This document shows, piece after piece, positions 1 to 62,024 of a stretch of 62,024 bases of DNA. The notes under the pieces were generated by a model. The model saw nothing but the letters and a program-made list of their open reading frames with translations, did no database searches and was not told the DNA's origin. The translations under genes and the position numbers were made by a program. This stretch comes from Bacteriovoracaceae bacterium (GTDB lineage: Bacteria > Bdellovibrionota > Bacteriovoracia > Bacteriovoracales > Bacteriovoracaceae), in the NCBI GenBank assembly GCA_017858255.1, contig JAFMBV010000012.1, forward strand, positions 1-62,024. The letters run 5' to 3'. Position 1 is the first letter of the stretch. Each line of letters begins with the position of its first letter.

Positions 1-630
1 TTTAGAGATCGTATTCTCTTTCTTCTAGAAAATGATGTTCACGTCACAATTAATATCGTTATGGTTCCCGAATGGTTTGAAGAGTATTATAAAGAAGCCC
101 TCTTCTTTCATGACGCCGGAATAAATGTCACTTTAAAACCTCAATCAGATCCGACTGCTAGCCGAGTCGTTGATGGCTATACTACTGAACAGCTCGATAT
201 TCTTTACAATGGCATGCCTCAAAGAGACTACACCAAGGCCCGAATGGAAAAGCTAGGAAAGTCTGCCATTCGACCGAAACCAAATATATCGTTAAAAGAA
301 ATGCAACTAGAGTTTGGAGATAACCCAGACGTTCCTCAAAAAATGCAAATTGAGATGAAGGACTCCAAAGGTAAGAAATGGTACATGGACCAGGCAGAAC
401 GCTTTAATGCTTTTAACTTTAATCAATTCAAAGGTTGGAGTTGCCATGCAGGCTTTCAAGGCTTGGTCATAAGAGAGCCAGATGGTTTCATTAAGAGAAG
501 CTATAGCTGTCACGACGAACCAATTGGTCATATTGAAAAGGGATTTAAAATTTTTGATGCTCCCGCCACTTGCATTACACCCACTTGCGTCTCAAGTGTA
601 GATAGCAAAATACCAAAAAGCCGAGTTTAA
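1..630 (+). CDS. Radical SAM-type protein, C-terminal part (5' end outside window)
   Basis: The reading frame is open from base 1, so this is the C-terminal part of a longer protein and the ATG at 61 is probably internal. The last 75 residues hold a cysteine pattern (GWSCHAGF, YSCHDEP, ATCITPTC) that resembles the auxiliary [Fe-S] region (SPASM/twitch-like) at the C-terminus of phage-associated radical SAM proteins. The radical SAM CxxxCxxC core would lie upstream and is not visible. The stop overlaps the start of the next gene by one base (TAATG), so the two are translationally coupled. The partner is a phage-type glycosyltransferase-like protein, which supports a shared role in modifying a surface or peptide substrate. 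The family call rests on motif memory; the substrate is unknown. Confidence 0.5.
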   Translation, partial: FRDRILFLLENDVHVTINIVMVPEWFEEYYKEALFFHDAGINVTLKPQSDPTASRVVDGYTTEQLDILYNGMPQRDYTKARMEKLGKSAIRPKPNISLKEMQLEFGDNPDVPQKMQIEMKDSKGKKWYMDQAERFNAFNFNQFKGWSCHAGFQGLVIREPDGFIKRSYSCHDEPIGHIEKGFKIFDAPATCITPTCVSSVDSKIPKSRV

Positions 631-1445
631 TGAATAGCGATATTGTATTTATATCATTCGATGAAGATAATGCTGATGAAAACTGGAATCAGCTCATAAA
701 GAACTATCCTTCTTCTTATCGTATCCATGGCATCAAAGGAATTCACATGGCCCACAGAGAGGCCGCAAGAGTTGCCAAAAGTCCTTTTTTCTTTACTGTG
801 GATGCAGACAACATCATTCATGACAGACCCTTTGAAAATATTCCAGAAGGCATAACAGAGAGAAATGTCTGTGTATGGAGAAGTATCAACCCTATTAATG
901 GACTAGTTTATGGATACGGAGGAATTAAGCTTTGGCCGAGGTCTCTTTTTCAGAAGTCCCAAAGCTTAGGCTCCTTTGTCGACCATGCCACCGAAATTGC
1001 TCCTCACTACAAAGTCATCCATAAGATTGCCAGTACTACTTCCTTTAATACCTCTCCTTATTCAAGCTGGAAATCTGGGTATAGAGAATCATTTAAACTC
1101 ATGAGAAGTGTACAAGAAAAGAACGATAAGCAAGCCCTTGAACGACTTAAGATATGGTTAACCGTAGGAATGCATGCGAAATTTGGCGAATGGTGTCTTC
1201 TTGGAGCTTACGAAGGTGCTTCCGTCGCGAAACAAAGAGATAAGAATTTCTTAAATAATTTTGGTGCTCTTAAATCTATCTTTTCAAAGAGAGAGCTATT
1301 TTCTCCTATCGAAGAAATTGCAAAATTAAAAAATAATCCTGACATATTGAGCTTAGGAGTTGATTTACTTTCACCCGACCACTCTGAAGAGGTGGCGAAT
1401 CAAGTCACCCACAAATACCATCATGACACTTTCAATCTGGTATAA
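630..1445 (+). CDS. Phage-type glycosyltransferase-like protein
   Basis: A 271-residue protein with no signal peptide. Its N-terminal half has the landmarks of a GT-A-like family common in cyanophage genomes: VFISFDEDNAD, RIHGIKGIHMAH, FFTVDADN (a DxD-like metal site) and VWRSINPINGLVYGYGGIKL. The DAD motif would bind a nucleotide sugar through a divalent metal if the protein is an active transferase. It starts inside the stop of the upstream radical SAM-type gene, so they form one transcript. It ends 14 bases inside the convergent lipoprotein gene. The family resemblance is good, while the donor and acceptor are unknown. Confidence 0.6.
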   Translation: MNSDIVFISFDEDNADENWNQLIKNYPSSYRIHGIKGIHMAHREAARVAKSPFFFTVDADNIIHDRPFENIPEGITERNVCVWRSINPINGLVYGYGGIKLWPRSLFQKSQSLGSFVDHATEIAPHYKVIHKIASTTSFNTSPYSSWKSGYRESFKLMRSVQEKNDKQALERLKIWLTVGMHAKFGEWCLLGAYEGASVAKQRDKNFLNNFGALKSIFSKRELFSPIEEIAKLKNNPDILSLGVDLLSPDHSEEVANQVTHKYHHDTFNLV

Positions 1446-2214
1446 TCACATGGTGACCATCTTTAGTATCTATAGAGAGCTTATTTGGGTAAAGATTTTT
1501 AACATACTCATTTGAATTTACATAAGTATCACAATGGGAAAGAACCCTACGTTCCCTTACCTTTTCCAATTTAAAATTAGAATCAATATTTATTTCGCTT
1601 TCTTCATTAAACGTATAGATCTTCTTCCTAAAATTTTGACTATTTTTTAGAATAAAATATTCAAGTATAGGTTTACGATTAATCTTCGGGATCTTTAAAA
1701 TTTCTATTAAGAATTGTTCGTCACCATTCAAACAATCACCATGATAATAATTTATGATACTTTTTCTTTCATCTTTTATCTCTAAGGAACCTGGCATAGG
1801 TAAGGCAACAGAAGAGATCATTTTATTGAGATTAATCAGATAGAGATAGTCCAAATTCCAAATCTTACCTTTTTCCCCTTTTCCTCTACCAGAAACTAGT
1901 ATCATGATGTCTCCATTTTTCGTAAAAACATCTCTGATTTTTGCATAGTAAATATTTAGTTTACCTAGCATCCTATTACCGATTAATATTTCGGAGTACT
2001 TCCAAAAATTTATTGAGCCATCATCTTGAGGATTAATATAGTTTTTAACCGAAAATAAGTGTCCTACTTCCGGTTTACTAGTATCCACCTTTTGATTTAA
2101 GACCTTATTTTTGTATTTTTCGATATTTTCTTGCCGCTGAATATTTGAATCGATTTCTTTAGAACAAGAAACTCCCAAAATGATTGAAAATAGTGAAATA
2201 AATTTTAAAATCAA
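1432..2214 (-). CDS. Lipoprotein of unknown function
   Basis: A 260-residue protein with a short hydrophobic leader ending in the lipobox GVSC, so it is probably lipidated at Cys17. The start is TTG, preceded by AGAGGG about five bases upstream, and this is the only start that keeps the lipoprotein leader. The mature part is charged and rich in Lys, Ile and Asn, with no motif I recognise. It faces the glycosyltransferase-like gene with a 14-base convergent overlap. AT content is higher than in its neighbours, which may point to recent acquisition or low constraint. Confidence 0.6.
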   Translation of the reverse strand: MILKFISLFSIILGVSCSKEIDSNIQRQENIEKYKNKVLNQKVDTSKPEVGHLFSVKNYINPQDDGSINFWKYSEILIGNRMLGKLNIYYAKIRDVFTKNGDIMILVSGRGKGEKGKIWNLDYLYLINLNKMISSVALPMPGSLEIKDERKSIINYYHGDCLNGDEQFLIEILKIPKINRKPILEYFILKNSQNFRKKIYTFNEESEINIDSNFKLEKVRERRVLSHCDTYVNSNEYVKNLYPNKLSIDTKDGHHVIIPD

Positions 2215-2346
2215 AAAACCCTCTTAATTGTTAATATACGGTTATCCTAGTATTATATAGTATTTTAATTAAAGAGTAACTTTGTCCTGTCATTCAATAA
2301 AAGAATTTAGTCATATGCCCGAGTATTATAATAGAGATTTATTTGT

Positions 2347-3387
2347 ATGCATGTAAAAAGAAAAGTCCTTTATTCATTCATTACATTCGTCTTATTGTTA
2401 CTTTTTTTTGAAGTAATTTCCTGGCTTTCATTCAAATCGATTGAGAAAAAGTTTGTAATTGGTAAGAGATCCTACCAATACTATTCAAATAAAAAACGAC
2501 ACCCCTACCTTGGGTTTTATGAGGCCGATAACCCCCCTCTTCTCTTCACCCAAAAAAGGTCTAGTGAGATAATCAATATGGCCATATATGGAGGGTCTGT
2601 TGCAAAGCAAGTATGCTATGAGGAGAAAAAAAACCACTTAATCATTGGTGGTTTAAAAAAGCGTTATCCTCAAGAGACCTTTAATATTGAATGCATTGCC
2701 ATGGGCGGAGGGAGACAACCTCAGCAATTAATCGCCTACCTCCTTTATGGCGAAAAGTATCAAGTGAATATATTCCTTGAAGGAGTCAATGAACTTTCGG
2801 GTTTAAGAAGAGCTCTTTCTCCAGAATATCCTTTATCTAGAGTCGGCCTATTTGCTGCAGATAACACCTTAATAAATAAGAAGGCACTCTTACTTGGCCT
2901 TCAGAAATGGGCGGCAACAACACTGGTAGAGACTTCCTCAAATACGTTGAAGGTTTTCAAGACATTATTGATTTATGTTACTTACGACCTCCACAGAGGA
3001 ATTATCCGAAATCAATTAAATTCTGGTGATTATAAATACCCGCCACGAGAGAAGTTATTAGAAATTTGGCGTGAGGCCATAAAAAAGATTGATACTATTT
3101 CTTTTTATAGAAAAGACAAAACCTATCTGATCTTTCAACCCGTATTTGAAGCGAAGAAGGAGTATCAACCACAAGAAAAGGAAATACAACGAAAGGAAGG
3201 CCCAAAAAGGTTTTTAGAAGACTTTAATAAAATTAAATCTATTAATAATCTTAAAAAAATAAAATATTTAGACTATTCCAGTTTTTTTCTTGAGTCAAAA
3301 GAGCAAGACTTTATAGATGACGTCCACTTGACTGACAAAGCAATCAACAAGCTTCAACAATCCATTGGAGAGAAGTTAGACCTATAA
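2347..3387 (+). CDS. Membrane-anchored SGNH/GDSL-type hydrolase-like protein
   Basis: A 346-residue protein with one N-terminal membrane segment (about residues 8-28), so the rest is probably periplasmic. It shows the spaced blocks of SGNH hydrolases: GGSVA (block I nucleophile Ser), MGGGRQ (block II Gly), EGVNEL (block III, Asn) and DDVHLTD near the C-terminus (block V Asp-x-x-His). Family members act as esterases or acyl-transfer enzymes on glycans and lipids. The start has no strong ribosome site, but a TATAAT box lies at 2327-2332, about 15 bases upstream. It stops four bases from the convergent rlmN stop. The substrate is unknown. Confidence 0.6.
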   Translation: MHVKRKVLYSFITFVLLLLFFEVISWLSFKSIEKKFVIGKRSYQYYSNKKRHPYLGFYEADNPPLLFTQKRSSEIINMAIYGGSVAKQVCYEEKKNHLIIGGLKKRYPQETFNIECIAMGGGRQPQQLIAYLLYGEKYQVNIFLEGVNELSGLRRALSPEYPLSRVGLFAADNTLINKKALLLGLQKWAATTLVETSSNTLKVFKTLLIYVTYDLHRGIIRNQLNSGDYKYPPREKLLEIWREAIKKIDTISFYRKDKTYLIFQPVFEAKKEYQPQEKEIQRKEGPKRFLEDFNKIKSINNLKKIKYLDYSSFFLESKEQDFIDDVHLTDKAINKLQQSIGEKLDL

Positions 3388-3391
3388 GGTA

Positions 3392-4453
3392 TTATGATTT
3401 TAGTTGACCACAGGCCGCTAAGATAGCATCTCCCTTGGTTCTTCGCACCATTGTAGCAATACCATAGCTCTCAGTTACTTTTTTATATTCTTCAATCGCC
3501 TTGTCACTCGGGCGAGTATAAGTTGTGCCAGGAAAAGGGTTAAATGGAATTAGGTTTATCAGTGGATTCAAGTCTTTGATTAACTGTGCCGTTTCGTGAG
3601 CAAAAGATATACTGTCATTAAGTCCTTCAATTAAGAGGACTTCAAATGTCACAAACCTTTTCTTCTCGAGAGGAATCTTTTGGATAACACTTAAGATTTC
3701 ACGGAGAGGATACTTTCTATTTAGCGGAATAAGCTCGGACCTTATATTATCATTAGGACTGTGTAAGCTTAAGGCCAGATTGACTGGAAGAGGGTCGCTT
3801 AGCCAATCCTTTAGACCGGGTAAATAACCCGCTGTTGAAATCGTAATTTTCTCTCTCCCTAAGCTTAAACCGTTTTGAGAGAGAAAAACTTCACAGGCCT
3901 TACGAACAGCACTCATATTATGGAGAGGTTCCCCTTGACCCATAAAAACAATATTAGAAACCCGTTCTTTTATACCAATTTCCTTCAGCCAAGAAAGGGC
4001 ACTTACGACTTGGCCCACAATCTCTTCAGTTGAAAGATGCCGATCAAATCCTTGCGTCCCTGTGTAACAAAAGGAGCAATTCATAGCACAACCAACTTGA
4101 GACGATAGACAAAGTGTGTACTTCCCTTGAAAGGGAATAAGAACACTTTCAACCCGTCTACCATCAGGAAAGGCCATTAAAAACTTGGTCGTATCTTGCT
4201 TAACGATACTTGCTGTATTTTTTTGAGTTTGAGTAATTCTTGGTAAAGAAAAAGTTATGTTCTCAATTAGAAAGGTTTTGGTCTCTTTACTTAAGTTAGG
4301 AATCTCTGGAGAAAATTCCAGCTTTTTATAAACATAATTGAAAAGAAGGCTTGCTCCAGCCTCCTTTAAGTTTTGTGACTTCAATAAGTTCTGTAAATCC
4401 TTAAAGGATAAGGAGAAGAAGTTAGTTTTTATTTGATCTGCCTTTACTTCCAA
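3392..4453 (-). CDS. rlmN: Dual-specificity 23S rRNA A2503 / tRNA A37 C2-methyltransferase RlmN
   Basis: A radical SAM methyltransferase that methylates C2 of A2503 in 23S rRNA and A37 in some tRNAs, tuning translational accuracy. At 353 residues the length is normal. The cluster motif CAMNCSFC (CxxxCxxC) is intact, followed by the GQGEP SAM motif and a C-terminal ACG whose Cys is the resolving residue. The partner Cys of the methyl-transfer pair is expected upstream of the C-terminal part. It starts 10 bases inside the end of the upstream exported-protein gene, so it is co-transcribed with it. Confidence 0.95.
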   Translation of the reverse strand: MEVKADQIKTNFFSLSFKDLQNLLKSQNLKEAGASLLFNYVYKKLEFSPEIPNLSKETKTFLIENITFSLPRITQTQKNTASIVKQDTTKFLMAFPDGRRVESVLIPFQGKYTLCLSSQVGCAMNCSFCYTGTQGFDRHLSTEEIVGQVVSALSWLKEIGIKERVSNIVFMGQGEPLHNMSAVRKACEVFLSQNGLSLGREKITISTAGYLPGLKDWLSDPLPVNLALSLHSPNDNIRSELIPLNRKYPLREILSVIQKIPLEKKRFVTFEVLLIEGLNDSISFAHETAQLIKDLNPLINLIPFNPFPGTTYTRPSDKAIEEYKKVTESYGIATMVRRTKGDAILAACGQLKS

Positions 4454-4884
4454 GAGCTAAAGACCTCAATGATAGTCTTCATTTTCTCAAGGTAAGAATT
4501 AAGATAATCATTAAGAAACTTCTCAACGACAATGGCATCTGGGTTTTTAGAAAAGGAATCCACCAGTACAAAGGCGAGATCATCTTGAATGCGTTTCTCT
4601 ACCGACTCCAGCACGCATTCTTCTTTGTTGATGTCATTAATAGTGAAGTCATATTTTTGAGGATTTAAACAAAGGTCAATCATAAAGCGCGAGAACTCTC
4701 CAACTGCCTTATCCTGGGAGATTATTTCAGATAAGTTCTCAAAGAGGTTGCTTTCACCTTTAGATACGCCCTCAACTCGTAAAAGTACCTCAATTTGACC
4801 TGCGGTCTTTTTTTCAATTTCATAGGCAGCAAATCCATTCATGGAGCAAAATAAAATACAAATGAAGATTATTACTCTGTACAT
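4444..4884 (-). CDS. Small exported protein of unknown function
   Basis: A 146-residue protein with a signal peptide (hydrophobic residues 4-18, likely cleaved after GFAA). The mature domain is helical, with two cysteines (DLCLNP and KEECVL) that could form a disulfide. No family is recognised. Its stop overlaps rlmN by 10 bases, so it is the first gene of that transcript. The roughly 230 bases upstream separate it from the divergent exported-protein gene at 5112; I saw no clear regulator site there. Confidence 0.6.
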   Translation of the reverse strand: MYRVIIFICILFCSMNGFAAYEIEKKTAGQIEVLLRVEGVSKGESNLFENLSEIISQDKAVGEFSRFMIDLCLNPQKYDFTINDINKEECVLESVEKRIQDDLAFVLVDSFSKNPDAIVVEKFLNDYLNSYLEKMKTIIEVFSSWK

Positions 4885-5111
4885 AATGTGCCTCTATTAA
4901 GGTTATTTAAGTGTTACCTATTATGCCTAATATTGAACTAGCACAAATGAAGACTCACTAATCCCTGTAAAACTTATGTGTTCAATTCTTATACGGCCAA
5001 GGGATTTCAACCACTTCCGCGCTGCGGACAATCTGGACGTAAATATTACCTGAACCCTATTAATGAATGATTTAAGGAGCTAATCTCCACTTTTCCAGAG
5101 GAGTCATAATT

Positions 5112-5705
5112 ATGAAGTCATTACTTATCTCAATTCTACTTAGTGCCTTATTTTCACCTACATTCGCAACCGAATGCGAAAATATGGGAAGGGCTACGAC
5201 GACTGATCAAAAGAATATGGCCTTTGATATTGCCTTCAAATTCCTTGAATATTCTCAAAAAGAGATCATTAGCTTGGAAACCGAAGACTATGTCAGCTGG
5301 AAGGTAAATCAAATTGGCTGTATGGCCGACATCGTTCACTACGCTAAAATAAGAGTTGTTAAAAAAAATGGCCCCGGAAAAAGGTGTGTAACTGAGCTTG
5401 ACCTGTACACAAAGGACTTCTTCGTGGCCCAGATCAACTACACCAGAGACTACAAACCTAGAAATGTTGTAACTGACTGCTATGAAGAAAATACTGAAGA
5501 ACAAATAGCAAGAAATAAGTGCGAGCAAATGACTGCATGTCCTAGGGCCGAAGGTGGCACATTATATAGAGATATCTCTGCCAACTGTGAATGCCGCCAT
5601 ACATATGACTTCGTTCAATATGAAGACACTTTAGACCTCTATGACAACTTCTATAGTCCAAAAAGAGAGTTTTCTAAACCACCAGGGGTTGAAGACCTAT
5701 TTTAA
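5112..5705 (+). CDS. Exported cysteine-rich protein of unknown function
   Basis: A 197-residue protein with a typical Sec signal peptide, probably cleaved near FA-T at residues 19-20. The mature protein carries about nine cysteines (for example CENMG, GCMAD, KRCVTEL, DCYEE, CEQMTACP and NCECRH), consistent with a disulfide-stabilised periplasmic or secreted domain. No enzyme motif is seen. The start is supported by GAGGAG nine bases upstream. It is monocistronic, since the EndA gene follows 125 bases later behind its own ribosome site. Confidence 0.6.
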   Translation: MKSLLISILLSALFSPTFATECENMGRATTTDQKNMAFDIAFKFLEYSQKEIISLETEDYVSWKVNQIGCMADIVHYAKIRVVKKNGPGKRCVTELDLYTKDFFVAQINYTRDYKPRNVVTDCYEENTEEQIARNKCEQMTACPRAEGGTLYRDISANCECRHTYDFVQYEDTLDLYDNFYSPKREFSKPPGVEDLF

Positions 5706-5830
5706 TACCCGAGCAAATTCGTGTGTCAAAAATAACTAAATCCTCATAAAGATTAACTGCTTATACCTTTCTTATCCGTTTTAGGAGATGCTAACCTTAT
5801 ACAAATAGGTAAACATCCAAGGACGGATTG

Positions 5831-6604
5831 ATGAAAAACCATTATTTGCGGCTAACCTTTTTATTAGGTCTGAGTTTGTGTCTGAGTTCTCCAATATGGG
5901 GATCCTTGGCCGATCACCCATACTATGCGGAACACCTCGCCAGCATTCAGAAAGAGACTGACCAGAAGTTAAAGTCTCTTCTTGGAGAGGCCATCGACAA
6001 TAATATTGTCTTTAGCTACAAAGCGGCCAGGCGCTACCTTTTTGGCGATATCTACTTAGAAAAAAGAGGCTCTAAGTATGTTGTTACAGATACTTATTGC
6101 GAAGAGGACTTTACACCACAAGATGGTGTAGGCCCTGATCAAATACCGAATCACCAACAGGTCAATTGCGAACATACTTGGCCTCAGAGTCGCTTTAATG
6201 GTCGCCAGAGCCGAAGCGCTCAAAAAAGTGACCTCCACCACCTCTTTCCTGTCAAGGCCATCGCAAATAGTGCGAGAGGCAATATTCTTTTTGGTGAGGT
6301 AAATGGAGGCAAGCTATCAGGTTGTGAAGCTTCTCTCAGAGGCGATGATATTTATAAAAATACAGCGGCCTTTGAACCACCTAAATCTCATAAGGGAAAT
6401 GTGGCAAGAGCAATTTTCTACTTTGCTGTTCGCTACAAGATGGACATTCCAGCAACGGAAGAATTGCACCTCCGCCAATGGCATCGTCTTGACCCCGCAG
6501 ACAGTGATGAAATTCGTCGTCATGAAAGAATCTACGAGCTCCAAGGAAACCGTAATCCTTTTATTGATGATCCAGATCTTATTGAGCAATTCACAGACAT
6601 TTAG
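5831..6604 (+). CDS. Exported endonuclease I (EndA/Dns family)
   Basis: A 257-residue DNase of the endonuclease I family (PF04231) with an N-terminal signal peptide, so it acts in the periplasm, outside the cell or inside prey. The family core is clear: NCEHTWPQSRF followed by SDLHHLFPV, which hold the metal-binding and catalytic His and Asn, and then NSARGNILFG. The ATG at 5831 is preferred over the TTG at 5828 because AAGGA lies seven bases before the ATG. The AI-2E-type permease gene follows after 10 bases. The family is known from predatory bacteria, where it digests prey DNA; that role here is inference. Confidence 0.85.
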   Translation: MKNHYLRLTFLLGLSLCLSSPIWGSLADHPYYAEHLASIQKETDQKLKSLLGEAIDNNIVFSYKAARRYLFGDIYLEKRGSKYVVTDTYCEEDFTPQDGVGPDQIPNHQQVNCEHTWPQSRFNGRQSRSAQKSDLHHLFPVKAIANSARGNILFGEVNGGKLSGCEASLRGDDIYKNTAAFEPPKSHKGNVARAIFYFAVRYKMDIPATEELHLRQWHRLDPADSDEIRRHERIYELQGNRNPFIDDPDLIEQFTDI

Positions 6605-6614
6605 CGGGTAAATA

Positions 6615-7685
6615 GTGACTCAAGGTAGCGATCGCTTAAATTTAAAAATCTTTAGCTTTGCCTTTCTTGGTGTGATTATCATTAACCTTTATGTCTTTAA
6701 AGGAATGTTCCACTCCTTTGCCTTTGCCTCCATAACGGCGGGAACATTTTATCCTTTGCACCAGTATATAAAAAGGCGCTTTAAAGTTTCTAATGAACTT
6801 AGTGCCTTTATTGTAACTTTACTGATTATCGTTTTATTAGTTATCCCAGTAATCTTCATCATTTTACAAATTTCAGGAGAAACTGTGGGGCTCTACAGTA
6901 ACCTTCGAGCAGGGCTATCTGTTACTAAAGTAAAACAATTTCTTTTTGGGGAAGGACCAGTAGGATCCTTTCTTATTTCTATCTCTGAAGTTGTTGGGAT
7001 AGACCTTGACCTAAATGAACTCTATGGCTCAATTTTATCAAAGGTCCAAAGTTATAGCGGAAAGATATTTGGGACCGTTAACCACTGGGTCTCCGACACG
7101 ATCTCATTTCTTTTTAATTTCCTCATTATGATTCTCGCAATTTTTACACTTTTTGTTGAAGGGGATAGGTTAAAGGCCTTTGCCTTTAAGCTAAGTCCTC
7201 TTCCAGATGATCAAGAACAAAAAATTTTAGAAAAGTTTGCTCAAATGAATTATGTGACTCTCATTTGCAATGGACTTGGAGGTATTATCCAAGGCCTTTT
7301 AGCTGGCGTTGGGCTGTGGTTAGCTGGGTTTGAATCTATCTTTCTTTGGTCTGCAGTAATGGTAATTCTCGCCTTTATTCCCCTACTCGGTATCTCAATC
7401 ATCACAATCCCTGCGGCCATTTACCTTTTTGCTATTGGAGAACAAGTCAGTGGCACAGTATTCTTTCTCTATACTTCTGTTATTGCTCTTTTGGTAGAGA
7501 ACTGGTTTAAGCCAATCTTCATGGGCAAGAGAATTAAGGTAAATACTCTTCTTCTTCTCTTTTATATTATTGCAGGAATGGGAACTTTTGGAATGGCAGG
7601 TATATTCTACGGACCTCTCATCTGTATCATTTTCTTAACAATGGTAGAAATATTCCAAGAATACTACCTACCACGCTTCAGTTAA
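6615..7685 (+). CDS. AI-2E family transporter (PF01594)
   Basis: A 356-residue inner-membrane protein with about eight transmembrane segments. The arrangement is that of the AI-2E/PerM/YtvI family: two N-terminal helices, a pair near residues 60-85, an extramembrane central section, and a C-terminal helix bundle with GLGGIIQGLLAGVGLW and the FIPLLG and YGPLI motifs. Substrates across the family are uncertain (autoinducer export, Na+/H+ exchange), so transport of AI-2 should not be assumed. The start is GTG, 10 bases after endA, so the two are probably co-transcribed. Confidence 0.8.
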   Translation: MTQGSDRLNLKIFSFAFLGVIIINLYVFKGMFHSFAFASITAGTFYPLHQYIKRRFKVSNELSAFIVTLLIIVLLVIPVIFIILQISGETVGLYSNLRAGLSVTKVKQFLFGEGPVGSFLISISEVVGIDLDLNELYGSILSKVQSYSGKIFGTVNHWVSDTISFLFNFLIMILAIFTLFVEGDRLKAFAFKLSPLPDDQEQKILEKFAQMNYVTLICNGLGGIIQGLLAGVGLWLAGFESIFLWSAVMVILAFIPLLGISIITIPAAIYLFAIGEQVSGTVFFLYTSVIALLVENWFKPIFMGKRIKVNTLLLLFYIIAGMGTFGMAGIFYGPLICIIFLTMVEIFQEYYLPRFS

Positions 7686-7687
7686 TT

Positions 7688-7999
7688 TTAAGAAACAAAG
7701 GCCACTTTCATTAATACTGACTTTGGGTTTAAGCTAAGAACTTTTTCTCCTGCTTTTTGAACCTCAATATTATTGAGAAAGTTTTGATAATCAGCTTCAT
7801 TTTTCCATTGGGCATAATTAATAATTTTTCTCTTATCAAGAGAGGTATGAAGGTTTGCCGAAATAAATCCTGGCTGATTCCTCACAACATTATCTAAAAA
7901 TGATTTAATATGGGCCACATTCTCTTCGCTATCCAATGGATCCACATCAAACTCTACTAAGACCGTTAAAATGCCCCTATATTGATCAATTACCGCCAA
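7688..7999 (-). CDS. Antibiotic biosynthesis monooxygenase (ABM) domain protein
   Basis: A single-domain protein of 103 residues with the ferredoxin-like ABM fold (PF03992 type). It shows a central FLDNVVRNQPGF stretch, an INYAQWKNEADYQ stretch and a final beta strand. ABM proteins are small dimers that act on quinones, haem or other aromatics, or have no known substrate. I chose the TTG start at 7999 because AAGGAG sits six bases upstream of it, whereas the longer frame to 8026 would place that site inside the gene. It converges on the permease stop with a two-base gap. Confidence 0.7.
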   Translation of the reverse strand: MAVIDQYRGILTVLVEFDVDPLDSEENVAHIKSFLDNVVRNQPGFISANLHTSLDKRKIINYAQWKNEADYQNFLNNIEVQKAGEKVLSLNPKSVLMKVAFVS

Positions 8000-8201
8000 T
8001 TTAAACTCCTTTTCTTTTTGATACAAAACTTATCGGACCCTTCTTTTCATTACAAAGACTTAGAGCGATGTTTATTTTCACCCTCGGCAAATTTTTCTCC
8101 TTATGTCGAAACCCCCTCTGGATCGGCATATTCGCGCCCCTACAACCGAAAAGGACATCATACAAATATTCAAGCGCTTAGGACAAGCAAAGGATTGTGT
8201 A

Positions 8202-9455
8202 ATGACTCATTACCTGCGGATGACTATTACCATTTTTGTCACACTAATATTTTCATATCAATCTTCTTCCTGTGTTGGTGGTAAAGGATTTTTCCCAAAA
8301 AATAATTGGCGTATCCCGATTGAGCACAAGGCCCTAAATGGTATAACGGAGATTCAGTTTAACGATATTATCGATAACGTCGCTAATTTTTATCACCCTA
8401 TTTTTCAATCGAAAGGTGCCCAATTAGTTGTGGAAAGACTTTGGAGTGATGGCACAGTAAATGCTTTTGCTACCCGCAAAGGAAGCCAGTGGATTGTTCA
8501 AATGTATGGAGGTCTCGCTCGTCACGGCGAAATTACATCAGATGGATTTGCCTTAGTACTATGCCATGAAATTGGTCACCACCTTGGAGGAGTTCCTCGC
8601 TATCCAGGTCAGAATGGCTGGGCCTCTAATGAAGGTCAGAGTGATTACTTTGCCGCGACAAAATGCCTTAGAAGAGTGTGGTCAGGAGATGATAATCAAC
8701 AAATAGTTTCAGGTATGGGCATTCCTTCAACATTGAAAAGTAAATGTAGTAGTGAATGGGGAAACGCAGATGATCAGGCGATGTGTATGAGAATCGGTAT
8801 GGCCGGTTTGTCGACAACAAGAATGTTTGCCGTTTTATCAGCAGGAAGAATGCCTGCTTTCGATGAGGCAGATAACACTCAAGTCAACCAAACCGTTGAC
8901 TCACATCCTCCCTACCAATGCCGCTTGGATACATACTTCCAAGGAGGGCTTTGTACTGTGGACTATAGTGAAGAGATTGGTCAGTCAAATCCCAATATAG
9001 GAACCTGCAACCGAGCGAGTAATCAAGAAGTGGGATCAAGAAGGTTGTGCTGGTACAGTCCTTCATCAAATGGAGGAGGAACTCCGCCACCACCGCCACC
9101 AACAGGAACTTCTCCAACTCCTACAGTAAAAGGCCAAACTCAAGTGACAAGTAATAATCCAAATATGCCCATTCCTATGAGCATTGACCTCTCGGGTGTT
9201 AATGGTGCCACCTCTGTTGTCTTAGAGGCCTCTAAACCAAATACTTCCTTTTCTAACCCCAACGGCTCAGCACCAGATCCAGTAAACTCTCTTGGACATG
9301 TTATTATAAATGGAACAAGGGGTGTCTATAATCTGTTGCCTGCTCGTCAACTACCCAATTGGGGTCGCTATGAGTTTAGGGTCTTGGCACTTGACCGCAA
9401 TAAGAGAGTCTTAAGTAACTTTTCACAACCCTTTATATTGGACTTAAGCCGTTAA
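8202..9455 (+). CDS. Secreted zinc metalloprotease-like protein (HEIGHH)
   Basis: About 417 residues. The start at 8202 is preferred over the ATG at 8103 because it has AGGA seven bases upstream and puts the hydrophobic leader (ending SSSC, a weak lipobox) at the N-terminus. The catalytic core CHEIGHHLGG (HExxH) is followed about 25 residues later by NEGQSDYFA, whose Glu is a likely third zinc ligand, as in gluzincin/M48-like enzymes. A proline-rich linker (PPPPPP) leads to a C-terminal beta-rich domain of about 115 residues, possibly a binding module. Cysteines in the middle part suggest disulfides. Likely exported protein degradation. Confidence 0.75.
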   Translation: MTHYLRMTITIFVTLIFSYQSSSCVGGKGFFPKNNWRIPIEHKALNGITEIQFNDIIDNVANFYHPIFQSKGAQLVVERLWSDGTVNAFATRKGSQWIVQMYGGLARHGEITSDGFALVLCHEIGHHLGGVPRYPGQNGWASNEGQSDYFAATKCLRRVWSGDDNQQIVSGMGIPSTLKSKCSSEWGNADDQAMCMRIGMAGLSTTRMFAVLSAGRMPAFDEADNTQVNQTVDSHPPYQCRLDTYFQGGLCTVDYSEEIGQSNPNIGTCNRASNQEVGSRRLCWYSPSSNGGGTPPPPPPTGTSPTPTVKGQTQVTSNNPNMPIPMSIDLSGVNGATSVVLEASKPNTSFSNPNGSAPDPVNSLGHVIINGTRGVYNLLPARQLPNWGRYEFRVLALDRNKRVLSNFSQPFILDLSR

Positions 9456-10213
9456 AATAAAAGACCAAAGGAGAGCCCAAAATCAAAAAAGTTCTCCTTT
9501 TTATTCTTGTTGGTAACTTCAAAGCTTCCAACTGCTCCATTTAAAGTGGTCATTAGATTACCTTTTATAAGTTGAACACCAAAATTTTGTCCAAAAGTAA
9601 CAAATTCGTGTGCGATCGCTGTTCGTAAACCTTCTTTAAACTTTAAGTTGTAGCGGCCATCATCCTTAAAAACGCCAATAAAAATTAAAAGACTTTCTGT
9701 AAAACGATAACCACTAATGAGCTCATATGTTCCATATCCCGATTCTATTATAAGTTCTCGATCAATGCGTGGTTCCCCATAAACCTCTCCCGCATTTATT
9801 TCTTCCCCAGAGACATAGAATGAATAACCGATACGAACTGCTAATGAAAAGTTTCCTGCCCCTGCAGAGATCGCCGGATCTCCAAAAAGTTGAAATTTTA
9901 TAGCTCCCTGAATTGCCTGTTGGATACCAAAATATAATTCAAAATCCAAACTATCTGATAATCCAAAAGCAGGCTTAAGAAAACTTGCATAGCTAGATCC
10001 AATAACTGGTTCATCAATAATATTTTGATCTCTCAAATCTGGACTTGGTTGTAAGCGAATAGTTTTAACCACACCCGTTTCAAGTTTCGTAATACCAAAG
10101 CCAGAGGTTTCAGGAGTTGTGAATCTCGCCATTGGAAACTTTTGTGTACTCCCACAAGAAGTAAGAGCACAAATAAGTGATAAAAAAAGTAGGGACTTAA
10201 TTTTAATTCTCAC
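9452..10213 (-). CDS. Outer-membrane-type lipoprotein of unknown function
   Basis: A 253-residue protein with a lipoprotein leader and lipobox LTSC (Cys20). The mature part alternates polar and aromatic residues in strand-like stretches (FELYFGIQQ, SFYVSGEE, FDFGLSFGLLF at the very C-terminus). A C-terminal aromatic Phe of this kind is typical of outer-membrane beta barrels. I read it as a lipidated small barrel or a beta-rich surface protein; the function is unknown. It overlaps the convergent metalloprotease stop by four bases. Confidence 0.6.
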   Translation of the reverse strand: MRIKIKSLLFLSLICALTSCGSTQKFPMARFTTPETSGFGITKLETGVVKTIRLQPSPDLRDQNIIDEPVIGSSYASFLKPAFGLSDSLDFELYFGIQQAIQGAIKFQLFGDPAISAGAGNFSLAVRIGYSFYVSGEEINAGEVYGEPRIDRELIIESGYGTYELISGYRFTESLLIFIGVFKDDGRYNLKFKEGLRTAIAHEFVTFGQNFGVQLIKGNLMTTLNGAVGSFEVTNKNKKENFFDFGLSFGLLF

Positions 10214-10241
10214 GCTACTATTCTAGCGCATTAAAGATTAA

Positions 10242-10265
10242 AAGGGACTCCCTAAGGAGTCCCTT
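10242..10265. terminator. Bidirectional rho-independent terminator-like hairpin
   Basis: GGGACTCC (10244-10251), loop CTAA, and GGAGTCCC (10256-10263), with flanking A and T runs on both sides. Read on the minus strand it ends the dksA-family transcript before the downstream lipoprotein gene. Confidence 0.8.
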
Positions 10266-10369
10266 CTTTTCCTGCGACGACTTTTTGAGGAGAGAAATCG
10301 TCAATTTATTTAGTATCATCCATGACAGTTTGCTCATCTTCCATGATAAACATTTTGGTCAACTGATTC

Positions 10370-10852
10370 TTATATATTTAAGCTCTGCTGGGCGACATGC
10401 CCCTTCTTGTTATCACCACTATTATCAGTAAAGTTTAGTGAAATCACTTTATCACTTCGTGTGGTCAAACCTAGCCCGTGAGTATGTGAACGTTTTTGGT
10501 ATGGAATATGCTGCTCACCATTTTCTTGTTCTTCTTTGCAAGTAATACAAAGAGTTGCTGTTGGTCTTGCTAATAGTCTTCCTGTTGATATATCTCCATC
10601 ACACTCATCACAGTGACCAAAGGTTCCTTTTTCAATTTTATCTAATGCTGTCGCTACTTTCTTAAGGAAAAAACTTTGTCTTCCGTTTAGTTTAAGTGCG
10701 AGATGCTGATCACGATCGCCCAGTGCTTGATCGACTAGGTCCCCTGACTGTGGGGAATTAAGTGCTTCATCTAATGCCAGATCTCCTAGATGGGAATCAC
10801 TTAAAATATTGCTAAATAGTTGCTTGAAATGATCTAGAGTTGCCTGCTTCAT
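10370..10852 (-). CDS. DksA/TraR-family transcription factor
   Basis: A 160-residue RNA polymerase secondary-channel regulator. The C4 zinc finger is intact (CDEC and CITC, 17 residues apart). The coiled-coil tip motif DxxDxA, needed for activity in E. coli DksA, is present as DLVDQA at residues 38-43. The N-terminus is somewhat shorter than E. coli DksA, and the C-terminal tail extends about 45 residues past the finger without a recognised motif. It is monocistronic, preceded by a sigma-54 type promoter at 10956-10971 and a structured leader, and followed by a terminator. AGGAG lies eight bases before the ATG. This suggests that an activator-controlled signal sets its level. Confidence 0.88.
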   Translation of the reverse strand: MKQATLDHFKQLFSNILSDSHLGDLALDEALNSPQSGDLVDQALGDRDQHLALKLNGRQSFFLKKVATALDKIEKGTFGHCDECDGDISTGRLLARPTATLCITCKEEQENGEQHIPYQKRSHTHGLGLTTRSDKVISLNFTDNSGDNKKGHVAQQSLNI

Positions 10853-10903
10853 AACCTATTCTCCTGTTTATCGTTTTGGTTAAGTTCACATACTTCCGAT
10901 AGT

Positions 10904-10938
10904 GACCAGGCCTCTTGCCTGGGGGACCTTCCTGGTCC
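10904..10938 (-). promoter_or_regulatory. Structured 5' leader of the dksA-family gene with competing hairpins
   Basis: Within the predicted leader of about 93 nt, two local hairpins can form: GGACC/GGTCC (10924-10938, 5 bp) and CCAGGC/GCCTGG (10906-10922, 6 bp). A mutually exclusive 7-bp helix can form between GACCAGG at 10931-10937 and CCTGGTC at 10904-10910 (minus-strand sense). The pairing is visible in the sequence; a switching function is inference. Confidence 0.4.
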
Positions 10939-10955
10939 GCAGCTGAAGTTATATA

Positions 10956-10971
10956 AGCAAGCTCTGTGCCA
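10956..10971 (-). promoter_or_regulatory. Sigma-54 (RpoN) promoter
   Basis: The minus strand reads TGGCACAGAGCTTGCT, differing from the RpoN consensus TGGCACG-N4-TTGCW at one position. GG (10970-10969) and GC (10958-10957) are separated by exactly 10 bases. The transcript would start near 10945, giving a 93-nt leader before the dksA-family ATG. Sigma-54 promoters need an AAA+ enhancer-binding activator; none is encoded in this window. Confidence 0.75.
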
Positions 10972-11119
10972 AAAATGAAACCTAGTAATTTCAAGGGATT
11001 CAATAAATTTCACATGATACCAAAGCGGCACGATGGCCAAGTTGGCATTGTCTTTTTGACCCCTTGTGTAAGATACTGTCAGAGATGAAGCTAAATAACG
11101 ACCACTTCCTGGAACTTAT

Positions 11120-11776
11120 ATGAGAGCAATTTTATTCGGGGCCAGTGGTCTTGTCGGCCAATCTCTTTTAAATGACTGCCTTAATAACCCCAGTATTGAA
11201 GAACTTACTGTAATTCTAAGAAGAGATATCACCCTACCTGAATCTAAAAAATTGAAAAAAGTTATAAACCCTCTAACTGATATAGAAAGCTTAAGGGTTC
11301 ATCTTGATATGGACATTTGCTTTTGCTGCTTAGGTAGCACCATAAAGAAAGCAGGCTCCAAAGAGGCCTTTAAAAAGGTCGACTATGATCTCCCTTTAAA
11401 GATTGCAGAGCTTTTCAAAGCAGTGGTCCCACAAGGGACTTTTGCAGTCATCACCGCACGTGGTGCAGATAAAAACTCGGCGATTTTTTATAATAAAGTT
11501 AAAGGAGAGCTTGAAGAAGATTTAAAAGTCCTGCAACTAAAGCACTTAATAATAGCTCGCCCCTCATTGATTATAGGCGAAAGACAAGAAAGTCGCCCAG
11601 TGGAGTTTATCAGTCAGAAACTCTTCAACCTAATCGACCCTATTATTAAAATGATTTCACCAGGAGTAAGAGGTATTCCTGCATCTGTTATTTCAAATAC
11701 CCTTCTCAAAAAGTCTCTAGCGCCAGATGGTGCCATTGAAATATATGAATCAGATAAACTTTGGTCTCTCTATTAA
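11120..11776 (+). CDS. NAD(P)-binding oxidoreductase/epimerase-like protein (HTATIP2/TIP30-like SDR)
   Basis: A 218-residue atypical short-chain dehydrogenase. The N-terminal Rossmann motif GASGLVG (GxxGxxG) binds NAD(P). CCLGST forms the second turn, and YNKVKGELE supplies the YxxxK catalytic pair. RPSLIIGER matches the fourth region of the HTATIP2/YbjT-like group. The substrate is unknown. It is transcribed divergently from the dksA-family gene and stops four bases from the convergent hldD stop. Confidence 0.75.
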   Translation: MRAILFGASGLVGQSLLNDCLNNPSIEELTVILRRDITLPESKKLKKVINPLTDIESLRVHLDMDICFCCLGSTIKKAGSKEAFKKVDYDLPLKIAELFKAVVPQGTFAVITARGADKNSAIFYNKVKGELEEDLKVLQLKHLIIARPSLIIGERQESRPVEFISQKLFNLIDPIIKMISPGVRGIPASVISNTLLKKSLAPDGAIEIYESDKLWSLY

Positions 11777-11779
11777 AGA

Positions 11780-12754
11780 TTAATAGTGCGGATCCTCTGC
11801 CATAAGATAGCTTTGAACGTAGTCTTTGACTGAGTCCTCTAAAGTTCCAAATTTAAATTCAGGAAAGACCTCATGAAACTTCTTCATATCTGCCTGAGTA
11901 TAGTATTGATACTGATTTCTAATTTCTAATGGCATATCAATGAACTCTATTTTCTCGGACTTACCCATCGCTAAAAAAGTTGCTTTTATTAAGTCGAGAA
12001 AGCTGCGGCACTTACCAGTACCCATATTATAAATCCCTGAAGATCCTGGAACTCTCTGTTCCATGAAATGAAGCATGCCATTAACAACATCACGGACATA
12101 AACAAAGTCTCTTAGTTGTTCACCATCTTTAAACCCATCTTTGTGAGACTTAAAAAGTTTAACCTTACCATTATCGTTTATTTGACCAAAGGCCTTGTGA
12201 ACAAGACTTCTCATATCATCTTTATGGTATTCGTTTGGCCCAAAGACATTAAAAAACTTTAGCCCAAACCAAAAGGATGGTTTCTCTTCTTGTTTGAGAA
12301 CCCATTCGTCAAAGACTTGCTTTGAATAACCATAACCATTAAGTGGTTTTAAAGTTGGTACTTTAAGATGTTCATCTGAATAACCATCTTTTCCATCACC
12401 ATAGGTAGCAGCTGATGAAGCATAAAGGATGGGGATATCTCTTTGGCCCGCAATACTAAAAAGCATTTTTGAATAATTAATATTATTTTCCCACAGGTAA
12501 TCCATATTACGTTCTGTGGTCGAAGAACATGCTCCGATATGGAAGATTTGAGTAACAAGCTCCCAAAAGTCGTCCCCCATACTAAAAAGTTCATCGGCAT
12601 GGATATAATCAGTAAACTTTAGACCTCTTAAATTTTTCCATTTATCATCACTTTCTAATCTATCAACTACCCAAATTTGATCATGACCACGCTTATTGAG
12701 CTCCTTTACAAGAACGCTTCCAATAAAACCTGCCCCACCTGTAACTAAAATCAT
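11780..12754 (-). CDS. hldD: ADP-L-glycero-D-manno-heptose-6-epimerase
   Basis: This enzyme epimerises ADP-D-glycero- to ADP-L-glycero-D-manno-heptose, the last step of heptose precursor synthesis for the LPS inner core. The 324-residue length is normal. The TGGAGFIGS Rossmann motif, YASSAATYGDG (Ser/Thr of the triad), YGYSKQVFD (YxxxK), FNVFGPNEYHK and RDFVYVRDVV are all as in HldD/RfaD. It overlaps the upstream DUF4149 gene by four bases (ATGA) and is the last gene of tatC-DUF4149-hldD. It implies a heptose-containing LPS. Confidence 0.95.
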   Translation of the reverse strand: MILVTGGAGFIGSVLVKELNKRGHDQIWVVDRLESDDKWKNLRGLKFTDYIHADELFSMGDDFWELVTQIFHIGACSSTTERNMDYLWENNINYSKMLFSIAGQRDIPILYASSAATYGDGKDGYSDEHLKVPTLKPLNGYGYSKQVFDEWVLKQEEKPSFWFGLKFFNVFGPNEYHKDDMRSLVHKAFGQINDNGKVKLFKSHKDGFKDGEQLRDFVYVRDVVNGMLHFMEQRVPGSSGIYNMGTGKCRSFLDLIKATFLAMGKSEKIEFIDMPLEIRNQYQYYTQADMKKFHEVFPEFKFGTLEDSVKDYVQSYLMAEDPHY

Positions 12755-13227
12755 GCCTTCTCCTCTCTTCTTCTTAGGGTTGAGCCTAAAAGAACAAAAA
12801 GCACTAATATTTTTGCTCCATCGGTCTTTCTAAAAAGTCCATGATACATTTGATGGGTTTTTTCTAGCTCAATATATTCTTGGCTTTCTTCAGCAAGCTC
12901 ATACTTTTTCTTGTTGGCCTCAATGATTGTTGGACTCATATGAAATGTATATATGAGGCTCAAGACAAACAGAGAAGCAAGGGTTGTCCAAAATGTTTTC
13001 TTCCACTTAATACTTTCTCTAAAAAAGTAAGCACAAACCCCAAGAATAAGTGAAAGAAGAATCTCAATTTTATTAAAGGTTAAGAAGAGAATCATGCCCA
13101 AACTACCGGCATCCTGGCGCGAAGTAAGAGTTCTAAAAATCGTCGGTACGGCATAGAAATCAAGAAAGCATGTCAGGCCAAACCATAGGCCCAAAAAAAA
13201 CATAAATAACTTACAGGCATTATTCAA
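12751..13227 (-). CDS. DUF4149/TMEM205-like membrane protein
   Basis: A 158-residue protein with four hydrophobic segments (about residues 7-25, 42-63, 76-95 and 136-150). The first segment has the DUF4149 pattern of a glycine-rich helix followed by FYAVPTIF, then a long hydrophilic loop. No biochemical role is established for this family. It sits seven bases after tatC and overlaps hldD by four bases, so it is co-transcribed with both. Confidence 0.65.
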   Translation of the reverse strand: MNNACKLFMFFLGLWFGLTCFLDFYAVPTIFRTLTSRQDAGSLGMILFLTFNKIEILLSLILGVCAYFFRESIKWKKTFWTTLASLFVLSLIYTFHMSPTIIEANKKKYELAEESQEYIELEKTHQMYHGLFRKTDGAKILVLFVLLGSTLRRREEKA

Positions 13228-13234
13228 AATAATC

Positions 13235-13972
13235 TCACTTATGGTGACGAGCTAAAAAAGGGTGAACAATTACAGCAACTGCTAAAATCCCGATTTCAAA
13301 AAGTAAGACCAGAGGAATCCAAAGACCCATCATAGTATAGGGGTCGGGAGGCGTTAACATGGCCGAAAGAACAGCAAAGCCAACATAAATATAGCGACGC
13401 ATTTTTCTCAAGCTATATTTTGTGACTAAACCCATGAAGCCTAAAATCAAAAGGACATTTGGTAGCTGAAAAACTACCCCTAAGAATACCAATACCTTAC
13501 TGGCCAAAATTAAATAATCTTTCAAACTAATTGTCGCCTCAACATTTTGAACCCCAAAGCTTAAGAGAGTTTCAAAGGTAAGAGGGAAAACTAAAAAATA
13601 ACCAAAAGATACTCCTAAGCAAAAGAAGACAAAACCAATGGCAAGAAATGGACGTACTGCTTTAACTTCATGTTTGTGTAGACCAGGTTGAACAAATTTC
13701 CAGACCTGATGAAACCACATAGGAGAGCTAATTATGATTGAAGACCAAAATGCTACCTGTAACTGGGACATGACCTTATCTAACAAACCAAGGTAGACAA
13801 TTTTACCTAGCCCATCGTGACCAAGACTTTCTCTTAATGGTCTCAAAAGAAGTTCAGAGATATATTCTCCATAACCATAACAAACGAAAAAAGCTAACGA
13901 GAGAATGATGATGACACGAATAACAGTCTTTCTTAACTCCTCTAAATGTTCTGTTAGTGTCATTTCTTTCAA
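13235..13972 (-). CDS. tatC: Twin-arginine translocase subunit TatC
   Basis: The inner-membrane receptor for twin-arginine signal peptides, exporting folded proteins together with TatA/B. It has 245 residues and six transmembrane helices. The N-terminal TEHLEELRKTVIR motif, which binds the signal peptide, is intact, as are FVQPGLHKHE (conserved loop Pro and Glu) and the later AMLTPPDP motif. No tatA or tatB is nearby, so these lie elsewhere. It is the first gene of an operon with DUF4149 and hldD. Confidence 0.95.
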   Translation of the reverse strand: MKEMTLTEHLEELRKTVIRVIIILSLAFFVCYGYGEYISELLLRPLRESLGHDGLGKIVYLGLLDKVMSQLQVAFWSSIIISSPMWFHQVWKFVQPGLHKHEVKAVRPFLAIGFVFFCLGVSFGYFLVFPLTFETLLSFGVQNVEATISLKDYLILASKVLVFLGVVFQLPNVLLILGFMGLVTKYSLRKMRRYIYVGFAVLSAMLTPPDPYTMMGLWIPLVLLFEIGILAVAVIVHPFLARHHK

Positions 13973-14044
13973 AACTCTCTCACTTTGTTTGGACAGTCCA
14001 TGCTTTGCTTGTGCAAAATGCCAGAAGGCATCATAATAAGTACT

Positions 14045-14695
14045 ATGTCATTATTACGCTATTATATGATAAATTTCTTAAAGTTGACAGTAACACTTTG
14101 CTTCATCGGACTCCTTTATATAGGAGAAGGCCCAACTTTTAAGAAGGCCTATGCTAATCAAGTCAACCCCTTAATGAAATGTCTTGGCCAAGAAGAGCTT
14201 AAAATTCACCGCGCAAAATCCACAGGACCTGCCTACTATCTTAATCAAGTCTTCGTTAATGAACTCGCAACGATCTATGGGCTAACCCTTAGGCCAAGTG
14301 TTCTTGCCGATGTGTGCCAAAAACGATTATTTAGTCCTTCAGTAAATCTCCTAAGAATTCTCCTATTAGATGGAAAAAAGGCGTTTGTAATTCCTAAGGA
14401 GGCCAGCGAAGGTGGAGTAGCTGCCTTAACAACGAGTAGTCTTGAGAGCTTCATTGAAGAAACTCCTCATGTCTTTTTTAGTTATCTAAGTAAGCTCCAA
14501 GCATTGGCACCTAGTGCAGCATGTTTGGAAAAGGAAATTCCTGAAATTGCCTACTTTATGGAACGTTATAAATGGCTTGAAGATACTATGGGAACAAGAA
14601 AGCTTATCTCTGAAAAAAATAAGGTCAATGCTATTTTTCGTAAACTCTTGCGCTTTGATTCAATTATCAAGAAATGTAAAAAAGCTAAGAAATAA
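14045..14695 (+). CDS. Exported protein of unknown function
   Basis: About 216 residues from the ATG at 14045; the frame is open further upstream to 13985 but that would bury the leader. A hydrophobic segment (FLKLTVTLCFIGLLYIG) looks like a signal peptide, with cleavage possible near AYA-N. The mature part is helical with five or so cysteines and a very basic C-terminus (KKCKKAKK). No family is recognised. It overlaps the convergent NifU-like gene by 11 bases. The start is uncertain because no good ribosome site is visible. Confidence 0.5.
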   Translation: MSLLRYYMINFLKLTVTLCFIGLLYIGEGPTFKKAYANQVNPLMKCLGQEELKIHRAKSTGPAYYLNQVFVNELATIYGLTLRPSVLADVCQKRLFSPSVNLLRILLLDGKKAFVIPKEASEGGVAALTTSSLESFIEETPHVFFSYLSKLQALAPSAACLEKEIPEIAYFMERYKWLEDTMGTRKLISEKNKVNAIFRKLLRFDSIIKKCKKAKK

Positions 14696-15446
14696 TCACA
14701 AGACTTAAACCTGGACCCAGGTCTTTATCGATTTCTTGCTGAAGACTTTTTCCAATATTCTCTTTTGTCCACTTTCCATCCCCTTCAATAGAGACGAGAA
14801 CACTTCCGGGACGAGAACCTTTTAAGGAAACCTCCTGCCCTTCTCCATGCTCTTTATTCCAAAGACGTAAAATATTATGACATTCCTTAGCAAGTCCTTG
14901 CGGATCAAGCTTTTCCCACATACTCATACTAGGAACAGGCAGATCTTCCTCAACCGGCGCAGACAATAAAGGTGTTAATTCTTCTTTTAAATCGTGGTGA
15001 CAAGAACCACAACCTATCCCCGCCTGCAAATGATCTCCGAGATCACGAATAGAGTTGATCTCCACTCCGCTTCCAATCAGTTCATGAATATCTGACTTAT
15101 AGACACCAAAACAGCGACAAATAAGTTCCTTAAAGTCGCGCTTTTTCTGACTCGCAAAGCTATGAAGAGTGTCTTTAACTTCTAATGTAAATTTTCTATA
15201 AAAAGTGAAGGCATAAGGAAATTTGCCATGAGTATCAATGACAGGAATATCGCCAAACTCTTTCCCCACAATATTTGAGGCCAATACGGAAAATTGCTCC
15301 GCAATCTCATCAGGTCCATCCCACTCAAAAGTGAGATCCATAACCTGATCATTCTTTCCCGTATCAAGATAAAAAGTCAGCGGAAGATTTAAAAGTGAAT
15401 ATTCCCCTTTATACCGCCAAAAAGAGGGGCGCCCTCGATGTTGCAT
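14685..15446 (-). CDS. NifU-like protein with BFD-type [2Fe-2S] domain and cysteine-free flanks
   Basis: A 253-residue protein in three parts. Residues 1-105 look like an IscU/NifU-N-like domain but contain no cysteine. Residues about 108-155 are a BFD-like ferredoxin domain (CRC, then CGSC about 32 residues later), which binds a [2Fe-2S] cluster. The C-terminal part resembles a NifU C-domain but has no CxxC. Only the central cluster site is therefore intact, so it is more likely an electron-transfer or regulatory protein than a scaffold. It follows map by eight bases and is co-transcribed with it. Confidence 0.65.
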   Translation of the reverse strand: MQHRGRPSFWRYKGEYSLLNLPLTFYLDTGKNDQVMDLTFEWDGPDEIAEQFSVLASNIVGKEFGDIPVIDTHGKFPYAFTFYRKFTLEVKDTLHSFASQKKRDFKELICRCFGVYKSDIHELIGSGVEINSIRDLGDHLQAGIGCGSCHHDLKEELTPLLSAPVEEDLPVPSMSMWEKLDPQGLAKECHNILRLWNKEHGEGQEVSLKGSRPGSVLVSIEGDGKWTKENIGKSLQQEIDKDLGPGLSLVIIS

Positions 15447-15454
15447 AAGTAACC

Positions 15455-16231
15455 CTAAATACTAAAATCAATCGGTTCATCAGGTCTTAGGGTCAATATT
15501 TCATAACCTTCATCTGTCACTAAAATTGTATGCTCGAATTGAGCAGATGGCTTCTTGTCCTTAGTAATGACAGTCCAACCATCACGTAAGAGCTTACAAT
15601 GACGAGACCCTAAATTAATCATAGGTTCAATAGTAAAAGTCATGCCAGGCTTACATTCAACGCCTGTTCCTTTTTTACCAACATGCACGACCTGGGGCTC
15701 TTCGTGAAACTCACGTCCAATGCCGTGACCACAATACTCTTCCACCACACTATAGCCATGATCATGGGCAATTTCTTCAATGATGGCACCAATATCACCA
15801 ATGTGAGAGCCCGGCTTAACGGTATCAATACCGGCACGCATACATTTATAAGTAACATCAACAAGCTTCCTAACTTCATCAGGAACATTTCCGACAAGAA
15901 AAGTCTTATTGGTATCACCATGGAACTTATTGAGATAAGTCGTGACGTCTATATTTAAAATATCACCATCTTTTACCACATCATCTTTTGAGGGAATGCC
16001 ATGGCAGATAACTTCATTCAAACTGGTACAAACTGACTTTGGAAAGCCATTGTAATTCAGAGGAGAAGGGTAAGCACCATGCTCGAGAATGTAATCGTGA
16101 CAGATTTGATTAAGCTCTTCAGTAGAGATTCCGGGCTTAATAAAAGACTCAATATAAACCAGAGTATTTCTGGCCAGAGTTGCCGTCTCACGCATAAGAC
16201 CAATTTCACGACTCGATTTAATTGAAATCAT
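15455..16231 (-). CDS. map: Methionine aminopeptidase, type I
   Basis: Removes N-terminal Met from nascent proteins. It has about 258 residues with the pita-bread fold ligands in place: LNIDVTTY (Asp), HGDTNKTF (Asp), GHGIGREFHEEP (His), TIEPM (Glu) and QFEHTILV (Glu). The ATG at 16231 is chosen because GGTGG lies about six bases upstream; the longer frame to 16243 would start inside that site. It is the first gene of a two-gene transcript with the NifU-like protein and is divergent from the dehydrogenase gene. Confidence 0.95.
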   Translation of the reverse strand: MISIKSSREIGLMRETATLARNTLVYIESFIKPGISTEELNQICHDYILEHGAYPSPLNYNGFPKSVCTSLNEVICHGIPSKDDVVKDGDILNIDVTTYLNKFHGDTNKTFLVGNVPDEVRKLVDVTYKCMRAGIDTVKPGSHIGDIGAIIEEIAHDHGYSVVEEYCGHGIGREFHEEPQVVHVGKKGTGVECKPGMTFTIEPMINLGSRHCKLLRDGWTVITKDKKPSAQFEHTILVTDEGYEILTLRPDEPIDFSI

Positions 16232-16365
16232 TATAACCACCAATTTAATAATGCAATGTGTATAGATTTAGGGTCTTCCCCGCCCCCTGTCAAGGGCCAC
16301 CGCCGAGACAATAGCACCCTGTTTTGTTAATCTCATTGAAAAGAAGAATGACAAGAAAGGCCACG

Positions 16366-17340
16366 ATGGACGTTCAAACAATTATTCGCCTAGATGCCTC
16401 CCCCTACCAAAGAACCTCATTTTTTCTCAAAGAAAAAGAGGTCGCTGAAAGTTTTGGGTGCCGCTACTTATTTGTCGATGCCAAAAGAAATGGTCTCAGC
16501 TGGCCTCTACCTCCTGAATATCATGGTCCATTTATTCTTATCAGCAATACTCACACAAACTTTAAAAAACTCCCGTCAGAACTCTTAGACCAAACGAAAC
16601 TACTTATTCATGGCAATAGTGGTTATGACAATTTCGACTATGAAGACGTCCTAACTTGGAACTTTCCCGTAGTCTTAGGTAACCCAGTTAGGGTACCGGC
16701 AGTTAGTGAATATATTTTAGGCCATCTATTGAGTCGCTTTGGACTAAGCCCTCACCAAACGGTTTGGGATAAAGATCGCCAATGGCAGCGAGAGCTACTA
16801 TGTGATCAAAAGATTCTCGTCATTGGCCAAGGCCTCATTGGCGAACGCGTGGGTCTTGCCTTGACTCCGTTGGTTCAGAAGTTAACCTACTTTGACCCCT
16901 ACAAGAACAAAGGTCCTTCCTTAAAAGAGCTTTTACTTGCTCATAGAATTATCATCCTCACTTCAAGCCTAAATAAGAAGAATCATCATCTATTGGGAGA
17001 AGAAGAGCTCAAGGCCCTCCCTTCGAATTTTATTATTATTAATCCCGCAAGAGGATCTCTTATCAATGAATCGGCCCTTATTAATGCTTTAAAAGAAAAC
17101 CCTAAGGCATTTGCAGTCTTAGATGTTTTCGAGAAGGAACCTTTTAATAATCAATTTACGGAAACAAAAAATATTCATCTGACCTCCCACATAGCTGGAG
17201 TTTCAAAAAACCTTGACCAAAGGCTTATCGAATATATTGATAAGGTGATTAGTGATTTTAAAAATAAGTCGGGAGAATTTGAGAATCAGTATCATGATCT
17301 GATCCTCAAAAATAGAATTCACGATGGGATGTTGATATGA
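16366..17340 (+). CDS. D-isomer-specific 2-hydroxyacid dehydrogenase family protein
   Basis: About 324 residues from the ATG at 16366, which has AAGAAAGG five bases upstream; ATG 16348 is an alternative. The NAD domain motif is GQGLIG. The catalytic region shows NPARGSLI (Arg), LDVFEKEP (Glu) and SHIAG (His), so the Arg-Glu-His triad is complete. The family reduces 2-keto acids or oxidises D-2-hydroxy acids such as glycerate, phosphoglycerate or lactate; the substrate cannot be read from sequence. It overlaps the ureohydrolase gene by four bases (ATGA), so a linked pathway is likely. Confidence 0.8.
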   Translation: MDVQTIIRLDASPYQRTSFFLKEKEVAESFGCRYLFVDAKRNGLSWPLPPEYHGPFILISNTHTNFKKLPSELLDQTKLLIHGNSGYDNFDYEDVLTWNFPVVLGNPVRVPAVSEYILGHLLSRFGLSPHQTVWDKDRQWQRELLCDQKILVIGQGLIGERVGLALTPLVQKLTYFDPYKNKGPSLKELLLAHRIIILTSSLNKKNHHLLGEEELKALPSNFIIINPARGSLINESALINALKENPKAFAVLDVFEKEPFNNQFTETKNIHLTSHIAGVSKNLDQRLIEYIDKVISDFKNKSGEFENQYHDLILKNRIHDGMLI

Positions 17341-18446
17341 GCCAGAATTTATCCATAAGACCAATGCTTTGCCCTCCTGGGAATGGTGTTTTTACAGTCA
17401 ATACCGCGAAAGAAAGGAAGGAAGAGCTCCACCAATTATACTATCAAGAGAAAAATCCTCAAAAAGTTGAAGAGCAATGGTTAAAAAGTTTAGAGAAACT
17501 TAAAGACACCAAACTAGCACTCCTAGGAGTATGCTCCGATTGTGGTGGTGGGATTCAAAGAGGAGCAAACTGGGGTCCTCTATTTTTAAGACAGAGTCTT
17601 TATAATCTTAATCCGCTCTATAAGAATCCAAACTTTGTTGATTTGGGAGACATCAGAGTCATCCCTCACCTTCTTCATGATAAATACTTAAATGAAGCCA
17701 CCATTAAAGGATGTCGAAAAGCTCTCTACAATGATGAATCAAGTAAACTTCCCGTATCACCCTTAAGCCAAACCGAGGAAGTACTCAATTCATTTTATGA
17801 ACTTAATCCCCAGGGAAAAGTTATAACCCTTGGCGGAGATCATAGTGTCAGCTACCCGGCCGTAAAAACCTATCTGCAACATAAATTAAAACAGAAAAAG
17901 AAGGTAGCACTCATTCACTTTGATGCTCACACGGATCTATTACACGAACGACTGGGTATTGATCTTTGCTTTGGTTCTTGGGTCACTCATATTCTTTCAG
18001 ACCTTCCTGGACCTGAGTATTGTTTTCAACTTGGAATTCGCTCAAGCGGTAAAGACCGCGGACATTGGGAGCAGGCCTTTGGTATTCAACAGTTTTGGAA
18101 TTACGAATTTAAAAAAGAAGGTGCAAAGAAAATCTCTCAATTGATTATAGAAGATTTAAAAAAGAAAGGTGTTGAAGAAATATATGTTAGCTTTGACATC
18201 GATGCTCTTGATGAGACAGAGGCCAGTGCCACTGGAACACCTGAAGAAAATGGTCTCATGGTGGATGAATGTCTCAATTTTTTGTATCTGCTGAGCGAAG
18301 AGTTTGCCATAACTGGTGCTGACCTTATGGAAGTTGCTCCTTTTTTAAATATGCCCACCAAAAAGCCCAAAATTAACCCAGAGCCACAGGCAACTCTCTT
18401 AGCTGCTCAGTCAATTCTGAACTTTTTTGTTGAATGTATGCTTTAA
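17337..18446 (+). CDS. Ureohydrolase (arginase/agmatinase/formimidoylglutamase family)
   Basis: A 369-residue binuclear Mn enzyme. All three metal motifs are present: GGDHS, HFDAHTDL and SFDIDALD, followed by ATGTPEENG near the substrate loop. Members cleave the guanidino or formimino C-N bond of arginine, agmatine, guanidinobutyrate or formiminoglutamate. The roughly 60-residue N-terminal extension and overall length exceed typical arginases (about 300). No hutH or hutU lies nearby to support a histidine pathway. It is translationally coupled to the upstream dehydrogenase. Confidence 0.8.
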   Translation: MSQNLSIRPMLCPPGNGVFTVNTAKERKEELHQLYYQEKNPQKVEEQWLKSLEKLKDTKLALLGVCSDCGGGIQRGANWGPLFLRQSLYNLNPLYKNPNFVDLGDIRVIPHLLHDKYLNEATIKGCRKALYNDESSKLPVSPLSQTEEVLNSFYELNPQGKVITLGGDHSVSYPAVKTYLQHKLKQKKKVALIHFDAHTDLLHERLGIDLCFGSWVTHILSDLPGPEYCFQLGIRSSGKDRGHWEQAFGIQQFWNYEFKKEGAKKISQLIIEDLKKKGVEEIYVSFDIDALDETEASATGTPEENGLMVDECLNFLYLLSEEFAITGADLMEVAPFLNMPTKKPKINPEPQATLLAAQSILNFFVECML

Positions 18447-18477
18447 GATAAGAGCGTTTTTAGAGTATAATCACTAA

Positions 18478-19170
18478 ATGGCAGTATTAAAGTTCCCCCC
18501 AGTTGAGACAGCCGATGAAAATGGCCTCCTTGCACTAGGTGGAGACCTAGAAGTTCAAACATTGGTTCTCGCCTATAGTAAGGGCATTTTCCCATGGCCA
18601 ATTTCTGAAGAATTTCCACTTGCATGGTTTTCTCCAGACCCACGGGGAGTTATAGACTTCGACGATCTTGCTCTTAATAAACGTTTTCTACGCTACCTGA
18701 AGAGTCAATCACTCAGGTTCACTGCAAACCAAGACTTTTTAGGAGTCATCAATGCCTGCTCCTCTACGCCAAGGAACTTACAGAGTGGAACCTGGATAAC
18801 AGAGGAAGTCATGTCTAGTTACCATGAGCTTTTTAAAAAGGAATTGGCCTATTCCTTAGAGGCCTGGGATGGAGATAGTCTTGTCGGTGGGGTTTATGGC
18901 GTCTGTATTAATGGGATCATTACTGGAGAATCAATGTTTCATACGGCTCCGAATGCTTCTAAGTTTTGCCTCGTCGCCGTCATGGCCCTTTTAAAAAGAG
19001 CTGGAATCAATTGGCTAGATACACAAATGGTTACCCCTGTTGTGAAGTCCCTAGGTGGTAAGGAGATTCCCCGTGAAGAGTTTCTTAACCGCCTGTCACA
19101 AAACCCTGCCAGAAGCCGTTTAGAAATTTTCCCAGACACCTTAACAGAAGATTTATTTGGTAGTTTTTAG
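18478..19170 (+). CDS. aat: Leucyl/phenylalanyl-tRNA-protein transferase
   Basis: Transfers Leu or Phe from tRNA to N-terminal Arg or Lys, feeding the N-end-rule route to ClpS/ClpAP. It has 230 residues of normal length. The N-terminal family block GLLALGGDL, YSKGIFPW and WFSPDPRGV, then GGVYGV, GESMFH and DTQMVTP, are all conserved. It lies 31 bases after the ureohydrolase and its 3' end overlaps the convergent nuoI by 18 bases. Confidence 0.95.
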   Translation: MAVLKFPPVETADENGLLALGGDLEVQTLVLAYSKGIFPWPISEEFPLAWFSPDPRGVIDFDDLALNKRFLRYLKSQSLRFTANQDFLGVINACSSTPRNLQSGTWITEEVMSSYHELFKKELAYSLEAWDGDSLVGGVYGVCINGIITGESMFHTAPNASKFCLVAVMALLKRAGINWLDTQMVTPVVKSLGGKEIPREEFLNRLSQNPARSRLEIFPDTLTEDLFGSF

Positions 19171-19665
19171 TTGCGAGCGAATAGAGAGAACATCACCAAC
19201 AGTATATCCTTTGCCCTCATTCAACTCATCTCGAAAAGCTAAGTATTGTAGATCTTTGGCCCAGTCATCTTCAAAAGCCCCTGCCATACTTCCCGTCGGA
19301 ATAAAAGCGATGGCCCCCTCAGGGCAAATATCCTCACAGAGATTACATAAAATACACTTAAGTGGTTCAAAATGAAATAATGAGGGAGCAGATGGTGCGG
19401 AATGTCCCGGCACTGGAGCGACCTGTAAGCAATTAGTAGGACATGCTTGGACACAAAGCTGACAAGAGGTACAGCGCAAACTACCATCCTCGTTCACTGT
19501 TAGGACAAGATTATTTTTTTCTAAACTTAACTTTTCTCCTGACTTTAAACGGCCCCAATTTGGTCGTCCTAAGAAACGAAAGAGAATATAAAAGAATTTT
19601 CTAAAGAAAAAAACAATTCGCTTATAGATAGGATTAGGAAAATAAACTTCTCTATCAAGAATCAC
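19153..19665 (-). CDS. NuoI-like 2[4Fe-4S] ferredoxin subunit of a complex I-like module
   Basis: A 170-residue protein with an N-terminal hydrophobic, basic stretch that could sit on the membrane surface. Two classic cluster motifs follow: CTSCQLCVQACP and CILCNLCEDICP (CxxCxxCxxxCP twice). This matches NuoI, which carries clusters N6a and N6b between NuoG and NuoB in complex I. The region between the motifs is longer and Pro-rich (VAPVPGHSAPSAPS). It is the last gene of the five-gene operon. No nuoJ, K, L, M or N follows; aat lies on the other strand. Confidence 0.8.
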   Translation of the reverse strand: MILDREVYFPNPIYKRIVFFFRKFFYILFRFLGRPNWGRLKSGEKLSLEKNNLVLTVNEDGSLRCTSCQLCVQACPTNCLQVAPVPGHSAPSAPSLFHFEPLKCILCNLCEDICPEGAIAFIPTGSMAGAFEDDWAKDLQYLAFRDELNEGKGYTVGDVLSIRSQLKTTK

Positions 19666-21004
19666 TTTTCTCTCCTTTAAATATTTTAAAAGTAGGAGCT
19701 TCTCTACTTATCGCAACTTCTTCATTTTGATAATTGGTGCCATTCCATGACATTTCCCAGTAGGGAGGTAATGGCAACAAACTATCTGCTTTATCGTAAA
19801 TCTCGTGATTCATAAAGGGACCGGCAAATGCCTTAAATTTTGCACCATTAAAGCGTTCCATTACAGCTTTCCAGCTGGTGTCATCGGCAATCCACTCTGG
19901 CATAACGAGGAGAACTTTTTTATGTCCAAGGTCCCCATTATACTCACCAATAAGTTGCTCCACCTTTTCTTTTTTCTTTTGAGTAAAAATTGTTTGAGAT
20001 CTCAGTATCCCCGACTGAGTACTTCTCTCTGGCCAGCGAATAAACTCATAAGACCAATCCTCTCGATTCGTAAGTGAAGAAACCTCACTAATCAAATTGT
20101 CCCACAACTCTTCTGGAAGATTGTCGGGTAAAATAAAATGCCAGTTCTCTGAAAGAGATAAGTGATCCCCGACTAACCATCGTCCTTCAACTTTTGAAAG
20201 TAGAGATCTCAAAGGTAATTTAAACGTATACTTAAGCGGTTTATTAACTTCGTCACATACCCAAAATGATGAGCGACGAGGTGAACTTGCTCGAATTGGC
20301 CTTAAACCATTTGCACTATGATTATAGTGAACTTCAGTGCGACACAATCTATCACATCCTCGACAAAAATCTGCTTCAAGAACATTTGTTTGTATATTGG
20401 ACACGAGGCCACTTTCAAAGCACCCAGTAGGACAGATATCGAGTAAATTGACTCCATAATTATGAGTTAGCTTGCCAACAACTAAAACGACCTCTCCCTC
20501 ATTAGAAAGAGCAGGGACGGTAGAGACACTCTCTTCAAAATCGGTACAAAGCATACAGGAAATACATTGGTCTAAGTTGAGGCTTAAATCTGCACTTAAC
20601 TCAATGGTCTCGCCCTTATCGGGAGCCTTCTCAAGGGAAACACTTTTATTTCCAACCTCATCAACCAAGTGACACCGCGATCGATTATTACATTGTGAAC
20701 AGCTAAAATTATGAGCACCTTGATAGAGGGAATCAACTTCACTTTTACTTAGAGACAGTTCCTCGTGATATAACGAATACCTGCCACCCTCTTCAGGTTT
20801 TGTGAGGCAAGACGAGATAACCTCAGTCTTTTTTTCATCAAAAACATTACAGAGAAGACACTTTCTGGTGCTTTCAAAAAGAGGATGAAAACAAAAGCCT
20901 GGCATTGAAAATCCAGAGTTTTTAATCGCCTCAAAAAGGTTTTCATTCTCGTTGCCGACAATTAACTTACCATCTACGTAAAAGGATAATTGATTTTCAC
21001 TCAT
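19655..21004 (-). CDS. NuoG-like iron-sulfur protein, short form
   Basis: A 449-residue relative of complex I subunit NuoG/HoxU. The N-terminal [2Fe-2S] site is canonical (Cys38, 49, 52 and 66). Next come CSQCNNRSRC (N5-like), CISCMLC with CPTGC (4Fe-4S) and CRGCDRLC (the cluster domain preceding the molybdopterin fold). About 220 residues remain after that, compared with 400 or more in full NuoG, and no pterin-site motif is recognised. It should carry three or four clusters, acting as an electron wire. It overlaps nuoI by 11 bases and the NuoF-like gene by four. Confidence 0.75.
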   Translation of the reverse strand: MSENQLSFYVDGKLIVGNENENLFEAIKNSGFSMPGFCFHPLFESTRKCLLCNVFDEKKTEVISSCLTKPEEGGRYSLYHEELSLSKSEVDSLYQGAHNFSCSQCNNRSRCHLVDEVGNKSVSLEKAPDKGETIELSADLSLNLDQCISCMLCTDFEESVSTVPALSNEGEVVLVVGKLTHNYGVNLLDICPTGCFESGLVSNIQTNVLEADFCRGCDRLCRTEVHYNHSANGLRPIRASSPRRSSFWVCDEVNKPLKYTFKLPLRSLLSKVEGRWLVGDHLSLSENWHFILPDNLPEELWDNLISEVSSLTNREDWSYEFIRWPERSTQSGILRSQTIFTQKKKEKVEQLIGEYNGDLGHKKVLLVMPEWIADDTSWKAVMERFNGAKFKAFAGPFMNHEIYDKADSLLPLPPYWEMSWNGTNYQNEEVAISREAPTFKIFKGEKSDS

Positions 21005-21894
21005 CCTCTCACCTCTAGGGAGCCTTGAAGATATTCAACCATATCATCAATCTGACGATAACGATGTGGAAGACTACACTGGTAGGGTGCTTTAGCGACA
21101 AACCCCGTAAAGATAGTCTCTGCCGTAATCGATGAACGACCATAAACACATGGTAAACATTGGTGACATTGGTCCTTACGAAAGAACTCATTCCAAATTC
21201 TGATTAACTTCTTATCATCACAGTTTGTAAAGAAGTGTAGGGAGCGCACATCATGACTAAGGTCACTTAACCTAATCGATTTAGTAGTATCCCAGCGAGA
21301 AAATTTACCAAAGGGTCCGTCCATTAAAATATGTGAGGTTCTTGGACCACCATTTCCCTCTATTTCAAAAATCTCATTCAATGTTTGATGATGATGAACC
21401 CAAGTAGCACCAAGCTTTTCAACATCACCCCAAAGAGTCACTATTGAATATTGACGTTGATCACTACCCCAAAGGGCATTAAGAACAGTAAGGATAATAT
21501 TAGAGCTAAAAATATACGTTTCAGCTTTTTGACTTAATTCGGTGGCCGAAAGGCTCATCGGTCTAATCAAAACTTCAAGAGGAATTTGTTCTCTATTAAA
21601 GTTTTGAGAGAACTTCTCTTTCACTAGTTCATCTGTAAAAGAAATACTCAATGATTTGCCTAAGGTTTTAAGGAAACTATCAAGTTCAACTAAAACTCTC
21701 CTCAGTAACCCATAACACTCATTAACGAGCACCTCGCCCTGAAAGTCTCCGGGAAAAGAAGATCCTAGATCAAACACCACTCGTGACTTACCATGAAGAG
21801 ACTCTCCAATGATCGATCCAAAGACCTCAGTAAACTTCGAACTTGTTATATCTTTTTCGGTAGAAAATGGTCCATTCATCGGTCCATCTCCCAA
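21001..21894 (-). CDS. NuoF-like protein lacking the FMN/NADH-binding domain
   Basis: A 297-residue protein that aligns by eye only with the C-terminal half of NuoF. It has an SLBB-like segment (VTLWGDVEKLGAT, TLNEIFEI) and the N3-type cluster motif CHQCLPC (Cys243, 246, 249) with a fourth Cys near 273. The NuoF signature GRGGAGFP and the glycine-rich NADH/FMN site are absent. Normal NuoF has about 430 residues. The N-terminal 110 residues match nothing I recognise. Without FMN it should not oxidise NADH itself. Its start lies inside the end of NuoCD (19-base overlap). Confidence 0.65.
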   Translation of the reverse strand: MGDGPMNGPFSTEKDITSSKFTEVFGSIIGESLHGKSRVVFDLGSSFPGDFQGEVLVNECYGLLRRVLVELDSFLKTLGKSLSISFTDELVKEKFSQNFNREQIPLEVLIRPMSLSATELSQKAETYIFSSNIILTVLNALWGSDQRQYSIVTLWGDVEKLGATWVHHHQTLNEIFEIEGNGGPRTSHILMDGPFGKFSRWDTTKSIRLSDLSHDVRSLHFFTNCDDKKLIRIWNEFFRKDQCHQCLPCVYGRSSITAETIFTGFVAKAPYQCSLPHRYRQIDDMVEYLQGSLEVRG

Positions 21895-23507
21895 GGGTCT
21901 AAGTTTAAACTTTGAAAAGCAGTGAAAACACCACTAAGCTCCCCGCCACGTATCAGTTCAGAGAAGGCTCCTGAGTGCACAAGGCTTGGAGACCTAACAT
22001 GGAGTTTCTTTAGACCACTAGGCGCTGTTCTTATAAAAAGCCCAAGCTGACCCTCTGTTGCCTCAATCGAAGAAAAGGAAGTTCCTTCCCTGTAAGGGCA
22101 AGTTCGACCTTCAAAATTATAAGACAAATCACTAGAACCTTCATCATAGAGTGATTCATACATTAGATGTTCTTTATTAATAACCTTACCCGCCGGCAAA
22201 TGGTCCAAAACCTGATTAATGATTCTTAGGCTTTGCTTGAGTTCCTCAAGCCGTACCAAAAAGCGATCATATGTTGTTCCATCAATACCGAGGGGCACTT
22301 CAAAATCGACATCATCATAAAAGTAAGTCGGTTGGGTCTTTCTAGTATCAAAATTAACACCACAGGCCCTAAGGTTTGGACCTGTAAAACCATATTCAAG
22401 TGCTTTTCCTGCGCTCATAGGAAAGCCCTTCGTCACCTCCATCCACCGTGGATTTCTGTTGAACTCACGTTCAACTTCTTCAATGACTTTATAAATGTAC
22501 TTTGCTGCCTCTAGGCACTCAGTACCCCAACCAATCGGGCTCTCCTTTTTCATACCGCCAAAGGTAAATAAGGAGAAATTTTGAGTCTTTCCCGAATAGA
22601 TATTGAAGAGATGATAAACCTGCTCTAATAGTTCCGCAAAGACACTGGCCTCTACGAAGAAACCTAATTCCTGAGCTAACTCCCACAAAAAGGTTAAATG
22701 ACCTTCCACGCGTGCCAACTCCATCCATACCATCCTAATGGCCTTGGCCTTATCTGGTAGAGGAATAGAAAAAGATTGTTCTATAGTTTCAACCCATAAC
22801 AAAGGGGCAAAGACACAATCCTTTATGCAGAGCCTTTCAAAGAAAAAAATCATATTAAAAGGATCTTTCGTTAAACACTTTTTTTCAAAGTCTCGAAAGT
22901 ACAGTCCGGGAACTAAGCGCGAATCAAAAACTCTTTCTTCACTTATAAGTAAATCAACACGAACTTTTCCATTAAAAGGACTGGAGTGTGGACCAAATCT
23001 CTTCCAATATCGTTGTCTTTGAGACTCTGTTGGCCGCAGTGGAATTTGATACTCTGGTAGTGGAATAATCTCATCTTGATTAATCTTATTATTTGCTGAA
23101 GCTAGAACTTGGCGTTGCTGAGTCTTTCTTCCATCACTCAAGAAAAGTTCGTGGTGCTTAACAATATCTGATTCAAAAACCTCCGAACTTTTCCAAAGAG
23201 AAGAAAGAGAAGGAAAGTAATTACTGTTACCAATGGGAACTGTAACCTGTAAGCAGAAATAAACCTCAAGGTTTAAGAACTGATAATATAGAAAACGTTC
23301 TCCAGAGACATCCTCATAGCATATATCAATCAGCATATGAAACCGAAACTCATCTTTAAGCTGAAAAAAGAAGTCCTGGTATAAGGTGGTTTCCTCTGAA
23401 TCTAAAGGAAAAGAAAAATCCTCCGGAAAAACTAGGCTTCCCTTATCTGAAAAAGAAGACTGAAACTTCGTTCCAAACTTCTTGAAAAGTTCATCTCTAA
23501 GACTCAC
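21876..23507 (-). CDS. NuoCD fusion-like protein (30 kDa + 49 kDa complex I subunits)
   Basis: A 543-residue fusion. The first 150 residues correspond to NuoC. The remainder corresponds to NuoD, with MELARVEGHLTFLWELAQELG, FTGPNLRACGVNFD and TEGQLGLFI as landmarks. The quinone-site motif GPQHPxxHG of NuoD reads GPHSSPFNG here and YLHRGIEK reads GLYFRDFEK, so both conserved histidines of the site appear lost. The C-terminus ends LDPWEMDR, which recalls the hydrogenase DPCxxCxxR motif with both Cys replaced. It overlaps nuoB by 11 bases. The family call is strong, but the substrate is in doubt. Confidence 0.75.
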   Translation of the reverse strand: MSLRDELFKKFGTKFQSSFSDKGSLVFPEDFSFPLDSEETTLYQDFFFQLKDEFRFHMLIDICYEDVSGERFLYYQFLNLEVYFCLQVTVPIGNSNYFPSLSSLWKSSEVFESDIVKHHELFLSDGRKTQQRQVLASANNKINQDEIIPLPEYQIPLRPTESQRQRYWKRFGPHSSPFNGKVRVDLLISEERVFDSRLVPGLYFRDFEKKCLTKDPFNMIFFFERLCIKDCVFAPLLWVETIEQSFSIPLPDKAKAIRMVWMELARVEGHLTFLWELAQELGFFVEASVFAELLEQVYHLFNIYSGKTQNFSLFTFGGMKKESPIGWGTECLEAAKYIYKVIEEVEREFNRNPRWMEVTKGFPMSAGKALEYGFTGPNLRACGVNFDTRKTQPTYFYDDVDFEVPLGIDGTTYDRFLVRLEELKQSLRIINQVLDHLPAGKVINKEHLMYESLYDEGSSDLSYNFEGRTCPYREGTSFSSIEATEGQLGLFIRTAPSGLKKLHVRSPSLVHSGAFSELIRGGELSGVFTAFQSLNLDPWEMDR

Positions 23508-24042
23508 CCAAGGCTCCCTCTTTTAATTCGACTTGCCTAATGGTTCCCTTTCTTATTCTTTCTCTTAATAACTCGAGTCCATTAATTAATGAATCTAAGG
23601 TTGGAGGACATCCACCGACATAAACATCAACGGGCAAAATCTTATCAATAGCCATGGTATCAAAGACAGCACCTGTTGCAGTACAGGTTCCAACAGCTAG
23701 TACATAGCGGGGACTGAGCATTCTCTCATAGGCCTCTATAATATATGGCCTTATCTGTTCATTTATAATTCCGGAGACAACAAGGACATCACAGCTTTCG
23801 ATCGGCTCTGACTCTATAAAGTTTTCCCTAATACTGCCAACTTGTGGGTTAGGTCCGCTCAATCTATAAAGTTCACGGGCGCAACAATTTGCACCTAACA
23901 CAAATGGACTTAACAACTCAGACTGTGACCAGGACTTTAGCCGCTCCAAAAAATTCATACTATTTAATGAGTAAAAACTAAGACCAGCTGGTCCTCCCCA
24001 AAATGACTTGCGAGGACCTAGCCTATTTTCGTGAGTTTTCAT
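23497..24042 (-). CDS. NuoB-like subunit (cluster N2 type) of a complex I-like module
   Basis: A 181-residue protein with the NuoB/hydrogenase small-subunit fold. The four cluster ligands of N2 are in place: adjacent Cys pair in GANCCARE, Cys in VGTCTATG and Cys in VYVGGCPPT. This subunit passes electrons to the site formed with NuoD. It is the first gene of the operon NuoB-NuoCD-F-G-I, all overlapping. NuoA, normally just upstream, is missing; a large lipoprotein gene lies 67 bases upstream on the same strand. Confidence 0.8.
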   Translation of the reverse strand: MKTHENRLGPRKSFWGGPAGLSFYSLNSMNFLERLKSWSQSELLSPFVLGANCCARELYRLSGPNPQVGSIRENFIESEPIESCDVLVVSGIINEQIRPYIIEAYERMLSPRYVLAVGTCTATGAVFDTMAIDKILPVDVYVGGCPPTLDSLINGLELLRERIRKGTIRQVELKEGALGES

Positions 24043-24109
24043 AAAACCTTTATCAACCGTTTCATTTTAAAGGTTTATTTTAGGAAGAGGGACCTATGAT
24101 GACAATCAC

Positions 24110-25726
24110 TTAACGTATTAGGTCTAAACGCTTTCTTCTGGGATTCTGATAAAAATCCTCCCAGCCAACATCCTGAGGAAAAATAGACACTTTCTCTTCA
24201 AGAGGACGGGAAATACATCCTAACTTTTTGCCGGTCTCGGGTACCCAGCTATAAAGTTCTTTATGGGAGCCGCCAATACCGTAATCATACTCAATAAAGC
24301 GGTAATGGGTCTTATTTGCCCCAGCAAGTGAGGCCACAACCGTTACACCCTGCTCAAAAGACTCATCTAGGTCCAAACTACTACAACGCCGATCAGTATT
24401 TAACTCAAAGCGTCTTTTCCCACTCGTCAATCGCGGGTTACCGAGCCAACTGCGTCTAGGACAAAGGTAGTAATAGTCTAAGTCTTCGAGATGGTACCAA
24501 TTTGTCATAAAACTAAAAAACCATGCTCTCTCGGAGTTTTCACGATGATTGGCCGGACGAACGAACTTACTACATGTTCGGAAACGCTCTCCATAATTTT
24601 TATAAAAGTAGAGAAAGAATCTCTTGAAGTCGACAAGGGCCCGTTGCTCTTCCCTACTTCCTTCTTTAGATCGCATATCCTGCTCAGTTTTATCCGAGAA
24701 AACGCTATTTAATGAAAAATTCTTTATGGCCTTAATTCTATCAGCCTGCTTTTTGTACTCTTGGGCCACTTTATCGGTAGCTTCCTTCACGCTTTTTTTC
24801 ATATTTTCACGCACCTTTTCTTGTGAGCGCCAAATATAGTCATATAAATAAAAACAATTTTTTCTCAATGAGTTGATTTCATCAAAAGAAAATAAGTGTC
24901 CTGATTTGAAAGTAAACTCCATCGCCTTTTCTGCTTCGACCTCACCTACCATTCGATAGGCTGGCTCAGGAACTGTGCTAGAGATAGTCCGCCCCCAGCC
25001 ATTTTGAGCAAATGCTTTTACATATGGCCAATCAACTTTACCTTTCAATTCTTTTAGAGTTTTAACATTTTTAAATTTTGGATCGAAGCCATTCACACCA
25101 ACGAGGACAAGACGAGATAACCAGCTTTGATAAGTGCGGCAAGGATAATCATTACAATACTGTAAAACAAAGGCACCTACTACACGGGCCCTTTGAGACT
25201 GTGAACGACCTTTATCCTCACCATCAAATAAGTATTTTTTATCACCAAAGACCCATAGCATTTGTGGTTGGCCCGTTTGATCCAATAGACGTGGAATTAT
25301 CCCAATAGAAAAATTCGGACGATTTATTTTTCCATCGTACGACTCCCAAATATCTTTTTGCTCACAGTAAGTTCTTTTTCGATAAAGCTGCCCGGAAACC
25401 ATATCCATCTCATACTGATGGGCTGAACCGACTGGCGTTGTTAAGAAATATGAAATATCCATACTCTCTTTTGTTTTAAAGGGAGTTAAATCAAAGAAGG
25501 GATGGGTCACAATATCGTGCATACTGGTTCTCTGCGTGAACCTTTCAGGAGCATTAAACCACACTGGCTCGGCCAACACAGACTTTGCCTTCACCTGAAC
25601 ACCCTCTGGCTTTGGATCAGATGAGCATCCAGGTAGCCATAAAAAGCTTAGGCCACTGCACAGAATAACCAAACTTTTTATGAGAGGTCGATTAACTCGT
25701 TGACAATATTGCTGTAAATAGTTCAA
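24110..25726 (-). CDS. Large lipoprotein of unknown function
   Basis: A 538-residue protein with a lipoprotein leader and lipobox LPGC (near residue 34). The start is TTG; no ATG precedes the leader. The mature protein is rich in Tyr, Trp and Arg, has about ten cysteines, and contains a lysine-rich helical section (residues about 285-340, EKVRENMKKSVKEATDK) likely to form a coiled coil. No domain is recognised. It lies on the same strand 67 bases upstream of nuoB, so it may share a transcript with the complex I-like module. It is divergent from tRNA-Leu. Confidence 0.6.
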   Translation of the reverse strand: MNYLQQYCQRVNRPLIKSLVILCSGLSFLWLPGCSSDPKPEGVQVKAKSVLAEPVWFNAPERFTQRTSMHDIVTHPFFDLTPFKTKESMDISYFLTTPVGSAHQYEMDMVSGQLYRKRTYCEQKDIWESYDGKINRPNFSIGIIPRLLDQTGQPQMLWVFGDKKYLFDGEDKGRSQSQRARVVGAFVLQYCNDYPCRTYQSWLSRLVLVGVNGFDPKFKNVKTLKELKGKVDWPYVKAFAQNGWGRTISSTVPEPAYRMVGEVEAEKAMEFTFKSGHLFSFDEINSLRKNCFYLYDYIWRSQEKVRENMKKSVKEATDKVAQEYKKQADRIKAIKNFSLNSVFSDKTEQDMRSKEGSREEQRALVDFKRFFLYFYKNYGERFRTCSKFVRPANHRENSERAWFFSFMTNWYHLEDLDYYYLCPRRSWLGNPRLTSGKRRFELNTDRRCSSLDLDESFEQGVTVVASLAGANKTHYRFIEYDYGIGGSHKELYSWVPETGKKLGCISRPLEEKVSIFPQDVGWEDFYQNPRRKRLDLIR

Positions 25727-25755
25727 AATCCAAACCTGCCTGTATTCAGTTTTAC

Positions 25756-25842
25756 CCCCCGGTGATGAAATTGGTAGACATACAGGATTTAAAATCCTGG
25801 GGCTTCACGGCCGTGCGGGTTCAAGTCCCGCCTGGGGGACCA
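25756..25842 (+). tRNA. tRNA-Leu (anticodon UAA)
   Basis: The acceptor stem CCCCCGG pairs with CTGGGGG (one G-U). The anticodon stem CAGGA/TCCTG encloses loop TTTAAAA, giving anticodon TAA. A long variable arm (type II tRNA), a T arm with GGTTCAAGTCC and an encoded CCA end (25840-25842) complete an 87-nt tRNA-Leu for UUA/UUG codons, fitting an AT-rich genome. Confidence 0.97.
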
Positions 25843-25889
25843 TTCTTATTTCTATTATAAACACCTATGCCCAATTCACACACTAAACA

Positions 25890-25941
25890 GGACAAAAAAG
25901 TACAAATGTCCGCTTCTTTTAGGTACTCACGGACTTTGTCC
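25890..25941 (+). repeat. Nested inverted repeat after tRNA-Leu
   Basis: The outer arms GGACAAA (25890-25896) and TTTGTCC (25935-25941) enclose the inner arms GTCCG (25908-25912) and CGGAC (25930-25934). The fold would be a stem with a one-sided 11-base bulge. It begins 48 bases after the tRNA CCA end. It could take part in 3'-end processing or termination, though there is no clear T-run. The function is unknown. Confidence 0.4.
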
Positions 25942-25987
25942 AACAATAATTAGTTTTCTTTAGATTTATTTGCTCTTCCATGTGGGG

Positions 25988-26142
25988 GGCGAAATACTTG
26001 TCTCAAGGAATGTCACTTGTCTCTGGGCATTCCTACTCGGTGCGGCAAAAACTCCGAGTTATACCTTTGGTCTCGCCTAACCTTGGGAATAAGATATGTT
26101 TGGTGGCATCTGTGCCTAGGAAGATCGCGCTTTTGCCACCAA
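25988..26142 (+). ncRNA. Candidate structured RNA in the 418-base gap between tRNA-Leu and a regulator gene
   Basis: This gap holds no credible gene. Several perfect helices can form. An outer GGCGA/TCGCC (25988-25992 with 26073-26077) closes two hairpins: AGGAATG/CATTCCT (26006-26012 with 26028-26034) and ACTCGG/CCGAGT (26035-26040 with 26054-26059). A separate 9-bp hairpin follows, TTGGTGGCA/TGCCACCAA (26100-26108 with 26134-26142). The pattern suggests a small RNA or a long leader of the downstream gene. I could not match it to tmRNA, SRP RNA, RNase P RNA or a known riboswitch. 6S RNA is possible but not shown. No promoter for it is evident. Confidence 0.35.
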
Positions 26143-26218
26143 CCTTCTTTCCACTCTAATCCCTTACTTGAAAGAATTTATCATTTTATTTTACTGGTAA
26201 TCCCTTTACAAATTATCC

Positions 26219-26224
26219 TATAAT
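26219..26224 (+). promoter_or_regulatory. Candidate -10 box of the regulator gene
   Basis: A perfect TATAAT lies 37 bases before the TTG start at 26261. The -35 region is poor (TGGTAA at about 18 bases), so this is a tentative sigma-70 call. If correct, the structured region 25988-26142 is upstream of this transcript and not part of its leader. Confidence 0.35.
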
Positions 26225-26260
26225 TTTGATCTACTATTTCCAATGTGAAAGGAGGTTGTC

Positions 26261-27103
26261 TTGCAAGATATGCACAGCGACAATACATTCACAGCGCCTA
26301 AAGAACAGGCGACTCCCATGAAGGGGGCCAATCAAGACGATGTCTTGAAGTTAAGGGTATCTGAGGATCTTAAAAAGAAACTCAGTGAATTTAACGACCC
26401 AAAAAAGGGCATCAAAGTGATGGCCATGCTTATGGGTATTCACGAGAAAACTCTGAAAAGATTGATAGACTGTGAAAATAGACCAGGACACCAAACGGTC
26501 TTTAAAATTTATCGTGTTCTCTTTCATTCCCAAAACGATACGCAACTCTTAGAGCTGGTTCCAAATCCCGTAAAAGAATTTTTGATAAAAGCTCATCCTC
26601 GTGGATTAAACGATACTGTTCGCTACAGTATAAATGTAGAAACAGAGTTAAAAAAAGATCCTGTTTTTTGTGAGATTTATTTTCTTGCAGGTGCAGGTGG
26701 TGTTACCAAAGAGTTCATTTCTTACCACTATGGCAAGTACGGAGAAAGAGTTTTAGATAGAATGCTTGAGCAAGATGTTATTGCCTCTCTTGGTAAGAAT
26801 AACTTCACACTAGGTACCAACCAAGCTTCTATGACAGTTGAGACTATTCATATTGTTGGGAAACATTTATTAGATCGTTACTACAAGCCTGAAAACTCTG
26901 ATTCACTTGGAGAAAATTATATTTCTCTTTACGCTCAAGGCTTATCAGAAGAAGCTTTCAACCAATGGTTGGAAATTGATAAGGAAGCTTTTTTAAAGAA
27001 AGCAAAACTCGCTGAAAACAGTGAAAACTGGGGCGATGTAAAGGCTTTCACTTATAATGTGACTGACACCCTTGTAGAATCTAAACGTGAACTAAAGCAC
27101 TAG
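26261..27103 (+). CDS. Putative DNA-binding regulator with helix-turn-helix-like segment
   Basis: A 280-residue cytosolic protein. Residues about 45-75 (KVMAMLMGIHEKTLKRLID) look like a helix-turn-helix. The rest is helical and resembles the layout of TIGR02147/DUF4423 regulators of Bdellovibrio-like bacteria, but I cannot show homology. The start is TTG because AAAGGAGG lies five bases upstream; the ATG at 26270 would be 14 bases away. It is followed after six bases by a small exported protein, an arrangement echoed at 48.5-51.2 kb. Confidence 0.5.
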   Translation: MQDMHSDNTFTAPKEQATPMKGANQDDVLKLRVSEDLKKKLSEFNDPKKGIKVMAMLMGIHEKTLKRLIDCENRPGHQTVFKIYRVLFHSQNDTQLLELVPNPVKEFLIKAHPRGLNDTVRYSINVETELKKDPVFCEIYFLAGAGGVTKEFISYHYGKYGERVLDRMLEQDVIASLGKNNFTLGTNQASMTVETIHIVGKHLLDRYYKPENSDSLGENYISLYAQGLSEEAFNQWLEIDKEAFLKKAKLAENSENWGDVKAFTYNVTDTLVESKRELKH

Positions 27104-27109
27104 GTAATT

Positions 27110-27589
27110 ATGAAAAAGCTAATAACAATATTCTTTATATTTATATGTGGTTCAATTCTAGCTCAAACCCCCGTGGGTGGTATCGGCAATGACGGCGGCG
27201 GGCCTAAGCAGAGCTGGCAAGATATTTATAAAAACCCAAATCTTAACCCAACCTTCCCTATGTATAACATTCAGGGAAGAAAAATCAGTTACCGTCACCT
27301 CTGTACCTTGGGTGAACGTATCAGAACAAAGTACAAGCATGTGATAAATCCCGCTACAGATTATACAAAGCTAGTCTTTGATTATTTGGCCACAGATCGA
27401 GTATGGGAATACCAACAATGTGCTGAATACTACGACACTATCTGTATTGGATGGGAAATTGTGACAATGGAAATCCCGTTAGAGGAGAAGATAAAAGTTT
27501 TTAAGAAGGTTGAATCTCCAGATCCTGACAATCAATGGGAAAAGGCCTTTGAGAAGACTTTTAAATTACAAGAATGTGAAGAAGACTAA
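27110..27589 (+). CDS. Small exported protein with Gly-rich mature N-terminus
   Basis: A 159-residue protein with a signal peptide cleaved after ILAQ. The mature protein begins TPVGGIGNDGGGPKQSW, a Gly/Asn-rich stretch that recalls exported proteins of Bacteriovorax-type bacteria. Four cysteines (LCTLG, QCAEYYDTIC and QECEED) may form disulfides. No enzyme motif is seen. It is the second gene of a two-gene unit with the regulator and is followed by a strong terminator. Confidence 0.6.
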   Translation: MKKLITIFFIFICGSILAQTPVGGIGNDGGGPKQSWQDIYKNPNLNPTFPMYNIQGRKISYRHLCTLGERIRTKYKHVINPATDYTKLVFDYLATDRVWEYQQCAEYYDTICIGWEIVTMEIPLEEKIKVFKKVESPDPDNQWEKAFEKTFKLQECEED

Positions 27590-27616
27590 AAAAGAGAACC
27601 TAAATTCTATACTTAT

Positions 27617-27647
27617 AAAAAAGGGGATACATCGTATCCCCTTTTTT
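27617..27647. terminator. Bidirectional rho-independent terminator
   Basis: GGGGATAC (27623-27630), loop ATC, and GTATCCCC (27634-27641), with A6 on the left and T6 on the right. It serves the regulator/exported-protein unit (+) and the sucAB-lpd transcript (-). Confidence 0.9.
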
Positions 27648-27684
27648 ATGCATGACTCTCAATGAGTACAAGATATTTATTCTA

Positions 27685-29088
27685 TTAGATATGAAGGGCG
27701 CGATTTTCTGTGGCCGCTAAGCAAGCTTCTTTAAAAGATTCTGTATAAGTTGGATGCGCATGACAGGTTCTTGCCACATCTTCTGCAGAGGCCCTAAATT
27801 CCATCGCTAAAACTGCTTCAGCGATGAGGTCTGCACAACGAGGGCCTACCATATGGACACCTAAGATCTCATCTGTCTCTTTGTCGGCCAAAACCTTTAT
27901 AAGACCGTCAGATTCATTGGAGGCCCTTGCTCGCCCAGATGCTTTAAAAGGAAAGCTTCCCACTTTGTATGCCTTATTTTGGTCCTTTAGTTCTTGTTCT
28001 GTATACCCTACTGAAGCCACTTCCGGCCATGTGTAAACAACTCCTGGAACCAAAAGGTAATTAAGGTGAGGCTTTTCACCATTTATCACTTCGGCGACAA
28101 AAACGCCTTCCTCTTCTGCCTTATGCGCTAACATCACGCCCTTTGTGACATCACCAATAGCAAAAATGTGAGGGTGCTTTGTGCGAAGGTTATGATCAGT
28201 TGGAACTCTTCCTCTCTCATCAAGTTCAATCCCAGCATTTTCGAGCCCAAGACCGTTGGTAAAAGGTTTTCTACCAACTGCAACTAAACAATAGTCAGCA
28301 TCGATTTGAATTTCCTTTTCATCTTTCTTTGCTTTCGCCTGAACCTTAACGCTTTTACCGTCTGTTGTTACCTCAGTAACTCCATGACCCATGAAAAACT
28401 CCATACCTTCTTTTTTAAGAACTTTTTGCAAGTTCTTTCCTAAGTCCTTATCCATTGCTGGAATACAAGCGTCTGCATATTCCACTACCGAAACTTTAGT
28501 ACCAAGTCGCATAAAGACTGAGCCCATTTCTAGACCAATAACTCCACCACCAATAACAACAAGACTTTTGGGAAGCTCGGGTAGTTTTAAGGCCTCAGTT
28601 GAAGTAATGACTCTCTTTTTATCAATATTGATGCCAGGAATTGAAGAAGGTTTACTACCTGTCGCGATAACGATGTTTTTCGCCTTAAGAGTTTCTTCCT
28701 TTTCGCCTGATACCTTAACCGTGTGAGTATCAACAAAAGAACCTACACCATTAAAAACATCAATCTTATTTTTTTTCATCAAAAAAGAAATACCTCCGCA
28801 GGTATCGCTTACGACTTTCTCAACACGACTTCTCATTTTAGGGAAATCAAGTTCAACCTTATCTGCATTGATTCCGTGATCCTTAAAATGATTAACTAAC
28901 TCGTGGTACTTTTCACTAGAGTCAAGCCAAGCCTTCGAAGGAATACAACCAACGTTTAAGCAGGTTCCACCAAGAGTGTCATACTTTTCAATGATTGCAG
29001 TTTTCAACCCAAGCTGAGCTGAACGAATCGCACAAACATAACCACCGGGACCGCTTCCAATAACAACAACATCATATTCTTGACTCAT
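27685..29088 (-). CDS. lpd: Dihydrolipoyl dehydrogenase (E3)
   Basis: The flavoprotein that reoxidises dihydrolipoamide and makes NADH for 2-oxoglutarate (and probably pyruvate) dehydrogenase. It has 467 residues. The FAD motif GSGPGGY, redox disulfide GGTCLNVGC, NAD motif GGGVIGLE, second FAD motif AIGDVT and C-terminal HAHPTYTE base are all present. The ATG at 29088 is preferred because AAGGAG lies six bases upstream; the longer frame would enter sucB. It is the third gene of sucA-sucB-lpd, 10 bases after sucB. Confidence 0.95.
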   Translation of the reverse strand: MSQEYDVVVIGSGPGGYVCAIRSAQLGLKTAIIEKYDTLGGTCLNVGCIPSKAWLDSSEKYHELVNHFKDHGINADKVELDFPKMRSRVEKVVSDTCGGISFLMKKNKIDVFNGVGSFVDTHTVKVSGEKEETLKAKNIVIATGSKPSSIPGINIDKKRVITSTEALKLPELPKSLVVIGGGVIGLEMGSVFMRLGTKVSVVEYADACIPAMDKDLGKNLQKVLKKEGMEFFMGHGVTEVTTDGKSVKVQAKAKKDEKEIQIDADYCLVAVGRKPFTNGLGLENAGIELDERGRVPTDHNLRTKHPHIFAIGDVTKGVMLAHKAEEEGVFVAEVINGEKPHLNYLLVPGVVYTWPEVASVGYTEQELKDQNKAYKVGSFPFKASGRARASNESDGLIKVLADKETDEILGVHMVGPRCADLIAEAVLAMEFRASAEDVARTCHAHPTYTESFKEACLAATENRALHI

Positions 29089-29098
29089 AGTATTCTCC

Positions 29099-30325
29099 TT
29101 AAACGTCCAACAACATACGTGAAGGATCTTCAATAAGTTCCTTCAAACGATACAAAAAGGTCACAGATTCTTTACCGTCAACGATACGATGATCATAACT
29201 AAGGGCCGTATACATAACAGGATGAACTACAACTTGACCATTAATAGCAACAGGGCGTTCAACGATATTGTGCATTCCTAAGATTCCTGACTGTGGAATA
29301 TTAATAATGGGGGTAGAAAGCATCGAACCAAAAACACCACCATTTGTAATAGTAAATGTTCCCCCACTCATTTCATCAAGAGTCAATTTTCCATCTCGCC
29401 CTTTTAGAGCAAGACGTTTGATTTCTTTTTCAATTTGAGCAAGATTTAAGGCCTCAGCATTTCGAATGACTGGAACGACTAATCCTTTAGGAGTTGAAAC
29501 CGCAATACCTACATCGGCATAGTCATGAAAGATCATTTCATCACCTTCCAACATTGCATTTACGCCAGGAACCTCCCTAAGAGCAATAGTACAAGCTTTT
29601 GTAAAAAAGCTCATAAAGCCAAGACCAATTTCATGCTTGTCTTTAAACTGCTCTTTATATTTTTTTCGAAGCTCCATTACCCAAAACATGTCAATTTCAT
29701 TAAATGTCGTCAACATAGCGGTAGAGTTTTTGGCCTCAGTTAAACGAGATGCAATGGTCCTTCTTAAACGACTCATTTTCTCACGGCGAACTTCACGAGT
29801 TACTCCTCCCTGAGGAACTTGGGCCTCAATCGCTTTAGGAGGACTAGCTACCTTTTCGGCCGCAGGTGCTGCCGTAGGTTTAGACCCGGCCATAGCATCT
29901 GCTTTAGTTATACGACCATCCTTTCCTGTCCCCTGAACATCTTGAGCAGATAGACCTTTTTCATCCATGATCTTTCGAGCTGCGGGAGAAGGAAAGTTTT
30001 TATCACCACCTGCCTGCTGAGGAACACTTGGAGGTGCCGTCGAAGTAGGCTCACTTACTGCTGATTCTTCTTTTTTGGCAGGAGCGCCACCACCTGGAGC
30101 TAAAGTACCAATCACCGCCCCGATTTCTAACTCTGCCCCATCCTCTACTGATCGGGTTAAGACGCCACTTTCTTCGGCCGGTAACTCTACAGTCGCCTTA
30201 TCTGATTCGATTTCACAAAGAATATCGCCTTCTTCAACGAACTCACCGTCTTCTTTTAGCCATGTTGTAAGAGTCACTTCAGTAATCGACTCTCCAATGC
30301 TTGGAATTTTAATGTCTATACTCAT
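29099..30325 (-). CDS. sucB: Dihydrolipoyllysine-residue succinyltransferase (E2 of 2-oxoglutarate dehydrogenase)
   Basis: The E2 core moves the succinyl group to CoA. It has 408 residues in order: a lipoyl domain with the lipoylated Lys in [10 protein letters not shown] (about residue 43), an Ala/Pro-rich linker, an E1/E3-binding domain ([13 protein letters not shown]), a second linker, and a catalytic domain with [13 protein letters not shown] (catalytic His and Asp). The context after sucA (22-base gap) and before lpd fixes the substrate as succinyl rather than acetyl. Confidence 0.95.
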
Positions 30326-30347
30326 CGTAAGATTCCTTTTTAATTAT

Positions 30348-33077
30348 TTATGAAAATGCTTTATTAATAATTTCGTCTTGCTCTCTGGCGTGGACCTTCG
30401 CAAAACCACTCGCTGGAGATGCTGATGATTTTCTTGCAACACAATCAAAGTCTGAGAAAAGCTCTCGCCATCTCAAGAGATAAGTCCATACCCCCATATT
30501 GAAAGGTTCCTCTTGTACCCAGACAAATTTAGCTTTTTTATATTTGTCTTTTATTTCTTTAATTTTGTTATCAACTAATGGATAGATTTGCTCTAACCTT
30601 ACGATGGCCACATCTTTTCGGTTTTCACTTTGCTGATGCTCCATTAGGTTGTAATAAATTTTCCCCGTACAGAAGAGTACTTTTTTCACTTTCTTTGGAT
30701 CAGAAAAATCATCTTCAATAACTTCTTGAAATTTATTTTCAGTTAATTCCTTCACAGAGCTTATACAACGAGGATCCCTTAACAGTGATTTCGGTGTAAA
30801 AACAACTAAAGGCTTTCTGAACTCCCAATGAAGTTGTCGTCTAATAATGTGAAAAAAGTTCGCAGGAGTCGTACAATTTGCAACGACCATATTGTGTTCT
30901 GCCGCTAATTGAAGATATCGCTCAGGCCTTGCCGAAGAGTGCTCCGGACCTTGTCCTTCGTGACCATGAGGAAGTAAAAGAACAAGCCCACTCATTCGAC
31001 GCCACTTACTCTCTCCTGCTGAAATAAATTGATCCATAATAATCTGGGCACCGTTGGAGAAGTCTCCAAATTGTGCTTCCCAAACATTTAAGGCCCAAGG
31101 ACTGCCCTGGGAATATCCATACTCAAATCCTAAAACAGCGTATTCTGATAAGAATGAGTTATAGATGTCCATCTTCCCTTGACCATCTTCGATATTATCA
31201 AGGCCACAATAAGCTTCATTCGTAAACTCATCAAACACCTTGGCATGGCGATGAGAAAAGGTTCCACGAATAACATCTTGACCTGAAAATCGAATATTAT
31301 ATTTTTGAAGTAAAAGAGAACCATAGGCCAAAAGTTCGGCAGTTGCCCAATCAAGCTGATCATTGTCATAGGCCTTACGGCGGTTATCGAGAAGTTTTTG
31401 CGCCTTCTTAAGTGTCTTAAACCCTTCAGGAGTTTTTGTAATAGCATCAAGGATATGCTCTAAACTCTCCTTAGTTACCGAGGTATCAGGAGAAGCTAAG
31501 AAGTCCTCAGACTTTGCCCATCGGAGGTTTAACCACTCTTTATGTGGTCCTTTTCTTCTTTTTGGAATTTCCTCTTGCTTAACCATATTAAATCGATCGG
31601 AAAGTTCCTTTTTAAACTCGTCTTGCATTTTCTTAGCAAGGTCCTTCTCTATTGAGCCGAACTTGATGAGCTTTTCCATGTAAAGCTCACGAGGGTTCTT
31701 ATGTTTAGCAACAAGTCCGTAAAGATGAGGCTGAGTATACTTAGGCTCATCCCCCTCATTGTGACCATGCTTTCTGTAACAAACCATATCCAGCCAAACA
31801 TCTTTTTTAAATTTCTGTCTAAAAGCAACGGCCATCTCTGCAGCAAAACAAACATGCTCTGGTTCATCACCATTTACATGCAGGATGAGGGTATCAAGCA
31901 TCTTCGCTAATGACGTTGAGTATTGACTTGATCTTCCGTCTTGAAAGTCGGTTGTAAACCCTATTTGATTGTTAATAATAAAATGAATGGACCCACCTGT
32001 TTGATAACCAGGAAGTTCAGACATCTGCAATGACTCATAAACAACACCTTGACCAGCAACGGCAGCATCCCCATGAATGATAATAGGAAGAATTTTTGAC
32101 TCATCTTTATTATAGGCAAAATCAACTTGAGAACGACAATAGCCATTTACAACAGGAGCAACAGCTTCTAAGTGAGAGGGGTTAGGTAAAATTTTAAGGT
32201 AAACCTCTTGTCCACCGGCCGCTTCGGAGATAGCAGTGAAGCCCAAGTGATACTTAACATCTCCATCACCCTCGCCTCCTGCTTCTTCAACAGATCCACC
32301 ATCAAATTCTTTAAAGATAAACTCATATGTTTTACCGATGGTGTTTGCAAGCACATTAAGGCGTCCTCTATGGGCCATACCAATGACGAACTCTCGTGCT
32401 CCTGTTTCTGCTCCTTTATTGATAATGGTATCAAGAGCTGGGATTGTTGTTTCTCCACCTTCTAGAGAAAATCTTTTTTGGCCAATAAATTTGTTTTGAA
32501 GAAAGTTCTCAAAAATTTCTGCCTGATTTAGTTTTCTTAAGATCCTCTTCTTTTTCTCAATAGGATAATTAATATCCTTACCTTTCGATTCAAAATATTC
32601 TCGACACCATCTGCGCACTTCAGTGTTATTGGAGTGCATATATTCGATGCCAATTTTTCCACAATAAATCGTTCGCAAATGATCCATGATTTGTTTAAGA
32701 GTCGCACCCGCACCAAGACCTACAAACTCACCACAAAGAAAACCTTGGTTAAGGTCATCATCCGTTAAATCATAATCAGCAATACTAATGCGTGCATGAC
32801 GATCCTGACGAGGTCGGATGGGATTTGTGTCTGAGAGAAGATGGCCCCTGGCCCTGAAAGATTGAATGAGGCGAAAAACATTGAACTCTTTTCGCATTTT
32901 CTCGCTAGAGATGTCCCCTTCTGAAACAGTTCCACCCATTTGAAACTCAAAACCTCTAAAGAAGTTAACCCATGATTCATCAAGCTCCTCTGGATTACTC
33001 TTATAAGTTTCATAGAGCCCATCAACGTACTGGTTATCAGATGCAGAGAGGTGGGAAAAATCATCAATTCTTTTCAT
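30348..33077 (-). CDS. sucA: 2-oxoglutarate dehydrogenase E1 component
   Basis: The thiamine-diphosphate enzyme that decarboxylates 2-oxoglutarate in the TCA cycle. It has about 909 residues. The N-terminal E2-binding segment (YVDGLYETYKSNPEELDESW) and the HRGRLNVL motif are present. So are the ThDP site (GDAAVAGQGVVYE, INNQIGFTT), LPHGHEGQGPEHSSARPER and the C-terminal VWVQEEPFNMG. The ATG at 33077 follows GCAGG about five bases upstream and gives the normal N-terminus; a frame to 33110 exists but adds an unlikely basic extension. The 230-base upstream gap separates it from nqrM and probably holds its promoter. Confidence 0.97.
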   Translation of the reverse strand: MKRIDDFSHLSASDNQYVDGLYETYKSNPEELDESWVNFFRGFEFQMGGTVSEGDISSEKMRKEFNVFRLIQSFRARGHLLSDTNPIRPRQDRHARISIADYDLTDDDLNQGFLCGEFVGLGAGATLKQIMDHLRTIYCGKIGIEYMHSNNTEVRRWCREYFESKGKDINYPIEKKKRILRKLNQAEIFENFLQNKFIGQKRFSLEGGETTIPALDTIINKGAETGAREFVIGMAHRGRLNVLANTIGKTYEFIFKEFDGGSVEEAGGEGDGDVKYHLGFTAISEAAGGQEVYLKILPNPSHLEAVAPVVNGYCRSQVDFAYNKDESKILPIIIHGDAAVAGQGVVYESLQMSELPGYQTGGSIHFIINNQIGFTTDFQDGRSSQYSTSLAKMLDTLILHVNGDEPEHVCFAAEMAVAFRQKFKKDVWLDMVCYRKHGHNEGDEPKYTQPHLYGLVAKHKNPRELYMEKLIKFGSIEKDLAKKMQDEFKKELSDRFNMVKQEEIPKRRKGPHKEWLNLRWAKSEDFLASPDTSVTKESLEHILDAITKTPEGFKTLKKAQKLLDNRRKAYDNDQLDWATAELLAYGSLLLQKYNIRFSGQDVIRGTFSHRHAKVFDEFTNEAYCGLDNIEDGQGKMDIYNSFLSEYAVLGFEYGYSQGSPWALNVWEAQFGDFSNGAQIIMDQFISAGESKWRRMSGLVLLLPHGHEGQGPEHSSARPERYLQLAAEHNMVVANCTTPANFFHIIRRQLHWEFRKPLVVFTPKSLLRDPRCISSVKELTENKFQEVIEDDFSDPKKVKKVLFCTGKIYYNLMEHQQSENRKDVAIVRLEQIYPLVDNKIKEIKDKYKKAKFVWVQEEPFNMGVWTYLLRWRELFSDFDCVARKSSASPASGFAKVHAREQDEIINKAFS

Positions 33078-33306
33078 GGAAAGCCTGCCTTTTCTTGTAC
33101 AACCGTACAATATGATCAGTTTTAATGCTCGGATACTAAAGTAATTTTAACGGCATTGAAAGTAGATAAACAGCGGAAAAAACAACCGTTCTGAACTATA
33201 GTTTGAAAAAGTTTTACAAAGTTAAATATCTCGCATCAAAAAGGAGTACCGCTCGGCAAAAACTACCAACGATCGCCAAAAGCCTTAAGAGCTATAAATA
33301 GGGATG

Positions 33307-33549
33307 TTACTCGACTAATCTTAGGTGAATAGTCTGATTTTCAGGATCAATTACGAGGGGTCCAGATTGGCGACGCTTTTCTTCATCGCACTCTTCTTTT
33401 TTATCACAGAGGGAGCAGTCTTCACCCATTACAGCACCGAGTCCACCACATGAACCTTGCAACCTACGATTACTAAAAATAACGCCGACCGCCATTCCGA
33501 CAAGGGCAATACCAACAATCGCAAGTGATAGGAGAAAGATTTTTATCAT
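33307..33549 (-). CDS. nqrM: NqrM, maturation factor for Na+-NQR
   Basis: An 80-residue membrane protein of the DUF539/NqrM family. One N-terminal membrane helix is followed by the family motif GSCGGLG and then CSLCDKKEEC. These four cysteines are thought to deliver iron for the [2Fe-2S] or Fe(Cys)4 site between NqrD and NqrE. It directly follows apbE with no gap, as in Vibrio. It is the last gene of the nqr cluster. Confidence 0.9.
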   Translation of the reverse strand: MIKIFLLSLAIVGIALVGMAVGVIFSNRRLQGSCGGLGAVMGEDCSLCDKKEECDEEKRRQSGPLVIDPENQTIHLRLVE

Positions 33550-34623
33550 CTAGTGGGCCTCTGAAATAATTTTTGTAGAAATGAAATTTCTAAAAACACT
33601 AGTTTCTTTAGTAGCAAAAACCCTGCCTTCTTGGCCAACATCTCTGTAAACAAAATAGGCAGCAATTCCTTCCTTTTCAGCGTAAGCAAAGCCCTTCTCC
33701 AAACCCATGGCCATAAGGGCCGTAGCAAGGGCATCCGCCTTCATACAAGAGTCTTTGTGGGCAACTGAAACACTTGCCACTGAGTGGGCCACAGGTCGCC
33801 CTGAGTGAACGTCAATAGTATGAGAATATTTCTTACCATCTTGCATAAAAAAGTTTCGGTAAGAACCACTAGTAGCTAACGCCATAGAATTGAGTTCTAG
33901 AACTCTTTGATAACTTTCTCCTTGGGATACGGGATGAGGAGCTTCAATGGCAATTCGCCAAGAAGAACCATCTGCTTTTTTCCCTAGGGTCCTTACCTCT
34001 CCACCAATTTCAACCATATAAACGTTAGAGCCTTTGGCCATTAAGAACTCGGCCACTTTATCAACACCAAAGCCCTTAGCAAGGGATGATAAATCGAGGT
34101 AAACACCAGGCACTTTCTTTTTAATCTCATTGGTTTTCTCATTAAGAATTATTTTGTCAAAACCAACCCTCTTCTTAGCTTCAGAAATCTCTTTTTCTTT
34201 AGGAACCTTACGACTGCCCCCTGGACCAAAACCCCAAAGATTAACTAAAGGGCCGATTGTCGGATCAAAAGCTCCCTCTGTATCTCTAGCGAGAGCAAGG
34301 GCAAACTTACTAACTTGTAAAAAGTCAGGACTAATCTTGAGCCAACCCAAGCGATCAGTTTGATTAAAGTAAGAGATCTCACTCTCCTTTAAGTAAGTGC
34401 TCATCTCTTTATTAACTTTTAAAAGAAGATCATCAATTAAGCTTTGAACTTCTTTAGGATCATCAAGGCCAGAAGATGAAAGGTATTTGATATTATATTG
34501 GGTCCCCATAGTGCGGCCCTTTAAATGAACCAACTCACCGCTTTTATTACACCCAGTAATAAGCAAAAGCCCCAGCATTGCTAGGGCCTTTAAAGAAAAA
34601 GTACTTAGAAGAACTTTACTCAT
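33550..34623 (-). CDS. apbE: FAD:protein FMN transferase ApbE
   Basis: Covalently attaches FMN through phosphodiester bonds to Thr of NqrB and NqrC. It has about 357 residues from the ATG at 34623, with a lipoprotein leader (lipobox ITGC), so it acts in the periplasm. MGTQYNIKY, EMSTYLKESEIS, DPTIGPLVNLWGFGP, DLSSLAKGFGVDKVAEFL, GGEVRTLG and the C-terminal HTIDVHSGRP and MKADALATALMAMG are all family landmarks. GGTGG of the overlapping nqrF end serves as ribosome site eight bases upstream. Confidence 0.95.
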   Translation of the reverse strand: MSKVLLSTFSLKALAMLGLLLITGCNKSGELVHLKGRTMGTQYNIKYLSSSGLDDPKEVQSLIDDLLLKVNKEMSTYLKESEISYFNQTDRLGWLKISPDFLQVSKFALALARDTEGAFDPTIGPLVNLWGFGPGGSRKVPKEKEISEAKKRVGFDKIILNEKTNEIKKKVPGVYLDLSSLAKGFGVDKVAEFLMAKGSNVYMVEIGGEVRTLGKKADGSSWRIAIEAPHPVSQGESYQRVLELNSMALATSGSYRNFFMQDGKKYSHTIDVHSGRPVAHSVASVSVAHKDSCMKADALATALMAMGLEKGFAYAEKEGIAAYFVYRDVGQEGRVFATKETSVFRNFISTKIISEAH

Positions 34624-34627
34624 TTTT

Positions 34628-35851
34628 TTAACCACCAAAATCATCGAGTGCAATATCATCGCGCTCAACTCCAAGAGAGAGGAGCATATCAATCACACAC
34701 TTATTCATTATCGGAGGACCACATAAGTAATATTCACAATCCTCAGGATTTGGATGGTCTTTAAGATAGTTTTCAAACAGAACATTATGTATGAAACCTG
34801 TGTACCCTTCCCATTTATCAACCTCTAACGGTTCAGATAAGGCCACATACCAATTGAAGTTTTTATTTTCACTTTGAATACTATCGAAGTCTTCAACATA
34901 GAACATTTCTCGCTTAGAACGAGCTCCGTACCAAAATGTTACTTTGCGATCAGTTTTAATTCTTCTGAACTGATCAAAGATATGAGAACGCATTGGTGCC
35001 ATCCCAGCACCACCACCGACAAAGACCATTTCTTTATCAGTATCTTTTGCAAAGAACTCACCAAATGGACCAGATATAGTTGATTTATCGCCAGGTTTAA
35101 GATCAAAGATATAACTCGACATTTTTCCCGGAGGTACATTTGAAAGTCTTGGTGGAGGCGAAGCTACTCGAACATTAAGCATAATGATGCCTTTTTCATC
35201 TGGGTAGTTGGCCATGGAATATGCACGAATTGTAGGCTCTTCCACATATGATTTAAATTGCCATAAATTAAATTTATCCCAATCTTCTCGGTATTCTTCT
35301 TCAACTATAAAATTCTTGTATTCAATATTTAAACCACCAGGTCTTTCGATTTGAATAAAACCACCGGCCTTAAACGGAACATCTTCACCAGGAGGTAATT
35401 GAAGAACGAGTTCTTTAATAAAGGTCGCCACGTTATGATTACTCTTAACTACACAGTCCCACTTCTTTACACCAAAAACTTCTTCAGGGACTTCGACTAA
35501 CATATCTTGTTTAACAGCTACCTGACACGAAAGGCGAACACCTTCCCGGGCCTCTTTTTTAGTAATGTGCGACAGTTCAGTTTGAAGAACCTCTCCACCA
35601 CCCTCAAGAATTTTAACCTTACACTGACCACAAGTTCCTCCACCACCACAGGCAGAACTTACAAACAATTTCTGGTCCGCTAAAATATTGAGAAGCTTAC
35701 CGCCGGCGGCAACTTCTATATCTTTCTCCCCGTTAATATTTAATTTAACAGGTCCGGAAGCAACAAGTTTTGACTTAGCTAAGAGGATAACGAGAACCAA
35801 GGCCAAGATGACCACGGTAAACATTCCTACACCTAGTAAAATTTGACTCAT
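34628..35851 (-). CDS. nqrF: Na+-NQR subunit F (NADH dehydrogenase)
   Basis: The entry subunit, oxidising NADH via FAD and a [2Fe-2S] cluster. It has 407 residues: one N-terminal membrane helix, a ferredoxin domain with [11 protein letters not shown] (three Cys) plus a Cys in LSCQVAV, then an FAD domain (RAYSMANY) and an NAD domain ([19 protein letters not shown]). It ends DDFGG, as is typical of NqrF. Confidence 0.97.
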
Positions 35852-35877
35852 AATTTTTCCCTATCTAAAAAACTTTC

Positions 35878-36495
35878 TTATAATTGAATACCAGAAAAAC
35901 CTAAAAACCCGATGGCCATAAGGCCTACCGTAATAAAGGTAATACCAAGACCACGAAGTCCCGGAGGAACATCAGAGTATTTCATCTTTTCACGAATCCC
36001 AGCAAGAGCAGCAATGGCCAACGCCCAACCGACGCCTGATCCCACCCCGTAAGTAACTGACTCACCGAAAGTATAATCTCTTTCCACCATAAAAAGAGTT
36101 CCACCCAAAATAGCACAATTCACAGTTATCAATGGAAGGAAAATACCAAGAGCATTATAAAGAGCAGGAACAAAACGGTCTAGAATCATCTCCAAGATCT
36201 GAACCATCGCGGCGATAACACCGATGTAGGAGATGAGCCCCAAGAAGCTAAGGTCTACATCAGCAAGGGAAGGATGCATCCAAATCAATGCCCCCTCTTT
36301 TAGAAGCCCATTATAAATAAGGTTATTGACCGGCACAGTAATTGTTTGCACAACAACAACAGCAACACCAAGTCCTAAGGCGGTATTTACCTTCTTGGAA
36401 ACGGCAAGAAATGTACACATACCTAGAAAGAAACCAAGGGCGAGGTTTTCGATAAAAACAGCTTTAATAAATAGATTGAGGTGATGTTCTAACAT
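35878..36495 (-). CDS. nqrE: Na+-NQR subunit E
   Basis: A 205-residue membrane subunit with six helices. It contains the family segments [14 protein letters not shown] (Cys near residue 26) and TVNCAILGG (Cys near residue 120), the two half-helix cysteines that with NqrD bind iron. It lies 12 bases after nqrD and 26 before nqrF. Confidence 0.96.
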
Positions 36496-36507
36496 ATTAA
36501 ATCTTCC

Positions 36508-37128
36508 TTAATTTTCTGTTTCGATTTGTTCAGTTTTAAAAGTTCTAATTACCCAAATGATAATACCTATAATAAAGAAGGCTGAAGGAGACAAAAGTGC
36601 CATCCCATTTGGTTGGTACCATCCACCTTCACTTATCGTCTTAAACACAGTCATTCCAAGAAGCTTTCCACTTCCAAAAAGCTCTCTAAAGAAGGCAACG
36701 ATGAGAAGAATAAGCGAATAGCCTAAGCCATTTCCAATACCATCAAGAAAGCTCATGAAAGGACCATTCTTCATGGCATATCCTTCAGCGCGCCCCATAA
36801 CAATACAGTTGGTAATAATTAGCCCAACATAAACAGACATAGATTTAGACACTTCAAATACATAGGCCTTCAAAATTTGGTCAGTTAAAATAACCATCGA
36901 AGCAATGATCGTCATTTGAGCAATAATTCTAATTGAAGAAGGTATTTGATTTCTAATGATAGAAACAAATAGTGAACTAAAGCCCGTAACTAAGATAACG
37001 GCCATCGACATAACCAAGGCCGTTTCAAGCTTAGTTGTAACCGCTAGGGCAGAACAAATCCCAAGAATTTGCAGCGCTATAGGATTATTATTAAAGAGTG
37101 GATCAAATATTGTCTTTTTAATACTCAT
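36508..37128 (-). CDS. nqrD: Na+-NQR subunit D
   Basis: A 206-residue, six-helix membrane subunit homologous to NqrE in inverted topology. The two iron-ligand cysteines are visible in [14 protein letters not shown] and [21 protein letters not shown] is also a family segment. The start is two bases after nqrC. Confidence 0.96.
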
Positions 37129-37130
37129 TA

Positions 37131-37913
37131 TTAAACTCCTCCTGCACGAAAAATCGCGAGGAACTTTCCATAGCCGCCATTACTAAGCCAATAGTTCACA
37201 CTAGCTTCAACACCATTTGAAGTCAGTGTCGCTCCACTGAGGCCATCAATTTTACTAATAGCTCCATCCATTGAAGAATCGACACTTCCTTTAATAACAT
37301 CAATCGTTGGTTTGTAAGAATCACTTAAGACTTTCTTGCCCTGCCATGACGCTTGCCATTTTTTGTTGTCAATTTCTCCACCGAGACCAGGAGTTTCACC
37401 GTGCTGATAAAAGCCAATACCTTTGACTGTCTTAGTATCAGGAGCGAGAGATAAAAAGCCGTACATGGTTGACCATAAACCCTTGCCATGAAAAGGAAGA
37501 ATTATTTGGCTCACTTTCCCCGATTCTTTCACTAAATAAACAGGCCGCACTTTTGCCCTCATTTTAATGCGTGCAATATCTTCAGCACGAGGGATCGAGG
37601 TTGCCATGCTAGGGTCTTTATCTGCTTTTTCAAGGTCGTAAGTAGAGGAGTCCATATCCGTTACTTCTTTCCCAGTCGAAAGATCAATGAGCTTGGTTTC
37701 AATTTGCTCAAATGCTTCCTTAATTTGGTTCTCAGTGACTTTAGGTGAGTCAATCAGACCAGCAGCAAGAAGAAGATTCTTTTTTACATCAAGACGCTTG
37801 TTTTTAACTTGAGTTGGCTTTAGTAAAACAGCTGCAGTCGAAACTAGAACTGAACAGGCCACACATAAGCAAGCAGCGACAATAAGTGTTTTTGAAGTAC
37901 TATCGTTAGACAT
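37131..37913 (-). CDS. nqrC: Na+-NQR subunit C (covalent FMN)
   Basis: A 260-residue protein from the ATG at 37913, with one N-terminal helix and a periplasmic FMN-binding domain. The attachment motif LSGATLTS, in which Thr carries FMN, lies near the C-terminus, and [10 protein letters not shown] precedes it. A longer frame to 37952 exists, but AGGAGG about 10 bases before 37913 favours the shorter start. It overlaps nqrB by eight bases. Confidence 0.95.
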
Positions 37914-39108
37914 TTCTAAGTGCCCTCCTCTTAATGTTGGCATTGATGACAAAGTAGTCGATCAGTGGGGCAAAACAATTGGCAAAAAGAATCGCCAACA
38001 TTGTTCCCGCTGGATACGCAGGGTTTACAACTCTAATGAGGGCTACCATAAAACCAATAAGGAGACCATAGTACCACTTACCCGTCTCAGTCATGGAAGC
38101 AGATACGGGATCAGTTGCCATAAAAACGGCACCAAAAGCAAAGCCCCCAACAACAATATGCCATAATGGTGGCATGCTAAACATCATATTCGTTTCGCTG
38201 CCAATCATGAAGAACAAGGCAGTAGTACCAACCAGTCCAACTAGACAAGCAAGCATTATTCGCCAAGAACCAATACCTGTTGCGATTAAGTAAATTGCTC
38301 CAAGAATAACCGCTAGAGTAGATGTCTCCCCCATACTTCCAGGAATAAGACCTATAAAGGCATCCGTAAAGCTAAAGGTAACAGCATCAATACCACCAGT
38401 GGTCGCTTGAGATAAGATTGTTGCGCCGGAGTAACCATCAACCGCCGTCCAAACCTTATCGCCCGAAATTTGCGCAGGATAAGCAAAGAAGAGAAAAGCT
38501 CTGGCCGTAAGTGCAGGATTAAGAAAGTTCTTTCCTGTTCCACCAAAGATTTCTTTCCCAATCACAACACCGAACATAATTCCAATGGCAACCTGCCAAA
38601 GTGGGATTGTTGGTGGAAGAGTTAGAGGATAAAGAATCCCCGTAACAAGAAAGCCCTCGTTGATTTCGTGTTTACGTACTACGGAAAAAACTACTTCACA
38701 AAGGCCACCAGCAATTTGAGTAACTAAAAAAACAGGAACAAAATAAAGAGCTCCGTGAACAAAGTTAGAAATAATATTGTGAGGATCAGTTGCTAAACCC
38801 ATCAGAGTAAGAATCGCTCCGCGCCAACCTTCAGCAGACGTTTGCCCCATCTCAGCCAATACACTGTTAGCCTGATAACCAGTATTAAAGAGGGCCATCA
38901 GAATACAAGGCATCAAAGCAATTGCCACAGTACCCATTAGTCTTTTCAAATCAATGGCATCTCTGACATGAACTGCACCCTGAGCCGTTTCACCTGGAGT
39001 GTAAACAAATGTATCAAGGGCTTCATATAAAGGATAAAGAACCTCTAGCTTTCCACCTTTGGCAAAGTGAGGGTGTTGTGAATCGAGGAAATCTCTTAAG
39101 ACCTTCAT
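37906..39108 (-). CDS. nqrB: Na+-NQR subunit B (covalent FMN, quinone and Na+ path)
   Basis: A 400-residue membrane subunit with about ten helices. The FMN motif is [10 protein letters not shown] (Thr is the attachment site for ApbE). [31 protein letters not shown] and [10 protein letters not shown] are family landmarks. NqrB holds riboflavin and the ubiquinone site and forms the Na+ channel. Its ATG overlaps the nqrA stop by one base. Confidence 0.97.
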
Positions 39109-40445
39109 TATCCTTCCTTCTCAATAATGGTTAATGTTTCTCTAAGTTCGGGACCAAAGTCATCTTTACCTGGACTGGCAAAGGTACAAAGGGCCAAATC
39201 TTCCTCATCTAATTCTAAGGCACCCAAGGCCACAGCTAAATCAGTGTCTTTAGTTAATATAGCTTTTAAGAGTTGTGTCGGAAGAATGTCTAATGGCATT
39301 AAGCTCTCAAAAATCCCAACCGGTACGATGGCCCTCTTAGAACCGTAAGTATTGGTATGAAAGTCGAAGACTTTTTGCTTAAATTTTCCAGCATACGTAT
39401 TCTTAACTGAATACTTATCAAATCCAGGTCCTTGCCACCCTAGAAACTCACGAGTTGTGTTTTCTTCGAGGATAGTTACTTGATTGTGGTAGCGCCCAAG
39501 ATAACAAAAAGTATCATCTTTTTTACGACCATTTAAAATAGAGCCAGAAACTATACGAATGGGACCTTCTCTCTCTTCACCAACAAGAAGCTCACAGAGG
39601 CAAGCACCGATTCTCGTTCTAAGAAGACGAGGGTTTTTCGCTTTTGGACCAGACAATGAAATAATTTTTTCTAGAAATATTTTTCCGGTGCTTACGAGGC
39701 GACCGAGGGCCACTACGTCTTGGAGTCCAATATGCCATACAATTTTATTTACCCCTACTGGGTCTAAGTGATGAATATGAGTGCCAACTAAACCAGCGGG
39801 GTGGGGGCCATCAAACTCAACGGTTTCAATATTGTCCCCAGTAAAGCTAATAGTTTTCGTTCCGGGATTTTTTGTGACAAATACTTTTGGTGCCAACTTA
39901 CTTAAAGCTTCAACGCCAATATTAAAGTCAGCTTCATACTCATTTAACAAAATCTCTGAGTCAGCAGAGAGTGGATTCGTATCCATGAGATTAACAAAAA
40001 TGCTACTTGCCTGCGACCCTAGCTGAGGAACCTTAGAAAATGGTCTTGTTCTAAAAGCCGGCCATAAACCAGCCTCAACCATTAAAGATTCAATTTCTTT
40101 AGCTGTATAATCTTTGGGGTCCTTGTTAGCATAATTCGTGAGGGACTTTTGCTCGCCTCCCTCATTACTTACTACAACATTTTGAAGAACCCTTCTATCC
40201 CCCCGATTAATGGCCATAACAGTTCCATTAGCAGGAGAAGTGTAAATTACACCGGGAGTTTTTTTACATTCAAAAAGTGGATCACCAATCTTTACTTTGT
40301 CCCCTTCTTTTACTGCCATCGTTGGTTTCATTCCAACATAGTCAGGACCAGTAACAGCGACTTTAGTTACGGCGACAGCATTAAAAACCTTTTGAGCGGG
40401 AACACCTGAGATGGGTAAATCGAGACCTTTTTTAATCTTGATCAT
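39108..40445 (-). CDS. nqrA: Na+-NQR subunit A
   Basis: The cytosolic subunit of the sodium pump, 445 residues. It shows [11 protein letters not shown] at the N-terminus, [16 protein letters not shown] and the C-terminal [13 protein letters not shown]. The ATG at 40445 follows AGGTG at six bases; a GTG at 40454 is less likely. It is the first gene of nqrABCDEF-apbE-nqrM. The 210-base region upstream has no recognised site. NQR implies Na+-based energy coupling, as in marine bacteria. Confidence 0.96.
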
Positions 40446-40659
40446 AAAGCACACCTGAGCCTTAGAAATAACGGCTCCCGAGTTATACTTTTACTTGAAA
40501 AAGTTACTCGGGAAACATTGCATTGTTAGAGTTTATAAGGGTTTATACCAAATTAAGTGATTATTTGTAACTAGTAGAATTTAAAGTTTTTACTTTTTTG
40601 ACGTGAACATTTGTGTTGCAGAACATTCAAAATATTTTTTGTATATTTTGAATGGGCAA

Positions 40660-41163
40660 TTACCGACCACAACACTTTTTAAATTTCTTACCAGAACCGC
40701 ATGAACAGGGATCATTTCGACCAACCTTAGGTCCCTCACGACGAAAAGTATTATCAACTAACGCGCCGTCCGTGAAGTACCACTTGCCCTCTTTCTTAGT
40801 AAAAGTGGAAATCTCATGATGATTCTGCTCTTTTTGCCCGGCCGTATAGTGGGCCACAAACTCAATTTTACCAGTAGTGTCAGACTCTTCACCGGCCTCA
40901 GTCGCCACAATACTTAGCCCTTCCCAATCAGATTGTGCAGACCATGCTCTGATTTCATCGAGATCAACTTGTTCTTTGGTTGCTGGGTCGTGAGTAGCGT
41001 AGACATAGTCTGGCTCCTCAACCACAAATGCAGAATAGCGAGAACGCATTAATTTTTCAGCAGTCGGTGCCTCGGCGTCACCATTTATAAAAATGTCGCA
41101 ACACTCTTTATACAGGTTTCCAGAACCACAAGGGCAGTCATCTTCAAGCCATTCGGTGCGCAT
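40660..41163 (-). CDS. YchJ-family protein with two SEC-C zinc motifs
   Basis: A 167-residue protein with a SEC-C motif at each end ([14 protein letters not shown] and [15 protein letters not shown]), flanking an NTF2-like YchJ domain ([10 protein letters not shown]...YVYATHDP). SEC-C motifs bind zinc and often contact the ribosome or SecB. The cellular role of YchJ is not established. The ATG at 41163 has AGGAG six bases upstream. It is the last gene of a four-gene minus-strand run. Confidence 0.85.
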
Positions 41164-41183
41164 GGGCAACTCCTCTAAAATAT

Positions 41184-41879
41184 TTATTCTCTGAAAAGAT
41201 AGTCCGTAAAATAGCTATTGTCCTCATTAAAGTGGAATTTACTCTCCAATAAACGATTTCCCACGATAGTAAAGTGGGGCTTAATGGCCTTGCGGTAAAA
41301 AGTTTTAGAGCGACGATAGGCATATTGGTCATCAAATTCTAAATCTGAAACTTGTTTCTTAAGTTCAAGGTCTGTCGGAACAGAAAAATAAAGATATTTC
41401 ACTTGTCGTGCCATCAAGGGCAATACCTCTTCAATTTCCTCTTCTGTTAGATATTGGAAGACAGAGGTACAAAGCCCTAGATCAAACCACTTAATCTCTT
41501 TCTTCTGATAGTTTTTTGCCCAATCCTGTAAGCTCCAATTCTTTAGGACCAACTTGGTACTAGCAACTGGACATAAATCTCGTTTTTTGACTTCATTAAA
41601 GGCGTATTTAGAAGGCTCAAGTCCAAAAACACGGTACGGATAAAACTCGTGGATGACCTTCTCAAAGATATGACCGAGACCAAAACCAAAATCAATAACA
41701 GAACTAATATCAACAAATTCAACATCAAATATTGTTTTTATATAGCGAGCATGTTGAGCGGCATTAACGATCCCATCCATCTCTTCTGGCTCGTCATAAT
41801 TTTCACGCCAATAATTTTCAGAAAACCCATCGCCCCCGTCTTCTTTAGGACGCTGTTTTCCATAATGTTTTTTTGACAA
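41184..41879 (-). CDS. Class I SAM-dependent methyltransferase
   Basis: A 231-residue protein with the SAM-binding motif IDFGFGLGH (motif I), the acidic end of strand 2 in FGLEPS, and motif IV-like [12 protein letters not shown]. The substrate is unknown; the overall shape is that of small-molecule or protein methyltransferases. The start overlaps the MATE gene end by 35 bases, a rather long overlap, so they are translated from one mRNA. Confidence 0.75.
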
Positions 41880-43155
41880 AATAATACCCTGTTATTCCTC
41901 GATAGAGATTTAAGCACACAAGTCCGGCCCAAATCCACACCAGCGAAGGACTCTTTAAACTCATCAATGCTAATGGGAAGTAAATAAATATGGCCCCTAG
42001 GATCATATGTTTTCTTAAAAAGGAAAAACCACTTAAGCCAAATAAAAGACCATCAAAAACAAATGCTACTGCAGAGATGGCCTGGGAGGCGATAACCAAT
42101 AGCTTAACCTTTCCCATCTCATTGAGAACAAGAGGGTCTGCTGTAAAAAGAGCACTAATTGCCCTCCACCCCACCAAGTAAAGAAGAGTAAATACTCCAC
42201 CAACACAAAGGCCCAAAATAAGGAGCTGCTTAAAAACCAACGCCGTTCTCTTAAATTGTCCGGCAAAATAAAAACGTGCTCCCAAAATATTTCCGCTAAT
42301 CGCCAGCCCATCGAGAAAAAAGGAGGCCAATAACCAAACCTGAAGAAGAACTTGATGGGCACCAAGGGCCACAACCCCAAGCTGACTTGCGAGTCTAGTG
42401 GAAGTAAAGAAACAAACTGTGAGAGTAAAAGAGCGCCCGAAAAGATCAAATGAACTTTTACCAAATTTAAGCCACTGCCCTTTATCTGTTTTTGCTTTGA
42501 TAAAACCTAGCCCCACCCTAGGGTCGGCCACGACAAAATAAAGAGAAATCAAAAACGTAAGTATATGAGCGGCAACCGTCCCATAGGCAGCTCCTTTTAA
42601 ACCCATTTCCATAGGATAAAGAAAAAGCCATGAAAGAAAGATATTGGAGCCAGTGCTAATAATCATCAGGACTAACACAAGACGGAGACGTCCATAACCT
42701 CTTAAAATACTCAAAGAGGTTATCGATAAAACTGTAAATAAGTGAAAAATTGTTCTTGGGACAAAATAGTCTTTAAACTGATCCCATAGAACTTCCCTGC
42801 CACCTGCCAGTTCAAACCAAAATCTTTGAGGGAACCACAATACAAGAGTACAGGTTACCCCAACAATGGTAGCAACGATCAAAGCTATTTTGATGCGTCC
42901 TTGTAAAAGCTCGTTGTTTTTACTGGCCTCATAATCAGCCACAGTCTGAGTGCTTGCATGAACAAGAAAATTGAACATCCAAGTAATTGCGTTAAAGATT
43001 GCGACAGACAATGCCAAAGAGCCCAAGGCTTCAGTGCTTAAGCGGCCAACGAAGGCCGTATCCACTATTGAAGCAAGAGGCTCAAAAACAGAAGATACAA
43101 TCGAGGGTACTGAAAACCACCAAAGGTCTTTCAGCCGCAATCCTGTTAACTTCAA
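41845..43155 (-). CDS. MATE-family efflux transporter
   Basis: A 436-residue inner-membrane protein with 12 predicted helices in two homologous halves. It begins with the family-typical VPSIVSSVFEPLASIVDTAFVG and ALGSLALS. MATE proteins export cationic drugs or metabolites in exchange for Na+ or H+, and Na+ coupling would fit the NQR-driven sodium cycle. It follows the SirB-like gene by 10 bases and overlaps the methyltransferase. Confidence 0.9.
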   Translation of the reverse strand: MKLTGLRLKDLWWFSVPSIVSSVFEPLASIVDTAFVGRLSTEALGSLALSVAIFNAITWMFNFLVHASTQTVADYEASKNNELLQGRIKIALIVATIVGVTCTLVLWFPQRFWFELAGGREVLWDQFKDYFVPRTIFHLFTVLSITSLSILRGYGRLRLVLVLMIISTGSNIFLSWLFLYPMEMGLKGAAYGTVAAHILTFLISLYFVVADPRVGLGFIKAKTDKGQWLKFGKSSFDLFGRSFTLTVCFFTSTRLASQLGVVALGAHQVLLQVWLLASFFLDGLAISGNILGARFYFAGQFKRTALVFKQLLILGLCVGGVFTLLYLVGWRAISALFTADPLVLNEMGKVKLLVIASQAISAVAFVFDGLLFGLSGFSFLRKHMILGAIFIYFPLALMSLKSPSLVWIWAGLVCLNLYRGITGYYFVKKTLWKTAS

Positions 43156-43165
43156 GATTTAGTTT

Positions 43166-43519
43166 TTAAAAAGGCTTTTGAACTGCAAGATATGCAGCAC
43201 ATACAGCAAGAACAATCATCACATAAAAAGCAATCGCTTTGCCTTTGCTCAGGCGCTTAGCAAGTATTGGGCTTCCAATAGCGAGCAAGGCCCAAATGAT
43301 AATTTTCGCGTGTATCCAAGCAGGCCATGAAGCCCCATGACCAATCTGCAATGCCTTGGCAATTAACCCCATTCCGGCCACTAAAATAAGAAGTGAAGAA
43401 ATACCTGTAATAATTTTATTCGCTACATTTTTACTATCGGAGAAAAAGGAAATACCTAGCCCTGATAAGAAGAAAAATAATGAACCATAGTGCAATACTC
43501 TGTAAAAATTTTCAGTCAT
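43166..43519 (-). CDS. Four-helix membrane protein, SirB2-like
   Basis: A 117-residue protein from the ATG at 43519 (AAGGGA about seven bases upstream; a longer frame to 43597 lacks a signal). It has four transmembrane helices, with HxG near the N-terminus and WPAWIHAKIIIW in the third helix region. The layout fits the SirB2/YchQ group, whose function is unclear. It is the first gene of the run leading into MATE, methyltransferase and YchJ. Confidence 0.55.
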   Translation of the reverse strand: MTENFYRVLHYGSLFFFLSGLGISFFSDSKNVANKIITGISSLLILVAGMGLIAKALQIGHGASWPAWIHAKIIIWALLAIGSPILAKRLSKGKAIAFYVMIVLAVCAAYLAVQKPF

Positions 43520-43675
43520 TCCTAATCCCTTGGTAATTTTTTTTAATACCATACCAAAAAGAAAGTCTTTTGCCTCATTTTCAAGAGGAATTCTCAATAA
43601 AGTCCAAGAGATAAGGAGAAATAGTGAGTATATTGCCCGATTTAAAGTATCGGATAGTCTTAGTAAAATAAACTT

Positions 43676-44410
43676 ATGGAAATACGACGCAAGCCCCGTG
43701 GCGACAAAGTATACCGCGGCGCATACAATTATTATAAAGGTGAAACTCTCTACGCAGAAGAAGAGTTTGAAGTCTATAAAGACAGAAAAGAACTAGGAAT
43801 GTCCTTCTTTGCTGAAATCCACTCCCGCGTCTCAACTGGAGAACTCCTCGTCATCTATGTCGACTTTGCCTTAACTAAGGATTATGTGCCTCAAAAGCTT
43901 ATGGTGGAAAGAAGCTTAGGCGAGCTTGTTGTAAAAGAAATATATGACTTCAATCCCAGAACAAATGTTGTTGATTATATTTTTATGAGTAAAAAAAGCC
44001 AAGAGCATAAGCAACTTCAAGTTCCACCAAAGTTTTCCATTACGACCCCATCGGCCAGTACTTCGATGCTTTTTCTAAAGACTAAGAAAGAAGACACTAC
44101 TGCGAAAAACTTCTATCCTATCCTAAGCTCCACCAATCAATGGACTTTTGAAACAGCACCCTTTCAACAAAAAGTCGCAGCGGAGAGAACAGCATTGGCC
44201 TCAGAGAATATTAATATCGATGGTCACAGTGTAGCGGCAACGCCTTATAAGATATTTGATGTCATCGATCTTGATAAAGCACAAGAACAAGATGGTGTTC
44301 CGTTTGCGACCACCTATATATCCAAACATGCAACTATTCCCTACACCATTCGTTCTCAGGATGGCATAAGAATTCAAATTAAATATTTGAATGACCTTGA
44401 TAAGGACTAG
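43676..44410 (+). CDS. Protein of unknown function
   Basis: A 244-residue soluble protein with no signal peptide or membrane segment. The first half is strand-rich and basic (MEIRRKPRGDKVYRG, followed by a Tyr-rich section). The second half carries a Ser/Thr-rich linker and ends in another beta segment. I recognise no family. It overlaps the convergent helicase gene by 32 bases. A weak ribosome site makes the start moderately sure. Confidence 0.55.
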   Translation: MEIRRKPRGDKVYRGAYNYYKGETLYAEEEFEVYKDRKELGMSFFAEIHSRVSTGELLVIYVDFALTKDYVPQKLMVERSLGELVVKEIYDFNPRTNVVDYIFMSKKSQEHKQLQVPPKFSITTPSASTSMLFLKTKKEDTTAKNFYPILSSTNQWTFETAPFQQKVAAERTALASENINIDGHSVAATPYKIFDVIDLDKAQEQDGVPFATTYISKHATIPYTIRSQDGIRIQIKYLNDLDKD

Positions 44411-47330
44411 CACCATCTTCTTTTGAGGAGGAGCCTTCTTCATTATCTAATATAAAGTGACGAACTCCTTCAACTGCGTCTTTTAAAGGTTCTCTTAATA
44501 TTGAATACGGCTCCATGAGTTTATTAAACTTCTCCATCGTCCTTCCCTTCCACTTTTGAGTTCTAGAGTCAACGACGATCACTCCACCCCTGTCTGACTC
44601 TGTCCGAAGCAGTCGACCTAACTTTTGGTGTAATGAACGAGTACGATGGGCCAAATAATAATCAGTAAATTCATTGCCGATATTTGTTTCATAGAAATGG
44701 CGCCGATCATTAATAACTTGGTCCATTCTTAAGTCAGGAACCTTATCAATAAAGACAAACTGAAGGGCTTCACCAGGAATATCAATTCCCTCCCCAAAGC
44801 TTTCCATACCGAGAAGAATCCCCTGCCCATTATTTTTAAACTCTTCGACCACCTGAGATCCCATCCCTTGAATAAAGAGCGGAATTTCACCATCAAAGTC
44901 TCTTAAAAGAATTTCTCGGGCAAGCTCAAACCTTTTTCGAGCGGAGAAAAGAAGCAGAGTTCTACCTCCGAGGTCTCTTATTAATGGATTAACCTGTTTA
45001 AGAATAGTTTCCACAAAGTCATTACTATGAAGGTTAGGTACATCATCGCAAAGATAAACCCTCGTATTCTTTTTATAATCATAGGGAGCGGGCAAGAAAA
45101 AGCCATGGCGAAAGCGTCTATCAGCTTCAAGGTAGCCATAGCCTGTGGCCCATTCAACTCCTCTAAAGCCTTGATCACCTTCTGCGTTTCCAAGAGTCGC
45201 TGAAGTAAAGAAGACACTTCGGCTTGTTTGCAAGAGGTGATTATATAAAGTTTCACCGATATTTATAGGGCCAGAATAAATAGAATAGCCTTCTCTTTCA
45301 TGAAATTTAAGGCTGTGGCTATAACCGGCTTTTCTATTAACTGTCGTATCAAGAGCTAAGATTAAGTCATCTAATGTTGCAGCGAAAGTTTCAAAACGCG
45401 TGAGAGCTACGATTTGATTCTCGCCCTCTAAGTTCTTTACTTCGAAGAGAGAGACGTAAGGAGACAAGGCCTCAGAATAATTCGAAAGAATAAATTTTAT
45501 ACTCTCTAAGTGGTTAAAGAGACCTCTGCCAAGAGCGTCTTGAGTGTTATCGCCAGAAACCATGGGAAGTTCATTCCAAAAGTATTCTGTATAGCGAGGA
45601 TGTTTCTTAAAGTAGTTCTCAAATACTTCAGGAAGAACCCGTAAATGATCCATGAGCATCTGGTAAGTCTCAAGAGTTTGTTCCCGAAGCTTATTTATGA
45701 TGACGGTGCTATCGCCTACCTCTTCTTCTTTTTGAGCTAGTAAATAAAAAAGAGAACCAATACCCTGATTATGATTAAGAGAGCGGGCCAAACTATCTAA
45801 GCTATCTTTAGTTGCCTCAAGAGAAAAGGCCCTCGTTGTTTCATCTTCTATCTTATGGGCTTCATCAATAACAATATATTCTGGGCGGGGAAAGGCCCTA
45901 GGCCAAGAAAATGTTAGAGCATGGTTTCCAATAACGATGTCGGCTTCCTTTGCCTCTCGCAATCCACGAATATAAGTACAGTCGCTTTTAAAAGGACACG
46001 CGTTGCCGGTGCATGAACGGTAATCGACAGCATTCTCTTTATCTCTATTCCTAAATGCTTCAAATTTTCTCTTAAACACGTAGGGAAGGTCGTCTCTAAT
46101 TATCCAGTTTTCACTGTCTAGTCTTGAATTATGATAAAAGACTAACTCAAAATACATATCCGTAAAGTTATCCCCAAATTCTCTTGTGGAAAAAAGGAGG
46201 TCTTCCTCATCAATACTTTGTCGAAATAAAAGCTCACAGAGGTGGTTACTTGAACCCACCAAGCGCTTAACCTTAAGCTCTTCTTCGCCAACACCCAAAA
46301 TTTTTCTTAGTTGCGGTACATCTTTGTACATCGCCTGATACTGGAGGGTCTTTGTTCCTGTGGCGACAAGTACCTGCTTCTTTTCTTCCATAGCGAATAA
46401 AGCACTTGGCACGAGATAGCCCATTGTCTTGCCAGTACCCGTCGGAGCCTGAACAAGAGCATGGACACCATTTTTAAAGCTTTGTCCCGCCTTCAAAGAC
46501 AATTCTTCTTGAGACTTTCTATATGAGTAGCCGGGTATATTTTCGCGTAGACTCTCTTCCGATCGAAATATTTTCTTTAGATTTTCTCCAGAGAATTCAA
46601 AAGAAAAGGGTCTCTCCCCAGCAAAGATTGGAGCATGAAAACGACTATCTTCAAAATCTTTTGCTTTTATAACTGCTGCATCGACATCAAAGTCAATCGC
46701 CTCTGCAAGCTCCTGGACTTCATCGTCATCAAGGTTAAAGAATTTGTAATACCAATAGTTTTTCAGATCATACTTTTGAAAGAGTGAATTGATTGTTTGA
46801 TAATTATCACTATCCCCTTTGATCAATTGAACTGCCGTTAAAAGGACTTTTAATAAATCAACACTATCTTCAAATCCTCGATGAGTTTCTCCAGCGGCCA
46901 GGCCCCACTCGACAATAAAGTTTTCTAGCTTTAGAGACTGCTTATAGGGAAAGAGAAGACTTAGAAAAGGCAGAGAATCCTCATAGGTTTCCCTCTCGCC
47001 TCCATCGTCAATTTCATCAAAGGAGTGATATAAGAAGTTTTTTTCAAAATCGGCATTGTGAGCGATCAGGCGATGGCCAAAAAGCTCGCTTATCTCTGGC
47101 TCTACTTTAGACCAAAGAGGCGCTTTTTTAATCATCTTTTCATTAATACCAGTAAGCTTTTGTATAAAAAAACTTGGCACAAAAGAAGAGCGAACCAATG
47201 ACGAGTATTTCTTTACAAGAGAAGTTCCTTCAAATTGTAAAAAACCAACGTCAATAATTTCGTCATTAAGAGGATCAACCCCTGTTGTTTCAATATCAAT
47301 AATGGCCCAACGCCCTAAATTATTATCCAT
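44379..47330 (-). CDS. DinG-type ATP-dependent helicase with N-terminal DnaQ-like exonuclease domain
   Basis: A 983-residue two-module enzyme. Residues 1-170 are a DEDDh 3'-5' exonuclease: WAIIDIETTG, AHNADFEKNFL and HRGFEDSVD. The XPD/DinG-type helicase has Walker A APTGTGKT, the Fe-S cysteines in CTGNACPFKSDC, DEAH and the C-terminal motifs LLLFSARKR and HQKLGRLLRTESDRG. Both active sites look complete. DinG unwinds 5'-3' and resolves R-loops or G4 structures. The fused form is known in Firmicutes and some other phyla. It overlaps the unknown gene on the other strand by 32 bases. Confidence 0.92.
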   Translation of the reverse strand: MDNNLGRWAIIDIETTGVDPLNDEIIDVGFLQFEGTSLVKKYSSLVRSSFVPSFFIQKLTGINEKMIKKAPLWSKVEPEISELFGHRLIAHNADFEKNFLYHSFDEIDDGGERETYEDSLPFLSLLFPYKQSLKLENFIVEWGLAAGETHRGFEDSVDLLKVLLTAVQLIKGDSDNYQTINSLFQKYDLKNYWYYKFFNLDDDEVQELAEAIDFDVDAAVIKAKDFEDSRFHAPIFAGERPFSFEFSGENLKKIFRSEESLRENIPGYSYRKSQEELSLKAGQSFKNGVHALVQAPTGTGKTMGYLVPSALFAMEEKKQVLVATGTKTLQYQAMYKDVPQLRKILGVGEEELKVKRLVGSSNHLCELLFRQSIDEEDLLFSTREFGDNFTDMYFELVFYHNSRLDSENWIIRDDLPYVFKRKFEAFRNRDKENAVDYRSCTGNACPFKSDCTYIRGLREAKEADIVIGNHALTFSWPRAFPRPEYIVIDEAHKIEDETTRAFSLEATKDSLDSLARSLNHNQGIGSLFYLLAQKEEEVGDSTVIINKLREQTLETYQMLMDHLRVLPEVFENYFKKHPRYTEYFWNELPMVSGDNTQDALGRGLFNHLESIKFILSNYSEALSPYVSLFEVKNLEGENQIVALTRFETFAATLDDLILALDTTVNRKAGYSHSLKFHEREGYSIYSGPINIGETLYNHLLQTSRSVFFTSATLGNAEGDQGFRGVEWATGYGYLEADRRFRHGFFLPAPYDYKKNTRVYLCDDVPNLHSNDFVETILKQVNPLIRDLGGRTLLLFSARKRFELAREILLRDFDGEIPLFIQGMGSQVVEEFKNNGQGILLGMESFGEGIDIPGEALQFVFIDKVPDLRMDQVINDRRHFYETNIGNEFTDYYLAHRTRSLHQKLGRLLRTESDRGGVIVVDSRTQKWKGRTMEKFNKLMEPYSILREPLKDAVEGVRHFILDNEEGSSSKEDGASPYQGHSNI

Positions 47331-47431
47331 GAGTCCCTTTTATATCTCTTAATACCAATGTTTAGTTGTCGACAAATTCCTTTTCCCTTATAAAATAACT
47401 TAAGAATCATTAACAAAACTTAAGGGATTGG

Positions 47432-47821
47432 ATGAGCACTGCAGTTGTCTTTCAAATTCAGTCGTTTTTAATACTTAGCACCATGACTTTGGGAGTCTAC
47501 CTTAGAAAAAAAAGGTCGGTCCACATTAAGCTTATGGCCACCACCATCATATGGGACATATTACTAATCCTACAGATTGAACTTGGTCGCGGTGCCATAA
47601 TAAAAGCCTCTAACGCAGTCTCTAATGCAATGATGCTTAATGTCCATGTCTCAATAGCTGTCCTTACTGTTTTCTTCTATGGTGGCATGATCTACACAGG
47701 GCGCAAACTCTTAAGTGGCGATAATTCTATAAGGCCTCTTCATAAAAAGTTAGGCTGGACCACCTGGTCCTTGCGTATTCTTACTTTTGTGACTAGTTTC
47801 TGGGCTGTAACACCTCAATAA
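47432..47821 (+). CDS. DUF420-like four-helix membrane protein
   Basis: A 129-residue protein with four hydrophobic segments and three conserved-looking histidines (VHIKLMA, NVHVSIAV, PLHKKLGW) at membrane edges, as in the DUF420/CtaM group linked to haem-copper oxidase assembly. The family call is by pattern only. It is the first gene of a three-gene unit with bolA and grxD. Confidence 0.55.
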   Translation: MSTAVVFQIQSFLILSTMTLGVYLRKKRSVHIKLMATTIIWDILLILQIELGRGAIIKASNAVSNAMMLNVHVSIAVLTVFFYGGMIYTGRKLLSGDNSIRPLHKKLGWTTWSLRILTFVTSFWAVTPQ

Positions 47822-47840
47822 CACAAACAAGGAAAGCACT

Positions 47841-48098
47841 ATGGTCGACTTTACCTCGGTTGAAGGCCTAATCAAATCTCACCTTGAAGATGCAGTCGTT
47901 AAGGTTACGGACCTTACCGGAACTGCAGATCATCTTGGTATAATGATCATCAGTGATGCCTTTATGGGAAAAATTCTCATCCAGCAGCATCAAATGATTA
48001 TGGATATCCTGAAAGAAAAGTTAGGATCTAATGAAATACATGCAGTTCAGTTAAAAACTCTAACGAAAGAAAAGGCCAAGGCCCAAGGACTGCTTTAA
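47841..48098 (+). CDS. bolA: BolA-family protein
   Basis: An 85-residue KH-like-fold protein with the family helix-turn segment and invariant C-terminal His (EIHAVQLKTLT). BolA proteins bind a [2Fe-2S] cluster together with CGFS monothiol glutaredoxins; such a partner is encoded 15 bases downstream. The pair likely serves Fe-S trafficking to the many cluster proteins of the window, or iron sensing. Confidence 0.9.
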   Translation: MVDFTSVEGLIKSHLEDAVVKVTDLTGTADHLGIMIISDAFMGKILIQQHQMIMDILKEKLGSNEIHAVQLKTLTKEKAKAQGLL

Positions 48099-48113
48099 AA
48101 AACGGAGAATTAT

Positions 48114-48506
48114 ATGAGCGACGAAAAGAACCCATTTAATATTTTAGGTAGCGACAAAGTTCCACAACCAGGTGGAAGCGCTATAAAAGAAGAAAGTACT
48201 TCAGGCGACCTAAACGAAAGAATTAAGAAAATAATTGGTAGCTCTAGTATCGTACTATTTATGAAAGGAAACCCGGAAATACCTCAGTGCGGATTTAGCG
48301 CTAACGTTATCGGTATCCTTAATGCCATGAATGTAACATACAACACTTTTGATATCTTATCTGATATGGATATTCGTCAAGGACTTAAGGAATATAGTAA
48401 TTGGCCGACATTCCCTCAGTTATATGTTAAGGGCCAGCTTGTTGGTGGAAATGACATTATCATGGAAATGTATGAAGGTGGAGAACTAGAAAGCGTTCTC
48501 AAATAA
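48114..48506 (+). CDS. grxD: Monothiol glutaredoxin (Grx4 type, CGFS)
   Basis: A 130-residue protein with the CGFS active site preceded by FMKGNPEIPQ, then SNWPTFPQLYVKG and GGNDIIMEMYEGGEL, which form the glutathione and cluster site. It bridges a [2Fe-2S] cluster with BolA. An N-terminal extension of about 30 polar residues is longer than in E. coli GrxD and has no motif. AGGGA-like purines in CGGAGAATTAT provide the ribosome site. A strong terminator follows. Confidence 0.93.
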   Translation: MSDEKNPFNILGSDKVPQPGGSAIKEESTSGDLNERIKKIIGSSSIVLFMKGNPEIPQCGFSANVIGILNAMNVTYNTFDILSDMDIRQGLKEYSNWPTFPQLYVKGQLVGGNDIIMEMYEGGELESVLK

Positions 48507-48513
48507 AAAAGAT

Positions 48514-48538
48514 GGGTCCTTAAGAGGACCCTTTTTTT
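48514..48538. terminator. Rho-independent terminator
   Basis: GGGTCCT (48514-48520), loop TAAG, and AGGACCC (48525-48531), then seven T. An A-run on the left makes it usable for the convergent metalloprotease transcript as well. Confidence 0.9.
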
Positions 48539-48541
48539 ATT

Positions 48542-49774
48542 CTATTTTATTTTTACTTCAGTATTCATTGGTCCATCACCAATATTGACGACCACTTCAA
48601 TATCTACATACTCATTATAGTACACACCCGCAGCTTTATCTAAGCACTTAACGGATGCCCAGCCTCCGGCCGTAACTCTTAAATCATAAACCATATCTGT
48701 AAGACCGCGATCTTTCCAATGAAGGTTGGATATACTAACCCCACCATAATAGAGCCCTTTACCACATACTTCTCTAAAGCCTTGATTACTCCAGCCTTCA
48801 ATCCTATGAAGCTTTTCTCCATAAGTGACGTAGAGGTCTGGTACGCCATCAACAAAATCGTGATTATAATAACCTAAACCAACAATCAGATCCTCAGTAA
48901 TTGTCATTTCAATTTCGGCCTTATTTACCTCTGAAACATTTATGACCTTAGTCCCAAGTTCTTCTAAAAAAGTATGATTACCAACACCAACCTGATGCCC
49001 AAGCTCATGAATAAGAAGACCAATCCAAAGGCGAGGATTATCCATTCGCCTGTATGCAAGATCTCTATTTATAAAAATAGGGAACTCTGAAGAAAAGCCA
49101 GTCTTCGCCACTCTAGGTGCTGGATCAAAACCTTTTAGATGGAAAAAATCTGGATAATCAGCTTCGGAAAGGAAGATGACTTTCCCCTCACCTTCATAGT
49201 CTGAAAGTATATTGAGTATATCCAATAATACCTTATTCTCATTTTCATCAAAATTAACAAAGGATTGTTCGAAAGAAGAAATAATGTGTTTAGCTAAATT
49301 ATGATAGTAAAAGCTCACCTGTGCTTCGAGAAGGCCTCCACCATTACCAACAGTATCACCACTTCTTATATTTCTTGGGTCTATCCCTATAGAGTCTAAA
49401 TTAATTTTAAATTGAAGGTTACGACTTTCACGCACTGAAGGATTTAAAAAGATATCGTCAAAATCAATTGTCCCATGGTTCTCATTGTCTATAACGTAAC
49501 CATTACCAACTGTATCTCCCGATAAAGCTGCCCTAAAATCCACTAAAGCCTTGTCCGTGCGAAACTCTGGATCGAACACAAAGTCATTCTCAAGAGATAA
49601 TGTATCGTTTACCGCATCTTCATTAGGCATGAGAGTCAAATCTTTCTCAAATTTTAAGACCTGAGCGAAACCACTAAAGTTAAGAGTCGCCATTACAACG
49701 AGGGCCAAACTTCTTTTCAGCGTGGTTCTAAATAAATTTTTCATCGTAGGGGTAGCTGTCTTCATAAAGTTCAT
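48542..49774 (-). CDS. Exported zinc metalloprotease-like protein (HELGH)
   Basis: Up to 410 residues with a signal peptide ending GFAQ. Starts at 49774, 49765 or 49744 are possible; the last gives the most normal leader but none has a good ribosome site. The catalytic motif is HELGHQVGVGNH (HExxHxxGxxxH, metzincin-like), with Glu as base and three His ligands. Two copies of SGDTVGNG occur before it (around residues 90 and 145), the second reading GNGGG. Likely a secreted protease; the C-terminal 90 residues look like a beta-domain. Co-transcribed with a TIGR02147-type regulator. Confidence 0.75.
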   Translation of the reverse strand: MNFMKTATPTMKNLFRTTLKRSLALVVMATLNFSGFAQVLKFEKDLTLMPNEDAVNDTLSLENDFVFDPEFRTDKALVDFRAALSGDTVGNGYVIDNENHGTIDFDDIFLNPSVRESRNLQFKINLDSIGIDPRNIRSGDTVGNGGGLLEAQVSFYYHNLAKHIISSFEQSFVNFDENENKVLLDILNILSDYEGEGKVIFLSEADYPDFFHLKGFDPAPRVAKTGFSSEFPIFINRDLAYRRMDNPRLWIGLLIHELGHQVGVGNHTFLEELGTKVINVSEVNKAEIEMTITEDLIVGLGYYNHDFVDGVPDLYVTYGEKLHRIEGWSNQGFREVCGKGLYYGGVSISNLHWKDRGLTDMVYDLRVTAGGWASVKCLDKAAGVYYNEYVDIEVVVNIGDGPMNTEVKIK

Positions 49775-49782
49775 CCAATTTT

Positions 49783-50667
49783 TTATTCTAAGTCTTTTGT
49801 ATGCTCAAATAACTGAATATTTAACTGATAAACAGCATCACCAACTTCATCGTCTCTATATTTTTCATTAAATTCACTCACGAAATTCACAATGTCTGCG
49901 TAGGCATTCTTTAGGTCCTCTTTTTTCTTAATATTCAGAGTAAGACCTTGGAACATCCTATTGTTAACATCCTGTTCATCTAGTGCCTGAGCGGCTTGAA
50001 CAAGCATACCTCTGTGATGATTCTTAATGGCGGCTGAAGGAACTTGATTTCCAGTATGAGTTTTAACTGGGTTCTCTTTAATCCCCTTCTCTGCATCATC
50101 TTGGAGAAGACCTACATTTTTGAGGTTTTGAATAGCATTTTTAATTTGGGCCTTTGAAATTTTTCTTCTTAATGCTTTAAAAATCCAGTCGTGATCATTA
50201 ATAAAGTGCTTATTGCTGACTAAGGATTTTATGGCATAACAGTACCAATCACTCACAACTGAAAACTGATCGTAATTAATTTTCTGGACTTCACTTAAAC
50301 CACTCAAACGACTAGCTTCAACCAATAGCTCACTAATGTCTGCGCCAGACTGCTTTTTTCTCTCAATTTCAACGAGGAGCTCAAAGTACTTACGTTCGCC
50401 CTTGCTAAACTTAAAGTCTTCAGAAAAAGAAACGATCATCTTCCATGTAGGAAGTCGTTGTTTATTTAATACCATGGCAAGTGAGCTTGGCGAACGATAG
50501 CCCAGGCGATTTGCCCAATTTTTTAAGTTATAAGGACCATGACTATACTTACCATAAGCGCTCACATAAGCGTTAAGAAAGTCAGCATAGTCCGTAAAAT
50601 TAAAAAGCGTTGGCTTGGCCTTTGCCTCACGACCTTGACTTAAATTTGTGAAGTTTGTCTCTAACAT
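49783..50667 (-). CDS. TIGR02147/DUF4423-family regulator
   Basis: A 294-residue cytosolic protein. Its N-terminal part (FTDYADFLNAYV, LKNWANRLGYRSPSSLAMVL) is the signature of TIGR02147 proteins, abundant in Bdellovibrio and Fibrobacter and thought to be HTH transcription regulators. The middle (KGERKYFELLVEIERKK) and the long DUF4423 helical C-terminal part agree. It lies between two exported-protein genes, overlapping the upstream one by one base and eight bases before the protease, so it probably regulates or is regulated with them. Confidence 0.85.
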   Translation of the reverse strand: MLETNFTNLSQGREAKAKPTLFNFTDYADFLNAYVSAYGKYSHGPYNLKNWANRLGYRSPSSLAMVLNKQRLPTWKMIVSFSEDFKFSKGERKYFELLVEIERKKQSGADISELLVEASRLSGLSEVQKINYDQFSVVSDWYCYAIKSLVSNKHFINDHDWIFKALRRKISKAQIKNAIQNLKNVGLLQDDAEKGIKENPVKTHTGNQVPSAAIKNHHRGMLVQAAQALDEQDVNNRMFQGLTLNIKKKEDLKNAYADIVNFVSEFNEKYRDDEVGDAVYQLNIQLFEHTKDLE

Positions 50668-51158
50668 TATTCTTTATCCTTACAAGAAGGTAGCTTTAAT
50701 TCTTTATCAAAAAGAGGCACTAAATCCCCACCATCCACTTTAAACACATTTACCGAAAAAGTCGTTTGGGCCACAAAAGGAACAGATCCATACATAAAAC
50801 ATCGTTTGCTAGGGTCATTATCTTTTCGCACTAAACACCCAAATCTCTTCCCCAAAATATTTAATTTTGGATATACCATTACTTCTCTAAGACATTTTTT
50901 ACCACGTCTTCTCAAACACTTTTTACGGGCCTTAATTTTAATAGGCTTAATTACTTTTTGCCCTACCCCCGATAAACAAATGTCTGTGGCCTTGTAAAAG
51001 AAACCTCCGTTTAAGAGATATTCAGGGTTTTCAAAAGTAATTTCACCCCGCTCTTTTGCTTCGACTAAACTAGACCAAGTGTCATCATGTGATACCACTG
51101 CAAATACATTGCTTAACAGTAAAGTTGTGAAAAATATGACAAAGGTTTTAACCAACAT
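50667..51158 (-). CDS. Small exported protein of unknown function
   Basis: About 163 residues from the ATG at 51158, which has AAGGA eight bases upstream. A signal peptide is probably cleaved after VFA. The mature part contains a very basic cysteine-spaced stretch (KCLRRRGKKCLRE) plus other Cys pairs (DICLSG, GCLVRK, RCFMYG), suggesting a disulfide-rich, perhaps nucleic-acid- or surface-binding protein. No family is recognised. It is the first gene of the three-gene unit with the TIGR02147 regulator and the metalloprotease. Confidence 0.6.
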   Translation of the reverse strand: MLVKTFVIFFTTLLLSNVFAVVSHDDTWSSLVEAKERGEITFENPEYLLNGGFFYKATDICLSGVGQKVIKPIKIKARKKCLRRRGKKCLREVMVYPKLNILGKRFGCLVRKDNDPSKRCFMYGSVPFVAQTTFSVNVFKVDGGDLVPLFDKELKLPSCKDKE

Positions 51159-51272
51159 GAAATAGTTCCTTTCTCTTCTCAATAGGACTTAAGTGGTTAA
51201 AATATAACAGTTATTGACGACAGAATGACGCATGATGTAATCATTTCAGGACTTATTTCCTCTGTCTAAAAA

Positions 51273-51291
51273 CTTCACATTTTGGTGTGAA
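51273..51291 (-). terminator. Weak rho-independent terminator of the yebC-channel operon
   Basis: Minus strand TTCACA, loop CCAAAA, TGTGAA, followed by GTTTTTAG. The stem is only 6 bp but the T-run and its position 80 bases after the channel stop fit a terminator. It could instead be an operator-like inverted repeat for the exported-protein gene. Confidence 0.45.
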
Positions 51292-51368
51292 AGATTCCAA
51301 AGTTGTGCAAAATCCATCATTTAGGGAAGAAAAAGGGAAATATGAGTCATTAACCTAGGGTTAAAACT

Positions 51369-52394
51369 CTATTTACTAACGAGCTTATCTAAAAGTTTTT
51401 CCTGTTCTCCTGTACCAATATAAAGAAGAACATCACCCGAGCTCAACTCTATCTCTGGACCGGGGTTATATTGGAAGTGATCGCCACCTCGTCCGAGAGC
51501 GAGAATATTAAGGCCACAGTTACTATAAAAATCAACTTCTCCTATCTTTTTACCAACAAGTGAAGATTCTTTAGGAATAACAACCTCTTCAACTCGAATT
51601 GATTTATCCGTCCCCCTCAACATACGATCGAGAAAGTTCGTAACATGAGGTCGTAAAATTTCGGACGCCATTCGCATTCCCCCAATATAGTTTGGTGAAA
51701 CAACGCGAGAGGCTCCTGCACGCTTAAGTTTTTTAATCATTGTTAAATCAATGGCCTTAGAAACAATGGTAAGACGTGGCTGTAGCATTTTTGCGGATAC
51801 CGTAAGGAATAAATTATCTTTGTCATTTGAAAGTGCAGCTACAAGACCTCGTGCCCTACCAATCCCCGCTTTCTCTAAGATAAGGTCGGTTGTTGCATCT
51901 CCGACCAAAACAGGAACATTAGGGAACTCGAAGTTAATCTCCTGTTTTTTTTCTTCCGTAGTCTCTATTACGACACATTCCTGATCAGCTGCAACCATTT
52001 CGCGAATCACATGGACCCCGGTCTCACCTGCACCACAGATAATAAAATGATTTTCCATACGCTTTATCCTTCTTCTCACTCTTTCGAATGAAAAAGCATT
52101 CTTTAGATTTCCTTCAATAATATACGCCGTCACTACAGAGGTAGAATAAAGAACAACACCCATTCCAGTAAACATTAAGAAAGTTGTATAGATAATGGCC
52201 GCAGGATTTTCGTCAATCCCAAGAATGTCTCCATAACCCACTGTCGTGAGGGTAATGCCGGCCATATAAAGTAAACGCAAAAATGTTTCGTCAGGAAAGA
52301 AGGCCTTGAAGCCAAAAGTCCCTAGGATTAGGGATCCAAATAAAAGAATAACAGGGATCTTTAGACCTCGCCAGGCCCTAAAAAAATCAAACAT
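51369..52394 (-). CDS. Potassium channel with RCK (TrkA-N/TrkA-C) domains
   Basis: A 341-residue protein. Two membrane helices flank a pore loop with the selectivity filter TVGYGD (about residue 53). A cytosolic RCK_N domain (ICGAGETG nucleotide motif) and an RCK_C domain (SLVGKKIGEVDFYSNCGLNILALGRG) follow. It is an MthK/Kch-like ligand-gated K+ channel. It is the last gene of CFI-box-yebC-RlmM-like-channel, three bases after the methyltransferase. Confidence 0.92.
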   Translation of the reverse strand: MFDFFRAWRGLKIPVILLFGSLILGTFGFKAFFPDETFLRLLYMAGITLTTVGYGDILGIDENPAAIIYTTFLMFTGMGVVLYSTSVVTAYIIEGNLKNAFSFERVRRRIKRMENHFIICGAGETGVHVIREMVAADQECVVIETTEEKKQEINFEFPNVPVLVGDATTDLILEKAGIGRARGLVAALSNDKDNLFLTVSAKMLQPRLTIVSKAIDLTMIKKLKRAGASRVVSPNYIGGMRMASEILRPHVTNFLDRMLRGTDKSIRVEEVVIPKESSLVGKKIGEVDFYSNCGLNILALGRGGDHFQYNPGPEIELSSGDVLLYIGTGEQEKLLDKLVSK

Positions 52395-52397
52395 TCT

Positions 52398-53357
52398 CTA
52401 GTCGGCCTTTGTTATAAACAAACAGAACTCTTTGTCATGACTTGGAAGAATACTCTTTCTAATTTCAGAGTACCCATTATCTTTGGCCATCTCTTCTAGC
52501 TCCCTAATGTCATGAATATTAAAACCTAACTCAAGTTTTACTGTCATGATAAGCCCAACACATTCATCAAGCTTATTCATTAACTTAAGAAGACTTGCAA
52601 GGGCCGCTTTTGATGCTGTATCCACATCAAATACAATCCAGTTAACAGGAGGTAAACCTCTCAGATGCTTTGTTTTCAAATTAGTATAGTTTGTATTAAG
52701 AAATAGAAAACCCTCTGGAAAATCTTCTTTAACTTCTTCACTTAAAGGTTCTGTATCAACACCTATTACTCGAAAACCATTCTTTAAAAGAAAATAAGCA
52801 GAACCGCCAGGAGAGCAACCTATGTCTAAAAAAACCTCTTCATGACCTACTAGAGGGCGAAACCTTTTAAAAGCTTCCCCTATTTTATGGTAGGCTAAAG
52901 ATGGCGCCCTTTCCTCACGAGGAATTGGTGATAAACCCGTATAAGGGGCAAAGTCACCACGAACCTGTTGCCGAACACCTAGCGCGTAGGATTCACTATC
53001 AATGCGAATGACATCGATAACAGGTCCTCGAGTTTTCCGATCTCCCATCTCACCTGTTTCTTCAACAAGATCCCAACGATGAATAGTGTGGGTATTATAT
53101 TTCTTTTGAGTTTCAGGTATGAGGGATTCAATATAGGACTTCTCACCCTTTTCAATAAGGATTCCCTTTACGAGAGAAAAGGTAATTGTTTTTTCGTAAA
53201 TTTCTTGAAGTCCGTACTCACGATCAAGGCGATAAGTGACAAAGCCGCGCGCCCCCTGATTGAAGTTCCAATTAGGATAATAGGTTTGGACCTCTTCTTT
53301 GAGCTGGCCTAAAATATGGATTAAAGAAATAAGATAAAGTTCTGGTTCTCTTTTCAT
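52398..53357 (-). CDS. RlmM/FtsJ-like SAM-dependent RNA methyltransferase
   Basis: A 319-residue protein. The first 130 residues look THUMP/RlmM-N-like. The C-terminal Rossmann domain has LDIGCSPGGSAYFLL (motif I), VIGVD, WIVFDVD and MTVKLEL, which give the Asp and Lys expected of the FtsJ K-D-K-E set. RlmM 2'-O-methylates C2498 of 23S rRNA; the match here is partial, so the exact target is open. It is five bases after yebC. Confidence 0.65.
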   Translation of the reverse strand: MKREPELYLISLIHILGQLKEEVQTYYPNWNFNQGARGFVTYRLDREYGLQEIYEKTITFSLVKGILIEKGEKSYIESLIPETQKKYNTHTIHRWDLVEETGEMGDRKTRGPVIDVIRIDSESYALGVRQQVRGDFAPYTGLSPIPREERAPSLAYHKIGEAFKRFRPLVGHEEVFLDIGCSPGGSAYFLLKNGFRVIGVDTEPLSEEVKEDFPEGFLFLNTNYTNLKTKHLRGLPPVNWIVFDVDTASKAALASLLKLMNKLDECVGLIMTVKLELGFNIHDIRELEEMAKDNGYSEIRKSILPSHDKEFCLFITKAD

Positions 53358-53362
53358 TTTAG

Positions 53363-54103
53363 TTATTCACCAGTCATGAGTTCTTCATTAAACTCAACGT
53401 TGTGGTAAACCTTTTGAACATCATCATCATCTTCTAATGAGTCTATAAGCTTGGAAAACACTTCCCAAGTACCAGCATCGATATCTTTCATCGTTGTTGG
53501 CAGCCGCTGAAGGCCAGCTTCTCTGGGCTCGATATTAAGGTCGCCTAGTTTCTTTTGTAGATTACCAAAGTCTTCCATAGCGGTAGTAACATTAATTAAA
53601 CCTTCTTCGAATTCAACGTCCTCTGCGCCACCATCAATCATCTCCATCGTAAACTCGTCTTCATCGAGTTCATTTTGATCAATAGTAAAGATACCTTTAC
53701 GGTCAAAGACAAACTCAAGGCAGCCATCTTTTCCAAGATTTCCACCATGCTTTTTAAAGAAAGAGCGAACATTGGCAACAGTACGAGTGTTGTTATCTGT
53801 AGCACACTCCACAAAGACAGCAATCCCGTCGGGTCCGTAGCCTTCAAAAGTCACATCTGTGTAACTGGCCCCATCTTCACCCGACGCCTTTTTGATGGCC
53901 CGATCGATATTATCTTTTGGCATATTTTGGCCACGAGCATTTTGAATGGCGAGACGTAACCTTGGATTGGTTTCCATTTCTGGCCCACCACTTTTAACAG
54001 CGACCGTAATTTCCTTGATAAGCTTTGTGAAAATCTTCCCACGCTTAGCATCTTGGGCACCTTTGCGGTGACGAATATTGGCCCATTTAGAATGACCTGC
54101 CAT
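53363..54103 (-). CDS. YebC/PmpR-family protein
   Basis: A 246-residue protein beginning MAGHSKWANIRHRK, the family signature, followed by GKIFTKLIKEI, YGPDGIAVFVECATDNNTRT and FDRKGIF. Family members act as translation factors relieving ribosome stalling at proline-rich motifs or as DNA-binding regulators. It is co-transcribed with the CFI-box gene upstream (18-base gap) and the methyltransferase downstream. Confidence 0.95.
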   Translation of the reverse strand: MAGHSKWANIRHRKGAQDAKRGKIFTKLIKEITVAVKSGGPEMETNPRLRLAIQNARGQNMPKDNIDRAIKKASGEDGASYTDVTFEGYGPDGIAVFVECATDNNTRTVANVRSFFKKHGGNLGKDGCLEFVFDRKGIFTIDQNELDEDEFTMEMIDGGAEDVEFEEGLINVTTAMEDFGNLQKKLGDLNIEPREAGLQRLPTTMKDIDAGTWEVFSKLIDSLEDDDDVQKVYHNVEFNEELMTGE

Positions 54104-54121
54104 GGAAGAAATCTCCTTGAA

Positions 54122-55393
54122 CTAGAGTGATAATCTTTTCTTGAATCGATTTTGTACTATTCCCAAAACCCCAAGAAAAATAACCAGCCAGCCCCATTTA
54201 ATGGCTCCGTAGAGCACATAAGCGACACCACGAATTAAACTCTGAAGCCAAGGTCTCTCCAAAATGAAGGGAGTGTACTGAGGGGCCACACGATAATAAA
54301 ATTGAATAAACTGCCGCCCAAGCCAAAATTTCCGAAGAGTATTGTCTCGCCACGCCTGAAAGTAATCAACGATGGGATGCTGCTCGCCAAAGCCTGCCGT
54401 AAAGAAAAAGCAGGCCTGTTTTTCAAGAAGGGCCTGAATGTCTTCTGGAGCATTTTGAATTCCTTTTGAGAGAGTCGAGCAAAAGCCATAGAGGTCACAA
54501 AAGAGCAAACGCACACTATAGCAAAAACCATTTTCAAGATTAGGAACTTTCTTTTGACCAATGGTCTGAGTGCTAACGAGATCGACGAGATTAGAAAAAC
54601 TAAGACTCACGTCTCCAAGCTTTTGAGTAGAGACAGCACCGCCAACATCACCACTACAAAGTCCCTGACTGCCTTTAGTCACGATCGCATAAAGGCTTCG
54701 CACCTTATCCATGGTAAAGGCGCGGTAATCCGCCGTTAACTGAGCATCGCCTTTAAATAAGTCAAAGAGCTGAAATTCAGTGTCATAGATATAACTACTG
54801 AAATTAAGTTCATAATATGCGCCATTTGATTCCGTTGAAGGATCAAAGGTTGAATTAAGGGCCCTATCATCTCCTATAAAGAGAAAGAGCCTCTTCCCAG
54901 TGACACTTTGTTTTGGCGTATTTGTTTTTGTTAGATTTCCACAGCCAATGGCTGCTGTGCAAACGTCCTCTAAATCTAAACTGTAAGCCTGGTCCGTACT
55001 GTTGGCCAAGAAGGTTTGAATCGCGACGATTCTAAAACTCGTTGAACTCTCTTCTACAGCGGCATAGAGCTCAGTATTACTACCTTCAACCTCAATATTT
55101 AAACGAAAATTTAAGGAAACTGTGCCGTCGGGGACTTTCCCCGTGAAAGTGGGAAGGTTTGCTCTGTTTGAAAAAAAAGAATAATCCTGATTAGGAGTCG
55201 TCGTCGTCCCGACTGGAATAAATAATTGATGAGGAGAATCTGCGACTCCAGTATTAGGTTCAACATAGAGTTCAAAAACTGAGCCACTGGCATTTAAGCT
55301 CACGATGGGAGCCGTTGGATCTCGATCTGCAACGCTTACCGCAAGTACTGAGGTGGAAAATAAATAGAGAATAAAAAATACAACCTTTGCCAT
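54122..55393 (-). CDS. Exported, C-terminally anchored protein with CFI-box-type domain
   Basis: About 423 residues from the ATG at 55393. A signal peptide is followed by a beta-rich, Ser/Thr-rich region of about 300 residues. The section CFFFTAGFGEQHPIVDYF, then LGRQFIQFYYRVAP, is a variant of the CFIATAAYG (CFI-box) domain, which normally sits just before a C-terminal membrane anchor. Here a final hydrophobic helix with a basic tail (NRFKKRLSL) follows as expected. The function is unknown; it may be a sorted or processed surface protein. It starts divergently from the rhodanese lipoprotein. Confidence 0.7.
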   Translation of the reverse strand: MAKVVFFILYLFSTSVLAVSVADRDPTAPIVSLNASGSVFELYVEPNTGVADSPHQLFIPVGTTTTPNQDYSFFSNRANLPTFTGKVPDGTVSLNFRLNIEVEGSNTELYAAVEESSTSFRIVAIQTFLANSTDQAYSLDLEDVCTAAIGCGNLTKTNTPKQSVTGKRLFLFIGDDRALNSTFDPSTESNGAYYELNFSSYIYDTEFQLFDLFKGDAQLTADYRAFTMDKVRSLYAIVTKGSQGLCSGDVGGAVSTQKLGDVSLSFSNLVDLVSTQTIGQKKVPNLENGFCYSVRLLFCDLYGFCSTLSKGIQNAPEDIQALLEKQACFFFTAGFGEQHPIVDYFQAWRDNTLRKFWLGRQFIQFYYRVAPQYTPFILERPWLQSLIRGVAYVLYGAIKWGWLVIFLGVLGIVQNRFKKRLSL

Positions 55394-55467
55394 TGCTAAA
55401 ATTATCTCCTCTTCTGACAATCAATGTCAAACTTCACAAGAAGAATCGACGAAGGCATAATAGCTCC

Positions 55468-55971
55468 ATGAAGAAAACCAGCCTATTCTTGCTTATCATG
55501 CTCTCAAACTGCATAAATCCACAAGATACTGGTAATAAAGGCCAGGTCGTAAAGACCATGGCGAGCACAATTACGAAGAAGTTTTCAGGTGCTCCTCAGC
55601 TAACCATTGAAGCCTATATTAAGGATAAATCTCATTACATTTTAGTAGACGTCCGCTCCAAGGATGAACGGGCCGTAAGCCAAATTCCAGGCGCGCTCTC
55701 TAAGGAAGATTTTGAGAAAAATCGTGAGAATTTCCGGGGTAAAAAGATTCTTTCCTACTGCACAATAGGCCAGCGCTCCAGTGAATATACCCAAGGCCTT
55801 ATAAAGGCCGGCTTTGATGCCTTTAATTTATCTGAAAGTATCCTCGGCTGGACCCATCGCCAACTCCCACTTATTGATTCGTTGGGAAAACCGACTAAAA
55901 AAGTGCATGTCTACAGCAAGGCCTGGAATCTGGTTGACGATAAATATCAAGGTGTATGGGAAAAGAGATGA
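55468..55971 (+). CDS. Rhodanese-domain lipoprotein
   Basis: A 167-residue protein with a short lipoprotein leader (lipobox LSNC, Cys15). The rhodanese domain spans about residues 45-140, with LVDVRSKDE, the active-site loop YCTIGQRS (Cys, CxxGxRS) and LSESILGW. The catalytic Cys is present, so sulfur transfer is possible in the periplasm. It overlaps the next gene by four bases (ATGA). Confidence 0.7.
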   Translation: MKKTSLFLLIMLSNCINPQDTGNKGQVVKTMASTITKKFSGAPQLTIEAYIKDKSHYILVDVRSKDERAVSQIPGALSKEDFEKNRENFRGKKILSYCTIGQRSSEYTQGLIKAGFDAFNLSESILGWTHRQLPLIDSLGKPTKKVHVYSKAWNLVDDKYQGVWEKR

Positions 55972-56885
55972 ATCAAGAAAAGAATAAGGACGCTTTAGTC
56001 TGTATTAATGGTCGCTTCACTCCTCCAGAAGAAGCTGTAGTCTCTGTTTTCGATAGAGGTTTTCTCTATGGAGACTCGGTTTATGAAGTCACCCTGACCT
56101 ATGAAAAGGTTCCCTTTCTTTTGGAGACCCATCTTAGAAGACTTGATAACTCGGCCCTTGGAATAGGCATGAATTTGGAATGGTCGCCAACCCAGATTAA
56201 AGACCTTATTCAACGTGGACTTAAACACTTTGAAAATGACCGCCTCTATATTCGAATTATGATTACCAGAGGTGCTGGTGAAATCGGCCTCGACCCAGGT
56301 CTGAGTGATGGACAAAATCTTTATATAATATTTAAGGAGCTGACACCCCAGCCCCAAAAGTATTATGACGATGGGGTCAGCCTCATTACTGCGGGAATTC
56401 TTCGAAACCCTAAAAAGTCTGTTGATCCCAACGTTAAATCCGGAAATTACCTCAATAATGTCCTCGCGATTTCTCAGGCCAAAGAAAAAGGCGCTTATGA
56501 CGCCATTATGCTTAATGCTGAGGGGAATGTTACAGAGTCAACGACGGCAAATATTTGGATTCTTGAAAATGACTGTTTTATAACGCCCCCCCTAGAAGCA
56601 GGCCTTCTTGGAGGGATAACTCGGGCGACTCTCCTAGAAATAGCAAAGAAAAATAATTTCCAAGTCAAAGAAGAGAACTTTACACCCAAAAGAGTATGCG
56701 GCGCACAAGAGGTTTTCATCACCTCTTCTACTAGAGAAGTGATGCCTGTCACTCAAGTTGACGGCCAAGTCATTGGAAATGGGAAACCTGGACCAAGGAC
56801 AAGGGGTCTTCACGATCTTTATCGCCAATATATCCAAGAGGTCATTGGTCAGGAAAAAAAGAAAGTGCCCTGGAACCATGATTGA
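55968..56885 (+). CDS. Class IV PLP-dependent aminotransferase (branched-chain/D-amino acid/ADC lyase type)
   Basis: About 305 residues. Fold type IV landmarks: FDRGFLYGDSVYE, the PLP Lys in NVKSGNYLNNVLA, and NVTESTTANIWI followed by TPPLEAGLLGGITR. These fit BCAT, D-alanine transaminase or aminodeoxychorismate lyase; GDSVYE near the start argues for a broad-specificity member. The ATG at 55968 overlaps the rhodanese stop; an in-frame ATG at 55956 is possible. The rpsD promoter begins in its stop region. Confidence 0.85.
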   Translation: MNQEKNKDALVCINGRFTPPEEAVVSVFDRGFLYGDSVYEVTLTYEKVPFLLETHLRRLDNSALGIGMNLEWSPTQIKDLIQRGLKHFENDRLYIRIMITRGAGEIGLDPGLSDGQNLYIIFKELTPQPQKYYDDGVSLITAGILRNPKKSVDPNVKSGNYLNNVLAISQAKEKGAYDAIMLNAEGNVTESTTANIWILENDCFITPPLEAGLLGGITRATLLEIAKKNNFQVKEENFTPKRVCGAQEVFITSSTREVMPVTQVDGQVIGNGKPGPRTRGLHDLYRQYIQEVIGQEKKKVPWNHD

Positions 56886-56910
56886 CTTAAGCACCTTAAT
56901 TCATTAGTAT
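56882..56910 (+). promoter_or_regulatory. Sigma-70-type promoter of rpsD
   Basis: TTGACT (56882-56887), a 17-base spacer and TAGTAT (56905-56910). The -35 matches 5 of 6 and the -10 matches 4 of 6. It overlaps the aminotransferase stop, so rpsD can be transcribed independently. The predicted start is near 56917. Confidence 0.6.
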
Positions 56911-56937
56911 CCGACCTTCACGCATTCATCAGTTTGT

Positions 56938-56987
56938 GACCACGGCTTTAATCTGTGATGTCGTGATTTAGGCCATACGCCGTGGTC
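56938..56987 (+). promoter_or_regulatory. Hairpin leader of rpsD, possible S4 autoregulatory element
   Basis: A perfect 9-bp inverted repeat, GACCACGGC (56938-56946) and GCCGTGGTC (56979-56987), encloses 32 bases that can form a small AATC/GATT helix. It ends 22 bases before the rpsD ATG, close to AGGAGA. S4 represses its own mRNA in several phyla through unrelated leaders, so autoregulation is a fair inference but not shown. Confidence 0.5.
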
Positions 56988-57009
56988 CGTAACATTAGGA
57001 GAATCTGAT

Positions 57010-57642
57010 ATGGCAAAAGCAACTACGGGGAATCCCCGCTTTAAAATCCAGAGAGCTCTTGGAATTGAACTTCCAGGACTTGGTAAAGCCGGTGCTCTAG
57101 AGCGTCGTCCTTATGGACCAGGTGTTCATGGAAACAAGAGAAAGAAAATTTCTGATTACGCTGTTCGTTTGAAAGAAAAACAAAAACTTGTTTACCATTA
57201 CGGTCTTCGTGAAAAGCAACTTGTTAAGTATGTGAAGCATTCTAAAAAACACTCTGCAGGTAAGCCTTGGATGGAGTACATGATCACAAACCTTGAGCGT
57301 CGTCTCAACAATGTTATCTTCCGTCTAAACTGGGCACCTTCGATGCCTTCAGCGTCTCAAATGGTTTGTCACGGACAAGTAAAAGTTAATGGCAAAGTTG
57401 TTGATAAAGCTTCTTTCGTTGTTAAAGTTGGTGACAAGATTGAACTTACTGAAAAAGGCTACAAAAACCAAAACTACAAGCGTTCTGTAGAGACTCCACG
57501 TCTTCCTTCAGTACCTGCTTGTTTTAAAATAGACGGTAACGACGATGCAAGGAAAGCTGAAATGATTGCTTTCCCAATGCCAGAGGATATCCCCTTCGAG
57601 TACAATGGTCAGCTAGTTGTTGAACATTATTGGAAAATCTAA
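57010..57642 (+). CDS. rpsD: 30S ribosomal protein S4
   Basis: A 210-residue primary 16S rRNA binder that nucleates 30S assembly. It has AVRLKEKQKLVYHYG, LERRLNNVIFRLNWAPS and the S4 RNA-binding domain (MVCHGQVKVNGKVVDKAS). The N-terminal zinc cysteines are absent (C-minus type). It stands alone, not in an alpha operon with rpsM, rpsK and rpoA. The promoter, leader, strong Shine-Dalgarno and terminator all surround it. Confidence 0.98.
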   Translation: MAKATTGNPRFKIQRALGIELPGLGKAGALERRPYGPGVHGNKRKKISDYAVRLKEKQKLVYHYGLREKQLVKYVKHSKKHSAGKPWMEYMITNLERRLNNVIFRLNWAPSMPSASQMVCHGQVKVNGKVVDKASFVVKVGDKIELTEKGYKNQNYKRSVETPRLPSVPACFKIDGNDDARKAEMIAFPMPEDIPFEYNGQLVVEHYWKI

Positions 57643-57668
57643 TTCATTTTACGAATTGAAAATAATAA

Positions 57669-57695
57669 AGCCCCACAATTGTGGGGCTTTTTTTT
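57669..57695 (+). terminator. Rho-independent terminator of rpsD
   Basis: AGCCCCAC (57669-57676), loop AATT, and GTGGGGCT (57681-57688), followed by a run of eight T. Confidence 0.93.
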
Positions 57696-57714
57696 GTACA
57701 AATGAATGAACTAT

Positions 57715-58245
57715 TTAGTCTTGATTGTTTCTCTGATCAGAAATTTGGGTTGTCGCGCGAACCATAATATCTCCGATAATTTTAAGCAGCTCTTGATCTT
57801 CAACACTTAATTCTGGAGCCTTTGATAATTCAATGATCTCTAGCGCCGCGGCCTCAGCAATATCGAGTAATTTATTAGTATGATCTTTTATAGTAAATAC
57901 ACTTGTTGAGGCATCAGAAGCGAGTTCTTTTTGAAGTAACTCTACAGTAGTGTCAATATGTGAGCACATATCCTTAGACATACCAATCATCAATTGAATC
58001 ATTTTTGTGGCACGATCAGCTGCCCCCGTTGAAATCTCGCCACGGGTAACTCCCCTCTTCATTTCATCACTAAGGTTAACAATGAAGGGATCATTTAATA
58101 ACTCTTTTTCTAATTGCCGGCATTCGGTTTGTGACTTAATCAACCTTTCTTGAGCAAGAGAAAGGTAATCTTTATCCATCTTAAAAGTCTGAGCGAATGA
58201 TGTGCCCATCACTATAAAACTGATTATTGCTATAATTTTTTTCAT
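57715..58245 (-). CDS. Small exported helical protein of unknown function
   Basis: A 176-residue protein with a Sec signal peptide cleaved after SFAQ. The mature part is helical, Met/Asp/Glu-rich, with two cysteines (TECRQ and DMCSH). No motif is recognised. It is convergent with rpsD past its terminator and divergent from the esterase-like gene at 58446. Confidence 0.55.
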   Translation of the reverse strand: MKKIIAIISFIVMGTSFAQTFKMDKDYLSLAQERLIKSQTECRQLEKELLNDPFIVNLSDEMKRGVTRGEISTGAADRATKMIQLMIGMSKDMCSHIDTTVELLQKELASDASTSVFTIKDHTNKLLDIAEAAALEIIELSKAPELSVEDQELLKIIGDIMVRATTQISDQRNNQD

Positions 58246-58445
58246 TTTCTCACCTCAGTATAAAATTTTTCCTTGGGCCACAATACCCCACACACCATAC
58301 ATTTTTATATTCGTTGAAAAGGATTCACTCCCTGTCAAAATTAAAGACACCTTTAGATTAGCTAGCAATAATTACAGGACGGCTTTAGTGGGTTCAGAAT
58401 TAGAGTTATGTTACCAACGACCCAATCAAAAACGGAGCCCCTACG

Positions 58446-59066
58446 ATGAAGACCCCACTAATTTTTGCCCTCTTACTCATTACATTTAATAGCTATTCTC
58501 AATGCCCAGAACTCCTTAAAGAAGCAAAAGAGAATGGAGCATCCAACCTCATCATTACCTTTGATGGGCTTGGCACAGCAGAGTTAAAAATGGGTGTCCT
58601 TCAAAAAAGAGTTGTTTCTAAAATCAAAGACCGCTGTGGTTCCAAAAATATTTCTTCAAAAGACTTTTACTATGGCAAGGATGCGGCCAAAGAAGCAATT
58701 GCGTGCGCTCAAAGCTTTTCAAAGGCCTTTGGAGGGAGATTCTCTCTACATGTTCTAGGACATAGTTTTGGGGCCGGAAAAGGAGTCTTTAACTTTATTG
58801 AAGAAGCTGAAAAGAAAGGCCAATACATCGAAAATATCGTTACTTTTGACCCTCGTGGATACTCTTATAAGTATGCTAATCCTGGAAAGGAAGTTGTTGG
58901 TAATTTTGTTAATATTTACCAAAAAATCCCGTTGGCCGGTAAGAAAGTGAAGAATGCAGACAAAGAGTTTAATGTCACAGGCAGGTCTAGCCATGTAGGC
59001 CTTCCTAGAAAGTTTGCAACACTAGCACTTGAAAGTATGGAAGGTGCCCTAAGGTGTGCGAACTAA
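58446..59066 (+). CDS. Exported alpha/beta-hydrolase (esterase/lipase-like)
   Basis: A 206-residue protein with a signal peptide ending SYSQ. It carries the nucleophile elbow GHSFGAG (GxSxG), a likely acid in TFDPRG and a likely His in SSHVGLP, a plausible Ser-Asp-His triad in the usual order. The small size fits a minimal secreted esterase without a lid domain. The substrate is unknown; a lipid or ester of prey or envelope material is a guess. Confidence 0.65.
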   Translation: MKTPLIFALLLITFNSYSQCPELLKEAKENGASNLIITFDGLGTAELKMGVLQKRVVSKIKDRCGSKNISSKDFYYGKDAAKEAIACAQSFSKAFGGRFSLHVLGHSFGAGKGVFNFIEEAEKKGQYIENIVTFDPRGYSYKYANPGKEVVGNFVNIYQKIPLAGKKVKNADKEFNVTGRSSHVGLPRKFATLALESMEGALRCAN

Positions 59067-59067
59067 T

Positions 59068-59122
59068 CTGTTGTAAAAAGAAAGGGTCCCGGCATCCGAC
59101 CAAGACCCCCCCACAACAACAG
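59068..59122 (+). repeat. Nested inverted repeat after the esterase-like gene
   Basis: The outer arms CTGTTGT (59068-59074) and ACAACAG (59116-59122) enclose GGGTC (59084-59088) and GACCC (59104-59108). It begins two bases after the stop. It may stabilise or end the transcript, though there is no T-run. A second hairpin, GGTGAC/GTCACC, lies at 59207-59230. The rest of this 190-base gap shows nothing further. Confidence 0.35.
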
Positions 59123-59258
59123 GAACACTTCATTACAACGTCTATAGTCAGAGCGACTAATCCACTTGCGATGAGTAGAAATTAAGTTATAAAAACCCGT
59201 GAAGAAGGTGACAAGCTTGTGAAAGTCACCCTGTAAAATTTCCTTAGTTATTAAAGAC

Positions 59259-59999
59259 TTATTGGTCTTGATTCCTGAGATAGGTCGATGAGTAATGCTG
59301 ATAAGGATGGGGTTCCAAGAACTCTATTTGTAGTTCTTTTGCAAAGGACTGCAGATTGCTTCTCTGTGAAAGTACGCTCGCCTTATTTTCTGCCCTTGGG
59401 CATACATAGAGTCCTGTAAGTTGAGAGAGAAGCTCTTTGGCCTCACTCCATTTATCTATATTTAAAAAGGTATCCTCCCCCATCAAAAGCCACTTTTCTT
59501 TAAAGGGAATGCTACCAAGCCAAGAAATGGTTGGATTCTTTTCTTTGAGAGTAAGAAAGCCCAAGTATAGGCTAACATTGATTTTTTTCTCGTCGCATTC
59601 CTTCAAATTAATTTTCTCGAGTCCACTCCAAATAGCGCAAACCTCTTTCCATAGATCAGTATCACGAACATCTTTCCAAGGGTTGTAGTCAGGAATAACA
59701 GCAACTTGAGAATGATCAGGGAGGTTGACCACGCAGGCCTCATGCCCTTCATGCCAAGGAGAAAATGTCCCAGGAAAAAGGACGATTTTCTCCCCTTTTA
59801 AAGGAGTAAATGGTCGACAATTTTCAAATAATGAACGGCTTTTATGAAAAAGGTTATGATTCTCTTTAATGAATTGAAAGAATTCCAAGGCCTCGAGGTC
59901 ATTAAGTATTAAATCTTGTCCCAACAAGACCTCTGTCTCGTTATCTCTTTTAAAATAAATATGACCTTCACGGCAACTAAACGCCAAATTCTCCTCCAA
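59259..59999 (-). CDS. NadD-like nucleotidyltransferase
   Basis: A 246-residue protein. After an unusual N-terminal extension of about 68 residues comes LFPGTFSPWHEGH, the nucleotide-binding motif of the cytidylyltransferase-like family (GTFxPxHxGH). Near the C-terminus is HYSSTYLRNQ, matching the SSTxxR motif. Both halves of the active site are thus present. NadD makes nicotinate adenine dinucleotide; whether this is the main NadD or a paralogue with another substrate is open, because the extension and central part are atypical. Confidence 0.65.
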   Translation of the reverse strand: MEENLAFSCREGHIYFKRDNETEVLLGQDLILNDLEALEFFQFIKENHNLFHKSRSLFENCRPFTPLKGEKIVLFPGTFSPWHEGHEACVVNLPDHSQVAVIPDYNPWKDVRDTDLWKEVCAIWSGLEKINLKECDEKKINVSLYLGFLTLKEKNPTISWLGSIPFKEKWLLMGEDTFLNIDKWSEAKELLSQLTGLYVCPRAENKASVLSQRSNLQSFAKELQIEFLEPHPYQHYSSTYLRNQDQ

Positions 60000-60081
60000 A
60001 AAAGATAATATATAGCATTTCTTTATCTTTATGGCCCAAAAGTCTTTGGATTACAGAGGGCTCTTCGGGTATTGTGAAGAA

Positions 60082-60441
60082 ATGAAATTCGAGCTTGAAA
60101 CAGACAACTGGCACCTAAAGATTGAGCTTCAATCAACGCCTAATTACCGCCCAGATGGGAAGTTTTCATCCACCCCAAAGGCCGACCTCCAAAGCTGGCG
60201 TGAAGGTAGCCTGGCCTTTTTTAGCGTTTTCATTACCTCCAGTAGGCTTGAGTCCGCGGATAGCGATGATGGAATCGATCAAATGATTCACTACTCCTGT
60301 GGCCTGCTTCTTCCTGTTGACCCTGAAGAACTCCAAGAAGACCTCGAAATCATTTTAGACGAGGAAGGTCTCCTCGATCATATCTTTAACCATTGGGAAT
60401 TACAGGGGTCTTCTAATGGTCCTGAGTGGCGACACCCCTAA
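60082..60441 (+). CDS. Small acidic cytosolic protein of unknown function
   Basis: About 119 residues from the ATG at 60082 (purine-rich GAAGAA directly upstream); a frame from 60031 is possible. It is acidic, with no signal peptide or membrane segment. The C-terminal half is rich in Asp, Glu and Leu. No family is recognised. It is divergent from the NadD-like gene by about 80 bases. Confidence 0.45.
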   Translation: MKFELETDNWHLKIELQSTPNYRPDGKFSSTPKADLQSWREGSLAFFSVFITSSRLESADSDDGIDQMIHYSCGLLLPVDPEELQEDLEIILDEEGLLDHIFNHWELQGSSNGPEWRHP

Positions 60442-60493
60442 CAATTTTACACACCGCATTACAATTAATTCTAGTTCCCCCTAGAATAGCTCC

Positions 60494-62024
60494 ATGATTA
60501 AAATAAAATTAAGTAAGTCCATCTGCCTTGTTGTCTTGATTTTTTTGAGTACTGTAATCAATGCCCAAGGACAAATTACTTTTGCCTATGAATTGGTCAA
60601 TGAGCATATAGCTGCCCTGAAAGATCTCCAAAACCGTAAAGCAAATGAGCTTCAGTCACTCGACCACTTAGCAGACCTAAGAGAAATTGAAAACTATGGT
60701 CAAAGCTTAGCGCATTACTTCGTCGAGGCCTTTGAATCGCAAAGTCTTCAGCCATACACGCTTAACCTACTTCAAGAATATTTCTACGCTCAAATAATCG
60801 TTCATAACCGTATTCTCGATCTAAGGTCTGGAAGGCATGATCAGGAAATACTTAAGGCCTTGCAAATAGAATCATTTAGAAAAATACATGATCTCTTTTT
60901 TCATAAGCAAAGTTTAAGAAACCTTCTAACCGACCAGTTTGATATTCCTACACTTAGCTTGGGTAAGTGGTACGAGCTTAGAAGTAAAACATTAGCAAAG
61001 AGAAATATTTCAAGAAGAGAAAGTTACCTAAAGACTCACCTCTTTCCCGTAAAAGAAAAACAAATGATTGGAAATACAATGCTTACTGCATGGAAAAATA
61101 GCGGAGTCTATGGCCTCACAAAACAAGGAAGAAGCTGGGATAAATTAGCTGATACTGAATTATTCTGGCGTAATATCGGGGATGGAGTCCTAGCAGGACT
61201 CGCGAAAATACCCAATGGTGCATCCTCTGCTTTCGGTGCTGTGGCAGGAAGTATTGCATGGAGAGAAGGTTATCTTAAAAACAACTCAGAGCTTCTTCAA
61301 AAGCTAGAAAGTACTCTCCTTCCTTTTGACCTTTTAATGGAAAAGAAGGCCTATAAATTTACAGACATTACAATTCCAGGACACTGGGGACATGTGGCCA
61401 TTTACCTAGGAAGTGAAGAACAATTAAAGGAACTAGGCCTTTGGAATAAACCTGTAATGAAACCTTTTCAAGAACAAATAAAAGCTGGTAAACGAATTTT
61501 TCAAGCTCGCCGTTGGGGATTAGAGTTTGATAGTCTCGAGGGTTTTACTAATTTGGATGAAATGGCTATGTTAAGAGTAGAAGGTTTTACTAAAAGATCT
61601 CTTAAAGATTTAGAGATGACAATGAAATATCTTAGTGACCAAATTGGAAAAAGTTATGATTTTAGCTTTGATGCAATGACTGGTGAAACAATAACCTGTA
61701 CAGAGATTATTGCATTTTCCTTTGGTCCCATAAAATGGCCAATGGAAGAACTTCTTGGTCGTTTAACCATATCGCCAAATAACTTAGCTGAAATGGCCTT
61801 TCATACCGGCTCCCCCCTTAAGACACTTTCTTATATCACTGGTGATGAGCAGGGATTGCATTATAAGAGTGAGCAGGATTTTGGCCGCACGCTTGGGTAT
61901 ATAAAAAGAAAAGATGTCTATGAGAAGTATTCGTTAAAATGTAAACGTGAGATGTATCGCCACAGAAGAGATTCATTACGTTTTCATTACTCTTGTGAAG
62001 ATGACTTCGAAGAATATATTTACT
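60494..62024 (+). CDS. Exported YiiX/YebB-like papain-fold cysteine peptidase (3' end outside window)
   Basis: The frame runs from the ATG at 60494 to the window end without a stop, giving more than 510 residues. A signal peptide ends near INAQ. About 270 residues of helical sequence precede a domain with PGHWGHVAIYLGS (catalytic His) and ITCTEIIAFSFG (catalytic Cys) in the order of permuted NlpC/P60-type (YiiX/YebB, DUF830) enzymes. These cleave amide or ester bonds in lipids, peptides or peptidoglycan fragments. A cysteine-bearing tail follows (KCKREM, YSCEDD) and may continue beyond the window. Confidence 0.7.
   Translation, partial: MIKIKLSKSICLVVLIFLSTVINAQGQITFAYELVNEHIAALKDLQNRKANELQSLDHLADLREIENYGQSLAHYFVEAFESQSLQPYTLNLLQEYFYAQIIVHNRILDLRSGRHDQEILKALQIESFRKIHDLFFHKQSLRNLLTDQFDIPTLSLGKWYELRSKTLAKRNISRRESYLKTHLFPVKEKQMIGNTMLTAWKNSGVYGLTKQGRSWDKLADTELFWRNIGDGVLAGLAKIPNGASSAFGAVAGSIAWREGYLKNNSELLQKLESTLLPFDLLMEKKAYKFTDITIPGHWGHVAIYLGSEEQLKELGLWNKPVMKPFQEQIKAGKRIFQARRWGLEFDSLEGFTNLDEMAMLRVEGFTKRSLKDLEMTMKYLSDQIGKSYDFSFDAMTGETITCTEIIAFSFGPIKWPMEELLGRLTISPNNLAEMAFHTGSPLKTLSYITGDEQGLHYKSEQDFGRTLGYIKRKDVYEKYSLKCKREMYRHRRDSLRFHYSCEDDFEEYIY

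Follow-up and report, generated by a model that had tools for sequence, protein, structure and literature searches.

Remnants of a second complex I in a Bacteriovoracaceae genome, possibly kept as a non-catalytic complex

Results

A complex I-like operon without an NADH site

The window, the whole stretch of 62,024 nucleotides that was analysed (contig JAFMBV010000012.1, our C55), belongs to a 4.08-Mb Bacteriovoracaceae genome (GCA_017858255.1, here G000). Five overlapping open reading frames, all on the minus strand and spanning positions 19153-24042, encode relatives of NuoB, NuoCD, NuoF, NuoG and NuoI. They are listed here with the upstream gene and the Na+-NQR cluster of the same window; in the text a prime marks the degenerate subunits of this second complex across the family.

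19153-19665, minus strand: nuoI, I2 (170 aa); NuoI 8e-17, eight of eight 4Fe-4S cysteines present
19655-21004, minus strand: degenerate nuoG, G2 (449 aa); NuoG 2e-16 over the N-terminal 200 aa
21001-21894, minus strand: degenerate nuoF, F2 (297 aa); weak PF10589 match, aligned to the intact NuoF of G020 and G092
21876-23507, minus strand: nuoCD fusion, CD2 (543 aa); NuoD 4e-65, NuoC weak, syntenic in relatives
23497-24042, minus strand: nuoB-like gene, B2 (181 aa); NCBIfam NuoB 3e-30, four of four N2 cysteines present (CCCC)
24110-25726, minus strand: putative lipoprotein (538 aa) upstream of nuoB; no Pfam match
33550-40454, minus strand: apbE and nqrF-E-D-C-B-A (Na+-NQR); NCBIfam matches

Families were assigned by Pfam and NCBIfam profile searches, in which all five Nuo matches score far under the equivalog cut-offs, so the proteins are very divergent members. 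For F2 the match covers only the C-terminal NADH_4Fe-4S stretch (E 0.01, under the cut-off), and its derivation from NuoF follows from its alignment to the true NuoF of relatives. The FMN/NADH domain is gone from F2, with all FMN/NADH motifs of the aligned G020 and G092 proteins missing, while the four N3 cysteines are retained. There is no room for a nuoE gene because CD2 and F2 overlap, and neither NuoE (PF01257) nor the NuoF FMN domain (PF01512) has a match anywhere in the genome, which is 98% complete.

The Fe-S ligands are kept throughout: those of N2 in B2, N3 in F2, N1b, N5, N4 and an N7-like cluster in G2, and N6a/b in I2. Comparison of G2 with its counterpart in the relative G001 shows 16 of 16 Cys columns identical at 41% overall identity; F' of G000 and G001 are only 31% identical, yet share all four N3 cysteines, and G011, in which E', F' and G' are degenerate, retains these F' and G' cysteines too. 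The quinone site of CD2, in contrast, is altered: the equivalents of NuoD His38 and Tyr87 (T. thermophilus numbering) are Asn and Ile, whereas an alignment finds His and Tyr retained in the canonical NuoD and in G020. A first, sequence-only reading had described the five overlapping genes, the kept ligands of B, G, I and the C-terminal part of F, and the lack of NuoE and of an apparent NADH site; the profile matches with the F2 alignment, the ligand alignments and the genome-wide searches bear it out on each.

An origin from group 4 [NiFe]-hydrogenases (Ech, Mbh, Hyf/Hyc) was rejected, as CD2 lacks both CxxC nickel-ligand pairs and scores 4e-65 against NuoD vs 2e-5 against hydrogenase large subunits. 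A HoxEFU diaphorase would require an FMN/NADH-binding HoxF, yet PF01512 is absent genome-wide. A Hox or hydrogenase origin, for which the sequence-only reading had proposed a family profile check, is rejected for the window. In G012, however, the CD match lies within what appears to be a Hox hydrogenase operon.

The lipoprotein gene recurs upstream of nuoB across most of the family, an association only. As a fixed partner of the complex it was rejected: the link is loose, and the gene occurs in some genomes without CD2, e.g. G012.

A canonical complex I and an apparent second membrane arm

No nuoA/H/J-N gene lies in the window, and the genome-wide search suggested in the sequence-only reading agrees with it on the absence of nuoE; its picture of a peripheral arm with no membrane arm does not, however, extend to the genome. 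Contig C179 terminates in a canonical nuoB-C-D-I set, with nuoB cut by the contig end, and contig C207 carries a canonical nuoA-H-J-K-L-M-N set; together they make up an 11-subunit complex I of the canonical type that lacks EFG. Immediately after the canonical nuoN follow seven further membrane ORFs of 90, 282, 142, 81, 447, 356 and 389 aa, and in relatives this cluster is followed by a TPR-repeat protein of about 1050 aa. A genome devoid of any membrane arm was therefore rejected, a canonical arm and an apparent degenerate second one having been found.

Pfam searches with the seven ORFs gave nothing above chance, and direct profile comparison of A' and J'-N' of the window's genus with Nuo subunits gave no signal. 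H' is identified as NuoH by profile comparison (97% against an intermediate NuoH), and an iterative HMM seeded from the recognisable and intermediate second arms of relatives reaches H' in 19 of 30 genomes, including all six of the same genus. Its AlphaFold model (pLDDT 84) matches NuoH/ND1 with a Foldseek probability of 1.00; the alignment behind the model contains recognisable NuoH relatives, so this match is not fully independent. The predicted structure of L' is of low confidence: its top Foldseek matches are ND5, at a non-significant E of 0.3, and VIA-align on this poor model returns unrelated helical folds mixed with NuoL/NuoN. The seven ORFs are apparently a degenerate second A-H-J-K-L-M-N arm, H' being placed by the sequence chain and its fold, the other six by order, size and intermediates in relatives.

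The second complex in related genomes

The seven-ORF cluster follows nuoN, in the same order and relative sizes and mostly with overlaps of a few bases, in the first 21 genomes of the family to be inspected, although contig ends truncate it in a few. The second arm of G020 is plainly an intact A, H, J, K, L, M, N in tandem, and that of G026 nearly so; G034 and G037 show A, H, J, K and part of L up to the end of the excerpt, and G039 and G059 are intermediate in degeneration. A degenerate second arm is also present in other genomes of the Halobacteriovorax genus group (g3). G010 retains A', H', J' and K' and a 214-aa ORF only. In G012, G038, G053, G009, G007, G052 and G030 there is no second arm, and the TPR gene directly follows nuoN.

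The peripheral locus is likewise conserved, in the order lipoprotein, B, CD, [E, F, G], I, aat. G020 and G092 have the full set (B-CD-E-F-G-I, with the full FMN domain), and other genomes of genus g15, G034 and G037, have E and an intact NuoF after CD, the stretch examined ending before G and I. E', F' and G' are degenerate in G011; only F' and G' are left in G000, G001 and G002; B-CD-I stands alone in G004-G006, Halobacteriovorax and most others; and G018 retains lipoprotein-CD only. The g3 genus includes H. marinus 36_234_T64 (B-CD-I locus L067), and its CD shares 99.8% identity with the CD of G089. The five-gene order, whose conservation the sequence-only reading had asked about, is thus conserved as a locus, with F' and G' shared by G001 and G002, but reduced to B-CD-I in most other relatives.

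The two loci co-occur (p = 4e-4): 27 genomes have both the second arm and CD2, two have CD2 only, none the arm only and four neither. CD2 persists without a second arm in G052 and G030, and G009, G012, G038 and G053 lack the second complex entirely. In a tree of the canonical arms, read without support values, the genomes that have intact EFG are scattered among those with a degenerate set, a pattern that suggests repeated degeneration of the second complex.

Loss of catalytic residues and gradient of constraint

Canonical and intact sets have His-His-Tyr at the quinone site, and all degenerate CDs are altered there, although in some of them one or two of these residues survive. The canonical arms have every pump and junction residue, and the intact second arms, that of G020 among them, have almost all; these residues are partly lost in G026 and mostly lost in the second arms of G048, G059 and G039. 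H' of the window's genus has no acidic loop residues; the other arm subunits of G000 are not alignable for the proton-channel Lys/Glu. Six genera (G010, G016/G061, G027, G030/G067, G032 and G039/G081), which fall in about four places on the canonical-arm tree, no longer have the N2 cysteines; weak alignment of the most diverged B proteins makes some of these losses less certain. B and CD are retained in these genera, as I usually is, so electron transfer to quinone is not the common reason for retention.

Between G000 and G002 pN is lower than pS in all second-complex genes tested, with pN/pS of about 0.11-0.18 for H', CD2 and B2 and about 0.65 for L' and M'; dS is saturated, so that constraint is only roughly measured. 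Reading frames are open, and the start and stop codons of the seven arm genes overlap, in nearly all genomes. The possibility that would have refuted the sequence-only reading, a standard nuoA-N set that was recently copied and pseudogenised, was accordingly rejected, the frames being open and the locus family-conserved and no recent copy of the canonical set.

From the junction with the Q-module to the tip, the arm of complex I is built in the order H, A, J, K, N, M, L. Along this order pN increases with rho of 0.93, 0.96 and 0.96 in the three closest same-genus pairs; rho is positive in nine of nine pairs (mean 0.65, vs -0.14 for canonical arms), although pairs from one genus are not independent of each other and the trend weakens as divergence reaches saturation. 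This gradient supports the ORF assignments and an arm that is still assembled in order while eroding from the tip; the content of G010 (A', H', J', K' and little else) agrees with erosion from the tip inward.

Na+-NQR and the NADH module

The sequence-only reading had pointed to NQR in the vicinity, and NqrA-F with ApbE are indeed encoded in the window. Scoring NQR as present where NqrF exceeds the curated cut-off, we find it in 26 of the 27 sampled genomes whose second complex is degenerate, whereas all six that retain an intact second-complex NuoF lack it (Fisher p = 6e-6; 0.003 at genus level; the counts ignore shared ancestry). G030, the sole degenerate genome without NQR, has a third nuo operon with NuoF, as does G009, which also lacks NQR; G010 and G048 have both NQR and such an operon. 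NQR is missing from both of the f6 (Bdellovibrionaceae-type) genomes tested, which do have NuoF. NQR has been recorded in Bacteriovorax marinus (PMC4014512).

The complementary distribution of NQR and intact NuoF leads us to infer that NQR took over NADH oxidation, and the second complex I was probably displaced by it. The simplest reading, in which the order of events is itself inferred, is that this takeover freed the second complex I from the task. As previously suspected, the module of the window is unlikely to be the standard NADH dehydrogenase: it has no working NADH module, and NQR is the likely NADH oxidiser.

Discussion

We hold it about evenly balanced between right and wrong that the window encodes the Q-module and remnant NADH module of a former 14-subunit complex I, paired with the A'-N' arm and kept as a non-catalytic complex. 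The ancestral second complex would have been a 14-subunit, NADH-oxidising enzyme, whose complete B-CD-E-F-G-I state persists in G020 and G092. After Na+-NQR assumed NADH oxidation, NuoE, the FMN/NADH domain and the quinone-site residues would have been lost, as would the proton-channel residues, judged by relatives with alignable arms, and the membrane arm would have eroded starting at its far end (L', M') and moving towards H', where it meets the Q-module. Although encoded at two loci, the A'-N' cluster and the window's B-CD-F'-G'-I would form one complex, presumably incapable of the usual NADH oxidation and quinone reduction. Its proteins may still assemble around a B-CD-I-H' core and act as a companion, structural or regulatory, possibly to the live 11-subunit complex I, whose genes precede the arm genes. 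Several points stand against this explanation: A' and J'-N' of the genus are unrecognised by profiles, CD2 is armless in G052 and G030, and the window's clade retains all Fe-S ligands, which a purely structural role would not need. The fuller proposal of a pseudo-complex I, in which the whole second complex is catalytically dead in parallel in several lineages, eroding from tip to junction but still assembling to serve as a partner, structural or regulatory, perhaps as heterodimer mate of the live 11-subunit enzyme, is offered tentatively, at somewhat less than even chances.

That last point against our explanation is the strength of a rewired redox conduit, in which an intact Fe-S chain would link a new donor to a new acceptor in the clade retaining F' and G'. 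All cluster ligands are present in G000, the N3 and G' cysteines are identical between G000 and G001 at 31% and 41% identity, and G011 keeps these cysteines with a degenerate E'F'G'. In the window's own clade the conduit is thus a rival to be taken seriously. We nevertheless consider a conduit unlikely, since G004-G006 of the same genus lack F' and G', N2 or NuoI ligands are lost in several genera that retain the genes, and no candidate donor or acceptor was found. The electron wire with changed donor and acceptor that the sequence-only reading envisaged therefore stands as an intact Fe-S wire, possible in the window's clade, but not family-wide; its alternative, a distinct oxidoreductase assembled from complex I parts, gives way to a former complete complex I losing parts stepwise at a conserved locus. 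We favour a non-catalytic role, structural or regulatory, over the conduit because the electron path is not common to the lineages and N2 is dispensable in several.

Stepwise loss would also be expected of plain slow decay, with a second complex made obsolete by NQR, functionless now and heading to loss. Modules are indeed lost stepwise across genera, down to the partial arm of G010, the lipoprotein-CD of G018 and complete absence in G009, G012, G038 and G053, and constraint on L' and M' is weak; but the frames and the start/stop overlaps of the seven genes are intact in nearly all genomes, pN is well under pS in H', CD2 and B2, and the Cys ligands of G' are retained, which makes mere decay distinctly improbable. 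It is more improbable still that the window proteins serve as an alternative peripheral arm or docking head of the canonical 11-subunit complex rather than of the degenerate arm. That complex does lack EFG in this genome, and CD2 persists armless in G052 and G030; against this, it has its own B, C, D and I, the quinone-site residues are gone from CD2, and CD2 and the second arm are kept together in most genomes.

The family offers a series of living intermediates in the stepwise dismantling of the largest respiratory enzyme, which affects its NADH module, its quinone site, its pump residues and its distal pump subunits. Na+-NQR is a plausible trigger, and there are many genera to compare. It can be tested which parts of complex I are dispensable while the rest are kept, and whether a multi-subunit pump persists as a pseudoenzyme; Halobacteriovorax, a culturable predator, carries the second-complex locus.

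Comparison with known systems

A large survey of prokaryotic complex I (PMC12361115) does not mention this group, the papers searched on Halobacteriovorax and Bdellovibrionota genomics are silent on their complex I, and no description of a degenerate second complex I set was found in the literature searched, which left out most subscription papers. Among the closest known systems is 14-subunit NDH-1 with a NuoCD fusion (Bdellovibrionaceae, G020/G092), which the window set resembles in its order B-CD-(E)-F-G-I and its Fe-S ligands, with intact syntenic orthologues in the family; it differs in lacking NuoE, the FMN/NADH domain and the quinone-site His/Tyr, and in an arm that is apparently degenerate and encoded elsewhere. 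11-subunit NuoEFG-less enzymes such as those of Desulfitobacterium (PMC11238625) also have no working NADH module and match this genome's canonical set in composition, but they are reported as active complexes with the usual Q-module, whereas the window set lacks the quinone residues and carries F' and G'. In Rhodobacter sphaeroides, too, a single genome carries two complex I sets of distinct phylogeny, isozymes IA and IE (PMC4859585); both are reported as active, whereas one of the sets here is without catalytic residues. Pseudoenzymes, inactive homologues that act as scaffolds or regulators (PMC11266112), share the loss of catalytic residues with retention of the genes; here a whole multi-subunit ion pump is apparently affected, and the corresponding role is a candidate one.

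Genes flanking the nuo loci

Two genes adjoin nuo genes:
24110-25726 (window), putative lipoprotein of 538 aa, directly upstream of the second nuoB
13575-16772 (locus L048) and equivalents, TPR-repeat protein of about 1050 aa, after the last nuo gene

The putative lipoprotein has no Pfam match; it is distributed over most of the Bacteriovoracaceae and one genome from another family in the phylum, and occurs also in some genomes lacking the second-complex NuoCD fusion (CD2). The TPR protein has a conserved N-terminus (KYRIKLSNGRIVGPF) as well as the TPR repeats, and its gene comes after the last nuo gene both with and without the second arm.

Other nuo operons and an apparent Hox operon

The canonical complex I of the window's genome (locus L008, 8679-11340) is without NuoEFG. 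An additional nuo operon, containing NuoF, is present in several members of the family:
L169 (G067), adjoining the second-complex locus
C82 (G009)
C4 (G010)
C4 (G048)
C17 (G030)

The NuoF of this operon contains PF01512, the FMN/NADH domain, in G009, G010, G030 and G048. Searches with NuoCD also pick up the large subunit from an apparent HoxEFU and NiFe-hydrogenase operon of the relative G012 (L171, 8225-13016).
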